Origin: a virus
Length of the DNA stretch: 64,000 nucleotides
Direction: 5' to 3' (one strand)
IMG/VR virus record: IMGVR_UViG_3300044701_002789
Span: 124,001-188,000 of that record
The notes under the pieces are model-generated. The model was not told the origin of the DNA and did not search any database. It saw only the letters and a list, made by a program, of their open reading frames with translations. This document shows, one piece after another, positions 1 to 64,000 of this stretch; position 1 is the stretch's first letter; every line of letters starts with the position of its first letter. The position numbers and the translations under genes are program-made.

Positions 1-679
1 CAGGACCCAAATTAGATCCTCTGTCAACGATTGTTACAATTTTTAATTGTCCACTTGTTTTCGCATTTAATTTTATGGGTGAACTGGAAGTATCTTCTCC
101 CCAATTTTTCGGGACAGGAATAAAATTAATACTATCAAATTTAATTATATCACTAGGAGGTATCGTGAATAAGTATTTCCATACATAACCATCACCACTA
201 TCACCCGCAGATCTTGGTTCTAAATCTGAAAATGTTGGTTCATCTAAAGATGGTCTTCCTTCCGGATTTTCCGGATCTGTTCCGTTATGTAAACATATAT
301 AAACCTTGTACTCACTATTAATTACATAAAAATTTGAATTATATAAATTTGTAGACTGTGAAGGTAAAGATAATTTTGTTCTACTGATATCATGACGATA
401 CATGTCATAAGTTATACCAGATTCCCACGTTATTTTTCTTACAACCAAACTAACATCACTAGGTTTTATTTTTTTCAATGCGATCATTGAATCCCAATAA
501 TCATTCTCTTGATCAAAATTGTCTTTTGGTGATGGTGGAGTTGCATCCCAATTTTCATCATAATCGGTAGCATTTGGAAGACCGATAAAAGTATAATATG
601 ATCTATCAGTAGATATTAAATTTGAAACAAAATTTTTCGCATTTAATATCCTTAATTGGTCAGTTATAATTGCAGACAT
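1..679 (-). CDS. 8: Baseplate wedge protein gp8 (partial, runs off the window)
   Basis: About 226 N-terminal residues read from ATG at 679 to the window edge without a stop. The start MSAIITDQLRILNAKNF and the segments YYTFIGLPNA, PPSPKDNF, YDMYRHDIS, YVINSEYKVYICLHNG and DLEPRSAGDSGDGYVWKYL are what I know from cyanophage gp8, the T4 wedge subunit that bridges gp7, gp6 and gp10 in the baseplate. It lies 20 nt downstream of the giant gp7-position gene, the T4 order. An ATAAATA late-promoter motif overlaps the giant's stop codon just upstream. The C-terminal part is outside the window. Identity is confident from sequence plus order. Confidence 0.88.
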   Translation of the reverse strand, partial: MSAIITDQLRILNAKNFVSNLISTDRSYYTFIGLPNATDYDENWDATPPSPKDNFDQENDYWDSMIALKKIKPSDVSLVVRKITWESGITYDMYRHDISRTKLSLPSQSTNLYNSNFYVINSEYKVYICLHNGTDPENPEGRPSLDEPTFSDLEPRSAGDSGDGYVWKYLFTIPPSDIIKFDSINFIPVPKNWGEDTSSSPIKLNAKTSGQLKIVTIVDRGSNLGP

Positions 680-695
680 TTTACGGTTTTTTATA

Positions 696-702
696 TATTT
701 AT
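696..702 (-). promoter_or_regulatory. Late promoter motif ATAAATA upstream of gp8
   Basis: The minus strand reads ACATAAATATATAA, 17 nt before the gp8 ATG and overlapping the TAA stop of the giant gene. It matches the T4/cyanophage gp55-type late consensus (TATAAATA). No -35 is expected for this class. Confidence 0.6.
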
Positions 703-3700
703 GTAGTTGAATACCCGATATATTTTAATCTATTAAATCTTTGGATCACTGGAGAAGTAGATATTCCATTATATCCATAAGATATGAATTCATTTTCGGT
801 TTTTTCAGTTGAAGAAGAAATTCTTCCCCAACTATATTCGCCATAAAAATCACTGAATCCTAATCCGGTCAAATTATTATATGAAGATACTCCAACAATT
901 ACTTTGGCAACATATGTTATTCCAATGCCCGGAACTGATGTTTGTGCGATGGAAACTGAAGCAACTTGATAAGTATTATCTATAAAACTATTTCCTATAG
1001 ATAATACATTTCCCGATAAATCTAAAGATTTTAAACCATTACCGAGATTGGAATTTTTAACTATAAAATAATAACCAGTTTGAATACCACTAATTCCCGT
1101 TGTTGCTATCCCCACTTTTACTATATCAGTATCTCTCAAAACCGAATCTTGAGGAATGAATAAATCAAACACAATACCTGTTAATGCGGCACCAACTGAT
1201 ATTGTTGAAATTCCAGTAATAACACCAAAATCTCCTTCATATGAAATATTATCTAAAATTTCGTATTTTGGAGATGGAGACTCAAAAAGAATTTCTGGTG
1301 GTTGCATTTGATCATAACCAAACCCTCCCGTTGATATTGAAACCGAAGATACAGATCCATTTGTAATAAAAGACTGTGCTTGTGCTCTACCGGTAGTTCC
1401 CAACCCAATTGGATTGCTTATAGAAATTGATGGATCAGTGCTATACCCTATACCACCATCATTAATAATAATAGATGAAATAGTTCCTGAAGATGAAACA
1501 ATTGCTGTTGCTGCGGCAGAAGTCACAGAGTCTTGAGATATTATAATAATTTTATTTTGTGGTTTTTCATTTACCCCGTTATGGAAATATTCTTTTTCAC
1601 TATCAAAGAAAGTCTTAACACTTTCCACAAAAATGATGTCAGTACCTAATCCGACATTTTGAATTATATTTGTTGTTGGATATATGTAAGGTTCATAATA
1701 TACCCTATCTTTTCCGACATAATTTCCATTAATAATCTTATCTTCAGTTTGTTTGCACCATAAAACTGGTCTAAAACGAGTAGACTCTCTATCTATTCCT
1801 TGATCATTATAGAAGTTGGTTTTAGTAGTATCTACGTTAGTTATAGATTCTATAATTCTAGTTTTTTCTTGATATAATGGATCATCACTATTAATTGTTA
1901 GTTCATCCCCAATTTTAACAGTTTCTAAAATATCAAAATTAAATGTATCTACATTACTAGTTCCGGTGTAAAAAATTATTGAACACTTATCTTCTGGTTT
2001 TGGAGATTCTGTAAATTCAATTATACTGCCCCCATTAAAAACATAACCTTCGCCAGGAACTTGTAAAATATCGTTCACAAATACTAATAGTGTTGATTGT
2101 ATATCAATATTAGATCCTTTTTTAGATACTATAGATACTAGATTTCCATCAATTGATATTGGAAATCTTTTTCTAGTGCCATCAAATAAATCTTCAAAAG
2201 AATCTAAAATTTGTAGACCCCCGACAGTCCAAGCAGAGAAACTATCACTAAAAATGGAATCAACAAAAATTTTAAATTCCACAAAATTTGAAGTGGTTGG
2301 TATTCCAGTTTGCCCACCAATATCTATAGTTAAAACATCACCCTTTTTATATCCATATCCAAGGTTCTTGAATTCAAAATCTACAACATTAGATGATTGT
2401 CCTACAATTATATTTACTGTGGCCTCTGTGCCAATACCAATGGATCCAGAATCATTACTATAAACTAAAGGTATATCTGTATATGAATATGGAGGATCAA
2501 AAACAACATCTGGTGGATTAGTGGATGTATAACCAGAACCAGGATTAGTTATAGTTACGCTAACAACTTCTCCGTTAATTATAGAAGCAATTCCAACTAC
2601 TTCAGATTCATAATCTGAAGAATCGGTTTTTAATACTGAAACATTCACTGATGTTTGTATTCCTGGTCTATATCCAGATCCAGTATTGTTTATTAGGATA
2701 GATTGTATAGTTCCACTTGAAGATACAACAGGTTTACCTCCAGCAGAAACTAATGGTTGATATCCAAATCCCTCAGAAGATCCAACAGATAATATAATTC
2801 CACCCTTAGGCAAACTAATTATTCTTGAATCATATGTAGTTGATTCTGGACTATTAACTTTTATGGTAGTTATGCCAGCATTTTCGGTTAAAACGTAAGA
2901 TAATTCTGGATATTGAACGGCACTGTTAACTAAGACTATAGCATTATCTGTTGATATTCCGGTAATATTTGAACTATCATACTTTAATTCAAAAGTAGAT
3001 TTTATGGTATTGAATTCACTAGAAATATCATCTATAATTTTATTATTAATATAAGTATCATCATTAGAATTAGAAATACCAGACCTCAAAAATACTCTAC
3101 CATTGAATCTGGAACTTATTTCTAGTCCAAAATAATCTATTTCATCAAATCTGGCATTGGGGTTTGAAACGGGAACTTTACCAAATGGTGCCTCTGAAAA
3201 ATAAATTTTATTATCAACTATATTATAGTTTCCCTTTACTTTGAATACAGTGGAATTTTTTGGGTGAGAAGAAATTCCTGTTCCCAATAGAGATCTATCT
3301 ACAAGTAAAACATTTTTAATTGGCGAATCTACGGCTCGGATTAACATTATTTCATTATTTACTTTAATTAAATCGCCACCAAATAAATCTTCAGAATCAT
3401 CAACACTAAGATATAAATTTATCCTACTCATAGAAGTTGTTAATCCAGCAGTTGTTGATGTAGAAACAATAGGAGATTGTATTACATTATCAATTGCAAT
3501 CAAAGATTTTTCATTTCTCTTTTTGGAAATGAATTTATGTTCAGTACCAATTCCCAAATTTGTAAAATTCAAAACATCTGGAATGCTTTGTAAAGATTGT
3601 GACGCAGAAGCAGAAACTCTAACTTTAATATCACTATCCTTTACAATATATAATGTTGTTGGTAATTTATCAGTTACACCTATTCCAGATATAAATGTTG

Positions 3701-6700
3701 GCGTAATCTCTATCGCATTTTCGGAGGAAGTATCTGAATTGTTGTATCTATATTCTATTTCTTCGCCAGTAGTGAAGAAATGGTACGACAATAATACAGA
3801 ACTGTCATTAATATTAACGACTTCAGAACTAGATGCATTAAATACCTTCTCAAATATTGTACTTCCTTTATATGTTAGGTTAAATTCTTTTCTAATATCT
3901 AAACTAGTTCCAAAATATTCTCCATATCCAGAACTTAAAGTATAATTATTTAAATCTAAAATATTAGGATTATTATACGCATCATCAAATCTACCAAGAG
4001 ACATTTGGAAGTATGTAACTTTTACGTCAATATTTGGATTTGGAGTAAAAAGTAAATTATATGAATCTGTACCATAAGTATTATCCGCACTATAAACGCC
4101 AATATTTGTATCCGTATTTAATATACCATACTCTGTCACTAAAAGTTCACCACTAATTTCATCTTTTAATGTTATAATTTCGGAAATACTATATTCATTA
4201 TTGGTAAGATCATGAACCAAAGATATGATATATGATGTCTCACAATTATTTGGCATACTTACTGCCACTGAGGGAAAAGGTAAAGAATTTGCTGCAATAA
4301 AAATAGATCCAGATGCTATTGTTCCTTCTCTGAAGTCTAGGTAGGATACAGTATTTGGGGAATCATTTCCTATAGAAATTGCTGATGTGTTAACAACAAA
4401 AGATACTCCAGAACCTACATTTGTTTTTATATCTAATATTAATTCATTATTAGAAATATATGCATTGTAAGTTGCGATACCAACCCCAGAATTTTCTAAT
4501 AACGAAGAAGTATTAAATTGTCCATATTCCAAAACAGAAACATCAACATCATTGTGTAATAGAGTTAGTTCATGAACTTCATAATAGGCATCATTGGGTA
4601 TAGTATCATCATAACTTCTAATATGTACTAATACCTTAGATCCTTTATATGAAGTTGGTATTCCAACAATCTTAGTGGTAACACCATCCGTTACATTTGT
4701 TTGTGTAGTTATTAATGTAGGATCATTTCCGAATGAAGTTTGTCCAATACCAGTGATAGTATTATATAAATCAAAACTTATATAACTTACATCATATGAT
4801 CCAAAATCAAACTTTTTGGGGAAAAATAACAAATTACCAAATGATCCAGACCTTCTAAACTCAAAATATCCAAGATCAGAGATATTTCCTACTACACCAT
4901 ATTGACTCAAATAACCAAATTCATTATTTTGAATTAATGAAACCATTGATGATTGTTTAAAATCTACAAATACCTTATCTCTAATAAAAATAAAATACTT
5001 TTTGTATATATTTTCCAAATCAAAAGAATCAACAACACTGTAAATATCTGATCTTGGATTACTATTGAAAGTGTCCGATAGATCATCTATTACTAGAACT
5101 CTATTTCCAATAGATTCAATATAATCTTGAATAAATTTGCTATTAAAAATTATTTGATCAGTTACTGATTCATTATTAATGGTAATATTATTTTCTTTAA
5201 CCAAATCAAAATCATGATAACAATTTAAATCTACAATTTGGTTAATATGAGAAATGCCCACAAAATCACTTTGGTTTTGTTCAGTTGAAATGCCAGTATA
5301 ATCTGATTTTGAGTCTATAACTAAACTACCAAATTTTTTAAATCCTGATGTGTGATTTAAATTACTTACATATGGATTCCATGTCTCATAATCAATATTT
5401 GATTTTAAGTCATAAGAAAAATATTGATAATAATTACTATCATGTATTCTTTGTGTAGTATTGTTCAAGAATCCAGTTTCCCTTTCCCATCCCTCTTCAC
5501 CCATAAAATTGGAATTTATATTATATACTGAATTAAATGTTGTAACTGATTTAATTTGCGCAACTGAGTTAGACGATGTTCCCTTTAAAATATCACCGGG
5601 GTTAAACTTATCTTTACTGGATATTTTCAATATATTATTGAAAAGATCTATACTCTGTATTTTCCCCTTTGAAGATCCACTTTCAATAGATTCATTAATA
5701 TAAAATTCTTTTTTCTTTGTATTTACTCTAAATGATGGTAAATATTTTTCTGGAATTATTTTACCCGAGGAATTAAATGAATCAAATTGTCCAGGATTAT
5801 CATTACCACTCAAATATTTTGAAATATTATATGTCACAGATCCGCCAGATCCACCAATATTTTTATCAACAGAAGTTATTTCAAATAATTGATAATCATA
5901 ATCAGAAGAATTATATCCTTTACCATCACTACTTATACCAACACTAATATTTTCTATAAAAACTTTATCGCCAATATCAAATGGGAAATCCTGCTCTCTA
6001 CTAAATCCAGGATTTAATATTACAGTTACATTTTTTGTAATGTTATTATAAGAAATGTTTCTTATATCAATACCATTACTATTATTTACTGGTATTATTT
6101 TTGGTATATAATCACTAATGCCTAGTGTATTTTTTATGATAGTTACTTTTCTATTTCTAATATCATAATCTAATTCAAGATCTTCTATAATTTTATTCGT
6201 ATATCCATCAATCAGGATTAATTTTGGAGGTATAGTATAATTTTTACCAGGCAATAAAACTTCCACATTATCTACTAATGAAATATTTTCAACTTCAAAA
6301 AGAAGTGGTTGTATTGAAGTTGGGCGAATTGTAAAATCAGAAGAATAATCAAATGAAACATCTAATTTTTTAGTTTTTAAAATAGAACCTATAGACTTAC
6401 TATTTAATTTTAAAACCGCACCATATCCATTATCGGAAGATATTGATTTTACAAATGGTACGGATTTATAATTAGATCCACCGGAAAATATTTTTATATC
6501 AGATATTTCGCCTGAACAATTTTTAGAATTTGTTGTATAGTAAAGTGATGAATTATTGGTATTATACTCCGATTTTTCTGGATTTCCAATTAAGTTAAAA
6601 TTAAACGATGTTGTAGATATTCCAACTATAGTGTGATTCCCATTCAATAGACTTTCATTGAATGAAATTTTGTTTGCTTCAATAACATCAGTATCGGAAA

Positions 6701-9700
6701 TAATCTCTATATTTTCTTTATCATTGATCTTTAAATTAATTGGTGTTAGATTATAAAAAAGATCACCATCAATATTTTCCGTAGAGTCAATAACTAATCT
6801 TGCATCAGTATCAATGCCAACTTTACCAAATCTTCTAACATTAAAGATTGTATTTTTTTCAGAGGTTTCAAATTCATTGGAAAAATTAGAATCAGTATAT
6901 AATGTAAATTTAAATGCTGAATAGTCAAATGAATTATTTTTAAAGGATAAAGAAGAATCTGATAGATCAAATATAACTTGATTATTTTTAGTTATGTTTA
7001 TTTTTGGATTTATCGGAGATATTGTTCCTGAAGATGAAGACTCTATATTAATGAATGATGGAAAATTTTTAGTTGAATCGTATAATGTAGATGAGAGACC
7101 AATATCATCACTACTTACATTAATTACATAATAAATTTCATTGTTCACCAATCCTAGTGATGGTGAAGATGATGTATAAATTATCTTTTGCCCACTTCTT
7201 AGTCCATGATTTGGCAATCTTATGGTATTATCATCAACATTTACAGCAGACGATAAGAAATTTATAGGATTAATCAATAATCTTCTATTATTTTTATTAT
7301 ATCTTACTTTAAATGTTTCAATGGTCTTTGATTGAATTTTTAAATTTATTTCATCATTTAACAATAAGTTATGACTACCATCTGTAGTAGATGTGACTAT
7401 AGTTTTAGAAACCCTACCTTTGAATATATTTTTATAATTAGTTTTAAAACTATGATTTATACCAGAACCGGAAGAAAGGAAATATAGTGTATTATTATTA
7501 TCAGTAGAAATTCCAATAAGATTTGAACTTATTCTTGAAACATATACCTTAGAATCATTTGGTAGAGAAAATCCATTTATTCCATCTAATGAGACTAATA
7601 TTGAAGATCCATTGTTAGTTGAATAAGTTAATTCATCGCCAGTTTCTAAATTATGCTCCGGCAAATACAATGATTTTGTTGGTATTGAAATAAAAGTTAT
7701 ACCAACACCAGGATTAGAGAAGTATATAGTGCTTGTTATCCCTACTCCAGAAGTAGTTCCAATTCCAATAGTTTCATTTGGATCAAAATATATTTCTTTA
7801 TTGACATCTAAAATGCTTTCTGTAGACAACCCAGATGAATTCAATCTAATTTCAAATTTTCTAGTCTTTTCTGTAAGTATAGATCCAGAAACCGCAGAAT
7901 TAACTCCAACACTATTATCAAATTCCCGAAGAACTTTAATTCTAGAAGAATTTTTATCAATTGCTAATATTTTTACCTTTTCTTGATCAATCTGATATAC
8001 ATCATTTTCTCTTACATTTGGATAGTTGAGATTACCAGATACATTCAAATAAGTTATAATTCCAGTAGTTAGTGTTGATCCAATACCGGTAGTTAATACC
8101 AAATTATTTTGAGTTAATTTTACTAATCCTCTTGCATTAAAGTCATATTTTGAATTAATTGTGACTATATCATTATTAAATAAGTTGTGTGGGGAAGTTG
8201 AAAATGATATAAGTTTTGAATTATTGAATAATATTTCAACATCATCAATAATTTCAGTGGCAGATTCTACCTTTAATAATTTTATACCCTTTATTGAGGA
8301 AACTGAAGCATTAAACCCAAATCCACTAGTATTTGTATCATCTACTATTAGTTTATCTCCAACTTTATAGTCGTAACCGCCAGTAATAATACCAACAGAA
8401 TCTATCTTTCCGCTATTAATTTGCTCAACAATAGAAATTTGTCTTCTATTTTTATCTGAATTTTGTATAAAATTATAATATGTATTTTTATTCAATAATG
8501 AATATGGTTTTGTATTTCTTAACCATTTTTCTTTATTTAAATCAAATTTATTTAAATTTGAATTTATTGAAATATTAAATTTAATAGGATTAGATTTATA
8601 TGTATTACCAATCAAATATGGAAATGCTGGTTTTTTATATTTGTTGAATAGTGATCCTTCTCTGGTCTCAACAAAAGTATTAAAAGTTGAAAAATACGCA
8701 TAAGTTCCATTTGGAAATTCGGGAGTTATGCAATATCTTCCATTATGCTTATCTAAATCACCAGTATTTAAGAATTCGTAATCTTCTATAAAAATTCCCA
8801 ATGGATATAAATCTAAATTCGGTCTATTATCTTTAATCACAAGTTCATATCCAGGTATCATCTGTTTTACAGAACCACCAGTTATAGAGGAATATCCATA
8901 TGGACCATAAATTGGATTTCCATCATATGCCCATCCGATTATAGGGGAATGTGATACAGAATCTGATTCTTTTCCATCAATTAGTTCTAGGTCTTGTGAA
9001 TATATTGTGGATCCATTTATTGTTCTTGTTCCAAATACGGATGATCTAAGTTTTCTTGGTGCATATAGATGTGTATATTCTAAACTAGAATTTTTACCTT
9101 TACCCTCATAAATTACTCCATCATCTGATGTAATAGTATTATTTCTGAATATTCTTTCTACTATATTAATTCTCCAACTTTGAATTGAAGCTTCAAATTT
9201 TGCTCCAATTCCTGGGGGAATTACATCAATTTTTGTTTGGTTATTGTATCCAGCTCCTGAAGATATAATCTTTACTTCAAATAAAACACCAAATTTCACT
9301 ACTGGAGTCAGGATACAACCGGATCCACTTCCAGTTATTTCCAATTTAGGTGTTGAATAATAATTTTTTCCTGGATTTTTTATAATTACATCTACAATTT
9401 TTCCGTCAGAAATTATAGGTTCAACTTGAGCATCAGTTCCAGTTAAAAGTTTAATCTCTGGTTGTTTGGTGTAATTTAAAATCTCATTAGATCCGTAAGA
9501 GTTTCCCCCATCTTCAATAAAAACAGATTCAATTTTTCCACTAAAAATTGGTTGAATTTTAGCCTGATATGTTTGAACTGTTGAATAAGTTCCAACTTTT
9601 CCAGAAATAGTAACTTCAATTTTTGGATAGTTAAAGATATGTTTTCCTGCTCCTTGAGAGCTTAATTTTACATATTGTCTAGTTTCATAATAGAATGAAG

Positions 9701-12700
9701 TTGAAATTCCTAGAGTACTGATACCAATTTGAGATAATTTAAATTCATTATCATTAATTTTAGTGACATAGTAACTTGTAGAACTAGTTAATCCAATTGG
9801 AGATCCTTGAGTTGAATTATATGTAATTATTTCGCCACTTGAATATCCATGATTATTAATTAGTATAGTATCGCTGTATGTATTGATTCCAGTTGGATAA
9901 CAAATTCTTTTTTTGTTTTGATAATTTTTTCCACCATTAACAACTCGTATAGATCCAAGTTTTCTTTTTAAATTTTCTGATGTTAATCTATGATATTTTC
10001 CACCAACATTAGATAGTGGTAATGTGTTTATTCCAGATACAGAATCTTCAAATGATTTGTGTAATTTTATATTTAAATTATCAATAACACTAATATAATA
10101 TATTGAATTAGTAGTTAAACCACTTACTGGAATATTATTCAAAGGTAAATATTTTACTACTTCTCCTGTCCTAAAATTATGATAAGTAGAAAATCCAATG
10201 GTATCTGTTATGACATTAACATTTGAAATGTCAAAATTAACCGAATAATTATAATTTACTAGTTCGGCAACTGCAGATGCTCCAGTTCCGTTTCCTCCGG
10301 CGATTTGTATTTTAGGAACTTCCAAATAATCAAATCCGGGATCAACAATATCAATACGATCCAATGATCCATTAACTGCACAATATGCTTGAGCGCCAAA
10401 TCCAATTGGATCACTAATGATTAAATCTGGTGGATTAATAACATCATAACCACTACCTTCGGATGAAGGAATTATTGATTTTATTTCACCATAAAATATT
10501 TGATCGTTAGATTTATAATTTAATAGTTCAACTCCATTTACTAAAATGCCAATAGTTCCAGGCAAAGTAGTTGAATCGGATTTATCAAAATCTGGAGTTA
10601 TTTTTCTCAGAATATTTTGAGGTTCTAATAGTTTAGTTTCTAAATTTGGAAAATTAAATTTAGTAAATTCTAATTTATTATTTACTACATCTCCACTTAG
10701 TCTCAAGAAGTTTATATTTGTGTAGATATTGTTTCTACTTCTTGATAACTTAATAGTTGTACTATTTACTCGCTTAACAAAATAAATTCCCTTTTCTATA
10801 TTTAATTTATTTGAACCTTCACCCGGTTTATAAATTACGGAATCGCCAGTATAAAAATTATGAGGTCCTATATTAAGTTCTTCAGTATTATTATATGAAC
10901 CAGAAAATACAATAGAATTATCATTTATAGTTAAAGGTTCATAAAGATAATTTGGTAAAGACTGTGAATTTACATATATTTCATTGTTAGCATCTGAATA
11001 TACATTTTGCACATTGGAAGAATATTGATTCAAACTTTTATAGTTTGATGAGTCTACCTTTGATATATTTTTATTTAATATGTATTTTAATGATGGATCT
11101 AATAAATCTTTTATTCTTACTGCTACTGTTTTTTCGTTTATAAAAGAAATAACCAATCCATCAGATTTTTGACCCAATGATGAAGATAATGTAATTGGAT
11201 CGCCTATTTTTAATATATGTTTATCAAATAAAATAACTTCATAATCTTTTTGATTTTCATTATTATCAAGTATTGATACTGAAGATACATCATAAGATAC
11301 TGGAATATTAAAGAACCAGTTTTCTGATCTAACATCATCTAATTCTATACCTAAGGTTTTAACCTCAATTTCATCCCCAATTTTATTGTAATAAGAATTA
11401 TCAATTAAATCTAAATCAGAAATTACACCTACAATTCGTACTGAAATTGTTTCCCCATCAACTATTGAGTATACAAAAGTATTCAATTTTACATCTGTTA
11501 GTAGTGGTATAGATTGTGTTATACCTTCACATTCTAAAAATTGAGTAGATGTTTTTGATTTATATGTGATAATATCACTTGTTTGATTTTCATATTCAAC
11601 TACTAGTTCACCAGATTCTGGGAATCCAATTGTGGAATCTACATCAATATAACTACTGCCTATTTGGGATTCAAAAGTAACTTTTGTTTTAGGGTGAATA
11701 CTAAAATTACCAAAAATTAAATCATAACTATTTTCCTTTGTATTATCTAAACTGATAATATAATAATCTTTACTATCCTTTTGTACTTTTTCTACTTTAG
11801 ATACAATACCTTTTGCAGGATTAATACCTGCAAACTGATCTTGATATAGTGTCCTATTTGCTAATTTTCTTGGATCACCATTGACAGATTCTACTATTAT
11901 ATTCCTAAAGACCCTATACTGTGCGTCTGATGGAATTATCAAATAATCTCTAGGTTTAATAATTTCCACATCAGAACCAAATAATGCTCTGAATAATAAT
12001 TCAAAAGAACAATCTGTTCCTTTTGATGTATAAAACTCCCTAATATTCTTAACAAAAGTAGATTCATTTAAATCCCCAAAAAACTCTATGTTTTGAAATC
12101 CAGGAGCGATTTGGTATTTTATTTTTCTAAAAAACTCTTTTAGGAAAAGTATACTTAGATTTTTAACAATGGAACCAAATATGTGATCATTAGATTCGGA
12201 TTCGCTGAAAGTAAGTTTATCTATTGCATTGATAGATGTATATGAAGTTACACCACTAAATCCCCTTTTGCATCCAATAAATCTACTTCCGACAATTTCA
12301 CATACATATTCAGATTCAAAAGTTTCATCAGAGATAAATGGAATATCAGATAGTATCAATGATAAACCACTTCCAATGGAATCTATTTTTATGATTTTAA
12401 TTATGTTATTGTCTTCATCTTTTATTCTCAACAAACAACCCGCATAGTCGGAAAGAGATCCAATAACATCAATCGGATATACAATATTTGAATTAGTTGG
12501 TATAATGATGTTTATATTTTCTACTTTTTGAAATTCTAATATTTTCTCATAAAAAATTACTTCAGAGTCAATCTGCAACAATCCATTTCTCTTAGGGAAT
12601 CCTTGAATAGATTCAACATATATTTCATCATCAAAAAAAGTAATATCCGTAACTAGATTTGTGCTATCTATCAGATTTGTAATATTATCAATTTGCACAT

Positions 12701-12860
12701 ATTTGTCTATATTTTGTAGAAGATCAAGTGTTTGTCCTTGATTTTCAATAGACTTATAATATTCTTTCAAAAATTCCAATACTAACGGAAATTCTTCTCT
12801 TACATATTCTGGAACTAGATTTTCTAGAATTAGATTGAATTTTACTCTGTTATTAATCAT
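699..12860 (-). CDS. Giant virion protein in the gp7 position (baseplate wedge, YHYH domain, 4053 aa)
   Basis: A single uninterrupted frame of 4053 codons between gp6 (1 nt gap) and gp8, where T4 has gp7 (about 1030 aa). The N-terminus (LENLVPEYVREEFPLVLEFL, then IDKYV and a SKGTDCSFELLFRALFGSDV segment near residue 285) is typical of the large cyanophage wedge proteins. Around residues 1300-1340 the motif GWAYDGNPIYGPYGY is a YHYH-domain signature. The body contains many repeats of the form GxGYxxxPxxxI followed by G-A-x-A-x-A, near residues 790-880, 1080-1180, 2150, 3390-3470 and 3640-3720, which suggests serial beta-rich modules. The role is inferred from synteny: wedge initiator plus extra surface domains, possibly carbohydrate- or metal-binding. 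Codon use is AT-rich like the neighbours. Confidence 0.8.
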   Translation of the reverse strand: MINNRVKFNLILENLVPEYVREEFPLVLEFLKEYYKSIENQGQTLDLLQNIDKYVQIDNITNLIDSTNLVTDITFFDDEIYVESIQGFPKRNGLLQIDSEVIFYEKILEFQKVENINIIIPTNSNIVYPIDVIGSLSDYAGCLLRIKDEDNNIIKIIKIDSIGSGLSLILSDIPFISDETFESEYVCEIVGSRFIGCKRGFSGVTSYTSINAIDKLTFSESESNDHIFGSIVKNLSILFLKEFFRKIKYQIAPGFQNIEFFGDLNESTFVKNIREFYTSKGTDCSFELLFRALFGSDVEIIKPRDYLIIPSDAQYRVFRNIIVESVNGDPRKLANRTLYQDQFAGINPAKGIVSKVEKVQKDSKDYYIISLDNTKENSYDLIFGNFSIHPKTKVTFESQIGSSYIDVDSTIGFPESGELVVEYENQTSDIITYKSKTSTQFLECEGITQSIPLLTDVKLNTFVYSIVDGETISVRIVGVISDLDLIDNSYYNKIGDEIEVKTLGIELDDVRSENWFFNIPVSYDVSSVSILDNNENQKDYEVILFDKHILKIGDPITLSSSLGQKSDGLVISFINEKTVAVRIKDLLDPSLKYILNKNISKVDSSNYKSLNQYSSNVQNVYSDANNEIYVNSQSLPNYLYEPLTINDNSIVFSGSYNNTEELNIGPHNFYTGDSVIYKPGEGSNKLNIEKGIYFVKRVNSTTIKLSRSRNNIYTNINFLRLSGDVVNNKLEFTKFNFPNLETKLLEPQNILRKITPDFDKSDSTTLPGTIGILVNGVELLNYKSNDQIFYGEIKSIIPSSEGSGYDVINPPDLIISDPIGFGAQAYCAVNGSLDRIDIVDPGFDYLEVPKIQIAGGNGTGASAVAELVNYNYSVNFDISNVNVITDTIGFSTYHNFRTGEVVKYLPLNNIPVSGLTTNSIYYISVIDNLNIKLHKSFEDSVSGINTLPLSNVGGKYHRLTSENLKRKLGSIRVVNGGKNYQNKKRICYPTGINTYSDTILINNHGYSSGEIITYNSTQGSPIGLTSSTSYYVTKINDNEFKLSQIGISTLGISTSFYYETRQYVKLSSQGAGKHIFNYPKIEVTISGKVGTYSTVQTYQAKIQPIFSGKIESVFIEDGGNSYGSNEILNYTKQPEIKLLTGTDAQVEPIISDGKIVDVIIKNPGKNYYSTPKLEITGSGSGCILTPVVKFGVLFEVKIISSGAGYNNQTKIDVIPPGIGAKFEASIQSWRINIVERIFRNNTITSDDGVIYEGKGKNSSLEYTHLYAPRKLRSSVFGTRTINGSTIYSQDLELIDGKESDSVSHSPIIGWAYDGNPIYGPYGYSSITGGSVKQMIPGYELVIKDNRPNLDLYPLGIFIEDYEFLNTGDLDKHNGRYCITPEFPNGTYAYFSTFNTFVETREGSLFNKYKKPAFPYLIGNTYKSNPIKFNISINSNLNKFDLNKEKWLRNTKPYSLLNKNTYYNFIQNSDKNRRQISIVEQINSGKIDSVGIITGGYDYKVGDKLIVDDTNTSGFGFNASVSSIKGIKLLKVESATEIIDDVEILFNNSKLISFSTSPHNLFNNDIVTINSKYDFNARGLVKLTQNNLVLTTGIGSTLTTGIITYLNVSGNLNYPNVRENDVYQIDQEKVKILAIDKNSSRIKVLREFDNSVGVNSAVSGSILTEKTRKFEIRLNSSGLSTESILDVNKEIYFDPNETIGIGTTSGVGITSTIYFSNPGVGITFISIPTKSLYLPEHNLETGDELTYSTNNGSSILVSLDGINGFSLPNDSKVYVSRISSNLIGISTDNNNTLYFLSSGSGINHSFKTNYKNIFKGRVSKTIVTSTTDGSHNLLLNDEINLKIQSKTIETFKVRYNKNNRRLLINPINFLSSAVNVDDNTIRLPNHGLRSGQKIIYTSSSPSLGLVNNEIYYVINVSSDDIGLSSTLYDSTKNFPSFINIESSSSGTISPINPKINITKNNQVIFDLSDSSLSFKNNSFDYSAFKFTLYTDSNFSNEFETSEKNTIFNVRRFGKVGIDTDARLVIDSTENIDGDLFYNLTPINLKINDKENIEIISDTDVIEANKISFNESLLNGNHTIVGISTTSFNFNLIGNPEKSEYNTNNSSLYYTTNSKNCSGEISDIKIFSGGSNYKSVPFVKSISSDNGYGAVLKLNSKSIGSILKTKKLDVSFDYSSDFTIRPTSIQPLLFEVENISLVDNVEVLLPGKNYTIPPKLILIDGYTNKIIEDLELDYDIRNRKVTIIKNTLGISDYIPKIIPVNNSNGIDIRNISYNNITKNVTVILNPGFSREQDFPFDIGDKVFIENISVGISSDGKGYNSSDYDYQLFEITSVDKNIGGSGGSVTYNISKYLSGNDNPGQFDSFNSSGKIIPEKYLPSFRVNTKKKEFYINESIESGSSKGKIQSIDLFNNILKISSKDKFNPGDILKGTSSNSVAQIKSVTTFNSVYNINSNFMGEEGWERETGFLNNTTQRIHDSNYYQYFSYDLKSNIDYETWNPYVSNLNHTSGFKKFGSLVIDSKSDYTGISTEQNQSDFVGISHINQIVDLNCYHDFDLVKENNITINNESVTDQIIFNSKFIQDYIESIGNRVLVIDDLSDTFNSNPRSDIYSVVDSFDLENIYKKYFIFIRDKVFVDFKQSSMVSLIQNNEFGYLSQYGVVGNISDLGYFEFRRSGSFGNLLFFPKKFDFGSYDVSYISFDLYNTITGIGQTSFGNDPTLITTQTNVTDGVTTKIVGIPTSYKGSKVLVHIRSYDDTIPNDAYYEVHELTLLHNDVDVSVLEYGQFNTSSLLENSGVGIATYNAYISNNELILDIKTNVGSGVSFVVNTSAISIGNDSPNTVSYLDFREGTIASGSIFIAANSLPFPSVAVSMPNNCETSYIISLVHDLTNNEYSISEIITLKDEISGELLVTEYGILNTDTNIGVYSADNTYGTDSYNLLFTPNPNIDVKVTYFQMSLGRFDDAYNNPNILDLNNYTLSSGYGEYFGTSLDIRKEFNLTYKGSTIFEKVFNASSSEVVNINDSSVLLSYHFFTTGEEIEYRYNNSDTSSENAIEITPTFISGIGVTDKLPTTLYIVKDSDIKVRVSASASQSLQSIPDVLNFTNLGIGTEHKFISKKRNEKSLIAIDNVIQSPIVSTSTTAGLTTSMSRINLYLSVDDSEDLFGGDLIKVNNEIMLIRAVDSPIKNVLLVDRSLLGTGISSHPKNSTVFKVKGNYNIVDNKIYFSEAPFGKVPVSNPNARFDEIDYFGLEISSRFNGRVFLRSGISNSNDDTYINNKIIDDISSEFNTIKSTFELKYDSSNITGISTDNAIVLVNSAVQYPELSYVLTENAGITTIKVNSPESTTYDSRIISLPKGGIILSVGSSEGFGYQPLVSAGGKPVVSSSGTIQSILINNTGSGYRPGIQTSVNVSVLKTDSSDYESEVVGIASIINGEVVSVTITNPGSGYTSTNPPDVVFDPPYSYTDIPLVYSNDSGSIGIGTEATVNIIVGQSSNVVDFEFKNLGYGYKKGDVLTIDIGGQTGIPTTSNFVEFKIFVDSIFSDSFSAWTVGGLQILDSFEDLFDGTRKRFPISIDGNLVSIVSKKGSNIDIQSTLLVFVNDILQVPGEGYVFNGGSIIEFTESPKPEDKCSIIFYTGTSNVDTFNFDILETVKIGDELTINSDDPLYQEKTRIIESITNVDTTKTNFYNDQGIDRESTRFRPVLWCKQTEDKIINGNYVGKDRVYYEPYIYPTTNIIQNVGLGTDIIFVESVKTFFDSEKEYFHNGVNEKPQNKIIIISQDSVTSAAATAIVSSSGTISSIIINDGGIGYSTDPSISISNPIGLGTTGRAQAQSFITNGSVSSVSISTGGFGYDQMQPPEILFESPSPKYEILDNISYEGDFGVITGISTISVGAALTGIVFDLFIPQDSVLRDTDIVKVGIATTGISGIQTGYYFIVKNSNLGNGLKSLDLSGNVLSIGNSFIDNTYQVASVSIAQTSVPGIGITYVAKVIVGVSSYNNLTGLGFSDFYGEYSWGRISSSTEKTENEFISYGYNGISTSPVIQRFNRLKYIGYSTT

Positions 12861-12861
12861 T

Positions 12862-14784
12862 TTACTTTCTTATAAAATTTCCGTTAGAATAACTTGATGT
12901 TGTTTTATAAATCGTTCCGGATATATCGGAACCGGAAGAAATTGGATCAGATATCATATTAATAATACTATTATTGATATCTAGTTGTAAATATAAATCT
13001 TGTAGTCCAATTATATCATTTGATTTTGGTATTGCAGATATTTCTATAATAGGATTGTTAAACTTTTCTTTTCCTGCTCTTATGATATTTACTGGATATA
13101 TAATCACCTCTCCCTTCTCATAATCAATTTTTCCTGCATTCGGATTGACAATATATGGCAAAGAATTTTCAATATTTATTTTGAAAAATATAATTCTTCC
13201 AGTTTTTTTATTTGAATCTGGTATGTCTGATAAGTATAAATCTTCTAAAATACCAGAAACCCCAAAAGATGAAGATTTTATATTATAACCACTTTCATTT
13301 TTAATGTGGAAACCATTACCAAAACAAATTTCATACTCCGCAAATTGATTTAACAAAACTTTCAAATCTCTTCTCATATTAATTTTAGTTATATTTGATG
13401 TTATTGCCTTATTTGTTTCATCAATTATTTTTAAAAATTTACTATATTTAAATCTAGCACCATATTTATTCAATTCTGTAGAATCTGAATATCTAATTAA
13501 ATTGTTTAAGATTTGAGTTTTTAAGTCTGAAGGTGATTGTGAAAAACTAGTATTATAATAAACAGAGGAGTCAAACTCAATATAAAGATACTTTAAGTCT
13601 AATATTTCAGTAACAATTCCAGCAACACTGTATTTTCTTAATAAATTTTTAAGATTGTCTTTAATTGTTTCCGGAAGAACCTCTCCTTCAAAAGGTTTAA
13701 TTGTAATAAAGACTTTTCCATATCTTGGAGGATCCAATTCTTCACCACCAAAAACAGAAACAGATTCTGCTTCTGGGTACAGCATAGTAACAATATTTTC
13801 ATAATCGGAAGAGGTTACGGCTCTTTTTTGTGAAGAATATAACCTAGGCGCATATTTTCTAATTGAATCTATTGATTCAATTTCTTTTCCACCTTGAGAT
13901 GGAGAAATGGTACTAATTAAAGATACTCCTGATGCAATTACCCGAGCATTATTATCTACTAGTCTTCCTATAAAGGAAAATGATTCAATACCATTAGAAC
14001 TTTCACCGTTTGATACAATATAGGTAACTTCTACTACATTTGAATTATCAAGTTTTTTTCCAAATATTCCATCACCAAATATAATTTCATATCTTTGATC
14101 TTCTATTTCTTGTAGAAAAAATACTCTACTTTTATCATTAACTACACATAAGTCTTCACATAAGTTAAATTTATTAATAATACTACTTTCTTGGGAATTT
14201 CTAATATTAACTGACAGAGTTGAAGTATCAATATTTGCATTATTTAATATAAATTTTTGTTCTGAATTATTTACATCCACAATGAAAGATTGATTTACAT
14301 AGGAACCTTCGTAAATCGTGATATTATCAAACAAGGCTATTCCATTTACTACTGGAACAGTGATATCTTCAATAATTGAAAATGTATAATTCTGACCATT
14401 AGATGCAACAGAACTTACACACACCAATCCTTTTTGAAGAGTAACCGTTAATGGCGCAGTTTCTGCTGTTGATATGCTTGTAGTATCTACGAAAAAAGAT
14501 ATATTTGCTCTTGAGGAGGTTCGGGATCTTGGTGTATACCCAATATGCTTTGCTAATGAAACAACATTCTCACGCAAAGTGGCACTATCAATAAAAACTT
14601 CATTGCTAATCATATTAGCATTATATGAAGAGATATAGGTATTATATGCTAATAGATCTATAATTGTAGAAAGATTTGATCCTTCAAAATCATAATCGGT
14701 AAAATTTGAATTTGATCTCAAATACTCGCGGATTGATGATTTAATTTGATCAAAATCTAAGTTTGTGAAATTAACTAATGCCAT
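12862..14784 (-). CDS. 6: Baseplate wedge protein gp6
   Basis: 640 aa, close to T4 gp6 (660). The N-terminus LVNFTNLDFDQIKSSIREYL, the YDFEGSNLSTIIDLLAYNT segment and NMISNEVFIDSATLRENVV are hallmark gp6/J-family wedge sequences. SVFGGEELDPPRYGKVFITI in the middle matches the baseplate J core. gp6 homodimers form the inner ring of the wedge together with gp7, gp25 and gp53. Its start overlaps the gp25 stop (shared base region at 14784), so translation is probably coupled. The long AT-rich C-terminal part is less conserved. Confidence 0.93.
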   Translation of the reverse strand: MALVNFTNLDFDQIKSSIREYLRSNSNFTDYDFEGSNLSTIIDLLAYNTYISSYNANMISNEVFIDSATLRENVVSLAKHIGYTPRSRTSSRANISFFVDTTSISTAETAPLTVTLQKGLVCVSSVASNGQNYTFSIIEDITVPVVNGIALFDNITIYEGSYVNQSFIVDVNNSEQKFILNNANIDTSTLSVNIRNSQESSIINKFNLCEDLCVVNDKSRVFFLQEIEDQRYEIIFGDGIFGKKLDNSNVVEVTYIVSNGESSNGIESFSFIGRLVDNNARVIASGVSLISTISPSQGGKEIESIDSIRKYAPRLYSSQKRAVTSSDYENIVTMLYPEAESVSVFGGEELDPPRYGKVFITIKPFEGEVLPETIKDNLKNLLRKYSVAGIVTEILDLKYLYIEFDSSVYYNTSFSQSPSDLKTQILNNLIRYSDSTELNKYGARFKYSKFLKIIDETNKAITSNITKINMRRDLKVLLNQFAEYEICFGNGFHIKNESGYNIKSSSFGVSGILEDLYLSDIPDSNKKTGRIIFFKINIENSLPYIVNPNAGKIDYEKGEVIIYPVNIIRAGKEKFNNPIIEISAIPKSNDIIGLQDLYLQLDINNSIINMISDPISSGSDISGTIYKTTSSYSNGNFIRK

Positions 14785-15185
14785 TATCGGGTTGGCTGAA
14801 GTGCAAAGGATAACTGTTGCGGTAATACATCAATACCAACAATCAAATACTGTATTGTCACATTAAATTCGCCGTTATCATAATCTGGTGATACGATAAC
14901 ATCAATTAGATTGACTCTTGGTTCATAATTTTTAATAGTATTTTCAATCTCATCTTTGATTATAGATGCTGAAATTTCATCAAGATTTTCAAAAAGTGAT
15001 CTTGAAACTCTAGAACCTAAATTTTGATTGAAAAATTTTTCTCCAGGTTGGGTAAGTACAAGATTTCTCACTGATCTTGCGATTGCAGATTCATTCCTGA
15101 GCGCCACAAGATCATAATTCAGAGGATTAACCTGAAATGACATACTTATATCTTTGAACCCTTTACTTACCCTCTCTAGAGGCAT
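14784..15185 (-). CDS. 25: Baseplate wedge protein gp25
   Basis: 133 aa, the usual gp25 length. It shows the conserved lysozyme-like gp25 core: NEAAIARSVRNL-type segment (NESAIARSVRNLVLT), QPGEKFFNQNLGSRV, SLFENLDEISASII and YEPRVNLIDVIV. gp25 sits at the sheath-baseplate junction and its dimer nucleates wedge ring formation. The gene precedes gp6 with overlapping ends. Its ATG follows an AT-rich palindrome carrying an ATAAATA motif, consistent with late transcription of the whole 25-6-7-8 block. Confidence 0.95.
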   Translation of the reverse strand: MPLERVSKGFKDISMSFQVNPLNYDLVALRNESAIARSVRNLVLTQPGEKFFNQNLGSRVSRSLFENLDEISASIIKDEIENTIKNYEPRVNLIDVIVSPDYDNGEFNVTIQYLIVGIDVLPQQLSFALQPTR

Positions 15186-15189
15186 AAAA

Positions 15190-15218
15190 CTGAATAATAA
15201 TTTATATTATTTATTCAG
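15190..15218 (-). promoter_or_regulatory. Palindrome with late promoter motif before gp25
   Basis: A near-perfect AT hairpin (CTGAATAAATAAT ... ATTATTCAG) ends 4 nt before the gp25 ATG. The ATAAATA late motif is inside it (15208-15214). A T-run follows the stem, so it could be both a terminator for the gene at 15215-15469 and the late promoter of the wedge operon. Confidence 0.5.
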
Positions 15219-15469
15219 TTTTTTTGGAATTCATAAAGAGGTTCCGTGCCGTATTCCCAATCATCATAATCATCATCATTGCGGATTTTTTCGTGAATCT
15301 CATTTTGAATCAAAAAATCATGCTTTTTGGGTGTAATGTCATCGTTTGAGATTTCACGAAGCATTTTTTGCTTATTAACTTTTGATTCCCAACCATATTC
15401 ACTTGACAAATATTGTGTACCCCACTGACTTCTCATAAAGTTTTCATCTTTATCTACTTTTTTAGTCAT
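15215..15469 (-). CDS. Hypothetical protein (84 aa)
   Basis: 84 aa, highly charged, starting MTKKVDKDENFMRSQWGTQY and ending with an acidic tract (NDDDYDDWEYGTE). No domain recognised. It sits between the gp25 promoter palindrome and the 162-aa gene, 19 nt apart, and belongs to the small conserved block next to the wedge genes. Probably soluble and real because of spacing and codon use. Confidence 0.7.
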   Translation of the reverse strand: MTKKVDKDENFMRSQWGTQYLSSEYGWESKVNKQKMLREISNDDITPKKHDFLIQNEIHEKIRNDDDYDDWEYGTEPLYEFQKN

Positions 15470-15488
15470 TTTTTGTTCTCCTGATTTT

Positions 15489-15977
15489 TTATAAATCAGA
15501 ACTTTTTACGGGGTTACTATCCCGGTTAATAATATCATAATCCTCCTCAAGAATTTCTTTCAAATACTCATCATCCCACAGATCATAATACGAGGTTTTA
15601 GCTAGTTTTTTTCTAAATTCTCTGAGTTCTTTTCTGGATTGCCCTAAAATTAAATTATATTTGCCATTATTTGTTTTAACGCCATTAATATAAGTATCAT
15701 AAGATCCACAATCTTTAAAAAATTTCCAATCAGGGTTTTGGAGATTATGATAGTTTACCCAATATTGGACTTCCTCTAAGTTGAAATGATCTTCAATAAT
15801 AAAAATGATGACCTCATAATTATCTATTGGAATTATGTTTTCTGCATTACATTCAATAATTTTGTAGTTTGATCGAGAAGAAAAAGGACATATAGAAAAC
15901 CCCTTCAATTCTTCTCGTGTTTTTGAAACTTCATGAATCCAATTTAAGATATAAGATTCCTTTTCTACAAAAGACAT
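15489..15977 (-). CDS. Conserved hypothetical protein (162 aa)
   Basis: 162 aa with an N-terminal ELKGFSICPFSS segment and a central NYEVIIFIIEDHFNLEEVQ segment. I recall similar proteins in cyanomyoviruses but cannot name a function. The Cys-Pro-Phe motif resembles the start of small thiol/DUF1415-like proteins, a weak hint only. The C-terminus is acidic and charged. Its ATG lies directly after the T-run of an intrinsic terminator, with no visible Shine-Dalgarno, which is unusual. Confidence 0.75.
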   Translation of the reverse strand: MSFVEKESYILNWIHEVSKTREELKGFSICPFSSRSNYKIIECNAENIIPIDNYEVIIFIIEDHFNLEEVQYWVNYHNLQNPDWKFFKDCGSYDTYINGVKTNNGKYNLILGQSRKELREFRKKLAKTSYYDLWDDEYLKEILEEDYDIINRDSNPVKSSDL

Positions 15978-16012
15978 AAAAAAAAGAGTGCTTAATTATA
16001 TTTAAGCACTCT
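15978..16012 (-). terminator. Intrinsic terminator after the 46-aa basic gene
   Basis: Minus strand: stem AGAGTGCTTA / TAAGCACTCT followed by eight T. It lies 7 nt after the stop of the 16019-16159 gene, and its T-run ends at the next gene's ATG. Confidence 0.85.
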
Positions 16013-16018
16013 ATGAAA

Positions 16019-16159
16019 TTATTTACCTTGACCTCGGTATTTTTTTCTTGCCTTGTTCTTTGAAGTCGCGGCATACTTTGTATTCTTCCCAAGACCCTGA
16101 CGGGTAGACTTGGGATGTGCTTCAATTTGTTCTCCGTTGAGATTAGGTCGCTTTGCCAT
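16019..16159 (-). CDS. Small basic conserved cyanophage protein (46 aa)
   Basis: 46 aa from MAKRPNLNGEQIEAHPKSTR to KNKARKKYRGQGK. It is strongly basic (Lys/Arg rich), with a QGLGKNTKYAATSKNK middle. I believe this tiny protein is conserved in cyanomyoviruses. A nucleic-acid-binding or virion role is possible but not shown. It is followed by a strong terminator, so it ends its transcription unit. Confidence 0.8.
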   Translation of the reverse strand: MAKRPNLNGEQIEAHPKSTRQGLGKNTKYAATSKNKARKKYRGQGK

Positions 16160-16178
16160 AGTTTAATACTCCAAATAA

Positions 16179-16949
16179 TTAAATAACTCTTGTTTTTTCG
16201 TGACCGACTCTTACGCGAGGGTCACACCAGATTTCAAAACCTGCGTCTTTTGCGTCAAGGCAGAATGAAACATCTTCCCCACACATGTCCTGAACGGCGC
16301 CTGATTCAAAAACTTGCATCTTAGGAGCAAACCAAGGATACTCAAGATTTTCAAAAACACCTTTCTTAATAAGGACCCAACCAAATCCAGTATAATCAAC
16401 TGTAAATGGTTTACGACGCTTGCTGATGGTCTCAACAGTTTCGTGATTCATGACACCACCGTTACGACGAAAATCTTCTTCGTCTAACCAATGGGCAACA
16501 GAGGTTGTGACACCATCTTCTGTAGCATACCATCCGGCAACAATTGATTTTTCTTCGCCTTCTTCTGGTAGTGACATATCACATAACTGCCAAAACTTTT
16601 CTGTGTTGAAGACAATATCACTATCAATCCAAAGTTGATAATCATATTCCAGTCTTCCATCCCAAGGAACTTGTTTTGGTCCCCTTAGAACATTTGCTCC
16701 GAGACACTTGCATCTTGCAAAGTTTACCATTGAGGAATAATCCTGGGATATTTGAATGCTCATTCCGTTTTGTACTAGATCAAAACAGAGTTGAACAAAT
16801 GCCTTTAAGAAAATGAAAGAACATCCTCGTCCAGGTAGACAGAAGACAATAGATTTGCCTTTCATTCTTTCTTTAATTTTTTCGTAGTCCCACTCCTGTT
16901 TTGGTGCAGTTGTGGGAGGTTTCGCTTTTACTGTAAATCCACGAGCCAT
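16179..16949 (-). CDS. Glycosyltransferase-like protein
   Basis: 257 aa with start chosen at ATG 16949 (MARGFTVKAKPP), 7 nt after GAGGA; a TTG two codons earlier is less likely. KSIVFCLPGRGCSFIFLKAF at residues ~30-50 is followed by LWIDSDIVFN (DxD-like Asp pair, ~108-112), then GWYATEDG and CGEDVSFCLDAKDAGFEIWC near the end. That is the layout of GT-A-fold glycosyltransferases carried by cyanophages. A role in modifying virion or host surface sugars is inferred. The upstream HNH gene ends 2 nt before, so it may have inserted into this operon. Confidence 0.75.
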   Translation of the reverse strand: MARGFTVKAKPPTTAPKQEWDYEKIKERMKGKSIVFCLPGRGCSFIFLKAFVQLCFDLVQNGMSIQISQDYSSMVNFARCKCLGANVLRGPKQVPWDGRLEYDYQLWIDSDIVFNTEKFWQLCDMSLPEEGEEKSIVAGWYATEDGVTTSVAHWLDEEDFRRNGGVMNHETVETISKRRKPFTVDYTGFGWVLIKKGVFENLEYPWFAPKMQVFESGAVQDMCGEDVSFCLDAKDAGFEIWCDPRVRVGHEKTRVI

Positions 16950-16951
16950 TT

Positions 16952-17428
16952 TCAATCCTCTAATAAATGTTTAAAAGTTTTATTATTTACAACATAAGAA
17001 ATTGTAGAGCGATGCACATTATACATTTCCGCAAGTTTAATAGTTGTATAATTATCCGATTTATATAGTTGTCTAATTCTGATTACATCAGTATTTTTTA
17101 ATCTTGATGCCCCATTATTTTCGCCTTTTTGATTACCAGTATAACATCTTCCTTTATTGACTTTATCTTTGACATTATCAAGATTAGTTCCAGAAAACAA
17201 ATGTGAAGGATTAACACACTTTGGATTATCACATCTATGAAGACAGTGGAGATTTCCCAAAGGTTCTGCATAATGAATTTCATAAGAAATTCTATGCGCC
17301 TTTAAAGTTTTTTTGTTTCTGCAAATGTACCCATAACCATGAGCATCAATTTTTCCTTGCCATTCCCAACATTCATTATCATCAAGTATATCTGGAAGAT
17401 ACTTGGAAAATTTTTCCAATAAATTCAT
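16952..17428 (-). CDS. HNH homing endonuclease
   Basis: 158 aa from ATG 17428 (the preceding TTG is an alternative). NECWEWQGKIDAHGYGYI and HRISYEIHYAEPLG lead into the HNH core LHCLHRCDNPKCVNPSHLF (residues ~80-100) with paired Cys and the N-P-x-H-L finish. The C-terminal third is a helix-turn-helix (IKLAEMYNVHRSTISYVV), the usual DNA-recognition module of phage HNH endonucleases. A single free-standing homing gene squeezed next to the glycosyltransferase gene, with an AT-rich upstream region, suggests a mobile insertion. Confidence 0.92.
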   Translation of the reverse strand: MNLLEKFSKYLPDILDDNECWEWQGKIDAHGYGYICRNKKTLKAHRISYEIHYAEPLGNLHCLHRCDNPKCVNPSHLFSGTNLDNVKDKVNKGRCYTGNQKGENNGASRLKNTDVIRIRQLYKSDNYTTIKLAEMYNVHRSTISYVVNNKTFKHLLED

Positions 17429-17481
17429 CAAATTTTTTTAACAAACCTCAAACTGATTATAACAGTCTATATAGGGACTTG

Positions 17482-17667
17482 TCAATGGGATGAGTTCAGC
17501 GCGATTTCCCGGTCTATGGTCACTTCCTCATAAGAGAGATCTGGACAGTCTGACAACAATTCTCCAAGGCGATTTAAGGCAATCCAAGTAGTATTGAACT
17601 CTTCCTCCTTCAGAGAATGATAAATGCAACTGTCTTTCACGTAGATGTGATAAAGTTTTTCAATCAT
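17482..17667 (-). CDS. Hypothetical protein (61 aa)
   Basis: 61 aa, MIEKLYHIYVKDSCIYHSLK to the C-terminus. It resembles small phage proteins that begin with a beta strand and continue with SLKEEEFNTTWIALN-like text. No function recognised. Starts 5 nt after the next upstream gene's stop. Confidence 0.7.
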   Translation of the reverse strand: MIEKLYHIYVKDSCIYHSLKEEEFNTTWIALNRLGELLSDCPDLSYEEVTIDREIALNSSH

Positions 17668-17672
17668 TTGAT

Positions 17673-17834
17673 TTACTTCGTCAGTGCATTATATATCATT
17701 ACTAATAAGATTCCGAGAGGGATTCCAATGATCCTAAACATTTGCTTAGGATAGCGTATTAACCAACCGGCAAATACTACTTTCCAAAAATTCCAATATG
17801 GCGGATTTTTTCTGGGAGAATTTTTTTTATACAT
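17673..17834 (-). CDS. Small membrane protein (53 aa)
   Basis: Read from ATG 17834 (MYKKNSPRKNPPYWNFW) to TAA at 17673. A basic Pro/Asn-rich head is followed by one membrane segment (MFRIIGIPLGILLVMIYN). This type of 50-aa protein is familiar from cyanophage genomes. Function unknown. Confidence 0.7.
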   Translation of the reverse strand: MYKKNSPRKNPPYWNFWKVVFAGWLIRYPKQMFRIIGIPLGILLVMIYNALTK

Positions 17835-17919
17835 CGGATTTTACTTGGGGGGAATTTTTATACCTCGGAGGATTTTTTGTTTCTTGTGAGTCTTATAGAA
17901 CTAGCGTGGGTCAGAGTTG

Positions 17920-17985
17920 TTATAGATTAGGGTAGTTGAACGTTTTTCAATCGCTAGGCGCGACCCATAAGGCGCCCTTATCCAT
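17920..17985 (-). ncRNA. RNA element copy 7 (most divergent)
   Basis: The minus strand carries GGGTCGC, then GATTGAAAAACG, then ACTACCCT over about 40 nt, the core order found in six other copies (19.4, 20.4, 21.8, 22.8, 24.3, 27.0 kb). The GGGT/ACCC ends can pair. No box was found. It lies in the 250-nt gene-free stretch 17835-18082. Confidence 0.35.
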
Positions 17986-18047
17986 CGGCATACTGTCGAT
18001 AAGCACGGTTAATAGGTGTCATTTAGCACGTACACATAAAGTATAGA

Positions 18048-18074
18048 GAAAGGGGGAGAGACTGTCCCTCCCCC
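18048..18074 (-). terminator. Terminator-like hairpin after the DUF6011-type gene
   Basis: Minus strand GGGGGAG ... CTCCCCC stem followed by a short TTTCTC tail, 9 nt past the stop at 18083. Confidence 0.6.
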
Positions 18075-18082
18075 GGTATACC

Positions 18083-18832
18083 TCACCATCCGAACTTGTC
18101 GGCACAGATAGGACCAATCCCCCGCTCAATGCTCTCCGGATTCGTTAGTTCCCGCCCACAGCATGAGCACTCCCCGGATACCTTACCGTAGCGAATCGCT
18201 GCGGTGAGGGGATCGGACGCTGCCGCCATGATGATCGCTTTGACATCATCGGGCAGGCGCGAATCCAGCGCCTTTCGGGTAACTTTACCCAGGTACTTGG
18301 GTTGGATTCCGTAGTTCCCTTCCTCAGTCTCAGTCTGAGATGTAACCCACAGCGCAGACATGTCGCGGTTGGGTTTCACATTAACCCCGGCGAATCGCAG
18401 GGTCAAACGCTTAGCACCCTTGCTACGTGCTGCCTCGAAAGCATTAAACAGTGCCTCAAACATGGAGAGGTCAGCATCATTCACCTTAGCAACATTCTGC
18501 TGCTTTTTAACATTATCCACGGCAAGTTTATGTGCCCAGGCATACTGAGATGCGCTCAGACGATTAAACTTAGCGGCAAGATCTTGTGCAAATTGTGAAC
18601 GCTGACCGCGAAGGGATTGCAGCACCTCAGCATCACTCAGATCAGAGGTAAAGTTAATCAAACCGTCGCGGCGGGTTGTTACACTAAACTGCTGCACTTT
18701 ACGATCCTCACACTGCGCCAGATCGTGCTCAAGATTAGCTGCCGCCTGAGGATTAGTACCGTGCAGACCGCGCAGCACCCGCTCCAGCAGGGCGTCAGTT
18801 TCGTTATGGCGGGCGGTGGTGGCGGTAGTCAT
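18083..18832 (-). CDS. DUF6011-type zinc protein (249 aa)
   Basis: Start taken at ATG 18832 (MTTATTARHNETDALLERVL) because it follows a 5' leader shared with the gene at 18930-19229. A longer frame would swallow that leader and the promoter. The C-terminus SGECSCCGRELTNPESIERG followed by IGPICADKFGW is the CxxC ... GPxC zinc motif of DUF6011-like phage proteins. The middle is helical and Ala/Lys rich, with a GAKRLTLRFAGV segment. Function unknown. The gene is GC-rich compared with the rest of the phage. Confidence 0.8.
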   Translation of the reverse strand: MTTATTARHNETDALLERVLRGLHGTNPQAAANLEHDLAQCEDRKVQQFSVTTRRDGLINFTSDLSDAEVLQSLRGQRSQFAQDLAAKFNRLSASQYAWAHKLAVDNVKKQQNVAKVNDADLSMFEALFNAFEAARSKGAKRLTLRFAGVNVKPNRDMSALWVTSQTETEEGNYGIQPKYLGKVTRKALDSRLPDDVKAIIMAAASDPLTAAIRYGKVSGECSCCGRELTNPESIERGIGPICADKFGW

Positions 18833-18888
18833 AACCCTGGAACCGGTGGGGGATTCGGCGCTCCCCCGTTGCGCTTGATGACATCCTA
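18833..18888 (-). promoter_or_regulatory. Structured 5' leader, copy A
   Basis: The minus-strand leader has a GGGGGA ... TCCCCC hairpin, then ACCGGTTCCAGGGTT and the ATG. It shares a 34-nt identical block with the leader at 19215-19248. The hairpin arms differ between copies but keep pairing. Confidence 0.6.
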
Positions 18889-18942
18889 GACGATCGCGGG
18901 GCACCCCGGAGGGTGCCCGTTACAATCGTTCACACTTCCTCA
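18883..18942 (-). promoter_or_regulatory. Box/hairpin/-10 cassette (variant box) for 18083
   Basis: Minus -10 TAGGAT (18883-18888), 30-bp gap holding hairpin GGGCACCC ... GGGTGCCC, then a variant box, GTTACAATCGTTCACA on +, at 18919. Confidence 0.6.
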
Positions 18943-19229
18943 GGGATCGCCTGCAGGCGCCCATCCTGGCGAGCGCGGGCGATCATCCGCCCCAGCGACT
19001 CGCCTCGCAGGTCAGTGTACCCGAGAACGTCAAACAGATCCGCCGTAAAGGCGGGGTCGGCGTCGAACCCGTAGGCGCGGGTCGGGTTGCGGTGGAAGAT
19101 CACCTCAACGAACCCAGGGGCGCCCGTGAGCACGCTGCCGGGTTCGACGTGCAGGTTGCGGATCGCGCTGCTCTCCGCCTCGCTGAAGGTGCGATAGAAG
19201 GCGCCGGAGAGAACGGTGGCGGTAGTCAT
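18930..19229 (-). CDS. KTSC-like small protein (99 aa)
   Basis: Start at ATG 19229 (MTTATVLSGAFYRTF), after the leader shared with 18083-18832. FVEVIFHRNPTRAYGF and the ending SLGRMIARARQDGRL fit the layout of KTSC-like domains (beta strands, then S-x-G near a terminal helix). The ending also matches the protein at 25778 (SVGSLVFNARRSGEL), so the two are probably paralogues. Function unknown. Confidence 0.65.
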   Translation of the reverse strand: MTTATVLSGAFYRTFSEAESSAIRNLHVEPGSVLTGAPGFVEVIFHRNPTRAYGFDADPAFTADLFDVLGYTDLRGESLGRMIARARQDGRLQAIPEEV

Positions 19230-19285
19230 AACCCTGGAACCGGTGGGGCATTCGTGCGCTGCCCCGTTGCGCTTGATAGAAGTGT
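19230..19285 (-). promoter_or_regulatory. Structured 5' leader, copy B, with -10 TACACT
   Basis: Same leader as copy A: GGGGCA ... TGCCCC hairpin, ACCGGTTCCAGGGTT, ATG. CCCGTTGCGCTTGAT is shared at the far end. TACACT just upstream is a plausible -10. Confidence 0.6.
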
Positions 19286-19359
19286 ACAGGATCGGGGGGA
19301 CCATCGGACGCCCGTAGGGTGAGGGTTAGGTGAAAGTTTCCTGAAAGTTCTAGGTGAAG

Positions 19360-19448
19360 ATTTAACCATTAAAGGCAGGCAGGGGAAGTGGCGACCTTTT
19401 GCGTCATCGGGGCGACCCTGCCCCTCTCCCTGTTGTCCTCTCAGTCTA
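19360..19448 (-). ncRNA. RNA element copy 6 (minus orientation)
   Basis: After a TAGACT hexamer (19443-19448, as in copy 1) the minus strand reads GGCAGGGTCGCC, GATGACGCAAAAGGTCGCCA, CTTCCCCTGCC. GGCAGGG and CCCTGCC pair perfectly. It resembles copy 4 most closely. Most copies lie on +, so this inverted copy argues for an element defined by its own sequence. Confidence 0.5.
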
Positions 19449-19486
19449 CAGGATGGGGGGACCGTTGCCGATCCCCGATGGACACC

Positions 19487-19696
19487 TCACCGATTGGCAC
19501 GGCGGCGGCGCAGTTCGTCGCCGTAGGTACACGCCTCGTCGCTGTAGCGTCCCTCAGCGATCGGGTTCCACCCGCGCATAGCCGCCTCCGCCTGGCGGGC
19601 GTCACGGGCGCTGTAGAGCAGCTCTTCGTCGCTCATCGTCTTCGCTCGCGCCTCCCAGCGGGTAAAGTCGGCGGCGGTGGCGTGGTTGGCGATCAT
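19487..19696 (-). CDS. Conserved hypothetical protein (69 aa)
   Basis: MIANHATAADFTRWEARAKT, then MSDEELLYSARDARQAEAAM and GRYSDEACTYGDELRRR. This is a familiar small phage family (MSDxELxYSAxDAxxAxxA ... YxDEAxxYxxELxRR). Likely helical. GC-rich, single-gene unit with its own cassette. Confidence 0.75.
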   Translation of the reverse strand: MIANHATAADFTRWEARAKTMSDEELLYSARDARQAEAAMRGWNPIAEGRYSDEACTYGDELRRRRANR

Positions 19697-19720
19697 GGTT
19701 CGCTTGCGGTTGACTCTGGA

Positions 19721-19774
19721 ATTGTAGCATGGCGGAGGGCACCCCGGAGGGTGCCCCGTAACCTTTGTTCACAA
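19721..19774 (-). promoter_or_regulatory. Box/hairpin/-10 cassette (variant box) for 19487
   Basis: -10 TACAAT (19721-19726), 31-bp gap with hairpin GGGCACCC ... GGGTGCCC, variant box, GTAACCTTTGTTCACA on +, at 19758. Confidence 0.6.
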
Positions 19775-19960
19775 TGCCTCGGAATCCGGCAGGATGCCCC
19801 AGACGATTTCAAACCCGCCGATGTCGGAATCGCTCAGGCGGTTGACGCCCAGGTAGGCGCTGCCGATGCTCACGGCGAGCACCTCATCCCGCAGGCGGGC
19901 GCGGGTGTTGATCGAAACGTAGAAAGCGCGGCGCAGGATGCTGGGCGTGCGGATGATCAT
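19769..19960 (-). CDS. Hypothetical protein (63 aa)
   Basis: Start at ATG 19960 (MIIRTPSILRRAFYVSINTR), which places it after the -10 at 19984. Contains ARLRDEVLAVSIGSAYLGV. No domain recognised. GC-rich. Confidence 0.6.
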   Translation of the reverse strand: MIIRTPSILRRAFYVSINTRARLRDEVLAVSIGSAYLGVNRLSDSDIGGFEIVWGILPDSEAL

Positions 19961-19983
19961 GGCGGTGCGTTGATTGCTTGTGG

Positions 19984-20017
19984 ATCGTAGCATGGCGGGG
20001 GACCCGCTGTGGGTCCC
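19984..20017 (-). promoter_or_regulatory. -10 plus hairpin, no clear box
   Basis: -10 TACGAT (19984-19989) preceded by hairpin GGGGACCC ... GGGTCCCC. The region where a box should be is GAGGATCTCAGGCGGTC and does not match. Confidence 0.45.
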
Positions 20018-20027
20018 CTAGAGGATC

Positions 20028-20216
20028 TCAGGCGGTCATCTGATCATACCGGATCCACTGACCGTTGACGTAGCACTCTACAACCGGGAGATACCCCAGA
20101 ACAGGAGCGAGGGCGGTTGCTGCCGCCGCTGCCATCGTCGGGGTCTCAAACTTCGCCTCCATTGAGAACCCGTGCTGCAGGCGGGCGTAGAAGCGGGGGG
20201 TGATGTTGAGTGCCAT
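20028..20216 (-). CDS. Hypothetical protein (62 aa)
   Basis: MALNITPRFYARLQHGFSME, then an Ala-rich helix and VECYVNGQWIRYDQM. Unknown family. Its own weak -10 candidate (TATAGG) is upstream. Confidence 0.65.
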   Translation of the reverse strand: MALNITPRFYARLQHGFSMEAKFETPTMAAAAATALAPVLGYLPVVECYVNGQWIRYDQMTA

Positions 20217-20341
20217 AGCGGAGTGTCGCGTGTTGACCCCTATAGAATCCCACGGATCGGTGCCCGCGTCAACCCCCGAACGATCAGCAACGCTTATCAG
20301 TCACAATGAGTCACAATGCCACGGTGGCGCCCATGATGCGC

Positions 20342-20459
20342 TAGACTATGGACACAACGGAAGAAGAGCGGGGGCGCCGCGATGATACAAAACAAGTAAC
20401 CTACCCTGCCTGCAAATAATGGTTCATAAAGTATAAAAAAAGGAGGCATTTCTGCCTCC
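20342..20459 (+). ncRNA. RNA element copy 1
   Basis: TAGACT (20342-20347) followed by GGACACAACGGAAGAAGAGC, GGGGGCGCCGCGATGATAC, then CTACCCTGC and a GGAGGCA...TGCCTCC hairpin shared with a minus terminator. The 5' and 3' ends can pair (GCGGGG with CCCTGC). This copy alone also has a 23-codon reading frame starting MDTTEEERGRRDDTK; other copies break it, so RNA is more likely. Confidence 0.5.
20433..20459 (-). terminator. Intrinsic terminator after 20472
   Basis: Minus: GGAGGCAGAAATGCCTCC followed by seven T, directly after the stop region of the 20472 gene. Confidence 0.85.
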
Positions 20460-20471
20460 GGTTGATTATAC

Positions 20472-20693
20472 TCAGGGGGTGGGATCGTAACCGTCCACCG
20501 CTTCATTGACAGCGGCGCTAGGTGTCATCCCTTTGTTGTAGGAATCAACCAGACAATCAAGGCACCAACCATCATCGGGGCATCCCATGATGTGCTCGAT
20601 GTAACTATCGCCCATGATGTAGTCGTATGCTTCGTTCCACCAGGCGGGGAAGTTGGCATCATCAAAGCAGGTCTCAGTGGTGATCTGGGTCAT
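20472..20693 (-). CDS. Hypothetical protein (73 aa)
   Basis: Start at ATG 20693 (MTQITTETCFDDANFPAWWN) because the promoter lies at 20722-20782. Contains CPDDGWCLDCLVDSYNKGMT with three Cys, which may bind metal. Acidic. Unknown family. Confidence 0.7.
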   Translation of the reverse strand: MTQITTETCFDDANFPAWWNEAYDYIMGDSYIEHIMGCPDDGWCLDCLVDSYNKGMTPSAAVNEAVDGYDPTP

Positions 20694-20721
20694 CGGGGTT
20701 CTCCCTTTGGTTGACTTGTCC

Positions 20722-20782
20722 ATTGTAGGGCATGGGGAGGCATCCTGTCGCCTCCCCTTGTGCAGGTTCACAAACCGTCACA
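20722..20782 (-). promoter_or_regulatory. Box/hairpin/-10 cassette for 20472
   Basis: -10 TACAAT (20722-20727); 31-bp gap with GGGGAGGC ... GCCTCCCC; box 20759-20782 is nearly a perfect dyad, TGTGACGGTT-TGTG-AACCTGCACA on minus. Confidence 0.75.
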
Positions 20783-21026
20783 GCATGGAAACTAGGCGCA
20801 TGAGACTGGATACCTGCACCGGAGTCTGCCATGGCATAATTTCATCCAGCATGTTGCCGCTTGGGCGTATAATTGCCACCTCAAAAGTATCCTGCCCGAT
20901 TGTACCCTTAAGACCGGAACCTTCGGGTCCAGAAACTACAGAAACTCCCCAACCATTGTCAAAGGTACGCTGAGCGATTGTAGCACCTTTGAGACTATGA
21001 TCGCGGAAGGTGAGAGTGGAGAACAT
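20778..21026 (-). CDS. Hypothetical protein (82 aa)
   Basis: MFSTLTFRDHSLKGATIAQR, then FDNGWGVSVVSGPEGSG and EVAIIRPSGNMLDEIM. A beta-rich small protein of unknown function. The 3' end overlaps the box of the next cassette. The ATG follows a GTTCACC leader. Confidence 0.65.
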   Translation of the reverse strand: MFSTLTFRDHSLKGATIAQRTFDNGWGVSVVSGPEGSGLKGTIGQDTFEVAIIRPSGNMLDEIMPWQTPVQVSSLMRLVSML

Positions 21027-21054
21027 GGTGCGGTTCGGGTGGTGAACTGAAAGA

Positions 21055-21115
21055 ATTGTAGGGCATGGGAGGGGGGATCGGTGTCCCCCCTTGTGACAGT
21101 TTCAGCGTTGGAACT
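21055..21115 (-). promoter_or_regulatory. Box/hairpin/-10 cassette for 20778
   Basis: -10 TACAAT (21055-21060); 31-bp gap with GGGGGGA ... TCCCCCC; box from 21092 (TGTGACAGTT on +) containing the upstream gene's stop. Confidence 0.7.
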
Positions 21116-21275
21116 GTGCCATGCTGCTGGGGGCGATGTGGGCGGGCGATCCGCAGGAGCGATAAAATCCTACCATACGCTGCGCCTCCTGAACAGTGGG
21201 GAACCACTGGGAGCGCCACTGGCAGTCCCCGTAGGGGACTTGATAGCGAACCTCAATCCTCATCGGTGTCTGCAT
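21102..21275 (-). CDS. Hypothetical protein (57 aa)
   Basis: Start at ATG 21275 (MQTPMRIEVRYQVPYGDCQW), downstream of the -10 at 21297; an ATG four codons in is an alternative. SQWFPTVQEAQRMVGFYRSC follows. Looks like a small beta-alpha phage protein. Unknown function. Confidence 0.65.
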   Translation of the reverse strand: MQTPMRIEVRYQVPYGDCQWRSQWFPTVQEAQRMVGFYRSCGSPAHIAPSSMAQFQR

Positions 21276-21296
21276 GGGTTGGTTGCGACTGGATAC

Positions 21297-21356
21297 AGTG
21301 TAGGGCATGAGAGGGCAGGATCGCTGCCCCCAGTGGACACCTAGGCGACTGTCACA
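21297..21356 (-). promoter_or_regulatory. Box/hairpin/-10 cassette for 21102
   Basis: -10 TACACT (21297-21302); 30-bp gap with GGGGCAGCGATCCTGCCC hairpin; box 21333-21356 reads TGTGACAGTC on minus. Confidence 0.7.
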
Positions 21357-21670
21357 AGGTCACGCCAGGCGCCATAAGTTTCTGACACATTCTCCAGAAA
21401 CTTAATCACTGCAGGATAAACCTCACAGCGCACCCAAGTATAAGAAACTGAAAGAAAGTTCCAAACTTTCTTGATAATCTGAAGGGTAGCATCTTTGCCA
21501 CCATTCTGATACCATTCTTGTGTTTTCTTGAAGATGACATAAACAATGGCGGCGATTGTGAGGCACACGGTTTCTACCGTGTCCATGTAGTTGTTGAAAT
21601 GTTTCTGATAGTTAATGCTCTTAAGATGAGCGATCAGAGCATCAGCGGGGGGGAAGGCGGGGGAGTTCAT
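21341..21670 (-). CDS. Hypothetical membrane-anchored protein (109 aa)
   Basis: Start taken at ATG 21670 (MNSPAFPPADALIAHLKSIN), because the -10 is at 21720 and the longer frame would run through it. One hydrophobic stretch (ETVCLTIAAIVYVIFKKTQ) at residues ~37-55, then a charged tail with SYTWVRCEVYPAVIKFL. Unknown family. Confidence 0.65.
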   Translation of the reverse strand: MNSPAFPPADALIAHLKSINYQKHFNNYMDTVETVCLTIAAIVYVIFKKTQEWYQNGGKDATLQIIKKVWNFLSVSYTWVRCEVYPAVIKFLENVSETYGAWRDLVTVA

Positions 21671-21719
21671 GATCTTAGGCGACGGGGGGGAATGTAGAGC
21701 GGTGCCCGTCGTTGAAACT

Positions 21720-21816
21720 ACCATAACCGACAGGGAGGCATCCTGCCAAGGGGTCTTGTGCCACCGCTCAGACTGTCCACCTGATGCCACGCTGGGGTCT
21801 GATGGGGTGCTATGAT
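21720..21816. promoter_or_regulatory. Bidirectional cassette: one box, two -10s
   Basis: Box 21757-21780 (TGTGCCACCG-CTCA-GACTGTCCAC). Minus -10 TATGGT at 21720-21725 (gap 31) serves 21341. Plus -10 TATGAT at 21811-21816 (gap 30) serves RNA copy 2. Confidence 0.75.
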
Positions 21817-21822
21817 TGTCTC

Positions 21823-21930
21823 ACAAGCGAAGAAGAGCGGGGGCGCCGCGATGATACAAAACAAGACACTTACCCTGCTCGTAAATAATAGGATCTTAAG
21901 TATAAAAAAATGGAGGCATTTCTGCCCCCA
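21823..21930 (+). ncRNA. RNA element copy 2
   Basis: After TATGAT the + strand reads GAAGAAGAGCGGGGGCGCCG, CGATGATACAAAACAAGACA, CTTACCCTGC and ends in a GGAGGCA ... TGCC hairpin. Identical to copy 1 over a long core. No in-frame ATG exists for the reading frame seen in copy 1. Confidence 0.55.
21904..21930 (-). terminator. Intrinsic terminator after 21941
   Basis: Minus: GGGGGCAGAAATGCCTCC-type hairpin (one mismatch) followed by seven T. Confidence 0.8.
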
Positions 21931-21940
21931 TAAGTTATAA

Positions 21941-22261
21941 TCAGCGAAGAATCATTCCTGATACAAAATCCTCCACAATTCCATCATGTTTGATCTTCCA
22001 TTGAAAGTCTTTCTGATAGACTTTCTTATCACCGCAACCATTCTCAGAAAGAATAGCATTCAGGCGGGACTTTGTGGTGGTTGTCTGATGTCCGCCATCA
22101 TAAAGTTTCAGGAAACCTTCTCCAATCTCAGCGATCAGGTTTCCATAAAGAAACACTCGTGAGATCTCATTTCCTGCTTCATACTCTACACGAGTGTTTG
22201 CAGATTTCCAATCGTAACGATTGGAAATCGCTTTGTTCATTTTGCGTTCGATGACTCGCAT
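21941..22261 (-). CDS. Conserved hypothetical protein (106 aa)
   Basis: MRVIERKMNKAISNRYDWKS, then NTRVEY, VFLYGNLIAEI, LYDGGHQTTTTKSRLNAIL and a C-terminal VYQKDFQWKI. The TTTTKSRLNAIL block is a signature of a common small phage family found in aquatic phages. Function unknown, probably a small nucleic-acid or regulatory protein. Confidence 0.8.
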   Translation of the reverse strand: MRVIERKMNKAISNRYDWKSANTRVEYEAGNEISRVFLYGNLIAEIGEGFLKLYDGGHQTTTTKSRLNAILSENGCGDKKVYQKDFQWKIKHDGIVEDFVSGMILR

Positions 22262-22287
22262 GGGGTGAATCCCTCAGGAACAGATCT

Positions 22288-22349
22288 AAGATAGCAGGGG
22301 GAGGGGGGGTTTCGCAACCCCCCGGTGTGTCAGTTGTCGGATTGGTCGG
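22288..22349 (-). promoter_or_regulatory. Box/hairpin/-10 cassette for 21941
   Basis: -10 TATCTT (22288-22293); 32-bp gap with GGGGGGTTGCGAAACCCCCC-type hairpin; box from 22326 (TGTGTCAGTT on +), overlapping the stop of the winged-helix gene. Confidence 0.65.
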
Positions 22350-22635
22350 ATTGGTCGGATTGGTCGGATTGGTCAGACCGGACCAGGATAGCAGCGACCA
22401 GGCGGTCCCGCTTGCGGATCGCGGTGGGAACCATTTCCCACTTGTGACGCTTGCCATTGGCGCTACGGGTGGCGCTCAGGATGCCTGCATCCTCCATGTC
22501 CACCATCAGGGCATGGATGGTGCCCTTGTGACGCTTCGGGTCCAGTCCCAGATCCCGCACCAGTTCGGAGCAGGTCTTAGAACCGGTCTGAATCAGGTGG
22601 GAGCGGATGCTGGTGCGGATGATGCTGGAAAGCAT
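22330..22635 (-). CDS. Winged-helix DNA-binding protein with SDQ repeat tail (101 aa)
   Basis: Start at ATG 22635 (MLSSIIRTSIRSHLIQTGSK), downstream of the -10 at 22660. TCSELVRDLGLDPKRHKGTI followed by HALMVDMEDAGILSATR and GKRHKWEMV has the spacing of a winged-helix domain (recognition helix, then wing). The C-terminus is a repeat SDQSDQSDQSDQSDN encoded by tandem 9-bp units GGATTGGTC (22336-22375). A transcription regulator is the most natural reading, and it is a candidate for the factor binding the repeated box. Not proven. Confidence 0.7.
   Translation of the reverse strand: MLSSIIRTSIRSHLIQTGSKTCSELVRDLGLDPKRHKGTIHALMVDMEDAGILSATRSANGKRHKWEMVPTAIRKRDRLVAAILVRSDQSDQSDQSDQSDN
22336..22375 (+). 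repeat. Tandem 9-bp repeat (GGATTGGTC)
   Basis: About four and a half tandem copies inside the 3' end of the winged-helix gene. They encode (SDQ)n and are prone to copy-number change. Confidence 0.9.
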
Positions 22636-22659
22636 GGGGTGTTCGTGTGAACTGAAAGA

Positions 22660-22755
22660 ATCATAGGGCATGGGATGCCACCAGGCAACCACTCCTGACC
22701 AGTTCCCAAACTGGCACACCAGACCCCACACCTGACCCCATCCATGCCTTATACT
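22660..22755. promoter_or_regulatory. Bidirectional cassette: one box, two -10s
   Basis: Box 22695-22718 (CTGACCAGTT-CCCA-AACTGGCACA). Minus -10 TATGAT at 22660-22665 (gap 29) serves the winged-helix gene. Plus -10 TATACT at 22750-22755 (gap 31) serves RNA copy 3. Confidence 0.75.
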
Positions 22756-22761
22756 ATGGGG

Positions 22762-22868
22762 ACAATGAAACGAACGGGGGCGCCGTGATGATACAAAACA
22801 AGACACTTACCCTGCACGCAAATAATAACAACAAAAGTATAAAAAAAGGGAGAGGATTTGCCTCTCCC
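22762..22868 (+). ncRNA. RNA element copy 3
   Basis: Core ACGGGGGCGCCGTGATGATA, CAAAACAAGACACTTACCCT, GC; ends at the GGGAGAGG ... CCTCTCCC hairpin. A 2-nt length difference from copy 1 destroys the short reading frame while the core is kept. Confidence 0.55.
22841..22868 (-). terminator. Intrinsic terminator after 22875
   Basis: Minus: GGGAGAGGCAAATCCTCTCCC followed by seven T. Confidence 0.9.
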
Positions 22869-22874
22869 AATTAT

Positions 22875-22994
22875 TCATGATTCCTCTTCGTCGTTTATCA
22901 TAACTTGGAAGAGTTCGGCAAGTTCATCATCGCTCATGTCGCTGATAATGATGTATCCTTGCTCTTCAATTTGCTGTTTCAGATCAAAGATCAT
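22875..22994 (-). CDS. Small acidic protein (39 aa)
   Basis: Start at ATG 22994 (MIFDLKQQIEEQGYIIISDM) after a CAGTTCACCACCGAAC leader hairpin; TACACT upstream at about 23020 is the -10. Acidic helix MSDDELAELFQVMINDEEES at the end. Unknown function. Confidence 0.65.
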   Translation of the reverse strand: MIFDLKQQIEEQGYIIISDMSDDELAELFQVMINDEEES

Positions 22995-23034
22995 GAGAGG
23001 TTCGGTGGTGAACTGCAGATAGTGTAGCAGACGA

Positions 23035-23178
23035 TCAGCGGCAGTCGCGGGATGCTTCACAGATCGTAACAGCAACCCGGTCGGCATGTGCCTTGGCAAC
23101 CTGAAGGGCAGACAAACCCAGACCGCTGCCAATGTAGAGCAGGGAACCGATCAGGAGGATGTTAGGGAGGCGTCGCAT
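23035..23178 (-). CDS. Small membrane or exported protein (47 aa)
   Basis: Read from ATG 23178 (MRRLPNILLIGSLLYIGSGL) to TGA 23035. An Arg-Arg start followed by a hydrophobic stretch looks like a signal anchor. Two Cys near the end (ICEASRDCR). Preceded by the CAGTTCACCACTGAAC leader hairpin directly at the ATG. Unknown. Confidence 0.65.
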   Translation of the reverse strand: MRRLPNILLIGSLLYIGSGLGLSALQVAKAHADRVAVTICEASRDCR

Positions 23179-23200
23179 GGTTCAGTGGTGAACTGAGAGG

Positions 23201-23260
23201 ATTCTAGGGCATGGGGACCGTTCCCGGTCCCCTTTGGTGGTCACTTTGCAAACAGTCTCC
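23201..23260 (-). promoter_or_regulatory. Box/hairpin/-10 cassette for 23035
   Basis: -10 TAGAAT (23201-23206); 30-bp gap with GGGGACCG ... CGGTCCCC; degenerate box from 23237 (GTGGTCACTTTGCAAACAGT). Confidence 0.55.
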
Positions 23261-23429
23261 GAAACGCTCCAGCAATCTCCCAAGACTTTAGAATCTGAGG
23301 TTGACCATGAATCAAAACCATTTCCTGATGATTGTAAAGAACCCAGGAGATTTGATCCTTTGGATCTTTATCTTTGTCTTCCAACTTACAGCAAGTTGCG
23401 TAAGTTCTTACCAGTTGTGTGAGAGACAT
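23241..23429 (-). CDS. Hypothetical protein (62 aa)
   Basis: MSLTQLVRTYATCCKLEDKD, KDQISWVLYNHQEMVLIHGQ and EIAGAFRRLFAK. Preceded by the CAGTTCACCACCTGAAC leader hairpin and a TAAGAT/TATAAG -10 candidate at about 23456, with no recognisable box. Unknown family. Confidence 0.65.
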   Translation of the reverse strand: MSLTQLVRTYATCCKLEDKDKDPKDQISWVLYNHQEMVLIHGQPQILKSWEIAGAFRRLFAK

Positions 23430-23516
23430 TGTGGTTCAGGTGGTGAACTGAGATAATCTTATACGGTGTGGGATCTTATGTCAAGGGTTTTCTGATAAGG
23501 ATCTCTTATGATAGGA

Positions 23517-23549
23517 AAGGGGGCATAAGATTGCCCCCTATTCCTTATC
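23517..23549 (-). terminator. Hairpin after 23550
   Basis: Minus: AGGGGGCAATCTTATGCCCCCT stem, extended by AAGGAAT / TTTCCT. The T-run is short, so termination is likely but not certain. Confidence 0.5.
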
Positions 23550-24077
23550 TCAGTCCGCCCAACGGATGCCCTTGATCTCAAGATACTCCACCAAACGTGT
23601 AGCGTATTCGCCACAGTGAGGGCAACGGATTTCATGCCGAACGATAGCACGATCCTTGGACTTATCTGCAGGATTATTATAGTTCTTCATTTTGAGGCGA
23701 TAGATTGCGGCAAGAGTGCGCAACAGTTCTTCGATCTTAAGATCCTTTCCGCGATACTTGAAGTAAACGGGGATGAAGTGGCGGAAGTCATTCATCCGGC
23801 GGCACTTGTCAAGTTGAGAAACAATCCAACGCGACTCATCAATGTCGCCCAGGATCTCATTCAGGCAAACCTCAAACGCTGCGTTCGTTGTTTCAATCAC
23901 AGCAACATTTTGTCCGATTTCTTTCATGCGCTCATCATAACGCTGTTGCTGAACAGAAGAAACCTGATCATCAAAAGAAACCTTACGCTGCTCCATGTGT
24001 TGCTGCATGAGCACCATAAGGGCACGCATCTGATCGTCGTTGAAACCGTCAAAGTTGAGAGCAGTGGCGGCAGGCAT
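23550..24077 (-). CDS. Hypothetical protein with C-terminal CxxC (175 aa)
   Basis: Start at ATG 24077 (MPAATALNFDGFNDDQMRAL), downstream of the -10 at 24138. A helical N-terminal half (MVLMQQHMEQRKVSFDDQV) is followed by ESRWIVSQLDKCRRMNDFRH and a C-terminal CPHCGEYATRLVEYL that may bind zinc. Function unknown. Confidence 0.7.
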   Translation of the reverse strand: MPAATALNFDGFNDDQMRALMVLMQQHMEQRKVSFDDQVSSVQQQRYDERMKEIGQNVAVIETTNAAFEVCLNEILGDIDESRWIVSQLDKCRRMNDFRHFIPVYFKYRGKDLKIEELLRTLAAIYRLKMKNYNNPADKSKDRAIVRHEIRCPHCGEYATRLVEYLEIKGIRWAD

Positions 24078-24137
24078 GGTAGACTCTGGGATTGGGTTTG
24101 CTGGCGGTCGGGGTGTTTCCCTCCCGCCGATGCACAT

Positions 24138-24233
24138 AGTATGCCACGGGGGAACCCACCCCAGCAACCAGGATTGTGCCACTGCCCAAACCGTCCTCAG
24201 GTGGCACAGCAGACCCCCATCATGCCCTATACT
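24138..24233. promoter_or_regulatory. Bidirectional cassette: one box, two -10s
   Basis: Box 24175-24198 (TGTGCCACTG-CCCA-AACCGTCCTC). Minus -10 CATACT at 24138-24143 (gap 31) serves 23550. Plus -10 TATACT at 24228-24233 (gap 29) serves RNA copy 4. Confidence 0.7.
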
Positions 24234-24239
24234 ATGGGG

Positions 24240-24345
24240 ACAACGGAATGAGGAGCAGGGTCGCTCTGATGACATAAAAGGTCGCCACTTACCCTTCTTT
24301 ATTATAATTATTACAAAAGAATAAAAAAGAACCCCGAAGGGTTCT
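24240..24345 (+). ncRNA. RNA element copy 4
   Basis: Core AGGGTCGCTCTGATGACATA, AAAGGTCGCCACTTACCCTT; the ends AGGGT and ACCCT pair. Ends at the GAACCC ... GGGTTC hairpin. It is the link between the + copies and the minus-strand copy 6. Confidence 0.55.
24323..24345 (-). terminator. Intrinsic terminator after 24355
   Basis: Minus: AGAACCCTTCGGGGTTCT followed by six T. Confidence 0.9.
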
Positions 24346-24354
24346 TTATAAGAA

Positions 24355-24513
24355 TCAGACTTCATCGGTTGGGTCTAAGATCTCTACCCATGCGTTAGGA
24401 TAGCGTTCTGCCCAATAATCATACCGATCATCAGCATCATCATAGGTGCCGAAAGTTTCCAGAATCTTGAAGTTTTCGTTCTCAAACTTGGCGATCTTAA
24501 AGAGTTTTGCCAT
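24355..24513 (-). CDS. Hypothetical protein (52 aa)
   Basis: Start at ATG 24513 (MAKLFKIAKFENENFKILET), following the CAGTTCACCACAGAAC leader. DADDRYDYWAERYPNAWVEI is typical of small phage proteins that report DxYxxxxPxAWVEI. Unknown function. Confidence 0.7.
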   Translation of the reverse strand: MAKLFKIAKFENENFKILETFGTYDDADDRYDYWAERYPNAWVEILDPTDEV

Positions 24514-24538
24514 GGGAGTTCTGTGGTGAACTGAGAGA

Positions 24539-24598
24539 ATTGTAGGGCATGGGGGTGATCCTGTCACCCCCTAGTGTGCCAGTGGTCAGACCGTCACA
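24539..24598 (-). promoter_or_regulatory. Box/hairpin/-10 cassette for 24355
   Basis: -10 TACAAT (24539-24544); 30-bp gap with GGGGGTGACAGGATCACCCC hairpin; box 24575-24598 (TGTGCCAGTG-GTCA-GACCGTCACA). GTGACA 17 bp from the -10 could act as a -35. Confidence 0.75.
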
Positions 24599-25341
24599 GT
24601 TTTCTTACTGTAACCTCCGAACTGTTTGTTAGAACGACGGGCACGGATTGCGGCGCCCCATTCTGAACCTTTCGGTTGCGTGCCATGCACAAGCAAAGCG
24701 AACGGTTTATCACCGAAGCAGTGTGAATCATCGTGGTCAACTTCCAGACCCAGACGTTCAGCGTCCGCATCATTCATGCAGACTTTGCTATAACGTGGGA
24801 AGTAACCTTCGTCGATCAGGTAATCAAACCGACCACCATACGATGCGGTCATGTAGAAGTTACTGGGCAACTTGAAGTTAAGAAACAACCGCAGACTCTT
24901 AGAGTAGCAGTAGAACTTAAGATCAGGATTGCGATGGGCAACCTCAATCCATGCGTCAAGATACGCACCAGAGAAGAAGTCTCCAGACTCATGAATGCGC
25001 ACCAATTCTGTTTTCTTAGTGCGATGATGTTGGATGCTGTCGTGGATAAGATCCGCAGCACTGACAGAGTAACCTGGGACAGTTCCGTTCTGCAGAGCAT
25101 CAACAATCAACTCCAGATTGCGGGCGCGATTGTTGAAGACAGCATCATACTGCACCTCAGAAGATGCAGCGAAACACCGAAACTCAGTGTGTTCGCCATC
25201 AACAATCCTACGCTTTCCGTCGTCACCAACGACAGCAAAAGACTTGCAAAACATTGCACCGGGGCATGTCTTACCTGCAGGCAGGTTGAAGATCAGCGTG
25301 TGAGTGCCAAGTTTGGCGTTGCCTTTGGAGAAGTTCAGCAT
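24586..25341 (-). CDS. GP88-domain protein (251 aa)
   Basis: MLNFSKGNAKLGTHTLIFNL, PAGKTCPGAMFCKSFAV and EFRCFAASSEVQYDAVFNNR match the Gene Product 88 (GP88) domain known from mycobacteriophages and many aquatic phages. Conserved Cys residues at ~26 and ~32 and in RCFAAS, plus HESGDFFS and KFYCYSKSL later, suggest a radical-SAM-like or metal-binding fold has been proposed; the biochemical role is not established. It is GC-rich relative to the phage core. The stop lies in the box of the neighbouring cassette. Confidence 0.85.
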   Translation of the reverse strand: MLNFSKGNAKLGTHTLIFNLPAGKTCPGAMFCKSFAVVGDDGKRRIVDGEHTEFRCFAASSEVQYDAVFNNRARNLELIVDALQNGTVPGYSVSAADLIHDSIQHHRTKKTELVRIHESGDFFSGAYLDAWIEVAHRNPDLKFYCYSKSLRLFLNFKLPSNFYMTASYGGRFDYLIDEGYFPRYSKVCMNDADAERLGLEVDHDDSHCFGDKPFALLVHGTQPKGSEWGAAIRARRSNKQFGGYSKKTVTV

Positions 25342-25365
25342 CGGAGGAATCCCGTTGACTTGATC

Positions 25366-25426
25366 AGTATAAGGGGTGAGAGGGCACCCTTGCGAGTGCC
25401 CTTGTGCCAGTGGTCAGACCGTCCAG
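25366..25426 (-). promoter_or_regulatory. Box/hairpin/-10 cassette for GP88 gene
   Basis: -10 TATACT (25366-25371); 31-bp gap with AGGGCACTCGCAAGGGTGCC hairpin; box 25403-25426 (TGTGCCAGTG on +). Confidence 0.75.
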
Positions 25427-25698
25427 TTCAGCACTTGACCACGGTAGGCAATCCGACGCACACGGTTAGCGTCAAAGGAACGCCATGCACCGATTCCGTC
25501 ACGTTTCGCAACATCAAAGTCGCGAACACGGAAGATGTCAGGATTATTGCTAGGGCGACCAGTGCCCACAATCTCCTGGCGATCTTTAGGATTAAAACGA
25601 ATCTTCCGAAGCGTACCATCACGCTTCACAAACTCTACAGAAACAATGGTAGAACCTAGAGTAGAAAAGAGTTCGCGGATCTGTTCGGAGCGAGTCAT
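25414..25698 (-). CDS. SH3-beta-barrel-like small protein (94 aa)
   Basis: MTRSEQIRELFSTLGSTIVS, VEFVKRDGTLRKIRFNPKDR, then IFRVRDFDVAKRDGIGAWRS and RVRRIAYRG. The order (VSVxFxKxDGxxRKxR ... V.D ... WRSF) is that of the phage proteins annotated as SH3 beta-barrel fold-containing. Likely a small nucleic-acid-associated barrel. Preceded by the GTTCACCACTGAAC leader. Confidence 0.7.
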   Translation of the reverse strand: MTRSEQIRELFSTLGSTIVSVEFVKRDGTLRKIRFNPKDRQEIVGTGRPSNNPDIFRVRDFDVAKRDGIGAWRSFDANRVRRIAYRGQVLNWTV

Positions 25699-25722
25699 GA
25701 GAGTTCAGTGGTGAACGATGTA

Positions 25723-25782
25723 AATGTAACAGGGCACCTGACCGGAATCAAGTGCCCTTGTGCCACCTGTCAAAGTGTCAGA
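25723..25782 (-). promoter_or_regulatory. Box/hairpin/-10 cassette for 25414
   Basis: -10 TACATT (25723-25728); 30-bp gap with AGGGCACTTG ... CAGGTGCCCT hairpin; box from 25759 (TGTGCCACCT on +). Confidence 0.7.
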
Positions 25783-26029
25783 CTGTCGCTTCCTTCAGTT
25801 CACCGGAACGGCGAGCATTAAAGACAAGCGAACCAACGCTAGCACCCTGCGCAAGAGTGTCGTTAAGTTTAGTTACGAAACTGCCAGAAGTGCTGACATA
25901 GGTGTAACTTTTGTCGGGATTGGTCTGATAGGCAAGTTCTACCCGATCAGACTGACTGGTAGCACTAATGCTAGCAATCGCCTCAGATTCTTCAGTTGTA
26001 AATGTGCGGTTAATAACAATCATATTCAT
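25778..26029 (-). CDS. KTSC-like small protein (83 aa)
   Basis: Start at ATG 26029 (MNMIVINRTFTTEESEAIAS); ATG 26023 is the alternative. RVELAYQTNPDKSYTYVSTS followed by GASVGSLVFNARRSGEL resembles KTSC-like domains and the 18930 protein. Begins 3 nt after the previous stop, so it is co-transcribed with 26032. Confidence 0.65.
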   Translation of the reverse strand: MNMIVINRTFTTEESEAIASISATSQSDRVELAYQTNPDKSYTYVSTSGSFVTKLNDTLAQGASVGSLVFNARRSGELKEATV

Positions 26030-26031
26030 AC

Positions 26032-26193
26032 TCAAAAGTCAATGTAATCAGTTTCAGTAGTTGTACCTGCAGCGACAAGTTCGCCGCCTTCAGTTTCCTC
26101 ATTCATATCTTCCGCGATGCTATCAAGCACAGAGAGAATGTCGTTACCAGTGTTACACTGGTTAAGCATGATCTCAGCAATGGTGAAGTTCAT
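26032..26193 (-). CDS. Hypothetical acidic protein (53 aa)
   Basis: Read from ATG 26193 (MNFTIAEIMLNQCNTGNDIL) to TGA 26032. Continues SVLDSIAEDMNEETEGGEL and ends TETDYIDF. Acidic helical protein, a common type in these phages. First gene after the promoter at 26252. Confidence 0.7.
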   Translation of the reverse strand: MNFTIAEIMLNQCNTGNDILSVLDSIAEDMNEETEGGELVAAGTTTETDYIDF

Positions 26194-26251
26194 AATAAAA
26201 ACAAAGGGTTTTCTGATGTGTGCAGTTTATAGTCTTACTCAGGACTATCAA

Positions 26252-26311
26252 ATCTTACAGCACATCAGGATCTTATGTCAAGTCTGATGTGCCAGTTTCT
26301 TATGTGTCACA
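26252..26311 (-). promoter_or_regulatory. Box/-10 cassette for 26032
   Basis: -10 TAAGAT (26252-26257); 30-bp gap; box 26288-26311 (TGTGCCAGTT-TCTT-ATGTGTCACA), both TGTG and CACA ends intact. Confidence 0.7.
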
Positions 26312-26504
26312 CCTTAAGATCCATGATCTCAAGAAACTGCATTCTGATAGGTTCACCATTGACAGTGAAGAAAACAGAACATCTGTCAATCTCAATGTCA
26401 CCATCAACAACACTAAGATCAACATAATGCCCACCATCATTATCAGAAATGTAAGGATTACCTTCAGTTTCATACCCAACATAGTAAAGGGTATCATTGA
26501 CCAC
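26307..26504 (-). CDS. Hypothetical protein, start uncertain (65+ aa)
   Basis: GTG 26504 gives 65 aa (MVNDTLYYVGYETEGNPYIS ... EIMDLKV). The open frame continues 23 codons upstream to about 26573 with protein-like text (NLKYPDSVQKFHDLLGDSYA) but no ATG, GTG or TTG, and overlaps the end of the upstream gene in another frame. Either a rare start (CTG), a translational frameshift from the upstream gene, or a degraded start. Confidence 0.55.
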   Translation of the reverse strand: MVNDTLYYVGYETEGNPYISDNDGGHYVDLSVVDGDIEIDRCSVFFTVNGEPIRMQFLEIMDLKV

Positions 26505-26550
26505 TACAGCATAAGAATCCCCAAGAAGATCATGGAACTTCTGAACAGAA

Positions 26551-26739
26551 TCAGGATACTTCAGATTCGGTGGTCACAGTCTCATCAGTGGACGGTTTCA
26601 CAGGTGGCACACGGAGATTATAAGGACTGTTAAAAAACCTCCTAAAAGAAGTGACCAGAATAATACCCGTTGAAAGAACACCAATAAACCCAAGGATGGT
26701 AACAGCATTACCAGTGAAATCAAGAGTGTCAGGCATCAT
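26551..26739 (-). CDS. Small membrane protein (62 aa)
   Basis: MMPDTLDFTGNAVTILGFIG, VLSTGIILVTSFRRFFNSPY: one membrane segment, then a Pro/Thr/Glu tail. Start overlaps the upstream stop (TGATGATG). Confidence 0.65.
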   Translation of the reverse strand: MMPDTLDFTGNAVTILGFIGVLSTGIILVTSFRRFFNSPYNLRVPPVKPSTDETVTTESEVS

Positions 26740-26879
26740 CAGAATTCGTAAGAGGAATCAAGGGGAAGACCAGCGGCAAGATCATCATAATAATCTTCCA
26801 CTTCAAACTTAGTTTCTTCATCATCCCAATCATAAGGAATGACTTCTTCAATCTGCTGTTCAGCAACAAATGGGTCCAT
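26739..26879 (-). CDS. Hypothetical acidic protein (46 aa)
   Basis: Start at ATG 26879 (MDPFVAEQQIEEVIPYDWDD) because the -10 lies at 26903. Very acidic, with EVEDYYDDLAAGLPLDSSYE. Unknown. Confidence 0.65.
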   Translation of the reverse strand: MDPFVAEQQIEEVIPYDWDDEETKFEVEDYYDDLAAGLPLDSSYEF

Positions 26880-26902
26880 GTCGGTGATTTGCGGACGAAT
26901 CA

Positions 26903-26997
26903 AATATACCCCATCAGAACCCAACCACACAATACCCCTTGTGCCACTGAACAATCTGACCACTGATCACCCCATCAGACATCAGATCCCTTATGAT
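26903..26997. promoter_or_regulatory. Bidirectional cassette: one box, two -10s
   Basis: Box 26940-26963 (TGTGCCACTG-AACA-ATCTGACCAC). Minus -10 TATATT at 26903-26908 (gap 31). Plus -10 TATGAT at 26992-26997 (gap 28) serves RNA copy 5. Confidence 0.7.
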
Positions 26998-27003
26998 ATA
27001 CAC

Positions 27004-27114
27004 ATAATCTGATGAGGTCTGGGGTAGGACTTATGATGTAAACAGTCGTAACTTACCCTGCTTAATAATAATCATAAGAATATAAAAAAAGAGTTGGGTA
27101 TAATAACCCAACTC
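27004..27114 (+). ncRNA. RNA element copy 5
   Basis: Core GGGGTAGGACTTATGATGTA, AACAGTCGTAACTTACCCTG; GGGTA/TACCC ends pair. Ends at the GAGTTGGG ... CCCAACTC hairpin. More diverged than copies 1-3. Confidence 0.45.
27083..27114 (-). terminator. Intrinsic terminator after 27122
   Basis: Minus: GAGTTGGG TTATTATA CCCAACTC followed by seven T. Confidence 0.9.
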
Positions 27115-27121
27115 ATTCATA

Positions 27122-27382
27122 TCAGGCAATCTGAACACATGCACCTTTTCTTAGTTGAGTGTATGTATTATACGGGTTCTTACCATCATATCCAGAATTG
27201 TAATGATGAATGCCATAATAATAACGGCGTGCATTGGTTTCAGTCATACCAAACTGCTCTCCCATTTCCCGGAAGGATGCTTTAGGATGTTCTTTCCTGT
27301 AATGATTCAGGACACTACACCACATCAAGGCATTTTCAGTGCAGCGAATGCTTTTCTCCGGGTGAAGTTTAATGGTTTTCAT
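27122..27382 (-). CDS. Helix-turn-helix DNA-binding protein (86 aa)
   Basis: MKTIKLHPEKSIRCTENALM leads to ASFREMGEQFGMTETNARRY YYGI, with the helix-turn-helix spacing (EMGEQFGM-TETNARRYY). A short basic tail follows (QLRKGACVQIA). A small phage transcription regulator is likely, and it is a second candidate for the box-binding factor. It has its own cassette. Confidence 0.7.
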   Translation of the reverse strand: MKTIKLHPEKSIRCTENALMWCSVLNHYRKEHPKASFREMGEQFGMTETNARRYYYGIHHYNSGYDGKNPYNTYTQLRKGACVQIA

Positions 27383-27405
27383 GAGGTTCTGATGTGAACA
27401 GTAAT

Positions 27406-27464
27406 AAGATAACAGAGATCAGGATGCTTGTGGAGTCTTATGTGCCAGTTTGGAAACTGGTACA
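27406..27464 (-). promoter_or_regulatory. Box/-10 cassette for the HTH gene
   Basis: -10 TATCTT (27406-27411); 29-bp gap; box 27441-27464 is a near-perfect palindrome (TGTGCCAGTT-TGGA-AACTGGTACA) and lies inside the 3' end of the upstream gene. Confidence 0.75.
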
Positions 27465-27805
27465 AGACCATAATCACGAATCATAACATCCCTCACTATT
27501 TCCCTATCGTAAGAATCACCACAGAAGTCAACATTCTCAGTCTTAAGATATTTTGCTGTTGCTTCCATGATCTGATCCATTGTTGCACCCATATCATAGA
27601 TGCCACTCTTACCATAGAAACTGAACACATAAGAATAGAAGAGATTCATTCTCTTAGTCTCTTCTGATTCCTTATGCTCATTCAGTTTCCTTTTGATGGA
27701 AATGGCAAGCTGTTCATTCTTACCATTGAACATAATACCCAGATTCTTATTGTCAAAGAGATCAATAAGACCAATCATCAGTTCAGACTCTTCAATGGAA
27801 AACAT
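27419..27805 (-). CDS. Hypothetical protein (128 aa)
   Basis: MFSIEESELMIGLIDLFDNK, GIMFNGKNEQLAISIKRKLN, then DQIMEATAKYLKTENVDFCG. A mixed helical protein of unknown family. Its C-terminus reads through the box palindrome (VPVSKLAHKTPQAS). -10 candidate TTATACT lies about 150 nt upstream at 27950. Confidence 0.65.
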   Translation of the reverse strand: MFSIEESELMIGLIDLFDNKNLGIMFNGKNEQLAISIKRKLNEHKESEETKRMNLFYSYVFSFYGKSGIYDMGATMDQIMEATAKYLKTENVDFCGDSYDREIVRDVMIRDYGLVPVSKLAHKTPQAS

Positions 27806-28016
27806 AAGATTCCTTAAGTAATGGAGAAACGAATCCCTTCAAAGCGGACAAACCAATTCTACTGGGATTCTTATGAGGTGTCAAGTGATTGTTACGGAAT
27901 GTTAACAAACCATTTAATACCTCCGGTTGGTGTCTTTGGTTGTCTTAGACAGTATAAGGGTCTTCTAGGCGCTCCTGGGTGCCTCTCAGGACGCTTCTGA
28001 AACTGACCCACAGACA

Positions 28017-28051
28017 TAAAAAAAACTCTGATTCCCGTAAGAACCAGAGTC
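28017..28051 (-). terminator. Intrinsic terminator after 28070
   Basis: Minus: ACTCTGGTTC TTACGG GAATCAGAGT followed by eight T. Confidence 0.9.
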
Positions 28052-28069
28052 TTATGATATGTTCACTGA

Positions 28070-28243
28070 TCACCAACGATCAGGATTACTCAAATCTTCC
28101 ACATAAGACTTGACCTTCTCAGCAGGTTCCAGTTGAAGAACCTTATTCCAGTCAATCTGATGAGGATTCATGTCACCAAATACTTCCAATTCCAATGTGA
28201 TTCTGTACTTTGTCTTTTGTGATTGTGCGTAGATAGATGCCAT
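28070..28243 (-). CDS. Hypothetical protein (57 aa)
   Basis: Read from ATG 28243 (MASIYAQSQKTKYRITLELE) to TGA 28070; continues VFGDMNPHQIDWNKVLQLEP and ends DLSNPDRW. This layout (KTKYRITLELEVxxDxNPxxIDW) is a familiar small phage protein. -10 TACACT at 28276; an imperfect box follows at about 28305. Confidence 0.75.
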   Translation of the reverse strand: MASIYAQSQKTKYRITLELEVFGDMNPHQIDWNKVLQLEPAEKVKSYVEDLSNPDRW

Positions 28244-28369
28244 GAGACTCGGACTCCTTGTGAAACTGAAACCTCAGTGTACCTGATTTCTTATGTAGGG
28301 TCAAGTGGTCAGTTTCTGAAGTGTCTCTGAGGTTTTATGTCAGGGTTTCTGGATTTTTATGTGGGCGCC

Positions 28370-28398
28370 TTGCAAAAAATTAGCGAGTGTGCTATAAT
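28370..28398 (+). promoter_or_regulatory. Sigma70-type promoter (+ strand)
   Basis: TTGCAA, 17-bp spacer, TGTGC then TATAAT: an extended -10 with good -35. It points to the + strand homing gene. The 28244-28597 stretch otherwise holds no gene and is AT-rich. Confidence 0.75.
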
Positions 28399-28563
28399 GC
28401 GTCATTTAAGAACACAAGGATTCTGACCATAAGAAATAAGATCTAAACATTATAACATAATAATCGGATATAACACTAACATAATATCATAAACAAATAA
28501 AACAATTATATTATTTTACTATTTTCATATATTATTAAATCTTACACAAAAAAGACGACATAT

Positions 28564-28571
28564 TATAAATA
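28564..28571 (+). promoter_or_regulatory. Late promoter TATAAATA (+ strand)
   Basis: Exact TATAAATA followed by C, 27 nt before the ATG of the GIY-YIG gene. Confidence 0.75.
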
Positions 28572-28597
28572 CTCACTATAGTACACGTCATAGTATA

Positions 28598-29431
28598 ATG
28601 AAAACAGGAACGATTTACTGTATTACAAACATTTCCAATGGTAAACAGTACATTGGTCAAACCAAACATGAATTGAACAAAAGATGGAAAGAGCACTTAT
28701 ATGAATCTAAGAAGTATAATACCAGACCTCTTTACAGAGCATTAAACAAATACGGTACTGATTCTTTCAAGATAAGAATACTAGAAGAATGTCCTATAGA
28801 AAAATTAAATGAAAGAGAAACTTATTGGGTTAATAAGTTAGATACTTACCACAACGGATATAATGCTACTTCAGGTGGAGATCATTTTGAACATGCAGAA
28901 GAAAATAAGATAAAAATATCCAATGGAATGTCTAATGTGGAGAGAACTGATGAATGGACCAATAATGTATCTAAAGCATTGAAGAACAAAATTAAAAATG
29001 GAGAACTATGGGGCATTCTTACTGGAAAATATAGCAATACGGATAAATTAAAACGTAAAGTGAAAGCGATTAAATTAGAAACCGGAGAAGAGTTTATATT
29101 TGATAGTATGCGAGAAGGTGCAAGAGAACTTACTGGAAATGTGGCAAATAGTGGAAATATATGCAGATCAATAAAGGAAGGATTTACTGTATATGGATAT
29201 AAGTGGGAAAAACTGGATCAGACTCCAACAAAAAGACCAGTAATAGGTGTCCATAAACGAACAGAAGAAATTGTTAGATATGATAGCATGAGATCCGCTG
29301 CTTACGATTTAACTGGCGAATCAAGAAAAGCGGGTGGTGGTTTACGGAAAAGTGTGTTAAATCCAGGAAAGAATAGTTGGATGGGTTATTATTGGTATTA
29401 TGAAGAAGAATACAATCCAGAAGTTCAATAA
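28598..29431 (+). CDS. GIY-YIG homing endonuclease with NUMOD/IENR1 modules
   Basis: 277 aa. GTIYCITNISNGKQYIGQTK at the N-terminus is the GIY-YIG motif, followed by the conserved Arg (KRWKEHL) and Glu (LNERETYWVNK, ~residue 72). The C-terminal half has two IENR1/NUMOD1-type DNA-binding repeats: EFIFDSMREGARELTG and EIVRYDSMRSAAYDLTG, each ending G-Y-x-W/Y. It is the clearest gene on the + strand, AT-rich, with its own sigma70 and late promoters, so it was probably gained as a mobile gene. Its stop overlaps by 7 nt the convergent homing-like gene. Confidence 0.95.
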   Translation: MKTGTIYCITNISNGKQYIGQTKHELNKRWKEHLYESKKYNTRPLYRALNKYGTDSFKIRILEECPIEKLNERETYWVNKLDTYHNGYNATSGGDHFEHAEENKIKISNGMSNVERTDEWTNNVSKALKNKIKNGELWGILTGKYSNTDKLKRKVKAIKLETGEEFIFDSMREGARELTGNVANSGNICRSIKEGFTVYGYKWEKLDQTPTKRPVIGVHKRTEEIVRYDSMRSAAYDLTGESRKAGGGLRKSVLNPGKNSWMGYYWYYEEEYNPEVQ

Positions 29432-30051
29432 GAAGACAATCTTATTCTATTGGATGTGTCTATACCTCTTGCTTTTTGATAATGCGAAAGAGAACCAGCA
29501 TTTGTAATAAATCCAGTTACAGTACATTGCCATTTTATTGAGGATGCTTTTCTTGCTACCTCACTTCGTTGTTCAGGAGTTCTACTGGCATTTGCTTTTC
29601 TTGCTACCTCACTTCGTTGTTCTGGTGTGCTTGTAGAAAGATATACTTCTCTTGCTTTTCTTGCTACCTCACTTCTTTGTTCAGGAGTTTTATTTGCTTG
29701 TCTTTTTCTTGCTGCCTCACTTCGTTGTTCAGGAGTTCTACTGGCATTTGCTTTTCTTGTAATTTCACTTCTTTGTTCAGGAGTTCCCCAATTAGAAATA
29801 CCATCACCACCATCAGTCATATTATGAAGAATACCAGTTCCCAAATCTTTTCTACCAAACACAGCAATCATATAGATTTCGTGCTTGAATGCTTCTTCTT
29901 CAGTTAAGTTTTGCTTGAGGAAGATGATTCGTGACTTATCTTTGGGTGGTTTTACTCTTTTACATGTAGAATAAATCCTATTTCTTTTACCTTTACCAAT
30001 ATAATAAGGCGTTTGATCTTCTCTCAAATAAGCATAAGTGTAATAGTTCAT
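29425..30051 (-). CDS. GIY-YIG-type homing endonuclease with TPEQRSE repeats
   Basis: 208 aa. YTYAYLREDQTPYYIGKGK is a GIY-YIG start (Y-x-Y ... YYIGKG). The middle has five to six TPEQRSE(V/A/I)xRKA repeats, the NUMOD3 DNA-binding helix. The C-terminus (KWQCTVTGFITNAGSLSHYQ) is nearly the same as that of the gene at 36241. Repeat number may vary between relatives. Its start overlaps a short upstream frame at 30053. Confidence 0.9.
   Translation of the reverse strand: MNYYTYAYLREDQTPYYIGKGKRNRIYSTCKRVKPPKDKSRIIFLKQNLTEEEAFKHEIYMIAVFGRKDLGTGILHNMTDGGDGISNWGTPEQRSEITRKANASRTPEQRSEAARKRQANKTPEQRSEVARKAREVYLSTSTPEQRSEVARKANASRTPEQRSEVARKASSIKWQCTVTGFITNAGSLSHYQKARGIDTSNRIRLSSY
29555..29790. repeat. 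Degenerate tandem repeat within the homing gene
   Basis: Repeats of CTTGCTACCTCACTTCGTTG with linkers encode the TPEQRSE units; 48-bp spacing between most copies. Likely to recombine. Confidence 0.75.
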
Positions 30052-30052
30052 A

Positions 30053-30148
30053 TCATATTGAAACAGGATAAGATACTTTAGTCCAAGGAAGAGTTTTTAG
30101 TTCTTCATCGGTAAACTGTTGTGCATTACCATAGATTTCCTCTTTCAA
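30053..30148 (-). CDS. Short frame with TTG start, possible frameshifted tail (31 aa)
   Basis: From TTG 30148 (KEEIYGNAQQFTDEELKTLP) to TGA 30053. It starts on the last bases of the 30145 gene's stop (TTTTGA) and ends 2 nt before the next ATG. The text (FTDEELKTLPWTKVSYPVSI) looks protein-coding. It may be the original C-terminal part of the upstream protein after a frameshift. Confidence 0.4.
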   Translation of the reverse strand: MKEEIYGNAQQFTDEELKTLPWTKVSYPVSI

Positions 30149-30282
30149 AAGACAGGTTCAACACAACCATTTACAGCACTGGCATACCGATATGCCCCAG
30201 CATAATCCTTGAAGGATTTGGTTTCCACTTCTCCACTATATTCATTGACACTGAAGACCAGATAATACTTGGCGGTTTTCAT
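30145..30282 (-). CDS. Hypothetical protein (45 aa)
   Basis: Read from ATG 30282 (MKTAKYYLVFSVNEYSGEVE) to TGA 30145; continues TKSFKDYAGAYRYASAVNGC. A small beta-alpha protein. It has its own cassette and overlaps the frame at 30053 by 4 nt. Confidence 0.65.
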   Translation of the reverse strand: MKTAKYYLVFSVNEYSGEVETKSFKDYAGAYRYASAVNGCVEPVF

Positions 30283-30306
30283 GGGTGGTGCCTTGACTAC
30301 TTGTGT

Positions 30307-30365
30307 AGAATATCAGAGTCTGGGGTGCTGGTGGGGATCAGTGTGCCACTTTTGGTTGTGTCTAC
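30307..30365 (-). promoter_or_regulatory. Box/-10 cassette for 30145
   Basis: -10 TATTCT (30307-30312); 29-bp gap; box from 30342 (TGTGCCACTT on +). Confidence 0.6.
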
Positions 30366-30371
30366 GTGATT

Positions 30372-30587
30372 TTATTTTCTACAATCCAGGAAATAATGTG
30401 ACTTTGCTTCTCCAGGTGGAATAAATCTCACCACATCACATCCTTTGTATGTGTCTACAACAGAAAACCTTGGAGGTTCCGATACTGCTTTGAGATATCC
30501 TGCTTGAAATCCCGCAAAAATTATACCACCCACAATAACGCAAATGGAACTACAAACAATAAGTAATGCCTTTTCGTCGTCTTTCAT
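30372..30587 (-). CDS. Small membrane protein (71 aa)
   Basis: Charged start MKDDEK, then a membrane segment ALLIVCSSICVIVGGIIFAG, then a soluble tail with two Cys (YKGCDVVRFIPPGEAK ... FLDCRK). Probably N-in and tail outside. It overlaps the upstream gene by 4 nt (ATGA). Confidence 0.7.
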   Translation of the reverse strand: MKDDEKALLIVCSSICVIVGGIIFAGFQAGYLKAVSEPPRFSVVDTYKGCDVVRFIPPGEAKSHYFLDCRK

Positions 30588-30778
30588 TTGTAGTCCTCAA
30601 TATAAGTTTCATAATTAAAATCTCTTTTATTACCAAAGAGTTTTTTAAGTTCTTTATAGATAAAAGAAACTGTTTGTTCATCAAATCCAGCAGTTTTCTT
30701 TCTATCTAAAAACTCATAGAGTTCTTGTGCTTGAAACTCTGTAAGAGTAAGTTTAATTGTGCGTTCATATTCAATCAT
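30584..30778 (-). CDS. LTLT-family small protein (64 aa)
   Basis: Start at ATG 30778 (MIEYERTIKLTLTEFQAQEL). The KLTLTEFQAQELYEFL ... SFIYKELKKLF layout recurs in 31461 (C-terminal half), 55702 and 62140, a duplicated phage family. Unknown function. ATGA overlap on both sides. Confidence 0.7.
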   Translation of the reverse strand: MIEYERTIKLTLTEFQAQELYEFLDRKKTAGFDEQTVSFIYKELKKLFGNKRDFNYETYIEDYK

Positions 30779-31038
30779 TTGTTTTCTCCAAAGTTTTGAA
30801 CCATCCATTGCATAGTTTCATCAGGAACAATAGGTGTTGTAAATTGTTCTTCTGTTTCTTTAAATCTAAAGGGGTATCGTTTCTTTATACCATCACTTCC
30901 ATACTTGATTGCACATTCAAGTTGTAGAATGTAGGTATAAACAGGTTCTGGGACTTCATAATAAGTTAGTTGATTTTTATTAAAGACAGAAACAAAACAC
31001 TTTGGTCCATCTTTTGTGAAATGTGATTGGTCAGTCAT
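30775..31038 (-). CDS. Hypothetical protein (87 aa)
   Basis: Start at ATG 31038 (MTDQSHFTKDGPKCFVSVFN), 1 nt after the upstream stop. LTYYEVPEPVYTYILQLECA resembles phage proteins with a V-P-E-x-V-Y-x-Y-I-xxLE helix. Function unknown. Confidence 0.7.
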   Translation of the reverse strand: MTDQSHFTKDGPKCFVSVFNKNQLTYYEVPEPVYTYILQLECAIKYGSDGIKKRYPFRFKETEEQFTTPIVPDETMQWMVQNFGENK

Positions 31039-31039
31039 T

Positions 31040-31255
31040 TCAATAAACATCCAACTTTAAACATTCTTCAATTTCAGTCTCAACATATTCCATATCATAA
31101 GAATACTTATGATGAAATCGTGCCCAGATTTCCCATTTATCATTTCCCAAGTTGTTGATAGAAATAACGTCACAATCATCAATACCTTCAATCGCATTTG
31201 CAACTGCGTAAGTATTCACAAAACCACTTGTAGTTCTACGAAAAACTTCAGTCAT
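31040..31255 (-). CDS. Hypothetical protein (71 aa)
   Basis: Start at ATG 31255 (MTEVFRRTTSGFVNTYAVAN), overlapping the upstream TGA. KWEIWARFHHKYSYDMEYVE follows. No family recognised. Confidence 0.7.
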   Translation of the reverse strand: MTEVFRRTTSGFVNTYAVANAIEGIDDCDVISINNLGNDKWEIWARFHHKYSYDMEYVETEIEECLKLDVY

Positions 31256-31464
31256 TTTTCTTTCATGCAAGGGTATTCAAATTCCACTCCAATACTTTCT
31301 AAAAGAGTTCGTGAAAGGTGGATTTCTCCATAGTCGGCACCATCCTCAAAGACATCATCGTTAAACACTGGGTTATATTCTGGGTTTTCATCATAGCAGT
31401 GTTTTTGTTCTGCAATTCTTTTGAGACCCTTAATAAGATATTCAAGTTTTTCAGTGTCAGTCAT
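31252..31464 (-). CDS. DGxDYG-family small protein (70 aa)
   Basis: MTDTEKLEYLIKGLKRIAEQ, then CYDENPEYNPVFNDDVFEDG and ADYGEIHLSRTLLESIG. The gene at 50448 shares the same layout (LKEIASEKTCYEMY ... DGIDYGKINLCRELL), so they are paralogues. Unknown function. ATGA overlap. Confidence 0.7.
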   Translation of the reverse strand: MTDTEKLEYLIKGLKRIAEQKHCYDENPEYNPVFNDDVFEDGADYGEIHLSRTLLESIGVEFEYPCMKEK

Positions 31465-31922
31465 TCACTCGTCTCCATATATTGATTAAACCTTTGAGTA
31501 TCAACACCCTCTTTCAGTTCATAATAAATGCTTTCAATATCATCATCCCAAAACTCACACTCACAATTACTCACAAGAAATTGAAGAAGTTTACATGCTT
31601 GAATATCAGTGAGAGTGAGTTTGTAAGTGGTCTGTTTTTCTAACATTGGAGTTTCTCCTTTGAGTTTAGGATGAATTCTAATCAGTTCTTTTACTTTCTC
31701 AAGATATGGTTTGTATATTTCTTCTTTATACTGTTGATAAGCATCTTCTGTTTCATATGCAACATAAGTTTCTGGATTACCGTACACTACTTTCATATAA
31801 GTAGTTTTTCCACAAGCAGTACATACCATAGCAGAAAATCCAGGTTTAACTGCATCATAGTTGTACTTATGGTTTGTTTTGCAGTGAGGACAGAACCACT
31901 TTAGAGTATAGGTCTTATTCAT
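31461..31922 (-). CDS. Zinc-ribbon / LTLT-family fusion (153 aa)
   Basis: N-terminal CPHC ... CTAC zinc ribbon (residues ~11-37) in WFCPHCKTNHKYNYD and MVCTACGKTTY. The C-terminal half (YKLTLTDIQACKLLQFLVSN) is the LTLT-family domain seen alone in 30584, 55702 and 62140. It is therefore a domain fusion. Unknown function. Confidence 0.7.
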   Translation of the reverse strand: MNKTYTLKWFCPHCKTNHKYNYDAVKPGFSAMVCTACGKTTYMKVVYGNPETYVAYETEDAYQQYKEEIYKPYLEKVKELIRIHPKLKGETPMLEKQTTYKLTLTDIQACKLLQFLVSNCECEFWDDDIESIYYELKEGVDTQRFNQYMETSE

Positions 31923-32269
31923 TAGATTTGTTCAAGTTCGGTAATAATAGAAAGCATCAAAGCACGAGTTTGTTGTCTTTGCTCCCAACGAATATCCAGT
32001 TTGTCTTGCTCAAACTGCCTCCTCATATAAGCTGAATGCTCATATCCCCATTTTTCTTCCTTTTTTCCAAAGTTATACAATTTACGAGGGGGACAATCAA
32101 ACTGTGCCTTCGGTGCTTCTGCTTCTTCAGGGACTACACTATCAATAGCAGCACGAAGAACGGCAGCAAGAGCAGCATACTTATCAGTAGTTTGCTCATA
32201 AGCATCTACAACTGCTTGTGTTTCAGGAGTAAGTTCAGTCATCAGTGTACCGATTTCAATAGGGTTCAT
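31922..32269 (-). CDS. Hypothetical protein (115 aa)
   Basis: ATG 32269 overlaps the upstream stop (ATGA); ATG 32242 (MTELTPETQAVVDAYEQTTD) is an equally plausible start since many neighbours begin MTE. The N-terminus is an Ala-rich helix (YAALAAVLRAAIDSVV), the C-terminus charged. Unknown. Confidence 0.65.
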   Translation of the reverse strand: MNPIEIGTLMTELTPETQAVVDAYEQTTDKYAALAAVLRAAIDSVVPEEAEAPKAQFDCPPRKLYNFGKKEEKWGYEHSAYMRRQFEQDKLDIRWEQRQQTRALMLSIITELEQI

Positions 32270-32409
32270 AATGTTGCTGCAATAATTGCTGGTAGAATGT
32301 TTGAAGTATCGTCTTGAGGTTTGACTATTGGTTCTTGTGATTTTTTCTCTTTATGTTCTTTGAGTGCTTTGAGAAAGATTTGTTCTTCTTCGTGAAGGTC
32401 GTCAGGCAT
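32266..32409 (-). CDS. Hypothetical protein (47 aa)
   Basis: Start at ATG 32409 (MPDDLHEEEQIFLKALKEHK). Charged helix, then a hydrophobic C-terminus (NILPAIIAATL). Overlaps both neighbours. Confidence 0.6.
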   Translation of the reverse strand: MPDDLHEEEQIFLKALKEHKEKKSQEPIVKPQDDTSNILPAIIAATL

Positions 32410-32629
32410 TTGAGTTCTTAAAGAGTTTGTAAATCGCATCTGCAAGAGCAATTGCAGTTTCCTCATTCATACAGATATGTTGAACTCGTTTATCACCTGT
32501 ATCTTTACCATATTCCCAATAAGAAACAGTGAACCCAGAACATCCAACATCAAGGTGAGTGTCCTCGGCAGTGTACCAATAGTCTTCGTATTGTTGAATG
32601 CGAACTTGATTGGTGATTTCAATAGTCAT
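32402..32629 (-). CDS. Hypothetical protein (75 aa)
   Basis: MTIEITNQVRIQQYEDYWYT, VSYWEYGKDTGDKRVQHICM and a helical end ETAIALADAIYKLFK. Beta-strand-rich small phage protein. Unknown. Confidence 0.7.
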   Translation of the reverse strand: MTIEITNQVRIQQYEDYWYTAEDTHLDVGCSGFTVSYWEYGKDTGDKRVQHICMNEETAIALADAIYKLFKNSNA

Positions 32630-32638
32630 TGGGGTTCC

Positions 32639-32791
32639 TCATTTCATATTTTTAATGATAGTAGACAGATTATTAACTACATCTCTTACATCCTGACCAT
32701 GCCTAATATTTCCACTTTCAAATAGAAGTTGGGAAATATGCCGAAGTTGGGAAAGTTGTTCTTGAATTTTTTCTTTTTCAGTGAGTTTCAT
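32639..32791 (-). CDS. Hypothetical coiled-coil protein (50 aa)
   Basis: ATG 32791 (MKLTEKEKIQEQLSQLRHIS) to TGA 32639. Mostly helical. Overlaps the upstream gene by 4 nt. Confidence 0.65.
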   Translation of the reverse strand: MKLTEKEKIQEQLSQLRHISQLLFESGNIRHGQDVRDVVNNLSTIIKNMK

Positions 32792-33015
32792 TGCAGTTCA
32801 TCCCACTGCTTAAAAACACTGGGTTTCTCAAACCAGTCTTTAGGATTACAATCAGTGCCCATAGCAAAATCAATTTCAAGTGTTTGGTTTGATTTATTTA
32901 CTCGGGGAACACCATATTGATGTTCTGCACCTTTGCAGGGAGTATAGTTTTCATGGACCCATTCCCAGAAATCTGCAATGTCAATTTCAATAGTTCCTTC
33001 AGCAGTAAAAGACAT
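32788..33015 (-). CDS. Hypothetical protein (75 aa)
   Basis: MSFTAEGTIEIDIADFWEWV, GAEHQYGVPRVNKSNQTLEI, KDWFEKPSVFKQWDELQ. A familiar type of small phage protein with I-x-I-D-xxDFWxWV. First gene after the cassette at 33039; the run 30372-33015 is one overlapping operon. Confidence 0.7.
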   Translation of the reverse strand: MSFTAEGTIEIDIADFWEWVHENYTPCKGAEHQYGVPRVNKSNQTLEIDFAMGTDCNPKDWFEKPSVFKQWDELQ

Positions 33016-33038
33016 AGGTGTTTCTCAAGTACAATGAT

Positions 33039-33098
33039 AGTATAACACCTCCCAGGTGCTCCGGGAGGTGTGAGTGTGACGGTTTCTCAAGTGTCGGT
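33039..33098 (-). promoter_or_regulatory. Box/hairpin/-10 cassette for the 32788 operon
   Basis: -10 TATACT (33039-33044); 30-bp gap with a 27-nt hairpin (33045-33071, stem ACACCTCCC/GGGAGGTGT); box from 33075 (TGTGACGGTT-TCTC-AAGTGTCGGT) containing the stop of 33087. Confidence 0.8.
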
Positions 33099-33389
33099 AG
33101 AGAAAGGTTCAATCTCATCATCATCCATTGGTTCTACATAATCCAAAATCACATTTTCAGGTCTTTTAAAGTCAAAAGATTTGATAATAGCATCAGGGAC
33201 TACATCCAACAACCAATCGCCAAATGCATCTTCACAAGAAATGTCTTGTTCTTCACGACCTTTGGGATTATAAAGAACAATAAATTGAACTTTGTATCCA
33301 CGAAGTCCTTTTTGGGAATTATCGTATTCCTCAATTTGTCTTTTCAAATTTTGAACTTCCTCATAAGAAAGTTTTGAAACGTCAATCAT
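33087..33389 (-). CDS. Hypothetical protein (100 aa)
   Basis: MIDVSKLSYEEVQNLKRQIE, YDNSQKGLRGYKVQFIVLYN, then ILDYVEPMDDDEIEPF. Helical start then a beta strand. Flanked by two cassettes, so it is a single-gene unit. Unknown. Confidence 0.7.
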   Translation of the reverse strand: MIDVSKLSYEEVQNLKRQIEEYDNSQKGLRGYKVQFIVLYNPKGREEQDISCEDAFGDWLLDVVPDAIIKSFDFKRPENVILDYVEPMDDDEIEPFSTDT

Positions 33390-33412
33390 AAGGTTTTTGC
33401 GTTGATGGTACT

Positions 33413-33472
33413 ATCATAACACCTCCCGGAGCACCTGGGAGGTGTGAGTGTGACGGTTAGTCATCTGTCCAG
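33413..33472 (-). promoter_or_regulatory. Box/hairpin/-10 cassette for 33087
   Basis: -10 TATGAT (33413-33418); 30-bp gap with hairpin 33419-33445, exactly the reverse complement of the one at 33045-33071; box from 33449 (TGTGACGGTT on +). Confidence 0.8.
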
Positions 33473-33729
33473 GGGGAAGGTCGTTGCATCAACCTTGCAA
33501 GATTTTCATTATATTTTGGAGTTTCATTTAGTCGTTCCACAAGTGCATCAAAGTCCTCAACCGAAAGAACAATTTTCTCCACCTCAAAGTTTTTACCCCA
33601 AAACCACTCCTGGTTCATTTTATACCATCCCTCATTGAGAGTATAAAAAAACTGATAATGAGAAAACCAAGTGTATGGGGAACTCATCAGTCCTTTCCAC
33701 CAGTATATGGAGTTTAGGAGGTTATTCAT
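33457..33729 (-). CDS. Protein with a TacA/DUF1778-like tail (90 aa)
   Basis: N-terminal part is aromatic and unusual (SIYWWKGLMSSPYTWFSHYQ). The C-terminal EKIVLSVEDFDALVERLNET then PKYNENLARLMQRPSPW resembles the LSxEDFDALVERLxxPPxxNxxLxxLL tail of DUF1778 antitoxins. No partner toxin seen nearby. Tail assignment is a hint only. Confidence 0.6.
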   Translation of the reverse strand: MNNLLNSIYWWKGLMSSPYTWFSHYQFFYTLNEGWYKMNQEWFWGKNFEVEKIVLSVEDFDALVERLNETPKYNENLARLMQRPSPWTDD

Positions 33730-34043
33730 TTTTGATTTTTGTATTCTTTGTATGCTTCATTTAGTTCGTCAATGCATCTTTCACTCACTACTTGATAGAG
33801 TTTTCCACTCTCAAGAATATACCAATTATTCCAAAACAAAGCATATTGTTGTTTATCATAATTTACCAGTTCTATATCATATACTCCACCACCATATGAC
33901 TTATCTCGGGTCATTTTAGGTTTGTGAAGGTCCTCATATTTCTCCAAAACATTTGTTTGGTTTGATGAAAGAGTACCTCTAAAATTCTTTAGAGATTTAT
34001 AGAATTCCTCACAAAGTTCTTTGTAGTTAATTTCTTCAGTCAT
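33726..34043 (-). CDS. EFY/HKPK-family protein (105 aa)
   Basis: Start at ATG 34043 (MTEEINYKELCEEFYKSLKN). VLEKYEDLHKPKMTRDKSYG, then QYALFWNNWYILESGKLYQV and an acidic helix. The C-terminal half of the 63123 protein has the same layout (EIAAEFYDAFNQ ... KKYEKFHKPKLT ... DYALIGRFWYRI), so they are paralogues. Unknown function. Confidence 0.7.
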   Translation of the reverse strand: MTEEINYKELCEEFYKSLKNFRGTLSSNQTNVLEKYEDLHKPKMTRDKSYGGGVYDIELVNYDKQQYALFWNNWYILESGKLYQVVSERCIDELNEAYKEYKNQK

Positions 34044-34276
34044 TGATTTGTTTGGGTTGTTGAGGGTATTATAGGACAAAGGACACCTGAAATCAAGTGT
34101 CCGTGTTCCAGTTCGTCAAGTGTCCTCCAATCAGATGCCTTGCGCTCAATTTCTTCAATGTTCATAGCAATGAACTTCTCGCGTTCGTCACGAATCCATT
34201 CATTCATTTCACTCAAAAGGTCATTGAGTTTGTTGTCAATTTCCTCGGAAGTCATGTAGTAATCTTCAGGGGGCAT
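34040..34276 (-). CDS. Hypothetical protein running through a cassette (78 aa)
   Basis: MPPEDYYMTSEEIDNKLNDL, then a long helix (MNEWIRDEREKFIAMNIEEI). The box normally supplies the stop codon, but here CTTGAC replaces CTTGA, so the frame continues through box, hairpin and -10 (HGHLISGVLCPIIPSTTQTN) and ends at the next ATG. The last ~25 residues may be non-functional. Confidence 0.6.
   Translation of the reverse strand: MPPEDYYMTSEEIDNKLNDLLSEMNEWIRDEREKFIAMNIEEIERKASDWRTLDELEHGHLISGVLCPIIPSTTQTNQ
34068..34127 (-). promoter_or_regulatory. Box/hairpin/-10 cassette for 33726
   Basis: -10 TATAAT (34068-34073); 30-bp gap with GGACACTTGATTTCAGGTGT CC hairpin; box from 34104 (TGTTCCAGTT-CGTC-AAGTGTCCTC). 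Embedded in the 34040 coding frame. Confidence 0.7.
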
Positions 34277-34299
34277 AGGAGTTCCTTGACGACTTGAAT

Positions 34300-34359
34300 A
34301 GAATAACCGGGACAGTGGTGATTATGGGAGGTTGATGTGCCAGTTAGGGAAGTGCCATA
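34300..34359 (-). promoter_or_regulatory. Box/-10 cassette for 34040
   Basis: -10 TATTCT (34300-34305); 30-bp gap without an obvious hairpin; box from 34336 (TGTGCCAGTT on +). Confidence 0.6.
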
Positions 34360-34889
34360 TGCGTTGAATAAGTGTTCAAAAGATACTTAACATAATCATC
34401 AGGTGCATCACCTAGATCCTTTCCATCTGGAACAACCTCAACATAATCGCCAAACTTAGCAAGTTTTAGTCCTGCCGGATCATTGTCACAAACTGCAACA
34501 ATTGGACGAGTCAGCATTTGTAACCAGTTTTTATAATCCTTCGGTGGATTATTTGTCATTGCTGCAATTGCAGACTCGCCAATGTATGTCATTCTGGCGG
34601 CGTCAAAAATTCCTTCAGTCAAATAAATCACTCCATCTGATTGATAAAGACTTTCAACGCCCCAGACTACAACTGTTGGTGTATGTTTATTCCGGTAGGT
34701 ATAATACTTACCTTCCAACTTGGAATTAAAAATTTGTTTATTTCCAGTTGGATTGTATTGTTGATAACCCACCAGTTGACCAGACAAATTCCAACAATAG
34801 AATGTTGCAATGTTGAGTTCTTCATCCAGAAATGGTTTATGAAGTTTTATGTCAAGGTGTCGCTCCTTCAAGTGTTGTTCAATTGCCAT
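34344..34889 (-). CDS. TOPRIM-domain primase-like protein (181 aa)
   Basis: VVVWGVESLYQSDGVIYLTE with GIFDAARM gives the TOPRIM Glu motif (residues ~87-96), and PIVAVCDNDPAGLKLAK the DxD motif (~131-137). N-terminal FYCWNLSGQLVGYQQYNPTG is like the substrate-binding part of DnaG-type primases. There is no zinc finger and no helicase domain, so it is a stand-alone TOPRIM protein, possibly a primase fragment or partner. It lies between the cassette and the nucleotidyltransferase gene. Confidence 0.8.
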   Translation of the reverse strand: MAIEQHLKERHLDIKLHKPFLDEELNIATFYCWNLSGQLVGYQQYNPTGNKQIFNSKLEGKYYTYRNKHTPTVVVWGVESLYQSDGVIYLTEGIFDAARMTYIGESAIAAMTNNPPKDYKNWLQMLTRPIVAVCDNDPAGLKLAKFGDYVEVVPDGKDLGDAPDDYVKYLLNTYSTHMALP

Positions 34890-34895
34890 AATGAA

Positions 34896-35627
34896 TCACT
34901 TCTTTAGAGTTGGCATCAGACGCAGACCATCACGGAAGATGGCATCTTGAACTCTAATGTTGATATTATTCAACATTTGTAGAGTCCATCGAGTATCTGC
35001 AAGAAACATTTTTTCAAGTTCCTCACGAATACGCTCAACAGAGACTTTCATCAACATATCTGCTGCAAAGTCACTATTGATTGCTTCCCAAGTATCTGCA
35101 TCAATATCAAAGTTTTTGGTAACAGCAAACCGAAGTGCTCGCATGACTCTCAAACCATCTTCTTCGATTCGGTCAATAGGATTGCCCACAAACCGAAGAA
35201 TAGCGTCCTGAATATCAGCAAACCCATTGAAAGGATCAATCAGTTTCCCATCCAGAATTGCCATAGCATTGACAGTGAAATCCCGACGTTGAAGATCATC
35301 CATCAGAGTACCAGGAAGTACAAAATCAGGATGCCGACCATCACTACTCGGACCATCTTTCCGAGCAAGTACAAAATCAGCAACATTGGTACGTTGCTTC
35401 AGAGGATGACCGTCAGGAACTTGTGCCCGAACAGTGAAGAACTCAGGAGTTTCCAGGAATACTTTGAACCCCTTTAGTTTCAGATGAATGCAAAGAGTAG
35501 TAAATGCAGCATTTGCATCTACAAAAACACTGGTATCTTCGGGAATCGCAACAAAATCTACATCTTTGGATTCCAGACCAAGAAACTTGTCTCGGACTGC
35601 ACCACCGACTTCTGCGAATTGAAACAT
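34896..35627 (-). CDS. tRNA nucleotidyltransferase / poly(A) polymerase family (CCA-adding type)
   Basis: 243 aa. FAEVGGAVRDKFLGLESKDV followed by DFVAI is the class II nucleotidyltransferase signature (GGxVRD with the catalytic DxD as DVDFV). RRDFTVNAMAI and LIDPFNGFADIQDAILRFVG, then IEEDGLRVMRALRFA, are the following conserved blocks of bacterial CCA-adding enzymes and PcnB. The usual C-terminal body/tail is shortened (bacterial enzymes are ~400 aa). Together with the RNA ligase at 50862 this suggests an RNA end-repair set. It could also use phage tRNAs outside this window. Confidence 0.9.
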   Translation of the reverse strand: MFQFAEVGGAVRDKFLGLESKDVDFVAIPEDTSVFVDANAAFTTLCIHLKLKGFKVFLETPEFFTVRAQVPDGHPLKQRTNVADFVLARKDGPSSDGRHPDFVLPGTLMDDLQRRDFTVNAMAILDGKLIDPFNGFADIQDAILRFVGNPIDRIEEDGLRVMRALRFAVTKNFDIDADTWEAINSDFAADMLMKVSVERIREELEKMFLADTRWTLQMLNNINIRVQDAIFRDGLRLMPTLKK

Positions 35628-35651
35628 GAGTTGCCTCGTTGATCTGTGATT

Positions 35652-35711
35652 ATTGTAAGGGATCAGGTGCCAGGTGAAGAGGAAGAGTGTGCCAGTTTCT
35701 CAACCGTCATT
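35652..35711 (-). promoter_or_regulatory. Box/-10 cassette for the nucleotidyltransferase
   Basis: -10 TACAAT (35652-35657); 30-bp gap; box from 35688 (TGTGCCAGTT-TCTC-AACCGTCATT) carrying the stop of the RNA-ligase fragment. Confidence 0.7.
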
Positions 35712-35837
35712 CTTCAACAACCACTTGTTAGAGATTGCCTTAAAAGTAAAGTCACTATCCAGAGACTTGAATACAATACCTTCACGTTGACTTGCATTGA
35801 GTGATGGTCCTTCTGAATACTTTAGAAGATCGTCCAT
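35700..35837 (-). pseudogene. C-terminal fragment of an RNA ligase
   Basis: From ATG 35837: MDDLLKYSEGPSLNASQREG then IVFKSLDSDFTFKAISNKWL LKNDG. EGIVFKS and FKAISNKWLL are motifs IV and V of the RNA-ligase nucleotidyltransferase fold. The KxDG motif I is absent. The same frame stays open upstream (HVPIITVLTSLDKLNIKT) to the stop of the 35931 gene, across the cassette, so an N-terminal part was lost. Could still be expressed as a 45-aa peptide. Confidence 0.75.
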
Positions 35838-35877
35838 TGTTTTTATATTAAGTTTATCAAGAGAAGTTAGAACTGTA

Positions 35878-35935
35878 ATGATAGGAACATGCAGACCCCT
35901 GAAGGTCCCCCTGTGACAGTTTAGAAAGTGTCAAT
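35878..35935 (-). promoter_or_regulatory. Box/hairpin/-10 cassette before the ligase fragment
   Basis: -10 TATCAT (35878-35883); 28-bp gap with GGGGGACC ... GGGGTC partial hairpin; box from 35912 (TGTGACAGTT-TAGA-AAGTGTCAAT) with the stop of 35931. Confidence 0.6.
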
Positions 35936-36158
35936 CAAAAGTCTTGACGACTTCTTGTTGAACAGGAGAATTTCCTTTGATTCTATTTTGAATCCACTCT
36001 TCAACTTCTTTAACATCTGCGTCTGAAGCATTCCAGGTATCTACAAAAGGATCATAGTTACAATCAATCCAGATACCAAGCACATTCATTTGGGCATAAT
36101 ACCATTCCCTACGACTTCCGTTAGGTGCTTGATCACGACGAACGATACGATACTTCAT
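35931..36158 (-). CDS. Hypothetical protein (75 aa)
   Basis: MKYRIVRRDQAPNGSRREWY, YAQMNVLGIWIDCNYDPFVD, TWNASDADVKEVEEWIQNRI. Resembles small phage proteins starting K-Y-R-I-V. Unknown. Own cassette. Confidence 0.7.
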   Translation of the reverse strand: MKYRIVRRDQAPNGSRREWYYAQMNVLGIWIDCNYDPFVDTWNASDADVKEVEEWIQNRIKGNSPVQQEVVKTFD

Positions 36159-36181
36159 AGGTTCAATTTGTTTACTAACCT

Positions 36182-36242
36182 ATCATAGAGCATTTGGGGA
36201 GACATGTAAAGTGGGGGTTGTGACAGTTTTGAAGGTGTCCTT
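36182..36242 (-). promoter_or_regulatory. Box/-10 cassette for 35931
   Basis: -10 TATGAT (36182-36187); 31-bp gap; box from 36219 (TGTGACAGTT-TTGA-AGGTGTCCTT). Confidence 0.65.
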
Positions 36243-36906
36243 ATGCTATTCTTTCTCTTTTGGAAGTATCTATACCTTTTGCTCTCTGATACATTGTAAG
36301 TGCTCCTGCATTTGTAATGTAACCAGTTTCTAGACATTTCCATTTTTGGGAATTTGTTTTAATGGATCCGAGTTTACCTGCTTTTGATCCATATTTTTTG
36401 CCATTTTCTATTCTTTGTTCTTTAGTGAGACCGCATATTCCAATTTTTCTATCTTTACACATTTGTCCTACTTTTTCCCCCACCATTTTTCCTCCAATTT
36501 TACCACCTATTTTACCACCTTTTCTACCATTTTCACTTAATTGTTCTTTGGTCAAAGAATGAACTCCTATTTTAAGTTCTGCTGCCCTTTTTCCATGCTT
36601 CAATCCACTTCTTCTACAAACATCCAAAGAAAATTTTCCACCACATCTTTGGTTTAAGCACAAAGGATCATTTAGAAATGGTCTAATTAACCGTTCCTCA
36701 ACTTCCCTACATTCAATATACCCTTTATCACTATACTCAAAAAATTGAAGTATCTGTTTCTTTGGAGTATAGAATTTCCAACACCACTTATGAGTTGTGG
36801 GAGATCCCCAATATTCTTGATTATAATACTTTTCTTTCTTACTACCATAATAGTAATAAGGAACCTCTTCAAAGGTAATCTTGTATGTATAAATGCGTGG
36901 TTGCAT
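36241..36906 (-). CDS. GIY-YIG-like homing endonuclease (221 aa)
   Basis: YTYKITFEEVPYYYYGSKK is a GIY-YIG-type start with YYYYG in place of YIG. CWKFYTPKKQILQFFEYSDK and a EVEERLIRP segment follow. The middle is Gly/Lys repeats with LTKEQ(L/R)xENGRKGG units (NUMOD3-like). The C-terminal KWKCLETGYITNAGALTMYQ nearly equals the end of 29425, showing a shared recognition module. Late promoter just upstream. Confidence 0.88.
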   Translation of the reverse strand: MQPRIYTYKITFEEVPYYYYGSKKEKYYNQEYWGSPTTHKWCWKFYTPKKQILQFFEYSDKGYIECREVEERLIRPFLNDPLCLNQRCGGKFSLDVCRRSGLKHGKRAAELKIGVHSLTKEQLSENGRKGGKIGGKIGGKMVGEKVGQMCKDRKIGICGLTKEQRIENGKKYGSKAGKLGSIKTNSQKWKCLETGYITNAGALTMYQRAKGIDTSKRERIA

Positions 36907-36934
36907 AACTCTGCTCTTTAGTTGACGGCATTAT

Positions 36935-36942
36935 TATTTATA
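36935..36942 (-). promoter_or_regulatory. Late promoter TATAAATA before 36241
   Basis: Exact TATAAATA on the minus strand, 29 nt from the ATG, immediately after the terminator at 36947. Confidence 0.7.
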
Positions 36943-36946
36943 AATG

Positions 36947-36970
36947 AAAAGGTGCCCACAAGGAGCACCC
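36947..36970 (-). terminator. Terminator hairpin
   Basis: Minus: GGGTGCTCCTTGTGGGCACC followed by TTTTC. Confidence 0.75.
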
Positions 36971-36977
36971 AATCGTT

Positions 36978-37010
36978 TTACCTGTAGAGATTGCCGTCAA
37001 CTTCAGGCAT
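36978..37010 (-). CDS. Possible mini-ORF (10 aa)
   Basis: ATG 37010 to TAA: MPEVDGNLYR. It starts 3 nt after a TATAAATA motif and is followed by a terminator, so it would be a tiny transcript. Coding is unproven. Confidence 0.25.
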   Translation of the reverse strand: MPEVDGNLYR

Positions 37011-37013
37011 GAC

Positions 37014-37021
37014 TATTTATA
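37014..37021 (-). promoter_or_regulatory. Late promoter motif TATAAATA
   Basis: Exact match on the minus strand between the SPFH gene stop and the mini-ORF. Confidence 0.5.
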
Positions 37022-37025
37022 GTGA

Positions 37026-37838
37026 TTATTTATCAGTGGGGAAAAACTGAAGAGGAGTACCGTTCACGATTAGGATTTTCTGAATACTTCCATTATTGAA
37101 AGCCGCCTTCAAAATCTCATTTCTCTGGTACTCAAGAGATTGTGCCGATACAGTAGATGCAAGTGCTTTATTTTCCTCTGCCTTGAGTTGAGCAGTCTGA
37201 GTTTTAACTTGCTGTTCTTTATTTGCACTCTGAGCAGCAACCACACGATTTACGGCAGCAACCAAGTCTTCGGGTAGGTCTGCTTTCACAACAACCACAG
37301 ATTCAATTTGAATTTTACCTGCAAGATTGTTCTTTTCTAAAGACAGATTCAGGTTATTCTTGATTGTGTCTTGGATCTTATCAAGACTGGAATTTACTTC
37401 CAGTGCAGGATATTCATCGACTGATTGATTCACCGCAGAAGTAATCAAACGCTTAATGAAACTAGACATTAGTTCAATTTGACCATTTTGACTGACTCCA
37501 TGGTTACTCATGTCGTAACCAGTATAAAAGTCATAGAGACTCGTGGGTGACAGACTATAAGTAACAACAACATCCATATCTTTCATAATGGTGTTGTCTT
37601 TGGTTTTAGGGGTCAGGTCATTTGATTGAACTGTAATTTTACGAGTGTTGAAGACCTTAATTGAACCAAATCCATCATATCGGATTCCTGGCTGAATAAT
37701 CTCATTCTTTACCTGGCCATCGAATCCGATGTATAATCCATTCTCCCCAGTATTGACCGTAGTAAATTGACCAGCAGTGAGAATAAGGGCAAGGGCAGCA
37801 GCACCAACACCCAGAGCAATTTTAGGACCAGCAGACAT
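37026..37838 (-). CDS. SPFH / prohibitin-like membrane protein (270 aa)
   Basis: N-terminal membrane anchor (KIALGVGAAALALILTAGQF), then ENGLYIGFDGQVKNEIIQPG and the SPFH/Band 7 core: MKDMDVVVTYSLSPTSLYDF, FIKRLITSAVNQSVDEYPAL and VESVVVVKADLPEDLVAAVN. The C-terminal helix is Ala/Gln/Lys-rich (SANKEQQVKTQTAQLKAEEN) like prohibitins. Phage prohibitin homologues are known in cyanophages but their role is unclear; membrane scaffolding is inferred. It begins a run of membrane-protein genes up to 38424. Confidence 0.9.
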   Translation of the reverse strand: MSAGPKIALGVGAAALALILTAGQFTTVNTGENGLYIGFDGQVKNEIIQPGIRYDGFGSIKVFNTRKITVQSNDLTPKTKDNTIMKDMDVVVTYSLSPTSLYDFYTGYDMSNHGVSQNGQIELMSSFIKRLITSAVNQSVDEYPALEVNSSLDKIQDTIKNNLNLSLEKNNLAGKIQIESVVVVKADLPEDLVAAVNRVVAAQSANKEQQVKTQTAQLKAEENKALASTVSAQSLEYQRNEILKAAFNNGSIQKILIVNGTPLQFFPTDK

Positions 37839-37865
37839 AGTTAATAATTAAATAAAGGACAAAAA

Positions 37866-38027
37866 TTAATCAGAAGTTAAACCTGCGTAGATAAACGCAA
37901 TGGCAACGAAAAGAAGAAAGACGAGAGGCAGCATCTTCAGGAAGAAGAGTACGGGAAGTCCTCTCAGAAGGAGGATAAAGAGTAGGAGTGCGATTCCTAC
38001 TCCTACTCCGATGATGCGGACGATCAT
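37866..38027 (-). CDS. Small membrane protein (53 aa)
   Basis: ATG 38027 (MIVRIIGVGVGIALLLFILL) to TAA 37866. Two hydrophobic segments separated by a short basic loop. Not matched to a family. Ends 28 nt before the SPFH start. Confidence 0.65.
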   Translation of the reverse strand: MIVRIIGVGVGIALLLFILLLRGLPVLFFLKMLPLVFLLFVAIAFIYAGLTSD

Positions 38028-38032
38028 ATCAT

Positions 38033-38227
38033 TCAATTATAGGTACAAAGTTGTGTCCAGCGACCATACTGAATTCCTTCAGACCATTTACCACCTTGAG
38101 AGATACATGATTCTTTGGATGGAAGAAGAGATTCCCCTTTAATTGCCAGTCCTAGAAGACTAAATGCAATACCAGCAAGAGCAAGTGCAATCATCAACTC
38201 TACGAGTGTAAATCCTTTGGATTTCAT
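38033..38227 (-). CDS. Prepilin-like protein with type IV pilin N-terminus (64 aa)
   Basis: MKSKGFTLVELMIALALAGI is a class III (prepilin) signal: short basic leader, Gly, then FTLVE and a hydrophobic helix. The remainder (SKESCISQGGKWSEGIQYGR, WTQLCTYN) has two Cys 20 residues apart that could form the disulphide seen in pilin C-terminal loops. At 64 aa it is much shorter than a normal minor pilin. Processing would need the host prepilin peptidase PilD. Start overlaps the neighbour by ATGA. Confidence 0.8.
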   Translation of the reverse strand: MKSKGFTLVELMIALALAGIAFSLLGLAIKGESLLPSKESCISQGGKWSEGIQYGRWTQLCTYN

Positions 38228-38424
38228 TTGTTCAGTTCGCTGATGAAGTAAATTCCCAGGAGAACCGCGAGAATGGCAAGAATAATCAGAGCACTAATCC
38301 AAATGGGAGATAGAACCCAGATCCAAGGCCAATTGATATAACCAGTCAGTTTCAGACCAATAAACAGAATGGTGAGAAGACCAGTAAATCCAATACCACT
38401 AGAAGATGAAGAATTGTTAGACAT
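38224..38424 (-). CDS. Two-pass membrane protein (66 aa)
   Basis: MSNNSSSSSGIGFTGLLTIL, FIGLKLTGYINWPWIWVLSP, then a second hydrophobic helix. This S-rich start with GIGFTGLLTxLFIGLKLTG is a widespread tiny phage membrane family (Fragile-X-F-like annotation). Role unknown. Confidence 0.8.
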   Translation of the reverse strand: MSNNSSSSSGIGFTGLLTILFIGLKLTGYINWPWIWVLSPIWISALIILAILAVLLGIYFISELNK

Positions 38425-38449
38425 TCGTTTCTTTGTTGATTACTTCGTA

Positions 38450-38509
38450 AGTTTAACCGATAAAGGGGCACCTGTAAAGTACCCCTGTGACAGTTCAGTT
38501 ACTGGCGCG
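38450..38509 (-). promoter_or_regulatory. Box/hairpin/-10 cassette for the membrane cluster
   Basis: -10 candidate TAAACT (38450-38455); 30-bp gap with GGGGTACTTTACAGGTGCCCC hairpin (mismatched); box from 38486 (TGTGACAGTT on +) with the stop of 38495. Confidence 0.55.
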
Positions 38510-38890
38510 GTTGCTCAGGGCAAGTTCAACACGCTCGTCAATCTTGGAGAGGATGTAGTTCTCAAGATGACTGTCAATATCGTTCTTGATCTCGTCCATG
38601 ACTTCACGCTTGATGGTAGGAATTTGGTAACGCTTGTGATAATTCAGGATGCGTGTGTAAAAACCACGATCGGAAAGAAATTCTTTTACCATGCGCTCAA
38701 CTTCAGATGCGCCAAGCATTTCAATTTGACGCGAACGAACTTCTTCATGCAGATAACTGATTGCAGTGAGAAGATTGTCAAGTTGAACCAGTTGCTCATT
38801 GACGTTCACTTGGGCAACTTCGTTAGCAACAGGAGTCTCAGTAGCGGTCATTTGGGTGGTTTCTTTGATGGTGGAAGTAACAGTGCTCAT
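38495..38890 (-). CDS. Hypothetical protein downstream of the E1-like gene (131 aa)
   Basis: MSTVTSTIKETTQMTATETP, then helical VQLDNLLTAISYLHEEVRSR, QIEMLGASEVERMVKEFLSD and a long charged C-terminal helix. It follows the E1-like gene by 2 nt, so it is co-transcribed, and could belong to the ubiquitin-like pathway or merely share the transcript. No motif. Confidence 0.7.
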   Translation of the reverse strand: MSTVTSTIKETTQMTATETPVANEVAQVNVNEQLVQLDNLLTAISYLHEEVRSRQIEMLGASEVERMVKEFLSDRGFYTRILNYHKRYQIPTIKREVMDEIKNDIDSHLENYILSKIDERVELALSNRASN

Positions 38891-38892
38891 GA

Positions 38893-39606
38893 TCAGGAAA
38901 CGGAGGTGGTAAGAGTACGAAGGTTGAAGAACATGCCGCTTTGCTGCGGATTGATCATTTCATCCAGGACGTTCTGGATGACCGACAGAGTGATTGCTGC
39001 CGCCATGAAGTTGGCAGAGATCAGTTGAGGGCGGGAGGGCGCCTGAGTGGCGCATGACCCCTTGTGAGGGACCGAATCTTCTGGGTTCTCAATGTTGGGA
39101 TACACCAGAGAAGGATTCAGACCGATGCTTTGACCACCGACACGTCCGAACCAAAGAGTTTGACCCTTGACAGTTTCAGTACCATCGGAATTGCCTGGAG
39201 TGATGAAGAAGAAGTCTTTATCTTCACAAGCAGAAGAAATAGCAGCGATAATGTCCTTGCGAGTCGCGTCATTGTCAACGGAACACACAATCATAGGGCA
39301 ATTGGACCTACGCAGAAGAGGAATGAAGGATGTCATAGAAATATAATCATCCTTGTAATCAACGTTAGACAGACCCTGGTAACTACAGAAGTCCATCATT
39401 GCTCGCGCTTTGTTGAGTCCAAGTTGCGCTTCGCCAACGATCTGGCGAGTCATGTTGCTTTCCTCAAACTCATCACCATCAATGAACACAACTTTGGCGT
39501 CCTTGGTGGAAGGATGATAGGCAACAAGACGGGCGAGAGGGGAGGAAATGTAACCTCCAGTACCTCCAACACCAATCACGAAAACATAATCAGGAGAAAA
39601 GGTCAT
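38893..39606 (-). CDS. ThiF/E1-like ubiquitin-activating family protein
   Basis: 237 aa. Residues 11-18 IGVGGTGG are the ATP-binding loop. VVFIDGDEFEESNMTRQIVG (residues 39-58) is the E1 block with Asp and Arg finger. NKARAM and SVDNDATR follow. SCATQAP around C185 is the candidate catalytic Cys, after HKGS. The size and layout match the PRTRC-type ThiF protein. It would adenylate the C-terminus of the Ubl at 41865. Its promoter cassette is at 39629. Confidence 0.88.
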   Translation of the reverse strand: MTFSPDYVFVIGVGGTGGYISSPLARLVAYHPSTKDAKVVFIDGDEFEESNMTRQIVGEAQLGLNKARAMMDFCSYQGLSNVDYKDDYISMTSFIPLLRRSNCPMIVCSVDNDATRKDIIAAISSACEDKDFFFITPGNSDGTETVKGQTLWFGRVGGQSIGLNPSLVYPNIENPEDSVPHKGSCATQAPSRPQLISANFMAAAITLSVIQNVLDEMINPQQSGMFFNLRTLTTSVS

Positions 39607-39628
39607 AGGTGGAATTGACTACAGATCA

Positions 39629-39687
39629 ATAATAAGGGATGAGAGGGTGGTTTGGAAAGGATGTGTGTCAGTATCTCAACTGGCACA
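39629..39687 (-). promoter_or_regulatory. Box/-10 cassette for the E1-like gene
   Basis: -10 TATTAT (39629-39634); 29-bp gap without a strong hairpin; box 39664-39687 (TGTGTCAGTA-TCTC-AACTGGCACA) containing the stop of the E2 candidate gene. Confidence 0.7.
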
Positions 39688-40764
39688 CACGAAGGACTCG
39701 TCGAGTTGACCAATCAGATACCCTTCTGTAGAAACATACCACTGACGACCGACAGAATCTTCCATGGTCACGAAACCAAGATAAAGATCATCACCTCGTT
39801 GAATGCTGGAAGTGCGGGCAGGGACGATCATAACGTGCGGAAGTTGGGGGAGAGGTTTAAATCCTGCCATAAGCATGGTGAAGAATGCCTGAACATCCGT
39901 ATCTGCGGAGATCATGATTAGAGTATCATAACCGGCGCAAAGAAAGGTGTCATTCTCCAGTTTTTTAAACGATGTTTTCCTAGAACTGTGTTTACGCATA
40001 TCTTCACAATTGCTTGCAAAAGATTGCAGATTGAGAAGATCGTTATTTGTTTGGGAAGAAAAATAAGAAGTTGAGATCTCACGAAGATTCCTTGGTCGCG
40101 TATAATCATACTGATTATCGCTGGTGGTTACGCTTCCCCAACAAATAGGACCACCAAGATAACTTCCCCATTCACCACCGTAGACATTAGAAACCGAAAG
40201 TTTTTTAGTTGCAACTACTTGATTGTTGTCGTCAACTTTACCGGCACAAAGATATGCTGTGTCGTTAATTTTCTCAAAGAGAAGATCTTTATTATTATGA
40301 GAAATATGACATTCAAAAACCATATTGGAGACGCTCACATAATCGGCATCATTATCACTTTCATCATATACATTGCCCTCTGGACAAGTACCAACCCAGT
40401 GACGAAAGGGCCGCTGCCAACCAGCATAAAAAACGCTACATTCATTGATGTTTGGATCCCTGGCGATTTTTTCATAGGCATTCCAGTTAATATCAATGCC
40501 GTAAGGACCGTCTTCTACAATATCTGGATAAGTATCCATAATATATTGACGACTATTTCTACGACACCCGATACAATTGGATTCATAGAAACAATTGATT
40601 CGCTGAGTCTCACTATTGGCAACTTTGAACCTAGCAAAACCATTAGGCATCCATGCTTTCAGGCGAATCATATCAGGTTGAACCTGATAACTAATAAACT
40701 CAGACTGAGTAGGCAGAGAGTGAATATGAACTTTGGCGGGTTCGGTAGGAAAAATAGCAGACAT
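39676..40764 (-). CDS. Candidate E2-like (UBC-fold) protein, Cys-rich (362 aa)
   Basis: NVYGGEWGSYLGGPICWGSV (residues 194-213) contains a Gly-Pro-Ile-Cys (C208) in the same setting as the G-x-I-C block before the catalytic Cys of bacterial E2-like/PRTRC-B proteins, followed by YFSSQTNNDLL. Earlier Cys-rich ESNCIGCRRN may bind metal. The C-terminal half (LPQLPHVMIVPARTSS, QRGDDLYLGFVTMEDSVGRQ) is a separate module. Assignment as E2 rests on motif and on the position between JAMM and E1 genes. Start overlaps the JAMM stop (TGATG). Confidence 0.6.
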   Translation of the reverse strand: MSAIFPTEPAKVHIHSLPTQSEFISYQVQPDMIRLKAWMPNGFARFKVANSETQRINCFYESNCIGCRRNSRQYIMDTYPDIVEDGPYGIDINWNAYEKIARDPNINECSVFYAGWQRPFRHWVGTCPEGNVYDESDNDADYVSVSNMVFECHISHNNKDLLFEKINDTAYLCAGKVDDNNQVVATKKLSVSNVYGGEWGSYLGGPICWGSVTTSDNQYDYTRPRNLREISTSYFSSQTNNDLLNLQSFASNCEDMRKHSSRKTSFKKLENDTFLCAGYDTLIMISADTDVQAFFTMLMAGFKPLPQLPHVMIVPARTSSIQRGDDLYLGFVTMEDSVGRQWYVSTEGYLIGQLDESFVCAS

Positions 40765-41801
40765 CAGTTCACCTCCATGAGATCAAGTTCAAGTTCCGCT
40801 TCAATGTCGGAACAAATTTGGGTCAGAAGAGTCATCAGATTAGATTTCTCTTCAATGTCGCCACGATTTTGCTTCAGGAAATCAGTGATAGAATCTTCAA
40901 TGTTCCAGAGTTTGACTGTTTTTTTCTGGGCAGATTCAACAGCGTTCCAGTAATCATCAATTGATTCAAACTCAGTCCAATCAACAGAATCCTGATAATG
41001 GAAAGGATCCTTGTAGTTACTTTGAGTGTTCCTGGAAGTGGGAGGATTAAAACGACTGGGCGCCAGGAAATTGTTGGTGCGCTGTTTTTGACCCTGCCAG
41101 GTGTTGATAATTGTAGTAATCTTGGGTTTCTCAACAGTAACGTAACTCAGAACATCTTCATGATACGAAACATCATCAACAGGAGTAGCGTCAATCAGAT
41201 GGTTGTAATTAACTTTGAACCGACGACCACCAGCAACAACAGACGAAGCAATGGCATAAGACCGTTTGGAAATGTTGATAGAACCAACAACAAGGTGAAT
41301 GCCTGGATCGCCAAGTTCGTACTTGTCATCTGTTCCTGAGAAGAATGCTCCCATAGTGTTATGACTATGAGAAGAACCAACAGGAATCCAACCTACAGGA
41401 GGATATTGAGTAATAGGTTCACCCGTTTCAATATCAATTGCTTCATCAAAACTATCTACACGGACAGAAGCACCACTGACTTCTTGACGAGGAACCAGAA
41501 TACGATATTTGGAAGGATCTTCTTCATTGCGAAGAATACGAACCGAAACCTCAAGAGAAGCGGCAACCTTGTCCACATAGTAGAAGCAAAGTTGAACCCA
41601 TCGCTGCCAAAGATCCGCAGGAATCCTATGAATGTTTTCTTTCAGTTCAAAAGTTTTGAGATCATCATTATTGATGATCACATTTGCTTCAGGATCATCA
41701 ATAGGGCGAAGGTATTTGCCCCAACCACCAGTGTAGTATTCAAAACATCCGTCCCGAGGGGTACGAAGAATAGTCGGTTGCTCTTGGATTTCGGTCGTCA
41801 T
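40764..41801 (-). CDS. JAB/JAMM-domain metalloprotease
   Basis: 345 aa. SSHSHNTMGAFFSGTDDKYE gives the JAMM motif H145-x-H147-x7-S155-x2-D158. SLEVSVRI at E84 supplies the usual Glu. GDPGIHLVVGSI then follows, as in JAB folds. The C-terminal ~120 aa is an extension ending in a long helix. In related bacterial systems JAMM proteases trim the Ubl or remove it from targets. The -10-like TACAAT lies only 4 nt before the ATG, so a leaderless transcript or another promoter is needed. Confidence 0.88.
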   Translation of the reverse strand: MTTEIQEQPTILRTPRDGCFEYYTGGWGKYLRPIDDPEANVIINNDDLKTFELKENIHRIPADLWQRWVQLCFYYVDKVAASLEVSVRILRNEEDPSKYRILVPRQEVSGASVRVDSFDEAIDIETGEPITQYPPVGWIPVGSSHSHNTMGAFFSGTDDKYELGDPGIHLVVGSINISKRSYAIASSVVAGGRRFKVNYNHLIDATPVDDVSYHEDVLSYVTVEKPKITTIINTWQGQKQRTNNFLAPSRFNPPTSRNTQSNYKDPFHYQDSVDWTEFESIDDYWNAVESAQKKTVKLWNIEDSITDFLKQNRGDIEEKSNLMTLLTQICSDIEAELELDLMEVN

Positions 41802-41829
41802 GATATTGTAAAGGTCAAGTAGTGGAGTA

Positions 41830-41851
41830 AACCTCCCCCGAAAGGGAGGTT
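41830..41851 (-). terminator. Hairpin between the Ubl and JAMM genes
   Basis: Minus: AACCTCCCTTTCGGGGGAGG TT. Perfect stem, no T-run; may slow or protect rather than stop transcription. Confidence 0.5.
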
Positions 41852-41864
41852 GGGAAAATAGGGA

Positions 41865-42131
41865 TCAGAAACCCTTGTTTTCGGAAGTCACAGCACCACG
41901 AACAGTTTCGCCAGGACGCACGGTGGTTTCGCCAGGAACGATCTCGTTGTTGATCACATAGCGGTTGATGCGAGCAGGATCCACGCCAAGGTTCTCACCG
42001 TACTGGGAGAACAGTTGAGCAACGGTCTTGCCACGGTAGTTGTCGGGAGACACGCTGTAGGTTTCCTCGTTGACCACCAGGGTAACAGGAGCGGAAGCGT
42101 CTTGGGTACGAACGTTGTTGAGGAATTGCAT
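41865..42131 (-). CDS. Ubiquitin-like beta-grasp protein candidate (88 aa)
   Basis: VTLVVNEETYSVSPDNYRGK, TVAQLFSQYGENLGVDPARI, NRYVINNEIVPGETTVRPGE, TVRGAVTSENKGF: the strand-turn-strand-helix-strand order and length (88 aa) fit a Ubl or PRTRC-C-like protein. There is no terminal GG; the C-terminus is KGF, so a trimming step exposing G87 is conceivable. The identification relies on fold-like reading plus the adjacent JAMM, E2-candidate and E1 genes. Confidence 0.65.
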   Translation of the reverse strand: MQFLNNVRTQDASAPVTLVVNEETYSVSPDNYRGKTVAQLFSQYGENLGVDPARINRYVINNEIVPGETTVRPGETVRGAVTSENKGF

Positions 42132-42200
42132 AATAAAAAAGGAAATGAAATGTAAAGGACAGGTGTTTGTCGGTTTGGTGTTTCCCTCACCGACCCCTTA

Positions 42201-42258
42201 AGAATACCACGGAATCCGCTGGGATGTCGTGGAGTGTGCCAGTCTTGTGATTGGCACT
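42201..42258 (-). promoter_or_regulatory. Box/-10 cassette for the Ubl gene
   Basis: -10 TATTCT (42201-42206); 28-bp gap; box 42235-42258 (TGTGCCAGTC-TTGT-GATTGGCACT), a near-perfect dyad. The stretch 42259-42345 holds no gene. Confidence 0.7.
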
Positions 42259-42345
42259 TGGGGCGGCGGTGGGGGTGCGTCCCTTGCCGATGAGATAAAT
42301 GTACCCCATGCTGCTGGGGTCATGCCTGTTCAGTAGACAGTCAGA

Positions 42346-42558
42346 TCATTGTCCCAGTGCTCTGGGTATTCCAAACACAATAAAGAAAGATAGCAACGCC
42401 ACAATGTCCCAGCAGCGATTCTTTATCATGTAGGGCATCGCCAATGAGTTTCCTATCAAGTATAATCTTGCTCCTACTACTCCATCATAATAAAGTGTGA
42501 TGATGTACGCTACGCAAATTACTAGACTTGAGATCATTCGGAGTAGATTAGTGTTCAT
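42346..42558 (-). CDS. Small membrane protein (70 aa)
   Basis: MNTNLLRMISSLVICVAYII, GVVGARLYLIGNSLAMPYMI, then DIVALLSFFIVFGIPRALGQ. Two or three hydrophobic helices. Unknown family. Confidence 0.7.
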   Translation of the reverse strand: MNTNLLRMISSLVICVAYIITLYYDGVVGARLYLIGNSLAMPYMIKNRCWDIVALLSFFIVFGIPRALGQ

Positions 42559-42583
42559 ATAACATACTATTAATTACTTGTCG

Positions 42584-44539
42584 TTAATCGCCCACAATAA
42601 TAAATGGCGCGATAACAAATTTTGATATTGCATTTTTTGTGAATTTTTGTTTCTTAATTTTATCATATAAATCTGGATCAAATAATTTTCCACCTTTTTT
42701 GGACACTAATCCATATATTGTTAAAACTATTTGTTTTTTTAATATTTCATTTAAAAGATTTGGTCCACCCTTAACAAACATATAAAATGCTTGAAGTTTT
42801 GAATACTTTTCCTCTAAGTATTTAATGGTTTTGTTTTCACTTCCTTTAATTTTACTCAAATCTTTAGCGGAAAGTATGTTAGTTACATATGGATCTAATA
42901 TGAATAATTTTATTTTATCTTTTGATCCTTTTTCTATGGGTTGTGTTAATGTTATTGTTTTGTTTTTGGTATCTATTGATTCAATTTTTGTACCAGTTTT
43001 AAGTTTAGCAGCGCCAGAAATAGCAAATACATAGTGCCCTTTTTTTATCTTTTTATCTATTTGACTTCCTGAAGTGAGAACATAGGGAAGAATCTTATCT
43101 CCTTTTTTTGTTGCAATTTCTACTCTAAGAGGAACTGCAATTTGATTCCTTTTTAAATTGGTAGTTATTGCTTTCACTTTTTCCCATACAAGACCTTCGG
43201 CATCATCCCATTTCATAATATATCGGTCAAGTTCAACTTTTGTTGTCAGTTTCAATGTTTCTTGTGAAGTTATTCCATATAGTTCTTTTATTCCTCTAAA
43301 GTCCTTAGATAATATTTGTATAGATTTTACCAAAAAATGTATATATTGATTGGTTGTTAATAAAGATTCGCGGATTGCACTAAGATCTTTGGTTTTATAA
43401 ATTAATTCATTTTTTGATAAAATATTGTTTACTTCATTAGGAATATCTGAAGATATATTTTTATATGCATCTATTCTCTTATCTATTACTTCTTTAAATA
43501 TTGGTTTATATTGTTGATAATTTTCTAAAATTTGATGCACGCCATTCGTATTGAGACCCCCAGACCATGCAGTTCCTCCGATCTTTTGCATATTAAATGT
43601 ATCACCTGGAGTGTCTAATTTCCATTTTTCAATTCCACCACCTTCAATATCCACTCCTTCATAATTTAAGTGGAATATTAGATTTGGTTGCAAAACTTCA
43701 TCTTTGTAATTCAGTTTTTTAATATCAACTAGGTCTTCAATAAATTTCATTATTTTTGCTCTATTTCCTTCCTGCAAAACATTATCAAAAGCAAACACAA
43801 ATTTGGTATATGGATCAATGTCCATTTTATTGGATTCATAATTCATCATTGTACCCACAATTTTATATCCTATACCGATTGGTGAAGCTTTTGATATATT
43901 TTTATATTGTTCGTCTATTTTTAGACTAGCAGTACCAGATTTTTTTAGTGAAATTTGAAATAATTTTTTTCTAATAAAAAATCTGTTTATAATAGATTTA
44001 TATGTATTTTTGTTAGTAGTGTAGTTAGCAACTATATTCGCCTTTTTACTAATTATATGTGTCCCTAATTCTTTTCTGATATTGTTTTCTTGATTTTTAT
44101 CTACTATCCATATATCAGATGGGTTATATACATCAGGTTTATCTGAAATATTTTTTGTTTCTAGTGCAGTTACGATTTTCTTAATACAATCGTCTTTTAT
44201 AAGTTTACCAAATTTAGACTTTTGATGATGTATTTCAAAGTTTTTGTTTAATTTTAATTTTTGTATTAAAAATCTTGCAATATCTATTGAAGATCTAACC
44301 CAACTAACACCAGAAGGTTTTGATGTGTGAAATACGCCCAAATTTGTTTTAATATCATATTCCCCATGAACAGATTTCAAAATACTGTCCGGATCCTCTC
44401 CGTCAGCGAAGTTTTCTATATATGCAAAAAAATCTTTATTTTTAGCATTACTTTTATGAATAAAAAAACTAAGAGCAGCACATTGTAGTATTTCTTGATT
44501 AAAAGTATTTGTTGTGTAATTTTCTTTCAGTTTTGCCAT
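42584..44539 (-). CDS. Large AT-rich protein with nuclease-like motif (651 aa)
   Basis: Residues ~138-150 VYNPSDIWIV followed ~45 residues later by KKLFQISLKKSGTASL give a D-x-x-x ... x-x-K-K layout seen in PD-(D/E)xK-type nucleases. The rest is lysine-rich and unlike known domains. It has a late promoter and is very AT-rich, like the structural block, so a virion or head-associated role is possible. Function is unresolved. Confidence 0.65.
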   Translation of the reverse strand: MAKLKENYTTNTFNQEILQCAALSFFIHKSNAKNKDFFAYIENFADGEDPDSILKSVHGEYDIKTNLGVFHTSKPSGVSWVRSSIDIARFLIQKLKLNKNFEIHHQKSKFGKLIKDDCIKKIVTALETKNISDKPDVYNPSDIWIVDKNQENNIRKELGTHIISKKANIVANYTTNKNTYKSIINRFFIRKKLFQISLKKSGTASLKIDEQYKNISKASPIGIGYKIVGTMMNYESNKMDIDPYTKFVFAFDNVLQEGNRAKIMKFIEDLVDIKKLNYKDEVLQPNLIFHLNYEGVDIEGGGIEKWKLDTPGDTFNMQKIGGTAWSGGLNTNGVHQILENYQQYKPIFKEVIDKRIDAYKNISSDIPNEVNNILSKNELIYKTKDLSAIRESLLTTNQYIHFLVKSIQILSKDFRGIKELYGITSQETLKLTTKVELDRYIMKWDDAEGLVWEKVKAITTNLKRNQIAVPLRVEIATKKGDKILPYVLTSGSQIDKKIKKGHYVFAISGAAKLKTGTKIESIDTKNKTITLTQPIEKGSKDKIKLFILDPYVTNILSAKDLSKIKGSENKTIKYLEEKYSKLQAFYMFVKGGPNLLNEILKKQIVLTIYGLVSKKGGKLFDPDLYDKIKKQKFTKNAISKFVIAPFIIVGD

Positions 44540-44551
44540 TTCTTATGCCCG

Positions 44552-44558
44552 TATTTAT
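44552..44558 (-). promoter_or_regulatory. Late promoter motif ATAAATA
   Basis: Minus reads GATAATAAATACGG, 13 nt before the ATG of 42584. Confidence 0.6.
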
Positions 44559-45091
44559 TATCTACCACTATATAAAAGTTTTCTGTAAACTAACGTTCTG
44601 AAATATGAAATCTCATTTTGTCTTATGTGACAAACATTAGATCCTACTTCTGGATAAGTGTAGTTTCTATTCATATTTAAGTGAAAATTTAATCCATAAA
44701 ACCCATTCTCAGTCGTACCAAGACATGCAATTAATGGATGTTGATCATAAAGTAAATCTGGTGTCTTAGCATTGTATATGTAAGTATAATAATTTCCTGG
44801 AGCAATTGCTGATCCATTTACACCAAAAATGCTTAAAATTGCATCCATAATTTGATCTGGATCAGTTATATTAACAATTGCTCTCCTCAATCTCTCCACT
44901 CTACTTAAGGTTCCTGTTGCCTTCTGATAATCCTTATCATTAAGAATTACATCAATTAATTGCGACTTAGATAAAGAATTATAATTGGATGTAGAACCTT
45001 CTCCAGATTTGGTAATATAATATACTGTAAATTTTTTAGCAATCTGAACCAATTCATTTTTGGTCTTAGATTCTAAATCTGCAAAATCCAT
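44558..45091 (-). CDS. Conserved phage protein with GLNFH motif (177 aa)
   Basis: N-terminus FADLESKTKNELVQIAKKF is a SAP/Rho-N-like short helix motif. The second half PGNYYTYIYNAKTPDLLYDQ, HPLIACLGTTENGFYGLNFH matches a family widely found in T4-like aquatic phages. Its role is not known to me, though its late promoter points to a virion or packaging role. Confidence 0.7.
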   Translation of the reverse strand: MDFADLESKTKNELVQIAKKFTVYYITKSGEGSTSNYNSLSKSQLIDVILNDKDYQKATGTLSRVERLRRAIVNITDPDQIMDAILSIFGVNGSAIAPGNYYTYIYNAKTPDLLYDQHPLIACLGTTENGFYGLNFHLNMNRNYTYPEVGSNVCHIRQNEISYFRTLVYRKLLYSGR

Positions 45092-45104
45092 AGATTTTTG
45101 ATAT

Positions 45105-45111
45105 TATTTAT
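45105..45111 (-). promoter_or_regulatory. Late promoter motif ATAAATA
   Basis: Minus reads GGCAATAAATAATATC, 14 nt before the ATG of 44558. Confidence 0.6.
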
Positions 45112-45148
45112 TGCCAATAAAAAGGAGACCATGAGATCCCCAAATCTT

Positions 45149-45301
45149 TTAGTCGTAATGCTTCACACCATCGCGAATATAACCTCTTCCGTGCTTATCA
45201 GAAAACCTAATCCCCTTTTCTTCAAACTCTTTCCTGAGTTCTAGGCGGCGGGTTTCGTACTCAATTTCCTTAGCAATCTTTCGGAGTTCGCTTTTGTTCA
45301 T
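45149..45301 (-). CDS. Hypothetical protein (50 aa)
   Basis: ATG 45301 (MNKSELRKIAKEIEYETRRL) to TAA 45149; charged helix followed by KHGRGYIRDGVKHYD. Own cassette. Confidence 0.65.
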   Translation of the reverse strand: MNKSELRKIAKEIEYETRRLELRKEFEEKGIRFSDKHGRGYIRDGVKHYD

Positions 45302-45322
45302 GGTTTTGTTGTGTCTTTGGTT

Positions 45323-45381
45323 ATTATACCAAGTTTAGTGGACTGTTGGGTGTAATGTGTGACAGTTTATCAACTGTCCTC
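45323..45381 (-). promoter_or_regulatory. Box/-10 cassette for 45149
   Basis: -10 TATAAT (45323-45328); 29-bp gap without hairpin; box 45358-45381 (TGTGACAGTT-TATC-AACTGTCCTC), an excellent dyad. Confidence 0.75.
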
Positions 45382-45621
45382 GTCTGGTGTAAACTTACCA
45401 TCCTTAATCCAACCTTTTCTTCCTCCGCTAGTTGCACGAATGCCACGACCACGAGTTCTTTCGTGATAAAGTTCATCACTTCTTTGTCGCATTTTCGCTA
45501 TTTTTTCCTTTTCGCGCTTTGCTATTTCTTTCTCCATTCTTGCCTGCTCTTTTGAACTGCTCAAATCTATAAAAGTTGCTCTTTCAAGAATATCCATAAA
45601 GTCCTTAAAAGTCTTTTGCAT
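45370..45621 (-). CDS. Charged coiled-coil protein (83 aa)
   Basis: MQKTFKDFMDILERATFIDL, then a highly charged helix (EKEIAKREKEKIAKMRQRSD) and a Gly/Arg end (RGRGIRATSGGRKGW). The C-terminus resembles that of 45149. Late motif upstream. Unknown. Confidence 0.65.
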   Translation of the reverse strand: MQKTFKDFMDILERATFIDLSSSKEQARMEKEIAKREKEKIAKMRQRSDELYHERTRGRGIRATSGGRKGWIKDGKFTPDEDS

Positions 45622-45642
45622 TGATCTACTTTATATTTTTTA

Positions 45643-45858
45643 TTATTTATCTTTTTGATAGGATTTTAAAGAGAACATATACTCCAATCTTGTCTTATCC
45701 TCATTTAATTTAATCTGTTTAACATATTTTTCCACATGCTCACAGAGTTCCAATTCTTCATCATTAAATGGTATATTGTTTAATCTCTTATGCTTTATAA
45801 CTTGAACAAATTTTGTTACAGAATCTACAGGTAAATTTAAAAATTCCTCGTAAGACAT
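45643..45858 (-). CDS. Hypothetical protein (71 aa)
   Basis: MSYEEFLNLPVDSVTKFVQV, IKHKRLNNIPFNDEELELCE, HVEKYVKQIKLNEDKTRLEY. All-helical. Its stop overlaps the ATAAATA motif (45644-45650) that serves 45370. Confidence 0.65.
   Translation of the reverse strand: MSYEEFLNLPVDSVTKFVQVIKHKRLNNIPFNDEELELCEHVEKYVKQIKLNEDKTRLEYMFSLKSYQKDK
45644..45650 (-). promoter_or_regulatory. Late promoter motif ATAAATA
   Basis: Minus reads AGATAAATAATAAA, 23 nt before the ATG of 45370. Confidence 0.5.
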
Positions 45859-45875
45859 GTAGATAAAATAGACAT

Positions 45876-46025
45876 CTAATCTAATTTATCTAGTCTCTTA
45901 AGTCCTTCTGAAATTGTATTAAGAAAATCCTCTTCGGTCCATGTATTTAATTTTGATTCTATGGGATCATTTTCATCCCAACTAATTTCATATTCATTAT
46001 CCTTAATATGCTTTACATTGATCAT
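45876..46025 (-). CDS. Hypothetical protein (49 aa)
   Basis: Start at ATG 46025 (MINVKHIKDNEYEISWDEND); an earlier ATG would be upstream of the -10. Ends LKRLDKLD. Unknown. Confidence 0.6.
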   Translation of the reverse strand: MINVKHIKDNEYEISWDENDPIESKLNTWTEEDFLNTISEGLKRLDKLD

Positions 46026-46048
46026 TGCTATCCTCCAATGTTTTAATG

Positions 46049-46108
46049 AGAATAGCACTCCCAGAAAAATCTAGGAGTGCCTCTTGTGTCAGTTCCTCAA
46101 GTGTCCTC
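46049..46108 (-). promoter_or_regulatory. Box/hairpin/-10 cassette for 45876
   Basis: -10 TATTCT (46049-46054); 30-bp gap with GCACTCC ... GGAGTGC hairpin; box from 46085 (TGTGTCAGTT-CCTC-AAGTGTCCTC). Confidence 0.7.
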
Positions 46109-46361
46109 ACAAGGACCTTGTGATAGCATCACTTAATCCTTCCCAAAAAGACTTACGAGGTGTCCAAAATTTACCTTCGGGTCCACAATAATCTTTAAAA
46201 TTATGAGACCGTTCATTCTCACAAAAAAGATATGCAGATTTAATTTCTACTTCACCTGTAACCAAATTTGTTTTAGAAGTAACAGGTCTGCGACAGTGAT
46301 GATAACCGTGTTCATAATAATGATAATTACAATCTTTACAGAGTTTTTCAGTATCAGTCAT
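46107..46361 (-). CDS. Cys/His-rich small protein (84 aa)
   Basis: Start at ATG 46361 (MTDTEKLCKDCNYHYYEHGY). CKDC ... HHC ... C suggests zinc binding (residues ~8-52). GPEGKFWTPRKSFWEGL at the end. Unknown role. Confidence 0.7.
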   Translation of the reverse strand: MTDTEKLCKDCNYHYYEHGYHHCRRPVTSKTNLVTGEVEIKSAYLFCENERSHNFKDYCGPEGKFWTPRKSFWEGLSDAITRSL

Positions 46362-46641
46362 TGATGAACTCCAGTTTGGGTATACCATTTACATCAAAAG
46401 TTACTAGTGCTTCAACTCTATGAGTAGCATCTGAATTCCAAACAGCATTCTTGAACTCTACAGTTTCCTTCTCTGGATACTTTGCTACAAAGTTCCCATT
46501 CTCGTCAAGTTCATTAGCATCTACATCTCCAAGATAATGAAGATTTAGATACTTACGAAGTTGAAGTTGTTGGTCTGCTTGAAGTTCCACAGTAATAGGA
46601 ACAATAAATTCATTTTTAGGAGGGTAGAGGTCTTCAGTCAT
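46354..46641 (-). CDS. LTLT-like protein (95 aa)
   Basis: MTEDLYPPKNEFIVPITVEL, QADQQLQLRKYLNLHYLGDV; beta strand then helix, weakly like the LTLT family. Overlaps both neighbours. Confidence 0.65.
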   Translation of the reverse strand: MTEDLYPPKNEFIVPITVELQADQQLQLRKYLNLHYLGDVDANELDENGNFVAKYPEKETVEFKNAVWNSDATHRVEALVTFDVNGIPKLEFIND

Positions 46642-46859
46642 TTTACTTCACGAATATAGATACTATCAAAAATCATAAGAGATAGTTCAAATTTAAGGTT
46701 TTCATCCACTTCTCCCAGTGCATTTGAAATTGCTTCTGGAATGAGTTGATTTTGCATTACATCCACATAGTTATCATTGGTCTCAAGATACCGAATGACT
46801 TCAGGAACCAGTGCATCTGCGAGTTTAGTTTTGGTTTCGTTTGATAAGGTCATAGTCAT
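46638..46859 (-). CDS. Hypothetical helical protein (73 aa)
   Basis: MTMTLSNETKTKLADALVPE, VIRYLETNDNYVDVMQNQLI, PEAISNALGEVDENLKFELS. Resembles small conserved phage helical proteins. Unknown. Confidence 0.65.
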   Translation of the reverse strand: MTMTLSNETKTKLADALVPEVIRYLETNDNYVDVMQNQLIPEAISNALGEVDENLKFELSLMIFDSIYIREVK

Positions 46860-47344
46860 TCTCCAATTACTTTGAAACTTTCAGTATAATCACCACTATC
46901 CATAAACCATGCAGAACTTGAATAATACTTTACATATCCTGTTGCCGTTGGTTTTTCTTTATACTCTTTACAATACTCATAATACTCTTCAGGAGTAATC
47001 TTAACGGTGCGAGCAATTTCGACAGGTTTCAAATTAAGATTATTCTTTTCCTCCTCCCTTTTGAGACGGTCAATCTCTTTCTGCATTTCTGCGACCTGTT
47101 TTTCCAGTTCTTCGTATTTGTTCATTGGTTTGATTTCCTCAATTTGGATGATGTCTCCTGCGGTAGGTTCATTAAAATCTTCAAGAAAACCATCATAAGT
47201 ATAATCACACTCATAATCACCTTCATCACATTTAAAACAATAAGGAAGACCTGTAGTATTCCTTGTTATTTTACCTTCAAAAATACCGATATTCCTAAAA
47301 GTCACTCGGACTTTCTTATCAACAAACTGTGAAAGGTCAATCAT
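46856..47344 (-). CDS. Sm-like N-terminal domain fused to coiled coil (162 aa)
   Basis: Start at ATG 47344. IDLSQFVDKKVRVTFRNIGI then FEGKITRN looks like a small Sm/SH3-type strand-turn-strand domain, matching the N-terminus of 63123 (LDQFVNRKVTVRFRNGFTAT). A coiled coil (EELEKQVAEMQKEIDRLKRE) and a tail with ITPEEYYEYCKEYKEKPTAT follow. Different partners are fused in each copy. Unknown role. Confidence 0.65.
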   Translation of the reverse strand: MIDLSQFVDKKVRVTFRNIGIFEGKITRNTTGLPYCFKCDEGDYECDYTYDGFLEDFNEPTAGDIIQIEEIKPMNKYEELEKQVAEMQKEIDRLKREEEKNNLNLKPVEIARTVKITPEEYYEYCKEYKEKPTATGYVKYYSSSAWFMDSGDYTESFKVIGE

Positions 47345-47368
47345 TGGAGTTGTGTGTTGTATGAGAGT

Positions 47369-47428
47369 ATTATAACCCATCAAGACCCAGAGTGGGAAGG
47401 GTCTTGTGACGGTTCTTGAAGTGTCTCC
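47369..47428 (-). promoter_or_regulatory. Box/hairpin/-10 cassette for 46856
   Basis: -10 TATAAT (47369-47374); 30-bp gap with AGACCC ... GGGTCT hairpin; box from 47405 (TGTGACGGTT-CTTG-AAGTGTCTCC), here in frame with no stop. Confidence 0.7.
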
Positions 47429-47625
47429 AAATCATTTGAAAGAATACGAAGGTCCATAGAACTCACCACCATTCTCCCATAACCATCATCACCCATAAAC
47501 TCCTCATACTCGTCTATGATTTTAAGAATTGCAGTTGCGAGTGCTTCCCTCATATCATCTGTGGGTTCTTGTGTAAGTTCTCCACAAAATGCTTCCCATA
47601 CTACAGATGCTCTTGATTTAGTCAT
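47380..47625 (-). CDS. AQ-family helical protein (81 aa)
   Basis: MTKSRASVVWEAFCGELTQE, MREALATAILKIIDEYEEFM, DLRILSNDLETLQEP. Same layout as 48097, 48321, 48664 and 57202: helix, Ala-rich helix, short C-terminal D-x-x-x-L-x-x-x-L-E. The last residues (SQDPSHSGS) are encoded by the cassette hairpin. Confidence 0.65.
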   Translation of the reverse strand: MTKSRASVVWEAFCGELTQEPTDDMREALATAILKIIDEYEEFMGDDGYGRMVVSSMDLRILSNDLETLQEPSQDPSHSGS

Positions 47626-47825
47626 TTTTTCCTTTTTGCAAGTTCCACAAAAAAATCCAAATCTTTTTTTCCTTGTTCACTACGGAAAACTTCTGAAGGG
47701 TCAACTGAAGTTCCACCCCAACTATCAATTTTAACCTTAATTTTAGAATGCTGCTTGTTATTGACTAATGAATTCCAAAATTTTTTAATTATTTTAACCC
47801 ATATTTTTTTCACTATTTTAATCAT
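47622..47825 (-). CDS. Hypothetical protein (67 aa)
   Basis: Start at ATG 47825 (MIKIVKKIWVKIIKKFWNSL), 8 nt inside the upstream end. Basic amphipathic helix, then GGTSVDPSEVFRSEQGKKDL. Unknown. Confidence 0.6.
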   Translation of the reverse strand: MIKIVKKIWVKIIKKFWNSLVNNKQHSKIKVKIDSWGGTSVDPSEVFRSEQGKKDLDFFVELAKRKK

Positions 47826-48093
47826 AAGTTTCCCACCTACCACCCTTGTAGTCCCAATGTCTGTTATCATAAAACCTATAATCAATATTCCAACCAAAAA
47901 GTTCAAAATCAAAACCAAATCCTGCGTGGTCTTGTCTCATTGTAAAATCAATGGAAAATCCAATGATAGCACTATTTTTAGAAATAGTCAAATCCCAGAA
48001 CTTATGAGGGTTCCAGGTTTTTCCCGATTTTTCATAGACAACAGAGAACCTGTTTGAGAATGGATTTGAAAGTGAGAAAGAAAGGTAAATCAT
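47818..48093 (-). CDS. Conserved beta-rich protein (91 aa)
   Basis: MIYLSFSLSNPFSNRFSVVY, then KTWNPHKFWDLTISKNSAII and FTMRQDHAGFGFDFELFGWN, ending YDNRHWDYKGGRW. The H-K-F-W-x-L ... D-H-A-G ... D-x-R-H-W-D layout is a small conserved phage family. Unknown function. Confidence 0.75.
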   Translation of the reverse strand: MIYLSFSLSNPFSNRFSVVYEKSGKTWNPHKFWDLTISKNSAIIGFSIDFTMRQDHAGFGFDFELFGWNIDYRFYDNRHWDYKGGRWETYD

Positions 48094-48096
48094 TTT

Positions 48097-48324
48097 TTAA
48101 AGTTTTTCAAGTTCTTCGCATAGTTCTAAAATATCGGGACACATAATTACAACACCCACAGTGGTTCCTCTTTGCAGTTGATTTATGGTTTCACGAAGAA
48201 CAGAAGCAATAATTTTCCTACAATCTTTATCCATATAAGTATCAAATTGATCTACAGGGATCATTAGTGCTTCTGCATATCCTTCAACATAAGTATTCCA
48301 GATTTTTTGTGCTTGTTCTTTCAT
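48097..48324 (-). CDS. AQ-family helical protein (75 aa)
   Basis: MKEQAQKIWNTYVEGYAEAL, CRKIIASVLRETINQLQRGT, DILELCEELEKL. AQ-family. Unknown. Confidence 0.65.
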   Translation of the reverse strand: MKEQAQKIWNTYVEGYAEALMIPVDQFDTYMDKDCRKIIASVLRETINQLQRGTTVGVVIMCPDILELCEELEKL

Positions 48325-48503
48325 AGTTCCTCCAAATCATCGGCAAGTTTCTTGAAGTCATCAGCAGTAAACCAAGCAAGTCCATTATCATCATACACAA
48401 AACTATCCGCCATAGCACGAATAGCAGCAGCAACACCTGTAGTTGGAAATATTGTAGCATTTGCTTCATATGCTTTCATAATCTTTTGTGCTCTTTCAGT
48501 CAT
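48321..48503 (-). CDS. AQ-family helical protein (60 aa)
   Basis: MTERAQKIMKAYEANATIFP, VAAAIRAMADSFVYDDNGLA, WFTADDFKKLADDLEEL. Clear AQ-family member. ATGA overlaps. Confidence 0.65.
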   Translation of the reverse strand: MTERAQKIMKAYEANATIFPTTGVAAAIRAMADSFVYDDNGLAWFTADDFKKLADDLEEL

Positions 48504-48667
48504 TTAGTTTTTTCCTCAAGTTGTTCAATTCTATTATAAAGTTCCTGTAAATGCATTACAACCTTAAATGGGTTCATCTTGAGATTATCTCCTACCTCAA
48601 CTTTGGTGATATCATCATATAAGGTTCCAACACTTTCGTAGTATTCCTGTAAATTTTGTTTATTCAT
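48500..48667 (-). CDS. Hypothetical helical protein (55 aa)
   Basis: ATG 48667 (MNKQNLQEYYESVGTLYDDI) to TGA 48500; C-terminal coiled coil LQELYNRIEQLEEKT. Confidence 0.65.
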   Translation of the reverse strand: MNKQNLQEYYESVGTLYDDITKVEVGDNLKMNPFKVVMHLQELYNRIEQLEEKTK

Positions 48668-48897
48668 AGTAACTCCAACTCATCAACAATAGCAGAAATT
48701 TCTTTGATGCATTCATCCCGTCCAGCATCATAGCACATACCTTTTTCATCCTCCCAAACACTAACACCTCTTGGAAGTGTAAGTTGTTCCCGAAGTTTAA
48801 CAAGAACTTCTTGAAGTGCCAAAGCAGGATTGTGGTGTTTACTGTTCATAAGAACTTCCAAAAGTTCTTGTGCTTGTTCTTTTGAGTTTTCATTCAT
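48664..48897 (-). CDS. AQ-family helical protein (77 aa)
   Basis: MNENSKEQAQELLEVLMNSK, PALALQEVLVKLREQLTLPR, ECIKEISAIVDELELL. AQ-family. The 5' end shares ~31 identical nt with a remnant at 49480. Confidence 0.65.
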   Translation of the reverse strand: MNENSKEQAQELLEVLMNSKHHNPALALQEVLVKLREQLTLPRGVSVWEDEKGMCYDAGRDECIKEISAIVDELELL

Positions 48898-49057
48898 ACC
48901 GTTCTGCCTCTTGACGAAGTTGAGATGGAGTTAGGTAATACCAGTTTGAATGGTTTTCAATCCAATCGGCAATCTCACGAAGAACATCTCGGGCATAAAC
49001 CCTATCATATCCCACAACTGGTGTAATTGTTTCAACCAATGTTTTTTGTTTAGTCAT
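48890..49057 (-). CDS. Hypothetical protein (55 aa)
   Basis: ATG 49057 (MTKQKTLVETITPVVGYDRV) to TGA 48890; YARDVLREIADWIENHSNWY, then YLTPSQLRQEAERYE. A helical small phage protein. Confidence 0.65.
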   Translation of the reverse strand: MTKQKTLVETITPVVGYDRVYARDVLREIADWIENHSNWYYLTPSQLRQEAERYE

Positions 49058-49289
49058 AACTTCTACTCAATAAACCATAAAACTCATCAAACCAGGTCAA
49101 TCCAAATGTTCTTTTACTTGAAATCTTATAGTCCGTAGTCATTATAGCACTCCACACTTGAAATGCATAATGAAATCTATAAAAACCAAGGTAAAACTCA
49201 TATATCTTATCTGCAACTGGTTCTGGTGTATGTTCCAAAATCCATACTAAAACTTTTTGATTTGGTGTGAGTAAGTCGTAGTCACTCAT
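49050..49289 (-). CDS. Hypothetical protein (79 aa)
   Basis: MSDYDLLTPNQKVLVWILEH, TPEPVADKIYEFYLGFYRFH. All-helical, aromatic-rich. Unknown. Confidence 0.6.
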   Translation of the reverse strand: MSDYDLLTPNQKVLVWILEHTPEPVADKIYEFYLGFYRFHYAFQVWSAIMTTDYKISSKRTFGLTWFDEFYGLLSRSYD

Positions 49290-49483
49290 TCCTGCAACTC
49301 CATTTCTTCAACACGTATTAGGTCTATTGCTTCTAACCAATAGGGACTTTCTTCAGCAATTTCCTCACTTACTTTCTTTTGCAGTTTCTCTGCATTTTCT
49401 TTTGATTTAAATACTCCGTGAATAATACTTGGAATAAACCCAGGTCCAACATCAACACTTTCAATAACCAGATAGATTTTCAT
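49286..49483 (-). CDS. MKIYxV-family protein (65 aa)
   Basis: MKIYLVIESVDVGPGFIPSI, then IHGVFKSKENAEKLQKKVSE. Beta strand, then helix; similar to 59362 and 59589. Unknown. Confidence 0.65.
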   Translation of the reverse strand: MKIYLVIESVDVGPGFIPSIIHGVFKSKENAEKLQKKVSEEIAEESPYWLEAIDLIRVEEMELQE

Positions 49484-49533
49484 AGTTTAAAATAAAAAAG
49501 TTCTTGTGCTTGTTCTTTTGAGTTTTTAGACAT
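49480..49533 (-). pseudogene. Truncated AQ-family remnant (17 aa)
   Basis: ATG 49533: MSKNSKEQAQELFYFKL. Its ~31 nt after the start match the beginning of 48664, then the homology stops. A deletion or recombination scar. Confidence 0.5.
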
Positions 49534-49717
49534 CACATACCTTATTATAAAAAGTAATAAATCCACAACCTTCTTCACCACAACCACACACCACATAATC
49601 AGTTCTTATGATGTTTGTAGTATCAATCTCTCCTCGTTTTACCCGAGAATTGTAAATATTCTGTGCTCTTACAGCAGCAGACAAATCTTTAGGGGTCATC
49701 CAACGGTAACTGCTCAT
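49526..49717 (-). CDS. Hypothetical protein with Cys cluster (63 aa)
   Basis: MSSYRWMTPKDLSAAVRAQN, then VVCGCGEEGCGFITFYN: four closely spaced Cys that may bind metal. Unknown. Confidence 0.65.
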   Translation of the reverse strand: MSSYRWMTPKDLSAAVRAQNIYNSRVKRGEIDTTNIIRTDYVVCGCGEEGCGFITFYNKVCDV

Positions 49718-49953
49718 AAAACCTCACATAAGGGAAACACACGAATATCTACGATAAATCCAGGTTTTGTATATTTGTCTCGGTATTCTGCTGCGAATAC
49801 TCTTGCATCTTTGTTAGTATCAAAAGGACCAAAATAACGATGAAGACCTTTAACTTCTTTATATTTGTTATAGACACCTACTATAAACTTATGAGAATGT
49901 TCGGGGTATTCGTCGTTCTCGGCAATCCAGGAATAGTATGCGTCCTTATTCAT
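49714..49953 (-). CDS. Hypothetical protein (79 aa)
   Basis: MNKDAYYSWIAENDEYPEHS, HKFIVGVYNKYKEVKGLHRY, FGPFDTNKDARVFAAEYRDK. Alpha/beta small protein. Unknown. Confidence 0.65.
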   Translation of the reverse strand: MNKDAYYSWIAENDEYPEHSHKFIVGVYNKYKEVKGLHRYFGPFDTNKDARVFAAEYRDKYTKPGFIVDIRVFPLCEVL

Positions 49954-50188
49954 ACTTGACCTTACTTACCGTAATCACATTAGAAGCACGAGGAGCAACT
50001 TGAAGTTGTTCAGCATAAAGAACTCCTTGGTCTTTTACCATACATCCTCCCCGAACTTCAATGGAATGACCATTCAAAATCTTAATGGTAAATGCGGTTC
50101 GTTTGTCGTCACCGGTCAAGATTGTGATTTCATCAAAATCATTATCAATCTTGAGTTCATAAAAACTTTGCACTTTAATCACAATCAA
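49946..50188 (-). CDS. Hypothetical beta-rich protein (80 aa)
   Basis: MIVIKVQSFYELKIDNDFDE, ITILTGDDKRTAFTIKILNG, HSIEVRGGCMVKDQGVLYAE. Unknown. Overlaps neighbours. Confidence 0.65.
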   Translation of the reverse strand: MIVIKVQSFYELKIDNDFDEITILTGDDKRTAFTIKILNGHSIEVRGGCMVKDQGVLYAEQLQVAPRASNVITVSKVKYE

Positions 50189-50424
50189 ATCACCTTTTCA
50201 AGAATGGATTTAATTTTAGATGCATCGGCACAACCATAAGTACTTTCTTCATCAATTAATTTTTTAATTTCCGCAATTGCTTCTTCGTGAGTAATTGAAA
50301 GTCGTTCAAGATTTGAAATGTGTATATTTGCTCCTAAGTACAATTTGTCTCTAAGATAATGTTCGGCAAGTGAAATGTCGTTTGATGCTCTATTAAATTC
50401 AATGGTTGCTTTAAAACGAGGCAT
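50185..50424 (-). CDS. Hypothetical protein (79 aa)
   Basis: MPRFKATIEFNRASNDISLA, EHYLRDKLYLGANIHISNLE, ending SKIKSILEKVI. Beta-alpha small protein. First gene of its operon, after the cassette at 50449. Confidence 0.65.
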   Translation of the reverse strand: MPRFKATIEFNRASNDISLAEHYLRDKLYLGANIHISNLERLSITHEEAIAEIKKLIDEESTYGCADASKIKSILEKVI

Positions 50425-50447
50425 AATGTGGTTCTCCGTTAGTGTTA

Positions 50448-50687
50448 TTATCCTATCACATCCAGGTCTTTCCTGCGATGTCCTTGTGACGGTTCTACCT
50501 TTGTCTCCAACAGGTTCAAAAGTTCTCTACAAAGATTGATTTTCCCATAGTCAATTCCATCAGTAAAAATTCTGGTTGTTGGTTGAGGAATTCCATCATA
50601 AAACTCACCATACATTTCATAACAAGTTTTTTCACTTGCAATTTCTTTGAGTTTGTTAATAATAAGTTCTTGTTGTTCTTCAGTCAT
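50448..50687 (-). CDS. DGxDYG-family protein (79 aa)
   Basis: Start at ATG 50687 (MTEEQQELIINKLKEIASEK), which overlaps the upstream stop. TRIFTDGIDYGKINLCRELL as in 31252. The tail TKVEPSQGHRRKDLDVIG is read from the cassette. Confidence 0.65.
   Translation of the reverse strand: MTEEQQELIINKLKEIASEKTCYEMYGEFYDGIPQPTTRIFTDGIDYGKINLCRELLNLLETKVEPSQGHRRKDLDVIG
50449..50508 (-). promoter_or_regulatory. Box/-10 cassette for 50185
   Basis: Box from 50485 (TGTGACGGTT-CTAC-CTTTGTCTCC), in frame of 50448. The -10 is unclear here; AGGATA or ATAATA lies near 50446-50454. Confidence 0.5.
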
Positions 50688-50865
50688 TTGCATTCCCAAA
50701 TCCATCATTAGTACCGAAAAGTTGATTGTAGTTATTCAAATATAACCAAAAGAAATGTCTATCACATTCAAAACTCTCATAAAATTCTGGTGAATTTTTC
50801 ATAAGTTTAACCCAACTATCAAAACACCAAGACCACATTATCCGTCTATACCAAAAGTTTTTCAT
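50680..50865 (-). CDS. Hypothetical protein (61 aa)
   Basis: MKNFWYRRIMWSWCFDSWVK, SPEFYESFECDRHFFWLYLN. Aromatic-rich. Unknown. Overlaps the RNA-ligase gene by 4 nt. Confidence 0.6.
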   Translation of the reverse strand: MKNFWYRRIMWSWCFDSWVKLMKNSPEFYESFECDRHFFWLYLNNYNQLFGTNDGFGNAND

Positions 50866-51404
50866 TGTCCTTTATGCTCCTTATCAAAAGGTGCTTTGAA
50901 GTAATGATTAGCAGAACTATGATACACCATTACACCTTCTGCATTCATAAATCCCGGAGAAGCAACAGAACCATAATTCCACAGTTTATCCATCACATCG
51001 TCAAGTGCATTTGTACTAAATTCACCTTGATAAAGAACCGGAACTACAGAACAACACTCGGGTGGTGGATTATCTTCGTTCCAGATGTTGGTATTGAAAA
51101 GAGAAAACCTTTTCTCACCTTTGGTAAGATTATAACCTCGTTGAATACCACTGCCCCACCACTCACCATGATGACGACCAGGACCAAGTTTCATAAGTTG
51201 GTCTTTGTTCTCCATTGACCAACGATGAAAACCAAAGTTATCACTCTCCACACTCAACCAACGATTACGAGAACCAACAAACATCTCACCATCATCGGTG
51301 ATGTAAATTACTCCATTGGTTCCGTCAATCTTTTCAGTAATGACGCATTCTTTATAGAGACGAGGAATTTTAGGAAAGGGAACGAATTCAGGGAGATTAG
51401 TCAT
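50862..51404 (-). CDS. RNA ligase (nucleotidyltransferase superfamily)
   Basis: 180 aa from ATG 51404 (MTNLPEFVPFPKIPRLYKEC). VITEKIDGTNGVIYI contains motif I KxDG; FVGSRNRWLS is motif Ia/III-like, HHGEWWGSGI is motif III, EGVMVYH is motif IV and YFKAPFDKEHKG is motif V. The compact size fits the small DRB0094/Rnl-like ligases common in phages. Likely joins nicked RNA or repairs tRNA cleaved by the host. Works logically with the CCA-adding-type enzyme at 34896. Confidence 0.88.
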   Translation of the reverse strand: MTNLPEFVPFPKIPRLYKECVITEKIDGTNGVIYITDDGEMFVGSRNRWLSVESDNFGFHRWSMENKDQLMKLGPGRHHGEWWGSGIQRGYNLTKGEKRFSLFNTNIWNEDNPPPECCSVVPVLYQGEFSTNALDDVMDKLWNYGSVASPGFMNAEGVMVYHSSANHYFKAPFDKEHKGQ

Positions 51405-51428
51405 AAGGTTTTTTGCGTGTACGATACT

Positions 51429-51488
51429 ACTATAACACAAAACCCCGAGTTACTCAAAGGGTCTTGTGACGGTTTCTTAAGTGTCTAC
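51429..51488 (-). promoter_or_regulatory. Box/hairpin/-10 cassette for the RNA ligase
   Basis: -10 TATAGT (51429-51434); 30-bp gap with ACCCTTTGAGTAACTCGGGGT hairpin (weak); box from 51465 (TGTGACGGTT-TCTT-AAGTGTCTAC). Confidence 0.7.
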
Positions 51489-51721
51489 TCCGGCACTCTA
51501 ATAAAATCCTTCACATTAGGAACAGAACCGCAAACTTTATTTGCATTTTCCTTTGCGACAATTCTACATGCAAGTATAGTTGTTAATGCTCTTTGGTAGT
51601 TCTCATAATTTCTTCGTGAATTTATGTGGTCAGAGACCTGAAAACCACCGGTTATGATACCAATGGTAACAAAAGAAAGAAAAATAAAAAATGTTTCGGG
51701 TTGATTAAAAAAATCCTTCAT
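51485..51721 (-). CDS. CGxVP-family membrane protein, copy 1 (78 aa)
   Basis: Hydrophobic TFFIFLSFVTIGIITGGFQV, then NYENYQRALTTILACRIVAK and ANKVCGSVPNVKDFI. The gene at 56359 has the same order (AAYQKALETIAKCRSS ... LCGKVPSPADFG). One membrane segment and paired Cys. Unknown. Confidence 0.7.
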   Translation of the reverse strand: MKDFFNQPETFFIFLSFVTIGIITGGFQVSDHINSRRNYENYQRALTTILACRIVAKENANKVCGSVPNVKDFIRVPE

Positions 51722-51726
51722 AACAA

Positions 51727-51978
51727 TTAAGAGTGTTTTAAAATAGCAGCAATAACAATAGAAATTGAGGCAATTACAAATACAATTGCAAACCTATGGT
51801 CCATTAGATATTGGATGGGAGTTCTGGGTTCCCAACCACTGAAATTAACATCACAAGGTTTTTCTGGATTAATTCTTTGAGTTTGGCAATAATTCCCAGT
51901 GAGAAAACAATAATCTAATGATGGAACATCTGTGATGTTGCAATGAGCACAGGTGCGACAGTTTTTAATTTGAGGCAT
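51727..51978 (-). CDS. CAHC-family membrane protein, copy 1 (83 aa)
   Basis: MPQIKNCRTCAHCNITDVPS, LDYCFLTGNYCQTQR, CDVNFSGWEPRTPIQYLMDH, then a membrane helix. The zinc-like Cys set CxxCxxC ... C ... C ... C matches 56698. Probably a small cytoplasmic zinc domain anchored by one helix. Confidence 0.7.
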   Translation of the reverse strand: MPQIKNCRTCAHCNITDVPSLDYCFLTGNYCQTQRINPEKPCDVNFSGWEPRTPIQYLMDHRFAIVFVIASISIVIAAILKHS

Positions 51979-52117
51979 TTTTGTTACACTCTTTTAGGAC
52001 ATCACAAGAATATTTAACCCACAACAAATAAGAATGTTCTGGGTATTTTTCTCTTACGAACTCGCAAACAAATTTAATTGCTTTCACTTCAATGAAAAAT
52101 TCTTCATCTCGTTCCAT
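51965..52117 (-). CDS. Hypothetical protein (50 aa)
   Basis: ATG 52117 (MERDEEFFIEVKAIKFVCEF) to TAA 51965; KYPEHSYLLWVKYSCDVLKE. Overlaps both neighbours (TAATG upstream). Confidence 0.6.
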   Translation of the reverse strand: MERDEEFFIEVKAIKFVCEFVREKYPEHSYLLWVKYSCDVLKECNKNASN

Positions 52118-52560
52118 TATGAAAAATTGTAACTAACTTCAGTATAAAACTCAAGAGAACAAGGTTTATTGGAAAGTTCTTTTACACTTTCTGGAATAAA
52201 GTTTGAGAACTTATCAAAAAACTCTTCCCGAGTTGTAAAATCCATAAAGTTTGTGTAGTACTCCCCAAATCTATTCTCAAATCGTTTCTTCGCAATTTCT
52301 TCATCATATGTTGCAGTCATATAGAGACAATAAGTGGTCCATTCACCAGTACCGCATTTCCATCCAACCATAAACTTCCAAGGGTCATCCTCTTGAATTT
52401 CTTTGAGATGTTCTTGTTGTAGTTTCTCGTGATGTTCCTTGAGTTCTTCTTTAGTCATTACGGGTTTGGGGAGAGAGTTCAAGAACTCATCAATGATTTC
52501 TTGTTCTCTTTGAGTTGCAATGTCTCTCATTTCATCAAGAGTAAGTTGGGGTTCAGTCAC
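52117..52560 (-). CDS. Hypothetical protein (147 aa)
   Basis: MTEPQLTLDEMRDIATQREQ, EIIDEFLNSLPKPVMTKEEL, then WKFMVGWKCGTGEWTTYCLY and KRFENRFGEYYTNFMDF. Helical start, beta end. Unknown. Confidence 0.65.
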   Translation of the reverse strand: MTEPQLTLDEMRDIATQREQEIIDEFLNSLPKPVMTKEELKEHHEKLQQEHLKEIQEDDPWKFMVGWKCGTGEWTTYCLYMTATYDEEIAKKRFENRFGEYYTNFMDFTTREEFFDKFSNFIPESVKELSNKPCSLEFYTEVSYNFS

Positions 52561-52784
52561 TGTTCTCTACTCCAATAATAAGTTAGTTTATTGTCTTTTG
52601 CAAAGATGTTTAAATGGTAAATCTCATTGTCTTTTGTTGAAACAGACAACCATAAGTGCTCGTCGGGAACCATATTTTCCAGATGAAAGAGTTTCACATC
52701 ATCCAATACAATCTCATCGGGATTTTCAACTCTTTCTGGAAGAAAGAATGCGTCTGGAATGTGCCCGTAGGTTTCTTCAGTCAT
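52557..52784 (-). CDS. Hypothetical protein (75 aa)
   Basis: Start at ATG 52784 (MTEETYGHIPDAFFLPERVE), VLDDVKLFHLENMVPDEHLW. Beta-rich end. Unknown. Confidence 0.65.
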   Translation of the reverse strand: MTEETYGHIPDAFFLPERVENPDEIVLDDVKLFHLENMVPDEHLWLSVSTKDNEIYHLNIFAKDNKLTYYWSREQ

Positions 52785-52805
52785 AAGTTCTCCATTGATA
52801 AAGTC

Positions 52806-52865
52806 ATCATACCACAAAATTCACCACCCCACAAGAGGTAGTGTGACGGTTTCGTTAGTGGTCCA
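52806..52865 (-). promoter_or_regulatory. Box/hairpin/-10 cassette for 52557
   Basis: -10 TATGAT (52806-52811); 30-bp gap with CACTACCTCTTGTGGGGTGG TG hairpin; box from 52842 (TGTGACGGTT-TCGT-TAGTGGTCCA). Confidence 0.7.
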
Positions 52866-53235
52866 AGATAACCTCAAAGATTACCTTATGCTCATCATTT
52901 TTATAATAAGTATTGAAATTAAATTCTGTAGTCATATTCACAACTCTTGCCGTTCCAGTTTTTAACATTTCTGCAACCTGAAAATAACTATCGTTGCAAC
53001 TACTCACATCATAAGTTGTAACAGGTTTTGGTTTATAATTTATTGTTGAGTTTGTTGCGGTATAATAATTAGATGCAGTAATTCCAGTACCAGTATTTCC
53101 AGTAATACTTAAGGTTGATAGAGTATTAACATCCTTAAGTTTTTCTACAAATTCTGGGTCAAGTTCATGTTGAATTTTATTCTCAATCGGTGCAGGTTTT
53201 TTTAATTCTTCCCATTTTGCGATTAGTGGGTTCAT
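52855..53235 (-). CDS. Hypothetical protein (126 aa)
   Basis: MNPLIAKWEELKKPAPIENK, IQHELDPEFVEKLKDVNTLS, then STLSITGNTGTGITASNYYT and EFNFNTYYKNDEHKVIFEVI. A Ser/Thr/Gly/Asn middle between two folded ends. Unknown. Confidence 0.65.
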   Translation of the reverse strand: MNPLIAKWEELKKPAPIENKIQHELDPEFVEKLKDVNTLSTLSITGNTGTGITASNYYTATNSTINYKPKPVTTYDVSSCNDSYFQVAEMLKTGTARVVNMTTEFNFNTYYKNDEHKVIFEVILDH

Positions 53236-53456
53236 TTAACTTCCTCATAAGTTGTTTCACCAAGTTGAGTTGCACCTCTCCATCTTCCATTACATACTGT
53301 ACATTCAACAGTAAAAGTTGTTGTATTTCTATCTGGATTGATATTTACTCCATTTTTATCATATGTTGGAATATAATATACAAGAGTAGATGTACCTCCA
53401 CCACATATAAATTGACAGTTATCCCGTTCACAATCAGGATTTGGATTTTTAAACAT
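53232..53456 (-). CDS. Cys-containing protein (74 aa)
   Basis: MFKNPNPDCERDNCQFICGG, GTSTLVYYIPTYDKNGVNIN, TTTFTVECTVCNGRWRGATQ. Five Cys, possibly zinc. Overlaps neighbours. Confidence 0.65.
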   Translation of the reverse strand: MFKNPNPDCERDNCQFICGGGTSTLVYYIPTYDKNGVNINPDRNTTTFTVECTVCNGRWRGATQLGETTYEEVK

Positions 53457-53688
53457 TGTTTTCTTTCTCCTTCAACCAATCTTTTTCTACTTCCCATGCC
53501 CAGTTTACCACAACCCAGTCCATAATGCAATCGTCCTTTGTGTAGTTTTTATCTACATAATCTTTTCCAAATTTCCTATACATCTCTTCAAACCAGAAAG
53601 ACGCATACTCTACTAAAATCTGTTCTTCACTTAAGGTTCTTGTGATGCTTCCTATTGGGGAAGGGTAAGTATAGGCATAGTATTTCAT
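53449..53688 (-). CDS. Hypothetical protein (79 aa)
   Basis: MKYYAYTYPSPIGSITRTLS, EEQILVEYASFWFEEMYRKF, DCIMDWVVVNWAWEVEKDW. A familiar small phage protein that starts Y-Y-A-Y-T-Y with a conserved D-W-x-V-V-N-W-A-W. Unknown function. Confidence 0.7.
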   Translation of the reverse strand: MKYYAYTYPSPIGSITRTLSEEQILVEYASFWFEEMYRKFGKDYVDKNYTKDDCIMDWVVVNWAWEVEKDWLKEKENNV

Positions 53689-53855
53689 TTTTCTATCCTT
53701 TGATAATCATTAAAACCATCAGGATTTAGATGCCCTAATGTTAGTTTGAGAATGGTTCCAGTAAGTTCGTGCTTCAGGACAACTCTATGAGAATACTGTT
53801 CCACAACAACATAAACATCATTAGAGTTCTTATGTTTCCATTGCTTTATATTCAA
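53685..53855 (-). CDS. Hypothetical protein, TTG start (56 aa)
   Basis: TTG 53855 (NIKQWKHKNSNDVYVVVEQY), then SHRVVLKHELTGTILKLTLG, HLNPDGFNDYQRIEK. The text is protein-like, overlaps the end of 53830 and stops on the next ATG by ATGA. Confidence 0.55.
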   Translation of the reverse strand: MNIKQWKHKNSNDVYVVVEQYSHRVVLKHELTGTILKLTLGHLNPDGFNDYQRIEK

Positions 53856-54231
53856 TGGGGGCAATTCTCAAATTATGAAGAATGCCCTTAGACCCTTCGT
53901 TTTTATACCATAAATTCCAAGCAGAATAACCATTAGGAGGTTCTCCTTCAATTCTACAGTTAAACATACTTGGTGAAATTTCTGTATCTTCTTGAATTTC
54001 AACATCTTTTGATTGTGCTGCTTCATAACCTGCTTTGAAACCTACCCACCTTGTCTCATCATAATTGCACCAAGGTTCAGTTCCAGGATATTTACCCCAC
54101 CACTGTTTATATTCCTCCTCTATTGGAGTTTTATGAGTTTCAATTTCTTCCAGTAAAGATAGTTTTGCTTCCAGAACTTTGATTTGCTGCTTTACTTGTT
54201 CAATTTCTTTAGTCATTTGAGTACAGGTCAT
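53830..54231 (-). CDS. Hypothetical protein with coiled-coil start (133 aa)
   Basis: MTCTQMTKEIEQVKQQIKVL, EAKLSLLEEIETHKTP, then WWGKYPGTEPWCNYDETRWV and IEGEPPNGYSAWNLWYKNEG. The second half (GYEAAQS) is typical of phage proteins with GxxAA segments. Unknown. Confidence 0.65.
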   Translation of the reverse strand: MTCTQMTKEIEQVKQQIKVLEAKLSLLEEIETHKTPIEEEYKQWWGKYPGTEPWCNYDETRWVGFKAGYEAAQSKDVEIQEDTEISPSMFNCRIEGEPPNGYSAWNLWYKNEGSKGILHNLRIAPIEYKAMET

Positions 54232-54620
54232 TCTTCTTCTTCGTTATAACATTTTACCAATTTTTCTTCTATCCATCTAAAAATATCATTATCCATATTT
54301 TTATCAATTTTTTCAATCGTAAAGTAAGAAGGAGAATTATCAATATGATACTGTCTCCAAAGAACTTTGTGGTCTTTAACTGCTTCTTGATTTACAGAAA
54401 TCACATATTCTACTCGGGGAATCAAAATATCATCAATAAATTTTCGTTTAGAAACTTTAATATTATCTGGATTATCCAGAATATGTTTTTCTGGTGGTAC
54501 TGCTTTTAGTTGATATTCCCTCTTATCAAGTAGTCTTTGAAGATTATTTACTTCTTCAAGAGTGAGTTGTGAGATAATATCTTGATTTTTTAAGATTTGT
54601 TCGTAGTTAGGTTCATTCAT
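54228..54620 (-). CDS. Hypothetical protein (130 aa)
   Basis: MNEPNYEQILKNQDIISQLT, LEEVNNLQRLLDKREYQLKA, then ISVNQEAVKDHKVLWRQYHI. Shares the LxxREYQLK block with 54613 and ends with an acidic helix. Unknown. Confidence 0.65.
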   Translation of the reverse strand: MNEPNYEQILKNQDIISQLTLEEVNNLQRLLDKREYQLKAVPPEKHILDNPDNIKVSKRKFIDDILIPRVEYVISVNQEAVKDHKVLWRQYHIDNSPSYFTIEKIDKNMDNDIFRWIEEKLVKCYNEEEE

Positions 54621-55128
54621 TTGGAATTACCATTTGTGTTTTAGAGATACTTACAATCATTTTATCATCATCTTCTTCAATCACATCACAATATTCATAA
54701 AGATAATTTACAAAGTTTTCTGCGTTAGTTTCAATTTGAATTTGAATTTCTGTATCCACCAAATCTGGATTCCATTCACCATACGCACACTGAATAAGAA
54801 ATTCATAGATCGTGGGTGTTTTTTCTTTCAATACCTTCTTATATTCTACTCCCTCAATCTTCACAGTATTTTCGTCAATCACCTCCAACATTGGATAATC
54901 TGCATTCTGCATTAGAACCTTCCAGTTATTAATTTGGAGTTTATTGACTTCTTCTTTCATTTTGTTCTCCACTGCTTCATTTGTGTTTCTCTGTGCGTCT
55001 TTCATTTCTTTGAGTTGATATTCTCTCTGATTAAGATAATCTTTAAGTTTGCCTATGACTTTTGCTTTTTCTTCTATTTCAAGTTGTAGTTCCTTGATTT
55101 CACATTCAAAGTCTCTTTTAGTAATCAT
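54613..55128 (-). CDS. Coiled-coil protein (171 aa)
   Basis: Start at ATG 55128 (MITKRDFECEIKELQLEIEE); long coiled coil with LKDYLNQREYQLKEMKDAQ, then a beta-rich end (ENTVKIEGVEYKKVLKEKTP) with EWNPDLVDTEIQIQIETNAE. Unknown. Confidence 0.65.
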   Translation of the reverse strand: MITKRDFECEIKELQLEIEEKAKVIGKLKDYLNQREYQLKEMKDAQRNTNEAVENKMKEEVNKLQINNWKVLMQNADYPMLEVIDENTVKIEGVEYKKVLKEKTPTIYEFLIQCAYGEWNPDLVDTEIQIQIETNAENFVNYLYEYCDVIEEDDDKMIVSISKTQMVIPNE

Positions 55129-55445
55129 TCCCTTAACCTCGTCTTTAGTTCTACAACACAATCATTCCATCCCTCGATATATGAAGAATAGGATTGAAAC
55201 TGTTTAGGGAACATTTCAACCTCAACTCTATCCAAAATATTTTCAAGAATTTCTAATCGCACCTCACCATTATGCGCAATCATACACTCTATGATAATTC
55301 GTTCAAGTGTGATGGGAATTTCATTGAGTTGTTGTTCTTTTCGTTCAAGAGCAGTTTTGAGTTGATTGATTTTTCTTGTATGTTCATCAATTTCATTTTG
55401 TAGGTCTTGGATTTCACATACCAAGTCGTCTTTTTGGTTAGTCAT
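55125..55445 (-). CDS. Coiled-coil protein (106 aa)
   Basis: MTNQKDDLVCEIQDLQNEID, EHTRKINQLKTALERKEQQL, then EVRLEILENILDRVEVEMFP and SSYIEGWNDCVVELKTRLRE. Likely an oligomeric adaptor. Overlaps neighbours. Confidence 0.65.
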   Translation of the reverse strand: MTNQKDDLVCEIQDLQNEIDEHTRKINQLKTALERKEQQLNEIPITLERIIIECMIAHNGEVRLEILENILDRVEVEMFPKQFQSYSSYIEGWNDCVVELKTRLRE

Positions 55446-55705
55446 TCTGCCTTCATAGTATTATTAATTTGTGGTGTTCCGGGCATAAGAGTAATACCAG
55501 TATCAAGTCCAGGTTTACAAGGAAAAGCACCTAAATGAGTATAATGAGGAGGTGAATAAACCAAAGGACTTCTACTCAAATACTCTTCAATAATATCACA
55601 CTCCCACCCATCGTAATGTTGCTTTCCATACTGAATGCAATCTTCTCTTGTGAGAAATGAACAAACATAGGTTTTTCCTTCGTAATAAAGTGAATAAACT
55701 TTCAT
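55442..55705 (-). CDS. Hypothetical protein (87 aa)
   Basis: MKVYSLYYEGKTYVCSFLTR, EDCIQYGKQHYDGWECDIIE, EYLSRSPLVYSPPHYTHLGA. Strand-helix-strand small protein. Unknown. Confidence 0.65.
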   Translation of the reverse strand: MKVYSLYYEGKTYVCSFLTREDCIQYGKQHYDGWECDIIEEYLSRSPLVYSPPHYTHLGAFPCKPGLDTGITLMPGTPQINNTMKAE

Positions 55706-55869
55706 CGTACTCCTCCATCAAAAAGATTTCTAAGTTCGTTATAGATAAGCACCAGTTCTTTATCTGGTGTTAGACATCCACTGTCTTTTTCAGTTCGTAG
55801 AAGTTGATAGAGTTCTTTTGTTTGTTGCTCTGTGAATTCAATTGTGTAGTTGATTTGTTTTTTAATCAT
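55702..55869 (-). CDS. LTLT-family protein (55 aa)
   Basis: ATG 55869 (MIKKQINYTIEFTEQQTKEL) to TGA 55702; YQLLRTEKDSGCLTPDKELV, LIYNELRNLFDGG. Same layout as 30584. TAATG and ATGA overlaps. Confidence 0.65.
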   Translation of the reverse strand: MIKKQINYTIEFTEQQTKELYQLLRTEKDSGCLTPDKELVLIYNELRNLFDGGVR

Positions 55870-56189
55870 TATGGTTCCAGTAGTGGTGGGTTGGGGTCTC
55901 TTGGGGGAAGTTCTAAATCTTTCTCTGTAAGTTCAATATATTCTACTGTTGGTTTTCTTTTTGTAATAATATCTTGTTTAATAAAATAAATTGCCCACTC
56001 TAATGATTTGAATTCTCTATGTGCGTCTATACATACCCAGAATAAACCAAGAAACTTATGTTGAGGATAGTAGATAATCTCACCATTCTCATATTGATAT
56101 TTTAGAACACGATAGTTTTTTAATACATCATCTTCTGGTAAGAAATCTTCACGGATAATCCTGGGTTTTGGTGGTTCAGGTTTCTTCAT
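55869..56189 (-). CDS. Hypothetical protein (106 aa)
   Basis: MKKPEPPKPRIIREDFLPED, YRVLKYQYENGEIIYYPQHK, FLGLFWVCIDAHREFKSLEW. Proline-rich ends, beta middle. Unknown. Confidence 0.65.
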   Translation of the reverse strand: MKKPEPPKPRIIREDFLPEDDVLKNYRVLKYQYENGEIIYYPQHKFLGLFWVCIDAHREFKSLEWAIYFIKQDIITKRKPTVEYIELTEKDLELPPRDPNPPLLEP

Positions 56190-56362
56190 CGGTCTCTTTC
56201 CATAATCTTTTCACCAATATCATAAGATAAAACAATTACAGTAGCAATTGGAACACACCACCAAACTGAAAGTCCTGTGAGTGCTGCAAGTCCATTAACA
56301 ACCACATAATAAATCGGGTATTTAAGTATAAAAGAAATAAAGTAGTTCATAAAATTACTCAT
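56186..56362 (-). CDS. Small membrane protein (58 aa)
   Basis: Start at ATG 56362 (MSNFMNYFISFILKYPIYYV), overlapping the upstream TGA. Two hydrophobic stretches (VVVNGLAALTGLSVWWCVPI). Unknown. Confidence 0.65.
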   Translation of the reverse strand: MSNFMNYFISFILKYPIYYVVVNGLAALTGLSVWWCVPIATVIVLSYDIGEKIMERDR

Positions 56363-56604
56363 TGTCCAGGGATACCAAAGTCTGCAGGAGATGGAACCTT
56401 TCCACAAAGATTGTCAATAAAGATTGCATCCATATCTCCAGTCTTAGAACTTCTACATTTTGCAATAGTTTCAAGTGCCTTTTGATATGCTGCAAACCTT
56501 TGTGCGTCTGTAATATGACCTGCTACAAACATTCCTCCTCCAAGAAATAACCCTAAACTCAAAATCATAATAGGAACATCAAAGTACTTAATAAGGTCTT
56601 TCAT
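56359..56604 (-). CDS. CGxVP-family membrane protein, copy 2 (81 aa)
   Basis: ATG 56604 (MKDLIKYFDVPIMILSLGLF), AAYQKALETIAKCRSSKTGD, LCGKVPSPADFGIPGQ. Copy of 51485; a TTG three codons earlier is an alternative start. Confidence 0.7.
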   Translation of the reverse strand: MKDLIKYFDVPIMILSLGLFLGGGMFVAGHITDAQRFAAYQKALETIAKCRSSKTGDMDAIFIDNLCGKVPSPADFGIPGQ

Positions 56605-56609
56605 TGGTT

Positions 56610-56696
56610 TCAAGAAGGTAAAAGGTCAAGAAGAATTGCAAACTCCCAGCACAGGAGAATTGTTGTAAAGGCAGTAAAGAGATTAGTACGGGTCAT
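56610..56696 (-). CDS. Tiny membrane peptide (28 aa)
   Basis: ATG 56696: MTRTNLFTAFTTILLCWEFA ILLDLLPS. Single membrane helix. It fills the gap between the two paralogous families. Confidence 0.5.
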   Translation of the reverse strand: MTRTNLFTAFTTILLCWEFAILLDLLPS

Positions 56697-56697
56697 T

Positions 56698-56946
56698 TCA
56701 GTTATTAAGAAAAGACGCAAAGGTAATAGAAAACACAATAACAATCATCGTAATTAGAAATCTATGGTCAAGAAGGAACATTGTGAAAGTTCTGGGAACC
56801 CATCCACTGAAGTTCTCATCACACAGATGATTTGGATACTTTCTTACCATCCAACATTTCTCCCCAGAAAGAATGCAGTAGTCAAAACTTGCTCCATCGT
56901 GAATTTCACAGTGAGCACAAGTCCTGCAGTTTTTAATTTCAATCAT
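56698..56946 (-). CDS. CAHC-family membrane protein, copy 2 (82 aa)
   Basis: Start at ATG 56946 (MIEIKNCRTCAHCEIHDGAS), FDYCILSGEKCWMVRK, CDENFSGWVPRTFTMFLLDH, then a membrane helix. Paralogue of 51727. Confidence 0.7.
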   Translation of the reverse strand: MIEIKNCRTCAHCEIHDGASFDYCILSGEKCWMVRKYPNHLCDENFSGWVPRTFTMFLLDHRFLITMIVIVFSITFASFLNN

Positions 56947-57205
56947 TTTTAATAAGAGTTCGTAGGTCTTGTCCGTATCGGGTTCCTTTAGGGTCTGGAA
57001 GTAGTGAATTGTTTGCAAGAATATCACAAACAATAGTTCTTTCTGGGTCTCTCATATAAATTTGAACTTTCTGAAGAAGTTCCCACCTTGACTTGTTAAA
57101 TCTCAAACTATTTTCAAGTCTTTTTATTTGTTTATCTTGTATTTGTTGAATTTCCTTATCAAGTTCAATTATTTTATTGAGGTGTTCAAGAAGTTCTTTA
57201 CTCAT
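56939..57205 (-). CDS. Coiled-coil protein (88 aa)
   Basis: MSKELLEHLNKIIELDKEIQ, QIQDKQIKRLENSLRFNKSR, RDPERTIVCDILANNSLLPD. Helical. Unknown. Confidence 0.65.
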   Translation of the reverse strand: MSKELLEHLNKIIELDKEIQQIQDKQIKRLENSLRFNKSRWELLQKVQIYMRDPERTIVCDILANNSLLPDPKGTRYGQDLRTLIKND

Positions 57206-57435
57206 TTCTCAAGTTCCCAGATAATTTGTTTAATGTCTCTCACATCAATCACGAAATCAACCCCATACTCATCATCTTCATCCTCATCAATCTCATAAAC
57301 CTCTTTGAATTGAATAATCAGTTCTTTGAGAACATTCGCAACCGCATCTCTATCTACACCTCCTAATCTTACTTCATCAATGTCTATGTAGTATGCTTGC
57401 ATTAAATCTTGTGCAATATCTTTCCATCCTTTCAT
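57202..57435 (-). CDS. AQ-family-like protein (77 aa)
   Basis: MKGWKDIAQDLMQAYYIDID, AVANVLKELIIQFKEVYEID, DVRDIKQIIWELEK. Acidic version of the AQ family. Unknown. Confidence 0.6.
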   Translation of the reverse strand: MKGWKDIAQDLMQAYYIDIDEVRLGGVDRDAVANVLKELIIQFKEVYEIDEDEDDEYGVDFVIDVRDIKQIIWELEK

Positions 57436-57689
57436 TGTTTCAACTCCCGATACTTAAGTGCAAAGTGTTTGTAAATACCCATAGCAATATGTTCCATATA
57501 ATCTGTATGAAGATACATAGGAATTTTAAGATTTGCACAGAATGTTTGTGCGTTTGACCTCAACAGACAATTTCCAATATCTCCTTCTTGTTTCCATTCT
57601 TTATAGTCATCAATCATATCCCATAAAGTTTCTTCGTTTCCATTGTCTGCGAAGTGTTTTACAAATCCGTCAATGGTGTAGTATTTCAT
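57432..57689 (-). CDS. Hypothetical protein (85 aa)
   Basis: MKYYTIDGFVKHFADNGNEE, TLWDMIDDYKEWKQEGDIGN, CLLRSNAQTFCANLKIPMYL. Helical. Unknown. Confidence 0.65.
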   Translation of the reverse strand: MKYYTIDGFVKHFADNGNEETLWDMIDDYKEWKQEGDIGNCLLRSNAQTFCANLKIPMYLHTDYMEHIAMGIYKHFALKYRELKQ

Positions 57690-57916
57690 TGAGGTTCTCC
57701 AACAAGTCCAGTAGGATAAGAACTATTCAGGTATTCAACATTAACACGACTTTCCCAACCATCTTCGTATCCTTCATTATAGATTTCATTAGCAAACCTC
57801 AAAAGTTGTTCTCTGGTTGCTGCGAAATCAGTGGGAGAATTCAGTTCATCGTCATCAGCAATCAATACTTCAAGATGTTCTCGGGCAAGTTCAAGAATTC
57901 GTTCGTTGGTAATCAT
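57686..57916 (-). CDS. Hypothetical protein (76 aa)
   Basis: MITNERILELAREHLEVLIA, DDDELNSPTDFAATREQLLR, FANEIYNEGYEDGWESRVNV. A common small phage layout (ILELARxH ... D-F-A ... L-x-FA). First gene after the cassette at 57943. Confidence 0.65.
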   Translation of the reverse strand: MITNERILELAREHLEVLIADDDELNSPTDFAATREQLLRFANEIYNEGYEDGWESRVNVEYLNSSYPTGLVGEPQ

Positions 57917-57942
57917 CGTGAGGTTTTTGTGTCTGTTTCCTT

Positions 57943-58002
57943 ATGATACCACAAAATCCACCACCTCTCAAGAGGCAGTGTGCCAGTTAGTCAGGTGTCT
58001 TC
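57943..58002 (-). promoter_or_regulatory. Box/hairpin/-10 cassette for 57686
   Basis: -10 TATCAT (57943-57948); 30-bp gap with CACTGCCTCTTGAGAGGTGG TG hairpin; box from 57979 (TGTGCCAGTT-AGTC-AGGTGTCTTC). Confidence 0.7.
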
Positions 58003-58222
58003 AGTCATTTTTCTTTCCATGTCGTTCATTAAACTCTTTTTGTTTTTTGACTAACTCTTGTTTTCTAAATTCTAATACTGCTGCTTTAAATCCGATAGAA
58101 AAGTATGCAAAATCACTTGGTTTATTGCTATATTCTGTTTTTATTTCTTTCCAACTTTTCTCAATAATTATATCCATTTCTTCGTCCCAAATATAAGGGA
58201 ATACTGAATTATCACTTGTCAT
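58001..58222 (-). CDS. Hypothetical protein (73 aa)
   Basis: Start at ATG 58222 (MTSDNSVFPYIWDEEMDIII), ATGA overlap. Helix-rich, ending FNERHGKKND. Unknown. Confidence 0.65.
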   Translation of the reverse strand: MTSDNSVFPYIWDEEMDIIIEKSWKEIKTEYSNKPSDFAYFSIGFKAAVLEFRKQELVKKQKEFNERHGKKND

Positions 58223-58356
58223 TTTCCTAAAACTCCTGCAATAATCGCAACTAATAACCAAGTGACACCCACACTACCTAAAAAACTTCTATCATCTTTA
58301 TTACAAAGTGCAATGAACATAGAAGAAAGTAATAAGCAAAATTGAAAATAAGTCAT
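58219..58356 (-). CDS. Small membrane protein (45 aa)
   Basis: ATG 58356 (MTYFQFCLLLSSMFIALCNK) to TGA 58219; second hydrophobic segment VTWLLVAIIAGVLGK. Two-helix. Confidence 0.6.
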   Translation of the reverse strand: MTYFQFCLLLSSMFIALCNKDDRSFLGSVGVTWLLVAIIAGVLGK

Positions 58357-58439
58357 ATAATAACGTTGGTGATGTTTTCATAAAGTTTGTCTTCTTTATA
58401 ATAATAATCTAATTGTTTTAGAAAATTTGGGTCAGTCAT
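58353..58439 (-). CDS. Tiny protein (28 aa)
   Basis: ATG 58439: MTDPNFLKQLDYYYKEDKLY ENITNVII. ATGA overlaps on both sides support translation. Confidence 0.5.
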   Translation of the reverse strand: MTDPNFLKQLDYYYKEDKLYENITNVII

Positions 58440-58624
58440 TCTTGTAAGTTCATTTCGTTTCCAGTCATACCATAGTTCAAATAGTAAAAGAATTGTATTC
58501 TCAATCTATCTGGATTTTTGAAACCATCTAAATGAGGATACATAGTTCCTCTCCAAGTGTATAAACAATACTCAAAAACACTAATAGATGTTTGAATAGT
58601 CCATTTATGTTTTATCGGTTTCAT
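58436..58624 (-). CDS. Hypothetical protein (62 aa)
   Basis: MKPIKHKWTIQTSISVFEYC, LYTWRGTMYPHLDGFKNPDR, LRIQFFYYLNYGMTGNEMNL. Beta-rich. Unknown. Confidence 0.6.
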   Translation of the reverse strand: MKPIKHKWTIQTSISVFEYCLYTWRGTMYPHLDGFKNPDRLRIQFFYYLNYGMTGNEMNLQE

Positions 58625-58961
58625 CTTTTACCTCCGGTAGTTTGATTGCCCAATGAGGCAACCAGTGTGTGTAATGGTGTGGATAATCATTCCTCTTATT
58701 AACTTCACGAATACTATGAATTCCTCCCATATCTCCACATAAACTCTCATAACATTCCTTCATTTCATCCCACCACCAACAAGAACCACATTCATCCAAA
58801 TCAGTATGGTGTGGTTCTCTATCTTCTAAGGCAATTGGTTCTGGGTTTCCCCAACGATTAAGTGCTTCACGAATAGTATTTCTAACTTCAGGATAAAGAT
58901 TGTAATAACCTCCAATCTCATCCCAAAGTTCATCAAGTTGTTCGTCAGTTGAGTTAGTCAT
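58605..58961 (-). CDS. Hypothetical protein (118 aa)
   Basis: MTNSTDEQLDELWDEIGGYY, NLYPEVRNTIREALNRWGNP, then a Cys/His-rich SCWWWDEMKECYESLCGDMG and a Trp/Pro-rich end (HYTHWLPHWAIKLPE). Possibly metal-binding. Unknown. Confidence 0.65.
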   Translation of the reverse strand: MTNSTDEQLDELWDEIGGYYNLYPEVRNTIREALNRWGNPEPIALEDREPHHTDLDECGSCWWWDEMKECYESLCGDMGGIHSIREVNKRNDYPHHYTHWLPHWAIKLPEVKDETDKT

Positions 58962-59157
58962 TTACTCCCTCCCTTGCTTTGCGTGCAGCATCAAAAAGTT
59001 CCCGAAGTCGTTGCGACCTTTCATCTCGTTTCTTGACTTGTTCTGGGTCATTATACCACGCACTATCCTTTCCGTGCAAGGGGCAATCTGGATTGAGGTT
59101 TTGAGTGTTGGAGGTTTTGGTTCCTATTTGAATGTAGGAACAGGTACATTTAGTCAT
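58954..59157 (-). CDS. Small Cys-containing protein (67 aa)
   Basis: MTKCTCSYIQIGTKTSNTQN, LNPDCPLHGKDSAWYNDPEQ, then a charged helix. CTC ... CPLH may bind zinc. Unknown. Confidence 0.65.
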   Translation of the reverse strand: MTKCTCSYIQIGTKTSNTQNLNPDCPLHGKDSAWYNDPEQVKKRDERSQRLRELFDAARKAREGVND

Positions 59158-59158
59158 T

Positions 59159-59365
59159 TCATCTATACCTCAAATAAGTGTTCCAAGCATTTGCAGTAAT
59201 ACGATTTTGAATTTCTTTAGATAACTTATGTCCCATCTTATCTAATGTTTCTTGAGTTATGATGTCGTTTTCCAACTCATAAGCAGATGCAAACTTTAGA
59301 TACGACTGATACTCTTCTTCATTAAAAACTTGAGATGGAATTAGACCACCATAATATACAGTCAT
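59159..59365 (-). CDS. Hypothetical protein (68 aa)
   Basis: MTVYYGGLIPSQVFNEEEYQ, SYLKFASAYELENDIITQET, LDKMGHKLSKEIQNRITANA. Helical. Unknown. Confidence 0.65.
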   Translation of the reverse strand: MTVYYGGLIPSQVFNEEEYQSYLKFASAYELENDIITQETLDKMGHKLSKEIQNRITANAWNTYLRYR

Positions 59366-59592
59366 TCTTCCACTTCAATCTCAATAATTTCATAACTTCT
59401 CCTACAGCATTTATCTACATATTCCTTTGCTTCTTCGTAAGTCTCACCCTGTAGCATTCTTTGTTCAATCAAATAAGCATCCTTTTGTTTGTTTTTTATA
59501 TCTAATGCTTCTTGTGCTTTATCCTTATGAAGAGTAGCAAATTCAATATGATAACCTAAATCAACATTATCAACCACGGCATAGATTTTCAT
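59362..59592 (-). CDS. MKIYxV-family protein (76 aa)
   Basis: MKIYAVVDNVDLGYHIEFAT, LHKDKAQEALDIKNKQKDAY, with a short coiled coil. Similar to 49286. Unknown. Confidence 0.65.
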   Translation of the reverse strand: MKIYAVVDNVDLGYHIEFATLHKDKAQEALDIKNKQKDAYLIEQRMLQGETYEEAKEYVDKCCRRSYEIIEIEVEE

Positions 59593-59846
59593 TCTTCCAC
59601 CTTTACATAAACAACATCATTATAATCATCATTACCCTCATCATCAGGACCTTCAAAATACCAATCACAAAATTTTGGATTTTTTCTATTGATAGAGGGA
59701 AAACGACTTTCCATTTCCCAAATCTTATCTTTGATTTGCTGATAAGTTCCTTCTAAAATATAGAGTTTATTTTTAGCAAAAGTTGAACTATCTTGCGGTC
59801 CAGCACCAGAAGCACCATCGTCTTTGTAAATAATGTAGAGTTTCAT
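59589..59846 (-). CDS. MKIYxV-family protein (85 aa)
   Basis: MKLYIIYKDDGASGAGPQDS, STFAKNKLYILEGTYQQIKD, KIWEMESRFPSINRKNPKFC, ending DDYNDVVYVKVEE. Variant of the same family. Confidence 0.65.
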   Translation of the reverse strand: MKLYIIYKDDGASGAGPQDSSTFAKNKLYILEGTYQQIKDKIWEMESRFPSINRKNPKFCDWYFEGPDDEGNDDYNDVVYVKVEE

Positions 59847-59855
59847 TTTAGTTCC

Positions 59856-60080
59856 TCAAATAATAAAAACATCTCTTTTAGGTCCAAGGTTCTTATGATA
59901 CTGAACAAATGCTTCTTTGAGTTCTTTACTATCATAGACACTCTCCCAACTTTCACACATCAAAACCTCCCAGTTCTCAAAGTGTTCGTCAGTCCTATAC
60001 CACAGAAACTCTGGGTCATCTACATCCTCATCCAGTTCCACATAATAAGTGATTTCTTTAGATACATTTTTGATTTTCAT
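59856..60080 (-). CDS. Hypothetical protein (74 aa)
   Basis: Start at ATG 60080 (MKIKNVSKEITYYVELDEDV). PEFLWYRTDEHFENWEVLMC then a helix. Beta-rich. Unknown. Confidence 0.65.
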   Translation of the reverse strand: MKIKNVSKEITYYVELDEDVDDPEFLWYRTDEHFENWEVLMCESWESVYDSKELKEAFVQYHKNLGPKRDVFII

Positions 60081-60373
60081 TCGTAAGCACTCCACTCACC
60101 GTTCAAGATTTCCCAGAAGTCCCATTCTTCACCTCTCATATGTCCTTTCCAGTTTCTAAAGTTATCTATACAATCCTTGAAACCCCATTTGATATTCCAT
60201 AGAACCCGTTGAAGTGCATTTTGGTTCTTGTAGTCAGTAAGTACCTTGTATGCATCCGGGTGCATTAGAATAGAAGTAAGTTGTTCATCAACTGACTGTT
60301 TAATATTTTTAATCAGTTCATCTTTTATGAGTTGTTCCAAGTCAATGTTTTTTAGTTCTTCTGGGTCAGTCAT
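60077..60373 (-). CDS. Hypothetical protein (98 aa)
   Basis: MTDPEELKNIDLEQLIKDEL, IKNIKQSVDEQLTSILMHPD, then a Trp-rich end (NLQRVLWNIKWGFKDCI-type). Helical. Unknown. Confidence 0.65.
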   Translation of the reverse strand: MTDPEELKNIDLEQLIKDELIKNIKQSVDEQLTSILMHPDAYKVLTDYKNQNALQRVLWNIKWGFKDCIDNFRNWKGHMRGEEWDFWEILNGEWSAYE

Positions 60374-60652
60374 TCAATACCTCTCATAACAAACAAACTC
60401 ATTGGGTTTAGTTGAATGATACCACCACTTATGTTTTGGGTGGTGATTTCTATAACACCAAGTTTTTTCAATAATTACTTCCGGAATATCCATCATTGTA
60501 GATTCGTGAATAGCATTTACATACTTTCGCATTCTCTTTGCCGACTGAAACCATTTTGTTCCTCTTTTACCATCATACCAAAAAGAAACCTCATAGGACA
60601 ATCTCCTTTTGATTTTCCGTTTCATAATGCTTTGTAGTTCTTCTGGGTTCAT
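60374..60652 (-). CDS. Hypothetical basic protein (92 aa)
   Basis: MNPEELQSIMKRKIKRRLSY, EVSFWYDGKRGTKWFQSAKR, MRKYVNAIHESTMMDIPEVI. Basic and Trp-rich. Unknown. Confidence 0.65.
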   Translation of the reverse strand: MNPEELQSIMKRKIKRRLSYEVSFWYDGKRGTKWFQSAKRMRKYVNAIHESTMMDIPEVIIEKTWCYRNHHPKHKWWYHSTKPNEFVCYERY

Positions 60653-60855
60653 TTACTAAGAACTCCAATAATTTGATTAAACATCCAAGAAATTAAGAGT
60701 GCTTGTCCCCAAGAAAGAGAGAAGAATGCAACCAACCCCCAGGCAATCAAACCAACAATAATCAAAAATCCAATAAACTCTCCAATGAGTTCAGGAGTAG
60801 ATTTGATAAATCCTGTTTCTTGTAGTGCTCTAATGTATTTGTCTTTTAAGTTCAT
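60649..60855 (-). CDS. Membrane protein (68 aa)
   Basis: MNLKDKYIRALQETGFIKST, then LIGEFIGFLIIVGLIAWGLV and FFSLSWGQALLISWMFNQII. Two membrane segments. Unknown. Confidence 0.7.
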   Translation of the reverse strand: MNLKDKYIRALQETGFIKSTPELIGEFIGFLIIVGLIAWGLVAFFSLSWGQALLISWMFNQIIGVLSK

Positions 60856-60860
60856 TTCAT

Positions 60861-61058
60861 TTATTCTCCAAGTTTTTCACGAAGTTTCAGGAATTCATAC
60901 CTCTCTTTGCATTGTTCTGGTTTTTCAACACAAAGAACTACTGTTTTGTCCCGACCATCATAACCTCCAATGTGCCTACCGAAATTATACCAGGCACCAG
61001 AAAGAAGAACAAGTATCAAAATGGAAGGAAAAATCATCCAAGTATCATCGTTCATCAT
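60861..61058 (-). CDS. Membrane protein (65 aa)
   Basis: MMNDDTWMIFPSILILVLLS, GAWYNFGRHIGGYDGRDKTV, VLCVEKPEQCKERYEFLKLR. One membrane helix and a short Cys-containing tail. Resembles 30372. Confidence 0.65.
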   Translation of the reverse strand: MMNDDTWMIFPSILILVLLSGAWYNFGRHIGGYDGRDKTVVLCVEKPEQCKERYEFLKLREKLGE

Positions 61059-61393
61059 TCAATCTCCAACAATTCTCGTTGCTCTAAAGTAAGAGACGCA
61101 ATCAGTGCCTTTCGTTTTTCTTCTTTGAGTTCTTTTTGTTCTTTTTGTTTTAGTTTTTCATCCAGCATACTAATCCAGGAGAGAACATCCCATCCACCAT
61201 ATCCATCACTTACATTATCTTTACTAACGAACACTTTTTCATAAGACCATCCACCAATCTCGTCAGCATACCAAGTTACTACAAATTCAATAAAATAACA
61301 ATTACACTCTGGGTCTTCATAAACTTCGTAATTAAGTCCAAGTCGTCGTGCTTTCTCAAGCATCTCAAGAATTTGTGTTGCGGTGATAGTCAT
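61055..61393 (-). CDS. Hypothetical protein (112 aa)
   Basis: Start at ATG 61393 (MTITATQILEMLEKARRLGL), downstream of the -10 at 61418. YFIEFVVTWYADEIGGWSYE, then GGWDVLSWISMLDEKLKQKE. Unknown. Confidence 0.65.
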   Translation of the reverse strand: MTITATQILEMLEKARRLGLNYEVYEDPECNCYFIEFVVTWYADEIGGWSYEKVFVSKDNVSDGYGGWDVLSWISMLDEKLKQKEQKELKEEKRKALIASLTLEQRELLEIE

Positions 61394-61417
61394 AGGGGTT
61401 TCTGTGTTTCTCATAGT

Positions 61418-61475
61418 ATTATAACACCCCACAGGAACCTGTGAGGTGCGGAGTGGACGGTTTCTTAAGTGGTTG
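61418..61475 (-). promoter_or_regulatory. Box/hairpin/-10 cassette for 61055
   Basis: -10 TATAAT (61418-61423); 28-bp gap with a hairpin (ACACCCCAC ... GTGAGGTGC on +); degenerate box from 61452 (AGTGGACGGT on +). Confidence 0.6.
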
Positions 61476-61929
61476 GACTATATCTTTTAGACCAATCATA
61501 AGTTGGGTCATATTTCCAATTCTCTTGATATTGTTGAATTAATCTTGCAGTTTCAGTGATGAGTTCTTGAGTAATATGAGAATACTCACATTCTACAGGA
61601 ACCCAAGCATTAAATTCTTCTCCGTGAGGCAACCACCCTCTCCAGAGATTTTTTTCAATAAACTTTACACATTTCTCTCCATTTTCATTAAATGGTTGTT
61701 GTGAAAGATAATGAATTGCATCGTGTTCATACCAGGCAGTCATTCCTTCATCAGTTGTGATTTTAGATGAGACATTTTTGAAAACATCTCGGTTTGGTTT
61801 ATTTGTAATGTGATGAATTGAAAAGAAATACAAATCACCGAACAAACTGTTCTTATAAGTATTCTCTTTTATTGATTGAACTGAAATCACTTCAATCTCT
61901 TGTGCATATGTCTCACACATTTCGTCCAT
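61465..61929 (-). CDS. Hypothetical protein (154 aa)
   Basis: MDEMCETYAQEIEVISVQSI, then ITTDEGMTAWYEHDAIHYLS and WRGWLPHGEEFNAWVPVECE. MTxWYxxxxAI also occurs in 61887. The start overlaps the upstream gene by 43 nt, so a downstream ATG (MCETY) is also possible. Confidence 0.6.
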   Translation of the reverse strand: MDEMCETYAQEIEVISVQSIKENTYKNSLFGDLYFFSIHHITNKPNRDVFKNVSSKITTDEGMTAWYEHDAIHYLSQQPFNENGEKCVKFIEKNLWRGWLPHGEEFNAWVPVECEYSHITQELITETARLIQQYQENWKYDPTYDWSKRYSPTT

Positions 61930-62150
61930 CCATCATAAGGTGGAGATTTGGGGTCTTCTTTAGGCATCCAGTCCCTTACAATTTTTACAATCTCACTCAC
62001 AATATCATGAGAAGATTGTATCGCATTATGAGTTTGATACCAGGTCATCAATTCTTCATAAAGTGTTGGAGGTTTGTTTTCTTCAAAGTATTCATCCATT
62101 ACACGGAGAATATCTTTCAATCTCTTGTCGTTTTCTTCTTCAGAAATCAT
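61887..62150 (-). CDS. Hypothetical protein (87 aa)
   Basis: MISEEENDKRLKDILRVMDE, LYEELMTWYQTHNAIQSSHD, VRDWMPKEDPKSPPYDGWTK. Related in part to 61465. Unknown. Confidence 0.65.
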   Translation of the reverse strand: MISEEENDKRLKDILRVMDEYFEENKPPTLYEELMTWYQTHNAIQSSHDIVSEIVKIVRDWMPKEDPKSPPYDGWTKCVRHMHKRLK

Positions 62151-62334
62151 TATTTACTTTCCCCTGTAACATCTCATTAACTTTGGTGCATTCTTCTGGA
62201 GACAAATTGTATTTTCCATTTTCACTCCAAAACTCATTACTTCCATCATAAGAGTACATACCGTAAATGCAATGAACAAGATAAGAAATTTGATTTTTAT
62301 TTAGTGTAAGAGTAAAAGTTTCTTCTTCAGTCAT
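62140..62334 (-). CDS. LTLT-family protein (64 aa)
   Basis: MTEEETFTLTLNKNQISYLV, HCIYGMYSYDGSNEFWSENG. Same start as 30584 and 55702. Unknown. Confidence 0.65.
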   Translation of the reverse strand: MTEEETFTLTLNKNQISYLVHCIYGMYSYDGSNEFWSENGKYNLSPEECTKVNEMLQGKVNNDF

Positions 62335-62486
62335 TTTTGTTCCTCCAGTTTTTCAATACGAGTTAGAATTTCTTTGAGTAATCCAATAAGACAATCATAG
62401 TCAATACTTTCAATATTATTCCCATCTTCCATATCAATATAATTAGAATAACAAAGTTCCTGCTTCAGATTTCGGTCGTCACTCAT
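62331..62486 (-). CDS. Hypothetical acidic protein (51 aa)
   Basis: ATG 62486 (MSDDRNLKQELCYSNYIDME) to TGA 62331; LIGLLKEILTRIEKLEEQ. ATGA overlap. Confidence 0.6.
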   Translation of the reverse strand: MSDDRNLKQELCYSNYIDMEDGNNIESIDYDCLIGLLKEILTRIEKLEEQK

Positions 62487-62688
62487 TTTTCAAAATCTCC
62501 ATAATAACATTTACACAATCAGGACAAGGAACCAATCGTCCTCCATTCATCACACTATAAGTTGCGTGGTCAATATCTTGGAATGGAATATCAAAATTAT
62601 GTAGTTTTTCTCCACACCAAGATGTTTTAAGTTTATCTGCGTGAGTGTGTTGAATGCACTTGATGTATTCTGGTCGGTTTTTACTCAT
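62479..62688 (-). CDS. Cys-containing protein (69 aa)
   Basis: Start at ATG 62688 (MSKNRPEYIKCIQHTHADKL). SWCGEKLHN, then GRLVPCPDCVNVIMEIL. IKCIQH and CPDC suggest a small zinc site. Unknown. Confidence 0.65.
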   Translation of the reverse strand: MSKNRPEYIKCIQHTHADKLKTSWCGEKLHNFDIPFQDIDHATYSVMNGGRLVPCPDCVNVIMEILKNE

Positions 62689-62866
62689 TTTTACCACCAT
62701 CAAAGTAATTAGTTGCGTTTAGTGTTTCCATTCTTACAATTTCCTCAAATGCTTCTCCAAGAGTATCAGCATATCCAGAGAATAGGTCAATGTGTTCAGG
62801 ACCAGTTTGTAAGTTCCACTGAAACCTACCAGTTCCAGTGCAATCTTGTTCTATTTGGATTTTCAT
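62681..62866 (-). CDS. Hypothetical protein (61 aa)
   Basis: MKIQIEQDCTGTGRFQWNLQ, TGPEHIDLFSGYADTLGEAF. Strand-turn-helix. Unknown. Confidence 0.6.
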   Translation of the reverse strand: MKIQIEQDCTGTGRFQWNLQTGPEHIDLFSGYADTLGEAFEEIVRMETLNATNYFDGGKNE

Positions 62867-63126
62867 CTATCGCACCACTCTCGTAAATCTATAATGTCCC
62901 ACCAATCACAATTCCTATCACCATAAGTCCCACCCTTTACAACATAAGTTTCGTGAGTGGATTTGATTTCTCCTTTGTTTTTACCTTTGGTGTAATAGGT
63001 GTGATGTTGTTTGAATTCTATTTGTTCCTTTGCTTCTTCATAAGTTTCAAAACAGTCAATCCAATCACCAGTGCCTGATGAGGGATAGTAAGCATCTCCC
63101 GCAATAAGCAAAAATGGTTTTCTCAT
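62863..63126 (-). CDS. Hypothetical protein (87 aa)
   Basis: Start at ATG 63126 (MRKPFLLIAGDAYYPSSGTG). DWIDCFETYEEAKEQIEFKQ, ending NCDWWDIIDLREWCDR. Pattern of small conserved phage proteins. Unknown. Confidence 0.65.
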   Translation of the reverse strand: MRKPFLLIAGDAYYPSSGTGDWIDCFETYEEAKEQIEFKQHHTYYTKGKNKGEIKSTHETYVVKGGTYGDRNCDWWDIIDLREWCDR

Positions 63127-63650
63127 CGTGATTTCTCCCATTCACTATATGCAGCAATTAGTTCTTCTGCAAGTTTATCATCTTCAACAAAAGTCAATAC
63201 AGTCCTTTGAATTCTATACCAAAACCTACCAATCAGTGCATAATCTTTACCATCATAAACAAATTTATCCCCCGCAATACAACTAACATAAGTCAGTTTG
63301 GGTTTATGGAATTTTTCGTATTTCTTTAAAATTGCAATTTGTCGTTCGGTTTTATTGCCGAAAGTTTGATTGAATGCATCGTAAAATTCCGCAGCAATTT
63401 CCTCATAGTTTGGTTCAGTCATTTTGGGTTCTTCTGTGGTTTGAATGGACACAACTGTAGGTTGAATGGATACAATATCATATTTGCTTAATTTATCAAT
63501 TAAAATCTCACCACGTCTGGTATAAAAATTATTTTCAAAAATGTAGGGGTAATCTTTAGCATAAGGAGAACGAAATAGTGTTCCAGTTGCAGTAAAACCA
63601 TTTCTAAATCTTACTGTAACTTTACGATTTACAAATTGGTCAAGGTTCAT
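63123..63650 (-). CDS. Sm-like N-terminus fused to EFY/HKPK domain (175 aa)
   Basis: N-terminus LDQFVNRKVTVRFRNGFTAT followed by FENNFYTRRGEILIDKLS matches the start of 46856. C-terminal EIAAEFYDAFNQTFGNKTER with KKYEKFHKPKLT and FVYDGKDYALIG matches 33726. It is a clear domain shuffle. Unknown function. Confidence 0.65.
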   Translation of the reverse strand: MNLDQFVNRKVTVRFRNGFTATGTLFRSPYAKDYPYIFENNFYTRRGEILIDKLSKYDIVSIQPTVVSIQTTEEPKMTEPNYEEIAAEFYDAFNQTFGNKTERQIAILKKYEKFHKPKLTYVSCIAGDKFVYDGKDYALIGRFWYRIQRTVLTFVEDDKLAEELIAAYSEWEKSR

Positions 63651-63660
63651 TTTAGTGTCC

Positions 63661-63948
63661 TCAACAATAACTAAAGTGGAATTTTTGTTGAAATGTGAAG
63701 AATGAGGTTTCTTTTTCTTTCATCATTTTCCTAATCTTATAAGGAACATAATCACCATATTTTTCAAGAAATACTTTTTCAGGGAACTCATCAATACCAC
63801 CATAGTAATGTGGAGTTCCTAAAAAGGACTTAAAGTTCTCAAGAATTTCACCTTTGTCCCAATGAGAACTGACCATTATAAAAATGGTTCTACCTTCTCC
63901 AGTCCCAAAATAATCAACAACATAACAAGTGAAATGGTCTTCAGTCAT
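63661..63948 (-). CDS. Hypothetical protein (95 aa)
   Basis: MTEDHFTCYVVDYFGTGEGR, TIFIMVSSHWDKGEILENFK, YYGGIDEFPEKVFLEKYGDY. Familiar small phage text. Unknown. Confidence 0.65.
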   Translation of the reverse strand: MTEDHFTCYVVDYFGTGEGRTIFIMVSSHWDKGEILENFKSFLGTPHYYGGIDEFPEKVFLEKYGDYVPYKIRKMMKEKETSFFTFQQKFHFSYC

Positions 63949-64000
63949 TCACTCTCTCCATTGTTGCTAATTTTTCGGTCCCCCATCGCATAGGTGCATC
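63941..64000 (-). CDS. Partial gene, 3' end only (19 aa)
   Basis: The last codons (APMRWGTEKLATMERVND) end at TGA 63941, overlapping the next ATG. The rest lies beyond the window. Confidence 0.5.
   Translation of the reverse strand, partial: DAPMRWGTEKLATMERVND

Follow-up and report, generated by a model that had tools for sequence, protein, structure and literature searches.

What is the short element that recurs between the early genes of a T4-like cyanophage, and does it function as RNA? The locus lies in a window of 64,000 bases, our term for the whole stretch of DNA analysed, which comprises bases 124001-188000 of a virus contig of 258,362 bases. The baseplate wedge protein gp6 of the window shows 59% identity to gp6 of Synechococcus phage B23; other T4-like cyanophages also match, and a psbA-family gene is located elsewhere in the contig. 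The copies fall within a G+C-rich island at 18-27 kb (G+C 0.43-0.58, as against 0.25-0.44 across the remaining window), and the copy regions of relatives follow a G+C trend like that of the window.

A preliminary description of the locus claimed seven copies, five on the plus strand and two on the minus strand. The pattern GGG-N4-C-N3-GATGA-N3-AAAA-N7-C-N-T-N-CCC, with up to three mismatches allowed, matched the window five times, while 100 shuffles gave a mean of 0.02 matches and none reached five. Additionally, a covariance model (R1) built from copies of the window and its relatives matched six copies, c2 on the minus strand and c3 to c7 on the plus strand, with E-values from 9e-12 to 6e-8 (Table 1); c2-c7 were in its training set, and the chance test is the comparison of the pattern with shuffles. 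The remaining candidate, c1 (17920..17972, minus strand), was rejected as a member, since it gave no R1 match even when filters were disabled and E-values up to 5 were allowed, matched neither of the refined models R2 and R3 in the contig and lacks the -10 box present at the other copies. Thus, six of the seven copies stand, including all five on the plus strand, but only one minus-strand copy was accepted.

Table 1. Copies of the element, their -10 boxes and the hairpin behind c3, in positions of the window.
Feature	Position	Strand	Sequence features	Basis
Copy c2, class B	19378..19424	-	S1 GGGGC/GCCCC, loop AGGGTC, tail CCCT	R1 E 9.4e-12; R3 match
-10 box of c2	19443..19448	-	TAGACT	sequence; position as in 84/89 copies
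Copy c3, class A	20367..20410	+	S1 GCGG/CCGC, loop GGGCG, tail CCC	R1 E 2.6e-10; R2 match
-10 box of c3	20342..20347	+	TAGACT	sequence
Hairpin behind c3	20442..20459	.	terminator of convergent minus-strand gene ending 20472, perhaps also RNA end; plus strand: A-run before, no T-run after	
Copy c4, class A	21836..21879	+	S1 GCGG/CCGC	R1 E 3.3e-11; R2 match
-10 box of c4	21811..21816	+	TATGAT	sequence
Copy c5, class A	22773..22816	+	S1 ACGG/CCGT, compensatory to c3 and c4	R1 E 9.7e-10; R2 match
-10 box of c5	22750..22755	+	TATACT	sequence
Copy c6, class B	24252..24298	+	S1 GGAGC/GCTCT, compensatory to c2; loop-tail AGGGT/ACCCT	R1 E 4.3e-11; R3 match
-10 box of c6	24228..24233	+	TATACT	sequence
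Copy c7, class B, divergent	27015..27062	+	S1 AGGTC/GACTT, loop-tail GGGTA/TACCC	R1 E 5.8e-8; R3 match
-10 box of c7	26992..26997	+	TATGAT	sequence

R1 contained the outer stem of the preliminary description as its sole structure and no isolate sequence. When run against the isolates B23, DSL-LC03 and S-SRM01, it gave weak yet consistent matches: 11 of 11 rows lay on the minus strand, with the genes on the plus strand, the weakest rows being individually insecure. Further IMG/VR contigs were collected by exact pattern scans, and the refined models returned 34 matches for class A (R2) and 90 for class B (R3), all with E below 1e-5. The element thus occurs in other cyanophages, with 124 covariance-model matches in 72 records, among them the three named phages; some of the contigs are near-identical, and the R2 and R3 scores in the isolates are not independent, because copies from these phages formed part of the training sets, whereas the R1 scores are. 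No convincing copy was found with R2 or R3 in Sf-FR1, S-CRM01, S-PM2, Bellamy, S-SM2 or S-B05. When 84,980 genomes of bacteria and archaea were scanned with the pattern of one subclass, 26 matches resulted, which we take to be chance, since no matched record had a cyanobacterial title and no match had the promoter and tail of the family; a plasmid search gave no family matches. That a real cyanophage RNA family reaches far beyond the window is well supported, and its presence in B23, S-SRM01 and DSL-LC03 makes expression and function directly testable.

The sole helix with strong covariation is S1, a 5' hairpin of 4-5 bp. In alignments that are themselves fitted to S1, 99.7% of 330 cells were paired in class B, with 91 double-change cells compared to 18.8 in shuffles, and 100% of cells were paired in class A, with 26 double changes compared to 10.0. 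S1 also paired completely (100%; 0/500 shuffles) in the structure-blind MAFFT alignments A4 and A5, for which sequences were trimmed around S1, and an arm-swap test gave 0/5000. Indeed, compensation is visible within the window itself, between c5 and c4 and between c6 and c2 (Table 1). The pairs of S1 include 53 of type G-U and none of type A-C, which indicates that the helix works as RNA, on the copy's own strand.

The fold differs from the one initially proposed, in which a terminal GGG/CCC stem was said to keep pairing through changes. Across the family, the extended form of this stem pairs in 79.2% of cells, as against 79.3% in shuffles, and shows no covariation; as GCRGGG/CCCTGC it was rejected, since its column 6 covaries with the S1 partner (35 double changes) and not with the tail. 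Covariation beyond chance is therefore found in S1, but not in the terminal stem. Minimum-energy folding alone often favours the nested GGG/CCC stem, which accounts for the first reading. The loops of S1 are RGGGUA, AGGGUC, GGGCG or purine tetraloops, and in most copies they are complementary to the tail. Loop and downstream tail probably pair (S2) to give an H-type pseudoknot, although S2 is less certain than S1. A loop-tail swap test of S2 gave 0/3000 in class A, where the rows are related, but was not significant over 24 copies of both classes (291/2000); in class B, S2 is conserved without covariation, and the CCC tail is missing in some B-type copies (L108, L109, L114, L117, L119 and L205). 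A hairpin CAGGA/TCCTG within the linker and tail of class A, as in B23-type folds, and helices internal to the class B linker were rejected, because swap tests were no better than shuffles. A small peptide gene was likewise rejected, as the reading frame is not kept among copies; in c3, c6 and c7 a stop comes immediately or a few codons after the ATG of GATGA, and the linkers of classes A and B differ by one base.

The preliminary description placed a promoter box directly before most plus-strand copies, and this holds family-wide. A -10-like TANNNT was present at -30 to -16 from S1 in 84 of 89 non-redundant copies, compared to 6 of 89 in a control window; in the window analysed here the boxes are of early type (TAGACT, TATACT or TATGAT) and lie ~24 nt ahead of S1. 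Given the usual spacing from a -10 box, transcription would start ~12 nt 5' of S1, at a conserved ACAA. The unit thus runs from an early-type -10 box through a ~12-nt leader (ACAA start), S1 with its purine-rich loop, a linker and a tail to an AU-rich stretch. The linker is A-rich, ends in CAC and is conserved within classes (ACAAAACARGACACTT; CATCGCCACCG), the tail is pyrimidine-rich and ends in CCUGC, and the conserved AU-rich stretch AUAAAAUAAU follows directly. Copies were also said to end at a hairpin. A 3' hairpin, where present, does stand behind the copy, after the AUAAAAUAAU stretch and at a median of 30 nt, where it ends the opposing gene. However, read on the RNA strand it is A-rich before and only weakly T-rich after, and it is mostly an intrinsic terminator that serves the convergent minus-strand gene. 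No U-tract terminator of the small RNA's own is visible.

The units have a fixed address in the genome, where they are interspersed with early genes and encoded on the other strand. Placement of gp6 was possible in 18 records, and their 48 copies are found 5' of this gene at distances of 3.6-12.9 kb, 47 of them oriented against it. All ten supported copies in B23, S-SRM01 and DSL-LC03 are in gaps between annotated genes, and the adjoining genes are on the other strand; likewise, in the window the gene after each plus-strand copy faces that copy. A riboswitch or 5' leader was rejected, since the copies in the window and in these three phages are not upstream of a same-strand gene. The convergent neighbours, 86 genes in 43 clusters, are unrelated, so that conservation of the RNA does not depend on the gene next to it, and the RNA is not a one-gene cis element. 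Occupancy varies at comparable junctions: a copy stands behind GP88 in the contig L018 and in S-SRM01, but not in the window, and at one junction the copy belongs to class A in the window and L044, whereas the L108 group has a class B copy there. The unit therefore behaves as a cassette that is acquired, lost and swapped, although the RNA is conserved. A search among neighbouring proteins yielded no binding partner and recognised just GP88 and a GDSL lipase, and defence-system profiles run on the B23 neighbours gave nothing.

These features suggest a model, to which we give a probability of about 0.42 from the sequence comparisons, in which the element encodes a free-standing, early, structured small RNA with action in trans, a protein being the most likely binding partner. 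Host RNA polymerase would make the RNA early in infection, and it would end at or near the terminator of the opposing gene, at ~100 nt. Its own promoter, and its conservation beside unrelated genes, argue for action in trans. Since the loop, linker and tail motifs are conserved across distant phages, a protein partner fits best and pairing with a fixed host RNA next; the RNA might serve as a regulator, decoy or inhibitor of a host or phage protein. The presence of several diverged copies would provide dosage, and the two classes may differ in their partners. The candidate small RNA family is thus retained as a promoter-bearing, structured family of cyanophages, with the 5' hairpin S1 and a probable pseudoknot in place of the GGG/CCC terminal stem.

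The conserved linker could instead point to a base-pairing small RNA, which would target host or phage messages in trans through its single-stranded linker and tail, with S1 serving only to stabilise the 5' end. The within-class conservation of the linker is indeed seed-like. However, at gene starts in the window the RNA formed no better duplexes than shuffled RNA did, and two classes with different linkers coexist; we consider this explanation unlikely. We also doubt that promoter and structure together form a cis element or a mobile cassette, one that would mark or control the transcript directed against the neighbour gene and would spread as a module in the manner of the PeSL (promoter early stem-loop) elements of T4-like phages. 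Such an element would be in keeping with a promoter on every unit and an adjoining terminator, with the varying occupancy of the GP88 junction and with the exchange of class A for class B at one junction. Yet PeSL has no need of a conserved 45-nt RNA core, the G-U covariation reflects selection on RNA, and the unrelated neighbours make a gene-specific cis role unlikely. Replication can start from an R-loop formed by RNA, as at T4 oriF and with ColE1 RNA II. That the structured RNA and the AT-rich stretch after it might act as such a primer or origin is very improbable: clustering at a fixed genomic address and the conserved AT-rich stretch would suit this role, but GC skew, judged within the window, does not clearly switch at the cluster, and class A loops are not G-rich in some phages (AAAA, AGAA).

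The pseudoknot itself raises the further idea of type III antitoxin mimicry, which we regard as quite unlikely. Lone H-type pseudoknot RNAs similar to CptI/ToxI units, multiplied and diversified at a single address, would here neutralise a defence protein of the host that binds RNA, for instance a type III toxin (an endoribonuclease), as an RNA-only counter-defence of T4-like cyanophages. A ~45-nt core with two short stems, a first loop that is very short and an A-rich long loop recalls the description of CptI in PMC5086642, where phages that gain a pseudo-ToxI are known to escape; moreover, the copies are multiple and early. Against this, there is no toxin gene nearby (PF13958 was above cut-off in 0 of 15 records), the copies are single, hundreds of bases or more apart and under their own promoters rather than in tandem repeats, and the pseudoknot is itself just probable. 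Matches to a ToxN profile were rejected, being below cut-off and interrupted by stops, and spanning non-coding DNA as well as a short annotated protein.

If the RNA does act in trans by binding a host protein, it would point to RNA as a means by which phages take over or disarm cyanobacteria. To our knowledge, few cyanophage non-coding RNAs have been described, and the family presented here is conserved, multi-copy and at a fixed locus. The absence of an Rfam family with this pattern, noted at the outset, was borne out: no Rfam 15 family matched the window above its gathering cut-off, and none of the matches from permissive searches overlapped a copy. The family is therefore new relative to Rfam. 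The available part of the S-SRM01 genome paper (PMC8557907) makes no mention of its elements, and, with partial coverage of the literature, an earlier description may exist.

Other structured RNAs of T4-like cyanophages, namely manA, wcaG, PhotoRC-II and the glutamine riboswitch, are characterised as cis elements of 5' untranslated regions; none had an Rfam match in the window, and the copies of our family lack a downstream same-strand gene. The antisense RNA CfrI (CFrI) of cyanophage S-PM2 (PMC9602691) is complementary to psbA at its 3' end. It resembles our family in being a small RNA from a T4-like cyanophage and in opposing a neighbour gene at the gene's 3' end. In contrast, the family has unrelated neighbours, many copies, a structured, conserved core outside genes and no Rfam match. 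A CfrI-type antisense RNA was rejected, since the core lies in the intergenic gap and is not complementary to the neighbour, and the neighbours fall into 43 clusters. PeSL elements (Arbiol 2010 and Comeau 2014, as cited in PMC4503421) consist of an early promoter and a stem-loop repeated between small early genes and are linked to module shuffling. A promoter and a hairpin are also present in our units between early genes, where they point against those genes. Going by that description, however, PeSL joins a terminator to the promoter of the next gene, whereas the promoter here points away from the genes and is followed by a covarying RNA core. The CptI antitoxins, in the account of PMC5086642, are pseudoknots in which the first loop has one base and the second is long and rich in adenine. 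The family approaches them in its probable short H-type layout, its A-rich long loop and its length of ~45 nt, but its copies are dispersed, each under its own promoter, rather than arrayed as tandem repeats beside a toxin gene.

One subclass of the RNA copies retains the linker and S1, the covarying 5' hairpin, and has a changed tail, such that GGGGCAGCC, GAGGCAGCC or GGGAGCAGCC stands in place of CCCCTGCC. A further, divergent copy in virus locus L018 was recognised by eye; it has the same convergent setting as the other copies and was not found in the search with R1, the first covariance model, which held only the outer stem.

Coordinates of the features described
Feature	Position	Detail
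Altered-tail copies	L108:1888, L109:1798, L114:1722, L117:6065, L119:4678, L205:2059, L278:8550	
Divergent copy	L018:3411-3455	S1 GGGA/TCCC, loop CGGGAA, tail CCC
G+C-rich island	window 17500-27500	G+C up to 0.58-0.60; flanking genes ~0.26-0.36
Tandem repeat	window 22330-22375	GTCGGATTG
PeSL-like joints	window 23200-23260, 24530-24570	
PF00124 matches	G006:C1:92691-94718	in pieces, one with in-frame TAG

The copies in the window mark a G+C-rich island of small early genes, mostly on the minus strand, and relatives follow the same trend. The short tandem repeat lies within or adjoining a minus-strand gene. Elsewhere, in the record of locus L112, the splitting of the photosystem reaction-centre (PF00124) matches, together with the in-frame stop, suggests introns or broken genes.

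Finally, the two tabulated joints and similar junctions resemble the promoter-early-stem-loop (PeSL) cassette of T4-like phages: the early promoter of the next minus-strand gene lies directly behind a stem-loop, and a TTGTGCCAGTGGTCAGACCGTC-like motif recurs alongside.

Follow-up and report, generated by a model that had tools for sequence, protein, structure and literature searches.

Background

Known phage proteins that interfere with pilus assembly in the host include DMS3 Aqs1 and D3112 Gp05 (Tip). Both block the assembly of type IV pili (T4P) by inactivating the PilB ATPase (PMC11436027); host pilus assembly is also the target proposed below for a short prepilin-like protein of a cyanophage but, unlike the latter, Gp05 and Aqs1 are not described as prepilin mimics. 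Prepilin signals of phages have previously been noted singly. In a 2006 table of T4-like phages ORF097c of Aeromonas phage 44RR, which carries an N-methylation motif, adjoins the SPFH ORF098c (PMC1524935), and the available passages of that article hold no comment on the pairing. The sequence of phage 44RR2.8t (Biquartavirus) confirms a 72-aa prepilin-like protein with a Cys pair, encoded directly beside an SPFH gene. Counterparts of this pair are found in phages 25, avDM2 and AS4, with phage 31 also grouped among the relatives. Other short phage proteins with a prepilin signal (mini-prepilins) are collected in phrog_13280 (the 66-aa protein of KVP40) and in PHROGs 10597 and 11263. An account of short phage prepilins as a recurrent, SPFH-paired class was not found in a literature search that covered few subscription journals, and the same search gave no publication devoted to prepilins of cyanophages or to the SPFH proteins of phages.

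Here we describe a mini-prepilin locus in a stretch of 64,000 nucleotides (the window), positions 124,001 to 188,000 of the IMG/VR virus record IMGVR_UViG_3300044701_002789. The locus resembles that of 44RR2.8t in coupling a mini-prepilin that bears a Cys pair with an SPFH gene; however, the C-termini of the two mini-prepilins are unrelated, the SPFH proteins are about 15% identical, and the SPFH gene lies upstream of the mini-prepilin in 44RR2.8t and downstream of it in the window. The protein encoded by KVP40 and those of the other short PHROGs share the signal and the length class with the window protein but not its C-terminus. In KVP40 the SPFH gene is far from the mini-prepilin (18 kb vs 195 kb in the record), whereas in the window it is close by.

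Results

The source record has 258,362 bp. Its major capsid protein (gp23) shares about 73% identity with the Synechococcus phage counterparts, and a photosystem reaction-centre protein (Photo_RC, psbA/psbD type) is encoded as well. Because of these two genes the virus is classified, from its sequence, as a T4-like cyanophage, and the host can be placed, by the same reasoning, only as a cyanobacterium. The prepilin-peptidase N-domain (PF06750) and the T4P/T2S ATPase (PF00437) were not found in the phage record by a search that recovers both in the Synechococcus elongatus control, so any processing of a phage prepilin would use host enzymes. T4P are present in freshwater cyanobacteria and in about a quarter of picocyanobacteria, and the PilA of T4P in such hosts can carry GFTLxE (PMC7994388). 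Elsewhere in the window a single 4053-aa ORF (699-12860, minus strand) stands beside other very long ORFs in what is likely a structural region, and a tRNA nucleotidyltransferase/poly(A) polymerase head domain is encoded at 34896-35627 (minus strand; PF01743, E=1.6e-17).

The mini-prepilin gene (38033-38227, minus strand) is an ORF with an ATG start; its 64-aa product begins MKSKGFTLVELMIALALAGI and has the sequence MKSKGFTLVELMIALALAGIAFSLLGLAIKGESLLPSKESCISQGGKWSEGIQYGRWTQLCTYN. No second prepilin-like ORF was found in the source record. Its signal, MKSKGFTLVEL, scores 33.3 bits (E=3e-8) with Pfam N_methyl (PF07963; gathering cut-off 21.2) and 29.8 bits with NCBIfam TIGR02532 (IV_pilin_GFxxxE; cut-off 16.3), and since both curated cut-offs are exceeded the signal is not a chance resemblance. 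All elements of a class III signal are present: G/A at -1, a hydrophobic residue of the F type at +1, E at +5 and a hydrophobic helix. The GFTLVE stretch (38198-38215, minus strand) is the predicted prepilin-peptidase site, with cleavage expected after G5, which makes F +1 and E +5. The sequence-only reading of this ORF as a phage-encoded, prepilin-like protein with a class III signal is thereby borne out.

Beyond the signal the likeness to pilins ends. The Pfam match is confined to an N-terminal domain of ~24 residues, none of the full pilin or pseudopilin family models reaches its cut-off (GspH 24.7 bits vs 80, ComGE 18.8 vs 49), and a Pfam search with the C-terminus alone gave no match. The AlphaFold model (26 input sequences; mean pLDDT 75.9, pTM 0.36) predicts a membrane helix at residues 8-29 (38141-38206, minus strand), a short helix at 38-43 and a single two-strand hairpin (47-53/56-62), which falls in the conserved C-terminal segment between C41 and C61 (38045-38107, minus strand), a Cys pair that may form a disulfide. 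The globular beta-sheet head of type IV pilins and pseudopilins is absent from the model, and Foldseek against the PDB returned no match at E <= 0.001 and no pilin among the matches listed. As modelled, the protein is a prepilin N-terminus followed by a small Cys-bracketed hairpin and not a full pilin; it represents a new family inside a known kind, the phage prepilin-like proteins. The view that it is too short for a typical pilin was fair, yet many such short prepilins occur in phages. The Cys pair near the C-terminus is there as first noticed, but its comparison with minor pilin loops is weakened by the simple modelled architecture and by the outcome of the fold search.

With the mini-prepilin, its SPFH neighbour and an alignment as queries, IMG/VR yielded ~40 related loci, all on environmental viral contigs, with 27 distinct intact proteins. 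Homologues with the full signal, which the sequence-only reading had suggested searching for, were thus obtained: G is present at -1 in 25/27, F or Y at +1 and T at +2 in 27/27, and E at +5 in 26/27. Homologues lacking the cleavage site, which that reading would have taken as evidence against it, are few, namely L120/L079, whose KEFTSTKL sequence lacks both G-1 and E+5 although the hairpin is kept, and L093 with S at -1. Some other copies are truncated or frameshifted (L121, L122, L064). C41 and C61 are invariant among the 27 distinct relatives, and this pair, near-invariant in the family, sits around GGKWSEGIQYGRxTQLCTYN. The pN/pS ratio is 0.47 for the signal, 0.92 for the fast-evolving helix (residues 14-30) and 0.22 for residues 41-64, the last 24 residues having many synonymous changes (pS ~0.5), so that conservation in the protein is highest in the C-terminal hairpin, above that of the signal. 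The retention of the cleavage-site residues while the helix drifts suggests that the protein continues to pass through the host prepilin pathway. The C-terminus had no significant isolate relative in 50,697 phage records. As to a cellular source, one scan of genome contigs gave just a 9-residue match on a Woesearchaeota contig, which was dismissed as chance. Tandem 11-residue repeats were seen in the prepilin helix of otherwise unrelated mini-prepilins (ELLICCAIGGI x2, ELLITLVIAAI x3; L006 5998-6222, L228, L210).

The genes around the mini-prepilin encode, as the sequence-only reading had it, small membrane proteins and an SPFH protein. Directly upstream lies the gene of a 66-aa membrane protein (phrog_1374; 38224-38424, minus strand), the stop codon of which overlaps the mini-prepilin start (ATGA). 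Downstream are a small membrane protein (37866-38036, minus strand; probable start at 38027, giving 53 aa, MIVRIIG...), which is conserved along with the SPFH gene, and the 270-aa SPFH/Band_7 protein itself (37026-37838, minus strand; PF01145 E=2.6e-19, phrog_200 E=2e-24). An SPFH-type gene is found up to about 2.3 kb downstream of the mini-prepilin in 38/42 family loci, a count that includes some near-identical contigs. It takes two forms, either the full SPFH gene with the 53-aa membrane protein or, in its place beside the mini-prepilin, a 135-aa protein (L005 6204-6611 and about 24 related loci; phrog_11227, labelled protease) that matches just the C-terminal part of the phrog_200 SPFH protein and is without the Band_7 domain. 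The directly upstream gene varies among the family loci, its product being a lipoprotein or one of two types of membrane protein, but the overlapping start recurs. In the isolated cyanophages S-CREM1 and B23 the SPFH gene is preceded by a small membrane protein gene and has no mini-prepilin nearby; the mini-prepilin is therefore an accessory part. Further along the window, 38893-44539 (minus strand) holds a ubiquitin-like cassette resembling PRTRC, with ThiF/E1-like (38893-39606, minus strand; PRTRC_ThiF E=1.6e-12, short of its cut-off), JAB-like (40764-41801, minus strand; PRTRC_A E=3e-5) and ThiS/Ubl-like (41865-42131, minus strand; E=0.006) genes and with uncharacterized 362-aa and 651-aa proteins.

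The association with SPFH genes was also examined outside the window family, in loci sampled from IMG/VR with DNA patterns that matched only the prepilin signal, so that SPFH played no part in their selection. A Band_7/SPFH gene lies within 1.5 kb of 16/51 distinct mini-prepilins (<=95 aa) and of 1/36 long prepilins (>110 aa; Fisher p=0.0007), as detected with an HMM seeded partly with partners of mini-prepilins, a bias limited by Pfam confirmation: ten partners in other phages exceed the Pfam Band_7 cut-off. When only complete flanks are counted, the figures are 12/29 and 1/18 (p=0.008), and by length of DNA there were 16 SPFH matches in 140 kb around mini-prepilins against 1 in the remaining 320 kb. 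The partner is on the same strand in 16/16 pairs and upstream of the mini-prepilin in 15/16. Partner SPFH proteins form at least 7 groups at or below about 27% pairwise identity, but about ten of those sampled are mutually related at 33-58% identity, which brings the effective sample below 16. About two thirds of the sampled mini-prepilins have no adjacent SPFH gene, many of their contigs have none at all, and in several mini-prepilin phages (KVP40, Aeh1 and others) it is located elsewhere. An additional small pattern scan gave five stretches, two on window-family contigs, two with longer prepilins and one with an 80-aa mini-prepilin on a contig without an SPFH gene. The pairing is frequent and not obligatory.

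The C-termini of mini-prepilins from unrelated phages differ. Two or more Cys after residue 28 are nevertheless found in 24/37 non-family mini-prepilins of 45-110 aa, against 6 expected, which suits a putative short periplasmic disulfide loop. The smallest representatives (27-32 aa; L245, L247, L249 from Aeh1, L165, L201, L213 and L216) consist of signal and helix only, and that of L216 adjoins an SPFH gene. In Salmonella phage S8 (L262 1867-3184) an SPFH gene adjoins an annotated superinfection exclusion gene, and likewise in phage SH19 (PMC3220722).

Discussion

The sequence-only reading gave the SPFH neighbour no more than a mention. The recurrence of SPFH genes beside unrelated mini-prepilins is the stronger clue to function, and a simple decoy fails to explain it. 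Occupation of host pilus machinery or decoy action, as that reading proposed, is nonetheless compatible with the sequence data and gives the leading mechanism: the mini-prepilin may mimic a substrate of the host prepilin pathway and, together with the SPFH protein, inhibit or re-purpose the pilus, secretion or competence machinery of the inner membrane. We regard this as quite possible, though short of probable. Judging by its signal, the precursor would insert into the inner membrane N-in/C-out, like a prepilin. Host prepilin peptidase would then cut after G5 and may methylate F+1, as the conservation of G-1, F/Y+1, T+2 and E+5 suggests. The mature 59-mer, headless and made of the helix and the Cys-bracketed periplasmic hairpin, could engage pilins or the assembly platform while offering no support to a filament. 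The SPFH protein, to go by the gene association, might concentrate, protect or sequester the mini-prepilin or the bound machinery in a membrane microdomain. In the course of infection the pilus or competence apparatus of the host would in this way be lost or re-purposed, a change that could, for instance, counter superinfection or DNA uptake. The lack of a head speaks against ordinary pilus building, and the SPFH partner points to a scaffolded patch of the inner membrane as the site of action.

Several observations do not sit easily with the substrate mimic. The hairpin, the most conserved part, would be superfluous in a simple plug, L120/L079 kept it after the loss of G-1 and E+5, and mini-prepilins and SPFH genes (as in S-CREM1 and B23) each occur without the other nearby. 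The first two of these, and the pairing of phrog_200 SPFH proteins with mini-prepilins across unrelated phages, speak instead for the main rival, a pilus-independent SPFH adaptor. On that explanation a phage SPFH complex, either a microdomain or a regulator of an FtsH-type protease, has the mini-prepilin as a small membrane client or subunit; the prepilin-like N-terminus serves only for insertion and helix packing, and the hairpin faces the periplasm. It is somewhat less likely than the substrate mimic and leaves unexplained both the retention of G-1 and E+5 in 25-26/27 relatives and the signal-plus-helix peptides of 27-32 aa.

Those peptides, found in other phages, would fit a protein that jams membrane biogenesis: unprocessed or excess mini-prepilin would crowd the translocon-rich membrane or the prepilin peptidase and lower host membrane-protein synthesis, with the SPFH protein tempering or directing the effect. 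A precedent exists in Synechocystis lacking PilD, where the build-up of PilA1 prepilin went along with SecY and YidC degradation and with a loss of PSII synthesis (PMC8546353). That effect, however, arises only where the host lacks the peptidase and prepilin is abundant, its authors later doubted the translocon-interaction step (PMC8546353), and the conserved hairpin would be superfluous, so that we consider jamming improbable. Still a little less probable is a minor pilin that joins host T4P and alters the properties of the filament during infection rather than blocking it. The conserved F+1 and E+5 and a Cys-bracketed C-terminal hairpin recall pilins, but a mature protein of 59 aa is almost headless, the fold search gave no pilin-like match, and an altered pilus is of no obvious use to lytic cyanophages. 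A captured pilin N-terminus retained as an inert passenger might account for the small size, the absence from some SPFH-bearing relatives and the truncated or frameshifted copies; the low pN/pS (0.22) and numerous synonymous changes of residues 41-64, together with the 27 distinct intact relatives, make it very improbable.

Conclusions

Short phage prepilins as a recurrent, SPFH-paired class appear new relative to the literature searched. More generally, phages of very different hosts might carry a dedicated two-gene envelope module, in which an SPFH scaffold and a mini-prepilin admitted to the host prepilin pathway seize or disable the T4P, type II secretion or competence machinery of the inner membrane, a proposal that we hold to be less likely than the substrate mimicry taken by itself. 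Should host pili prove to be the target of the pair, phages would have in it a general tool against a widespread surface machine, and their SPFH proteins (phrog_200) would gain a first testable role. If not, phage SPFH proteins would have a partner that takes the prepilin route to ends other than pili. Either way, a 64-residue protein and one neighbour make a small, testable system.
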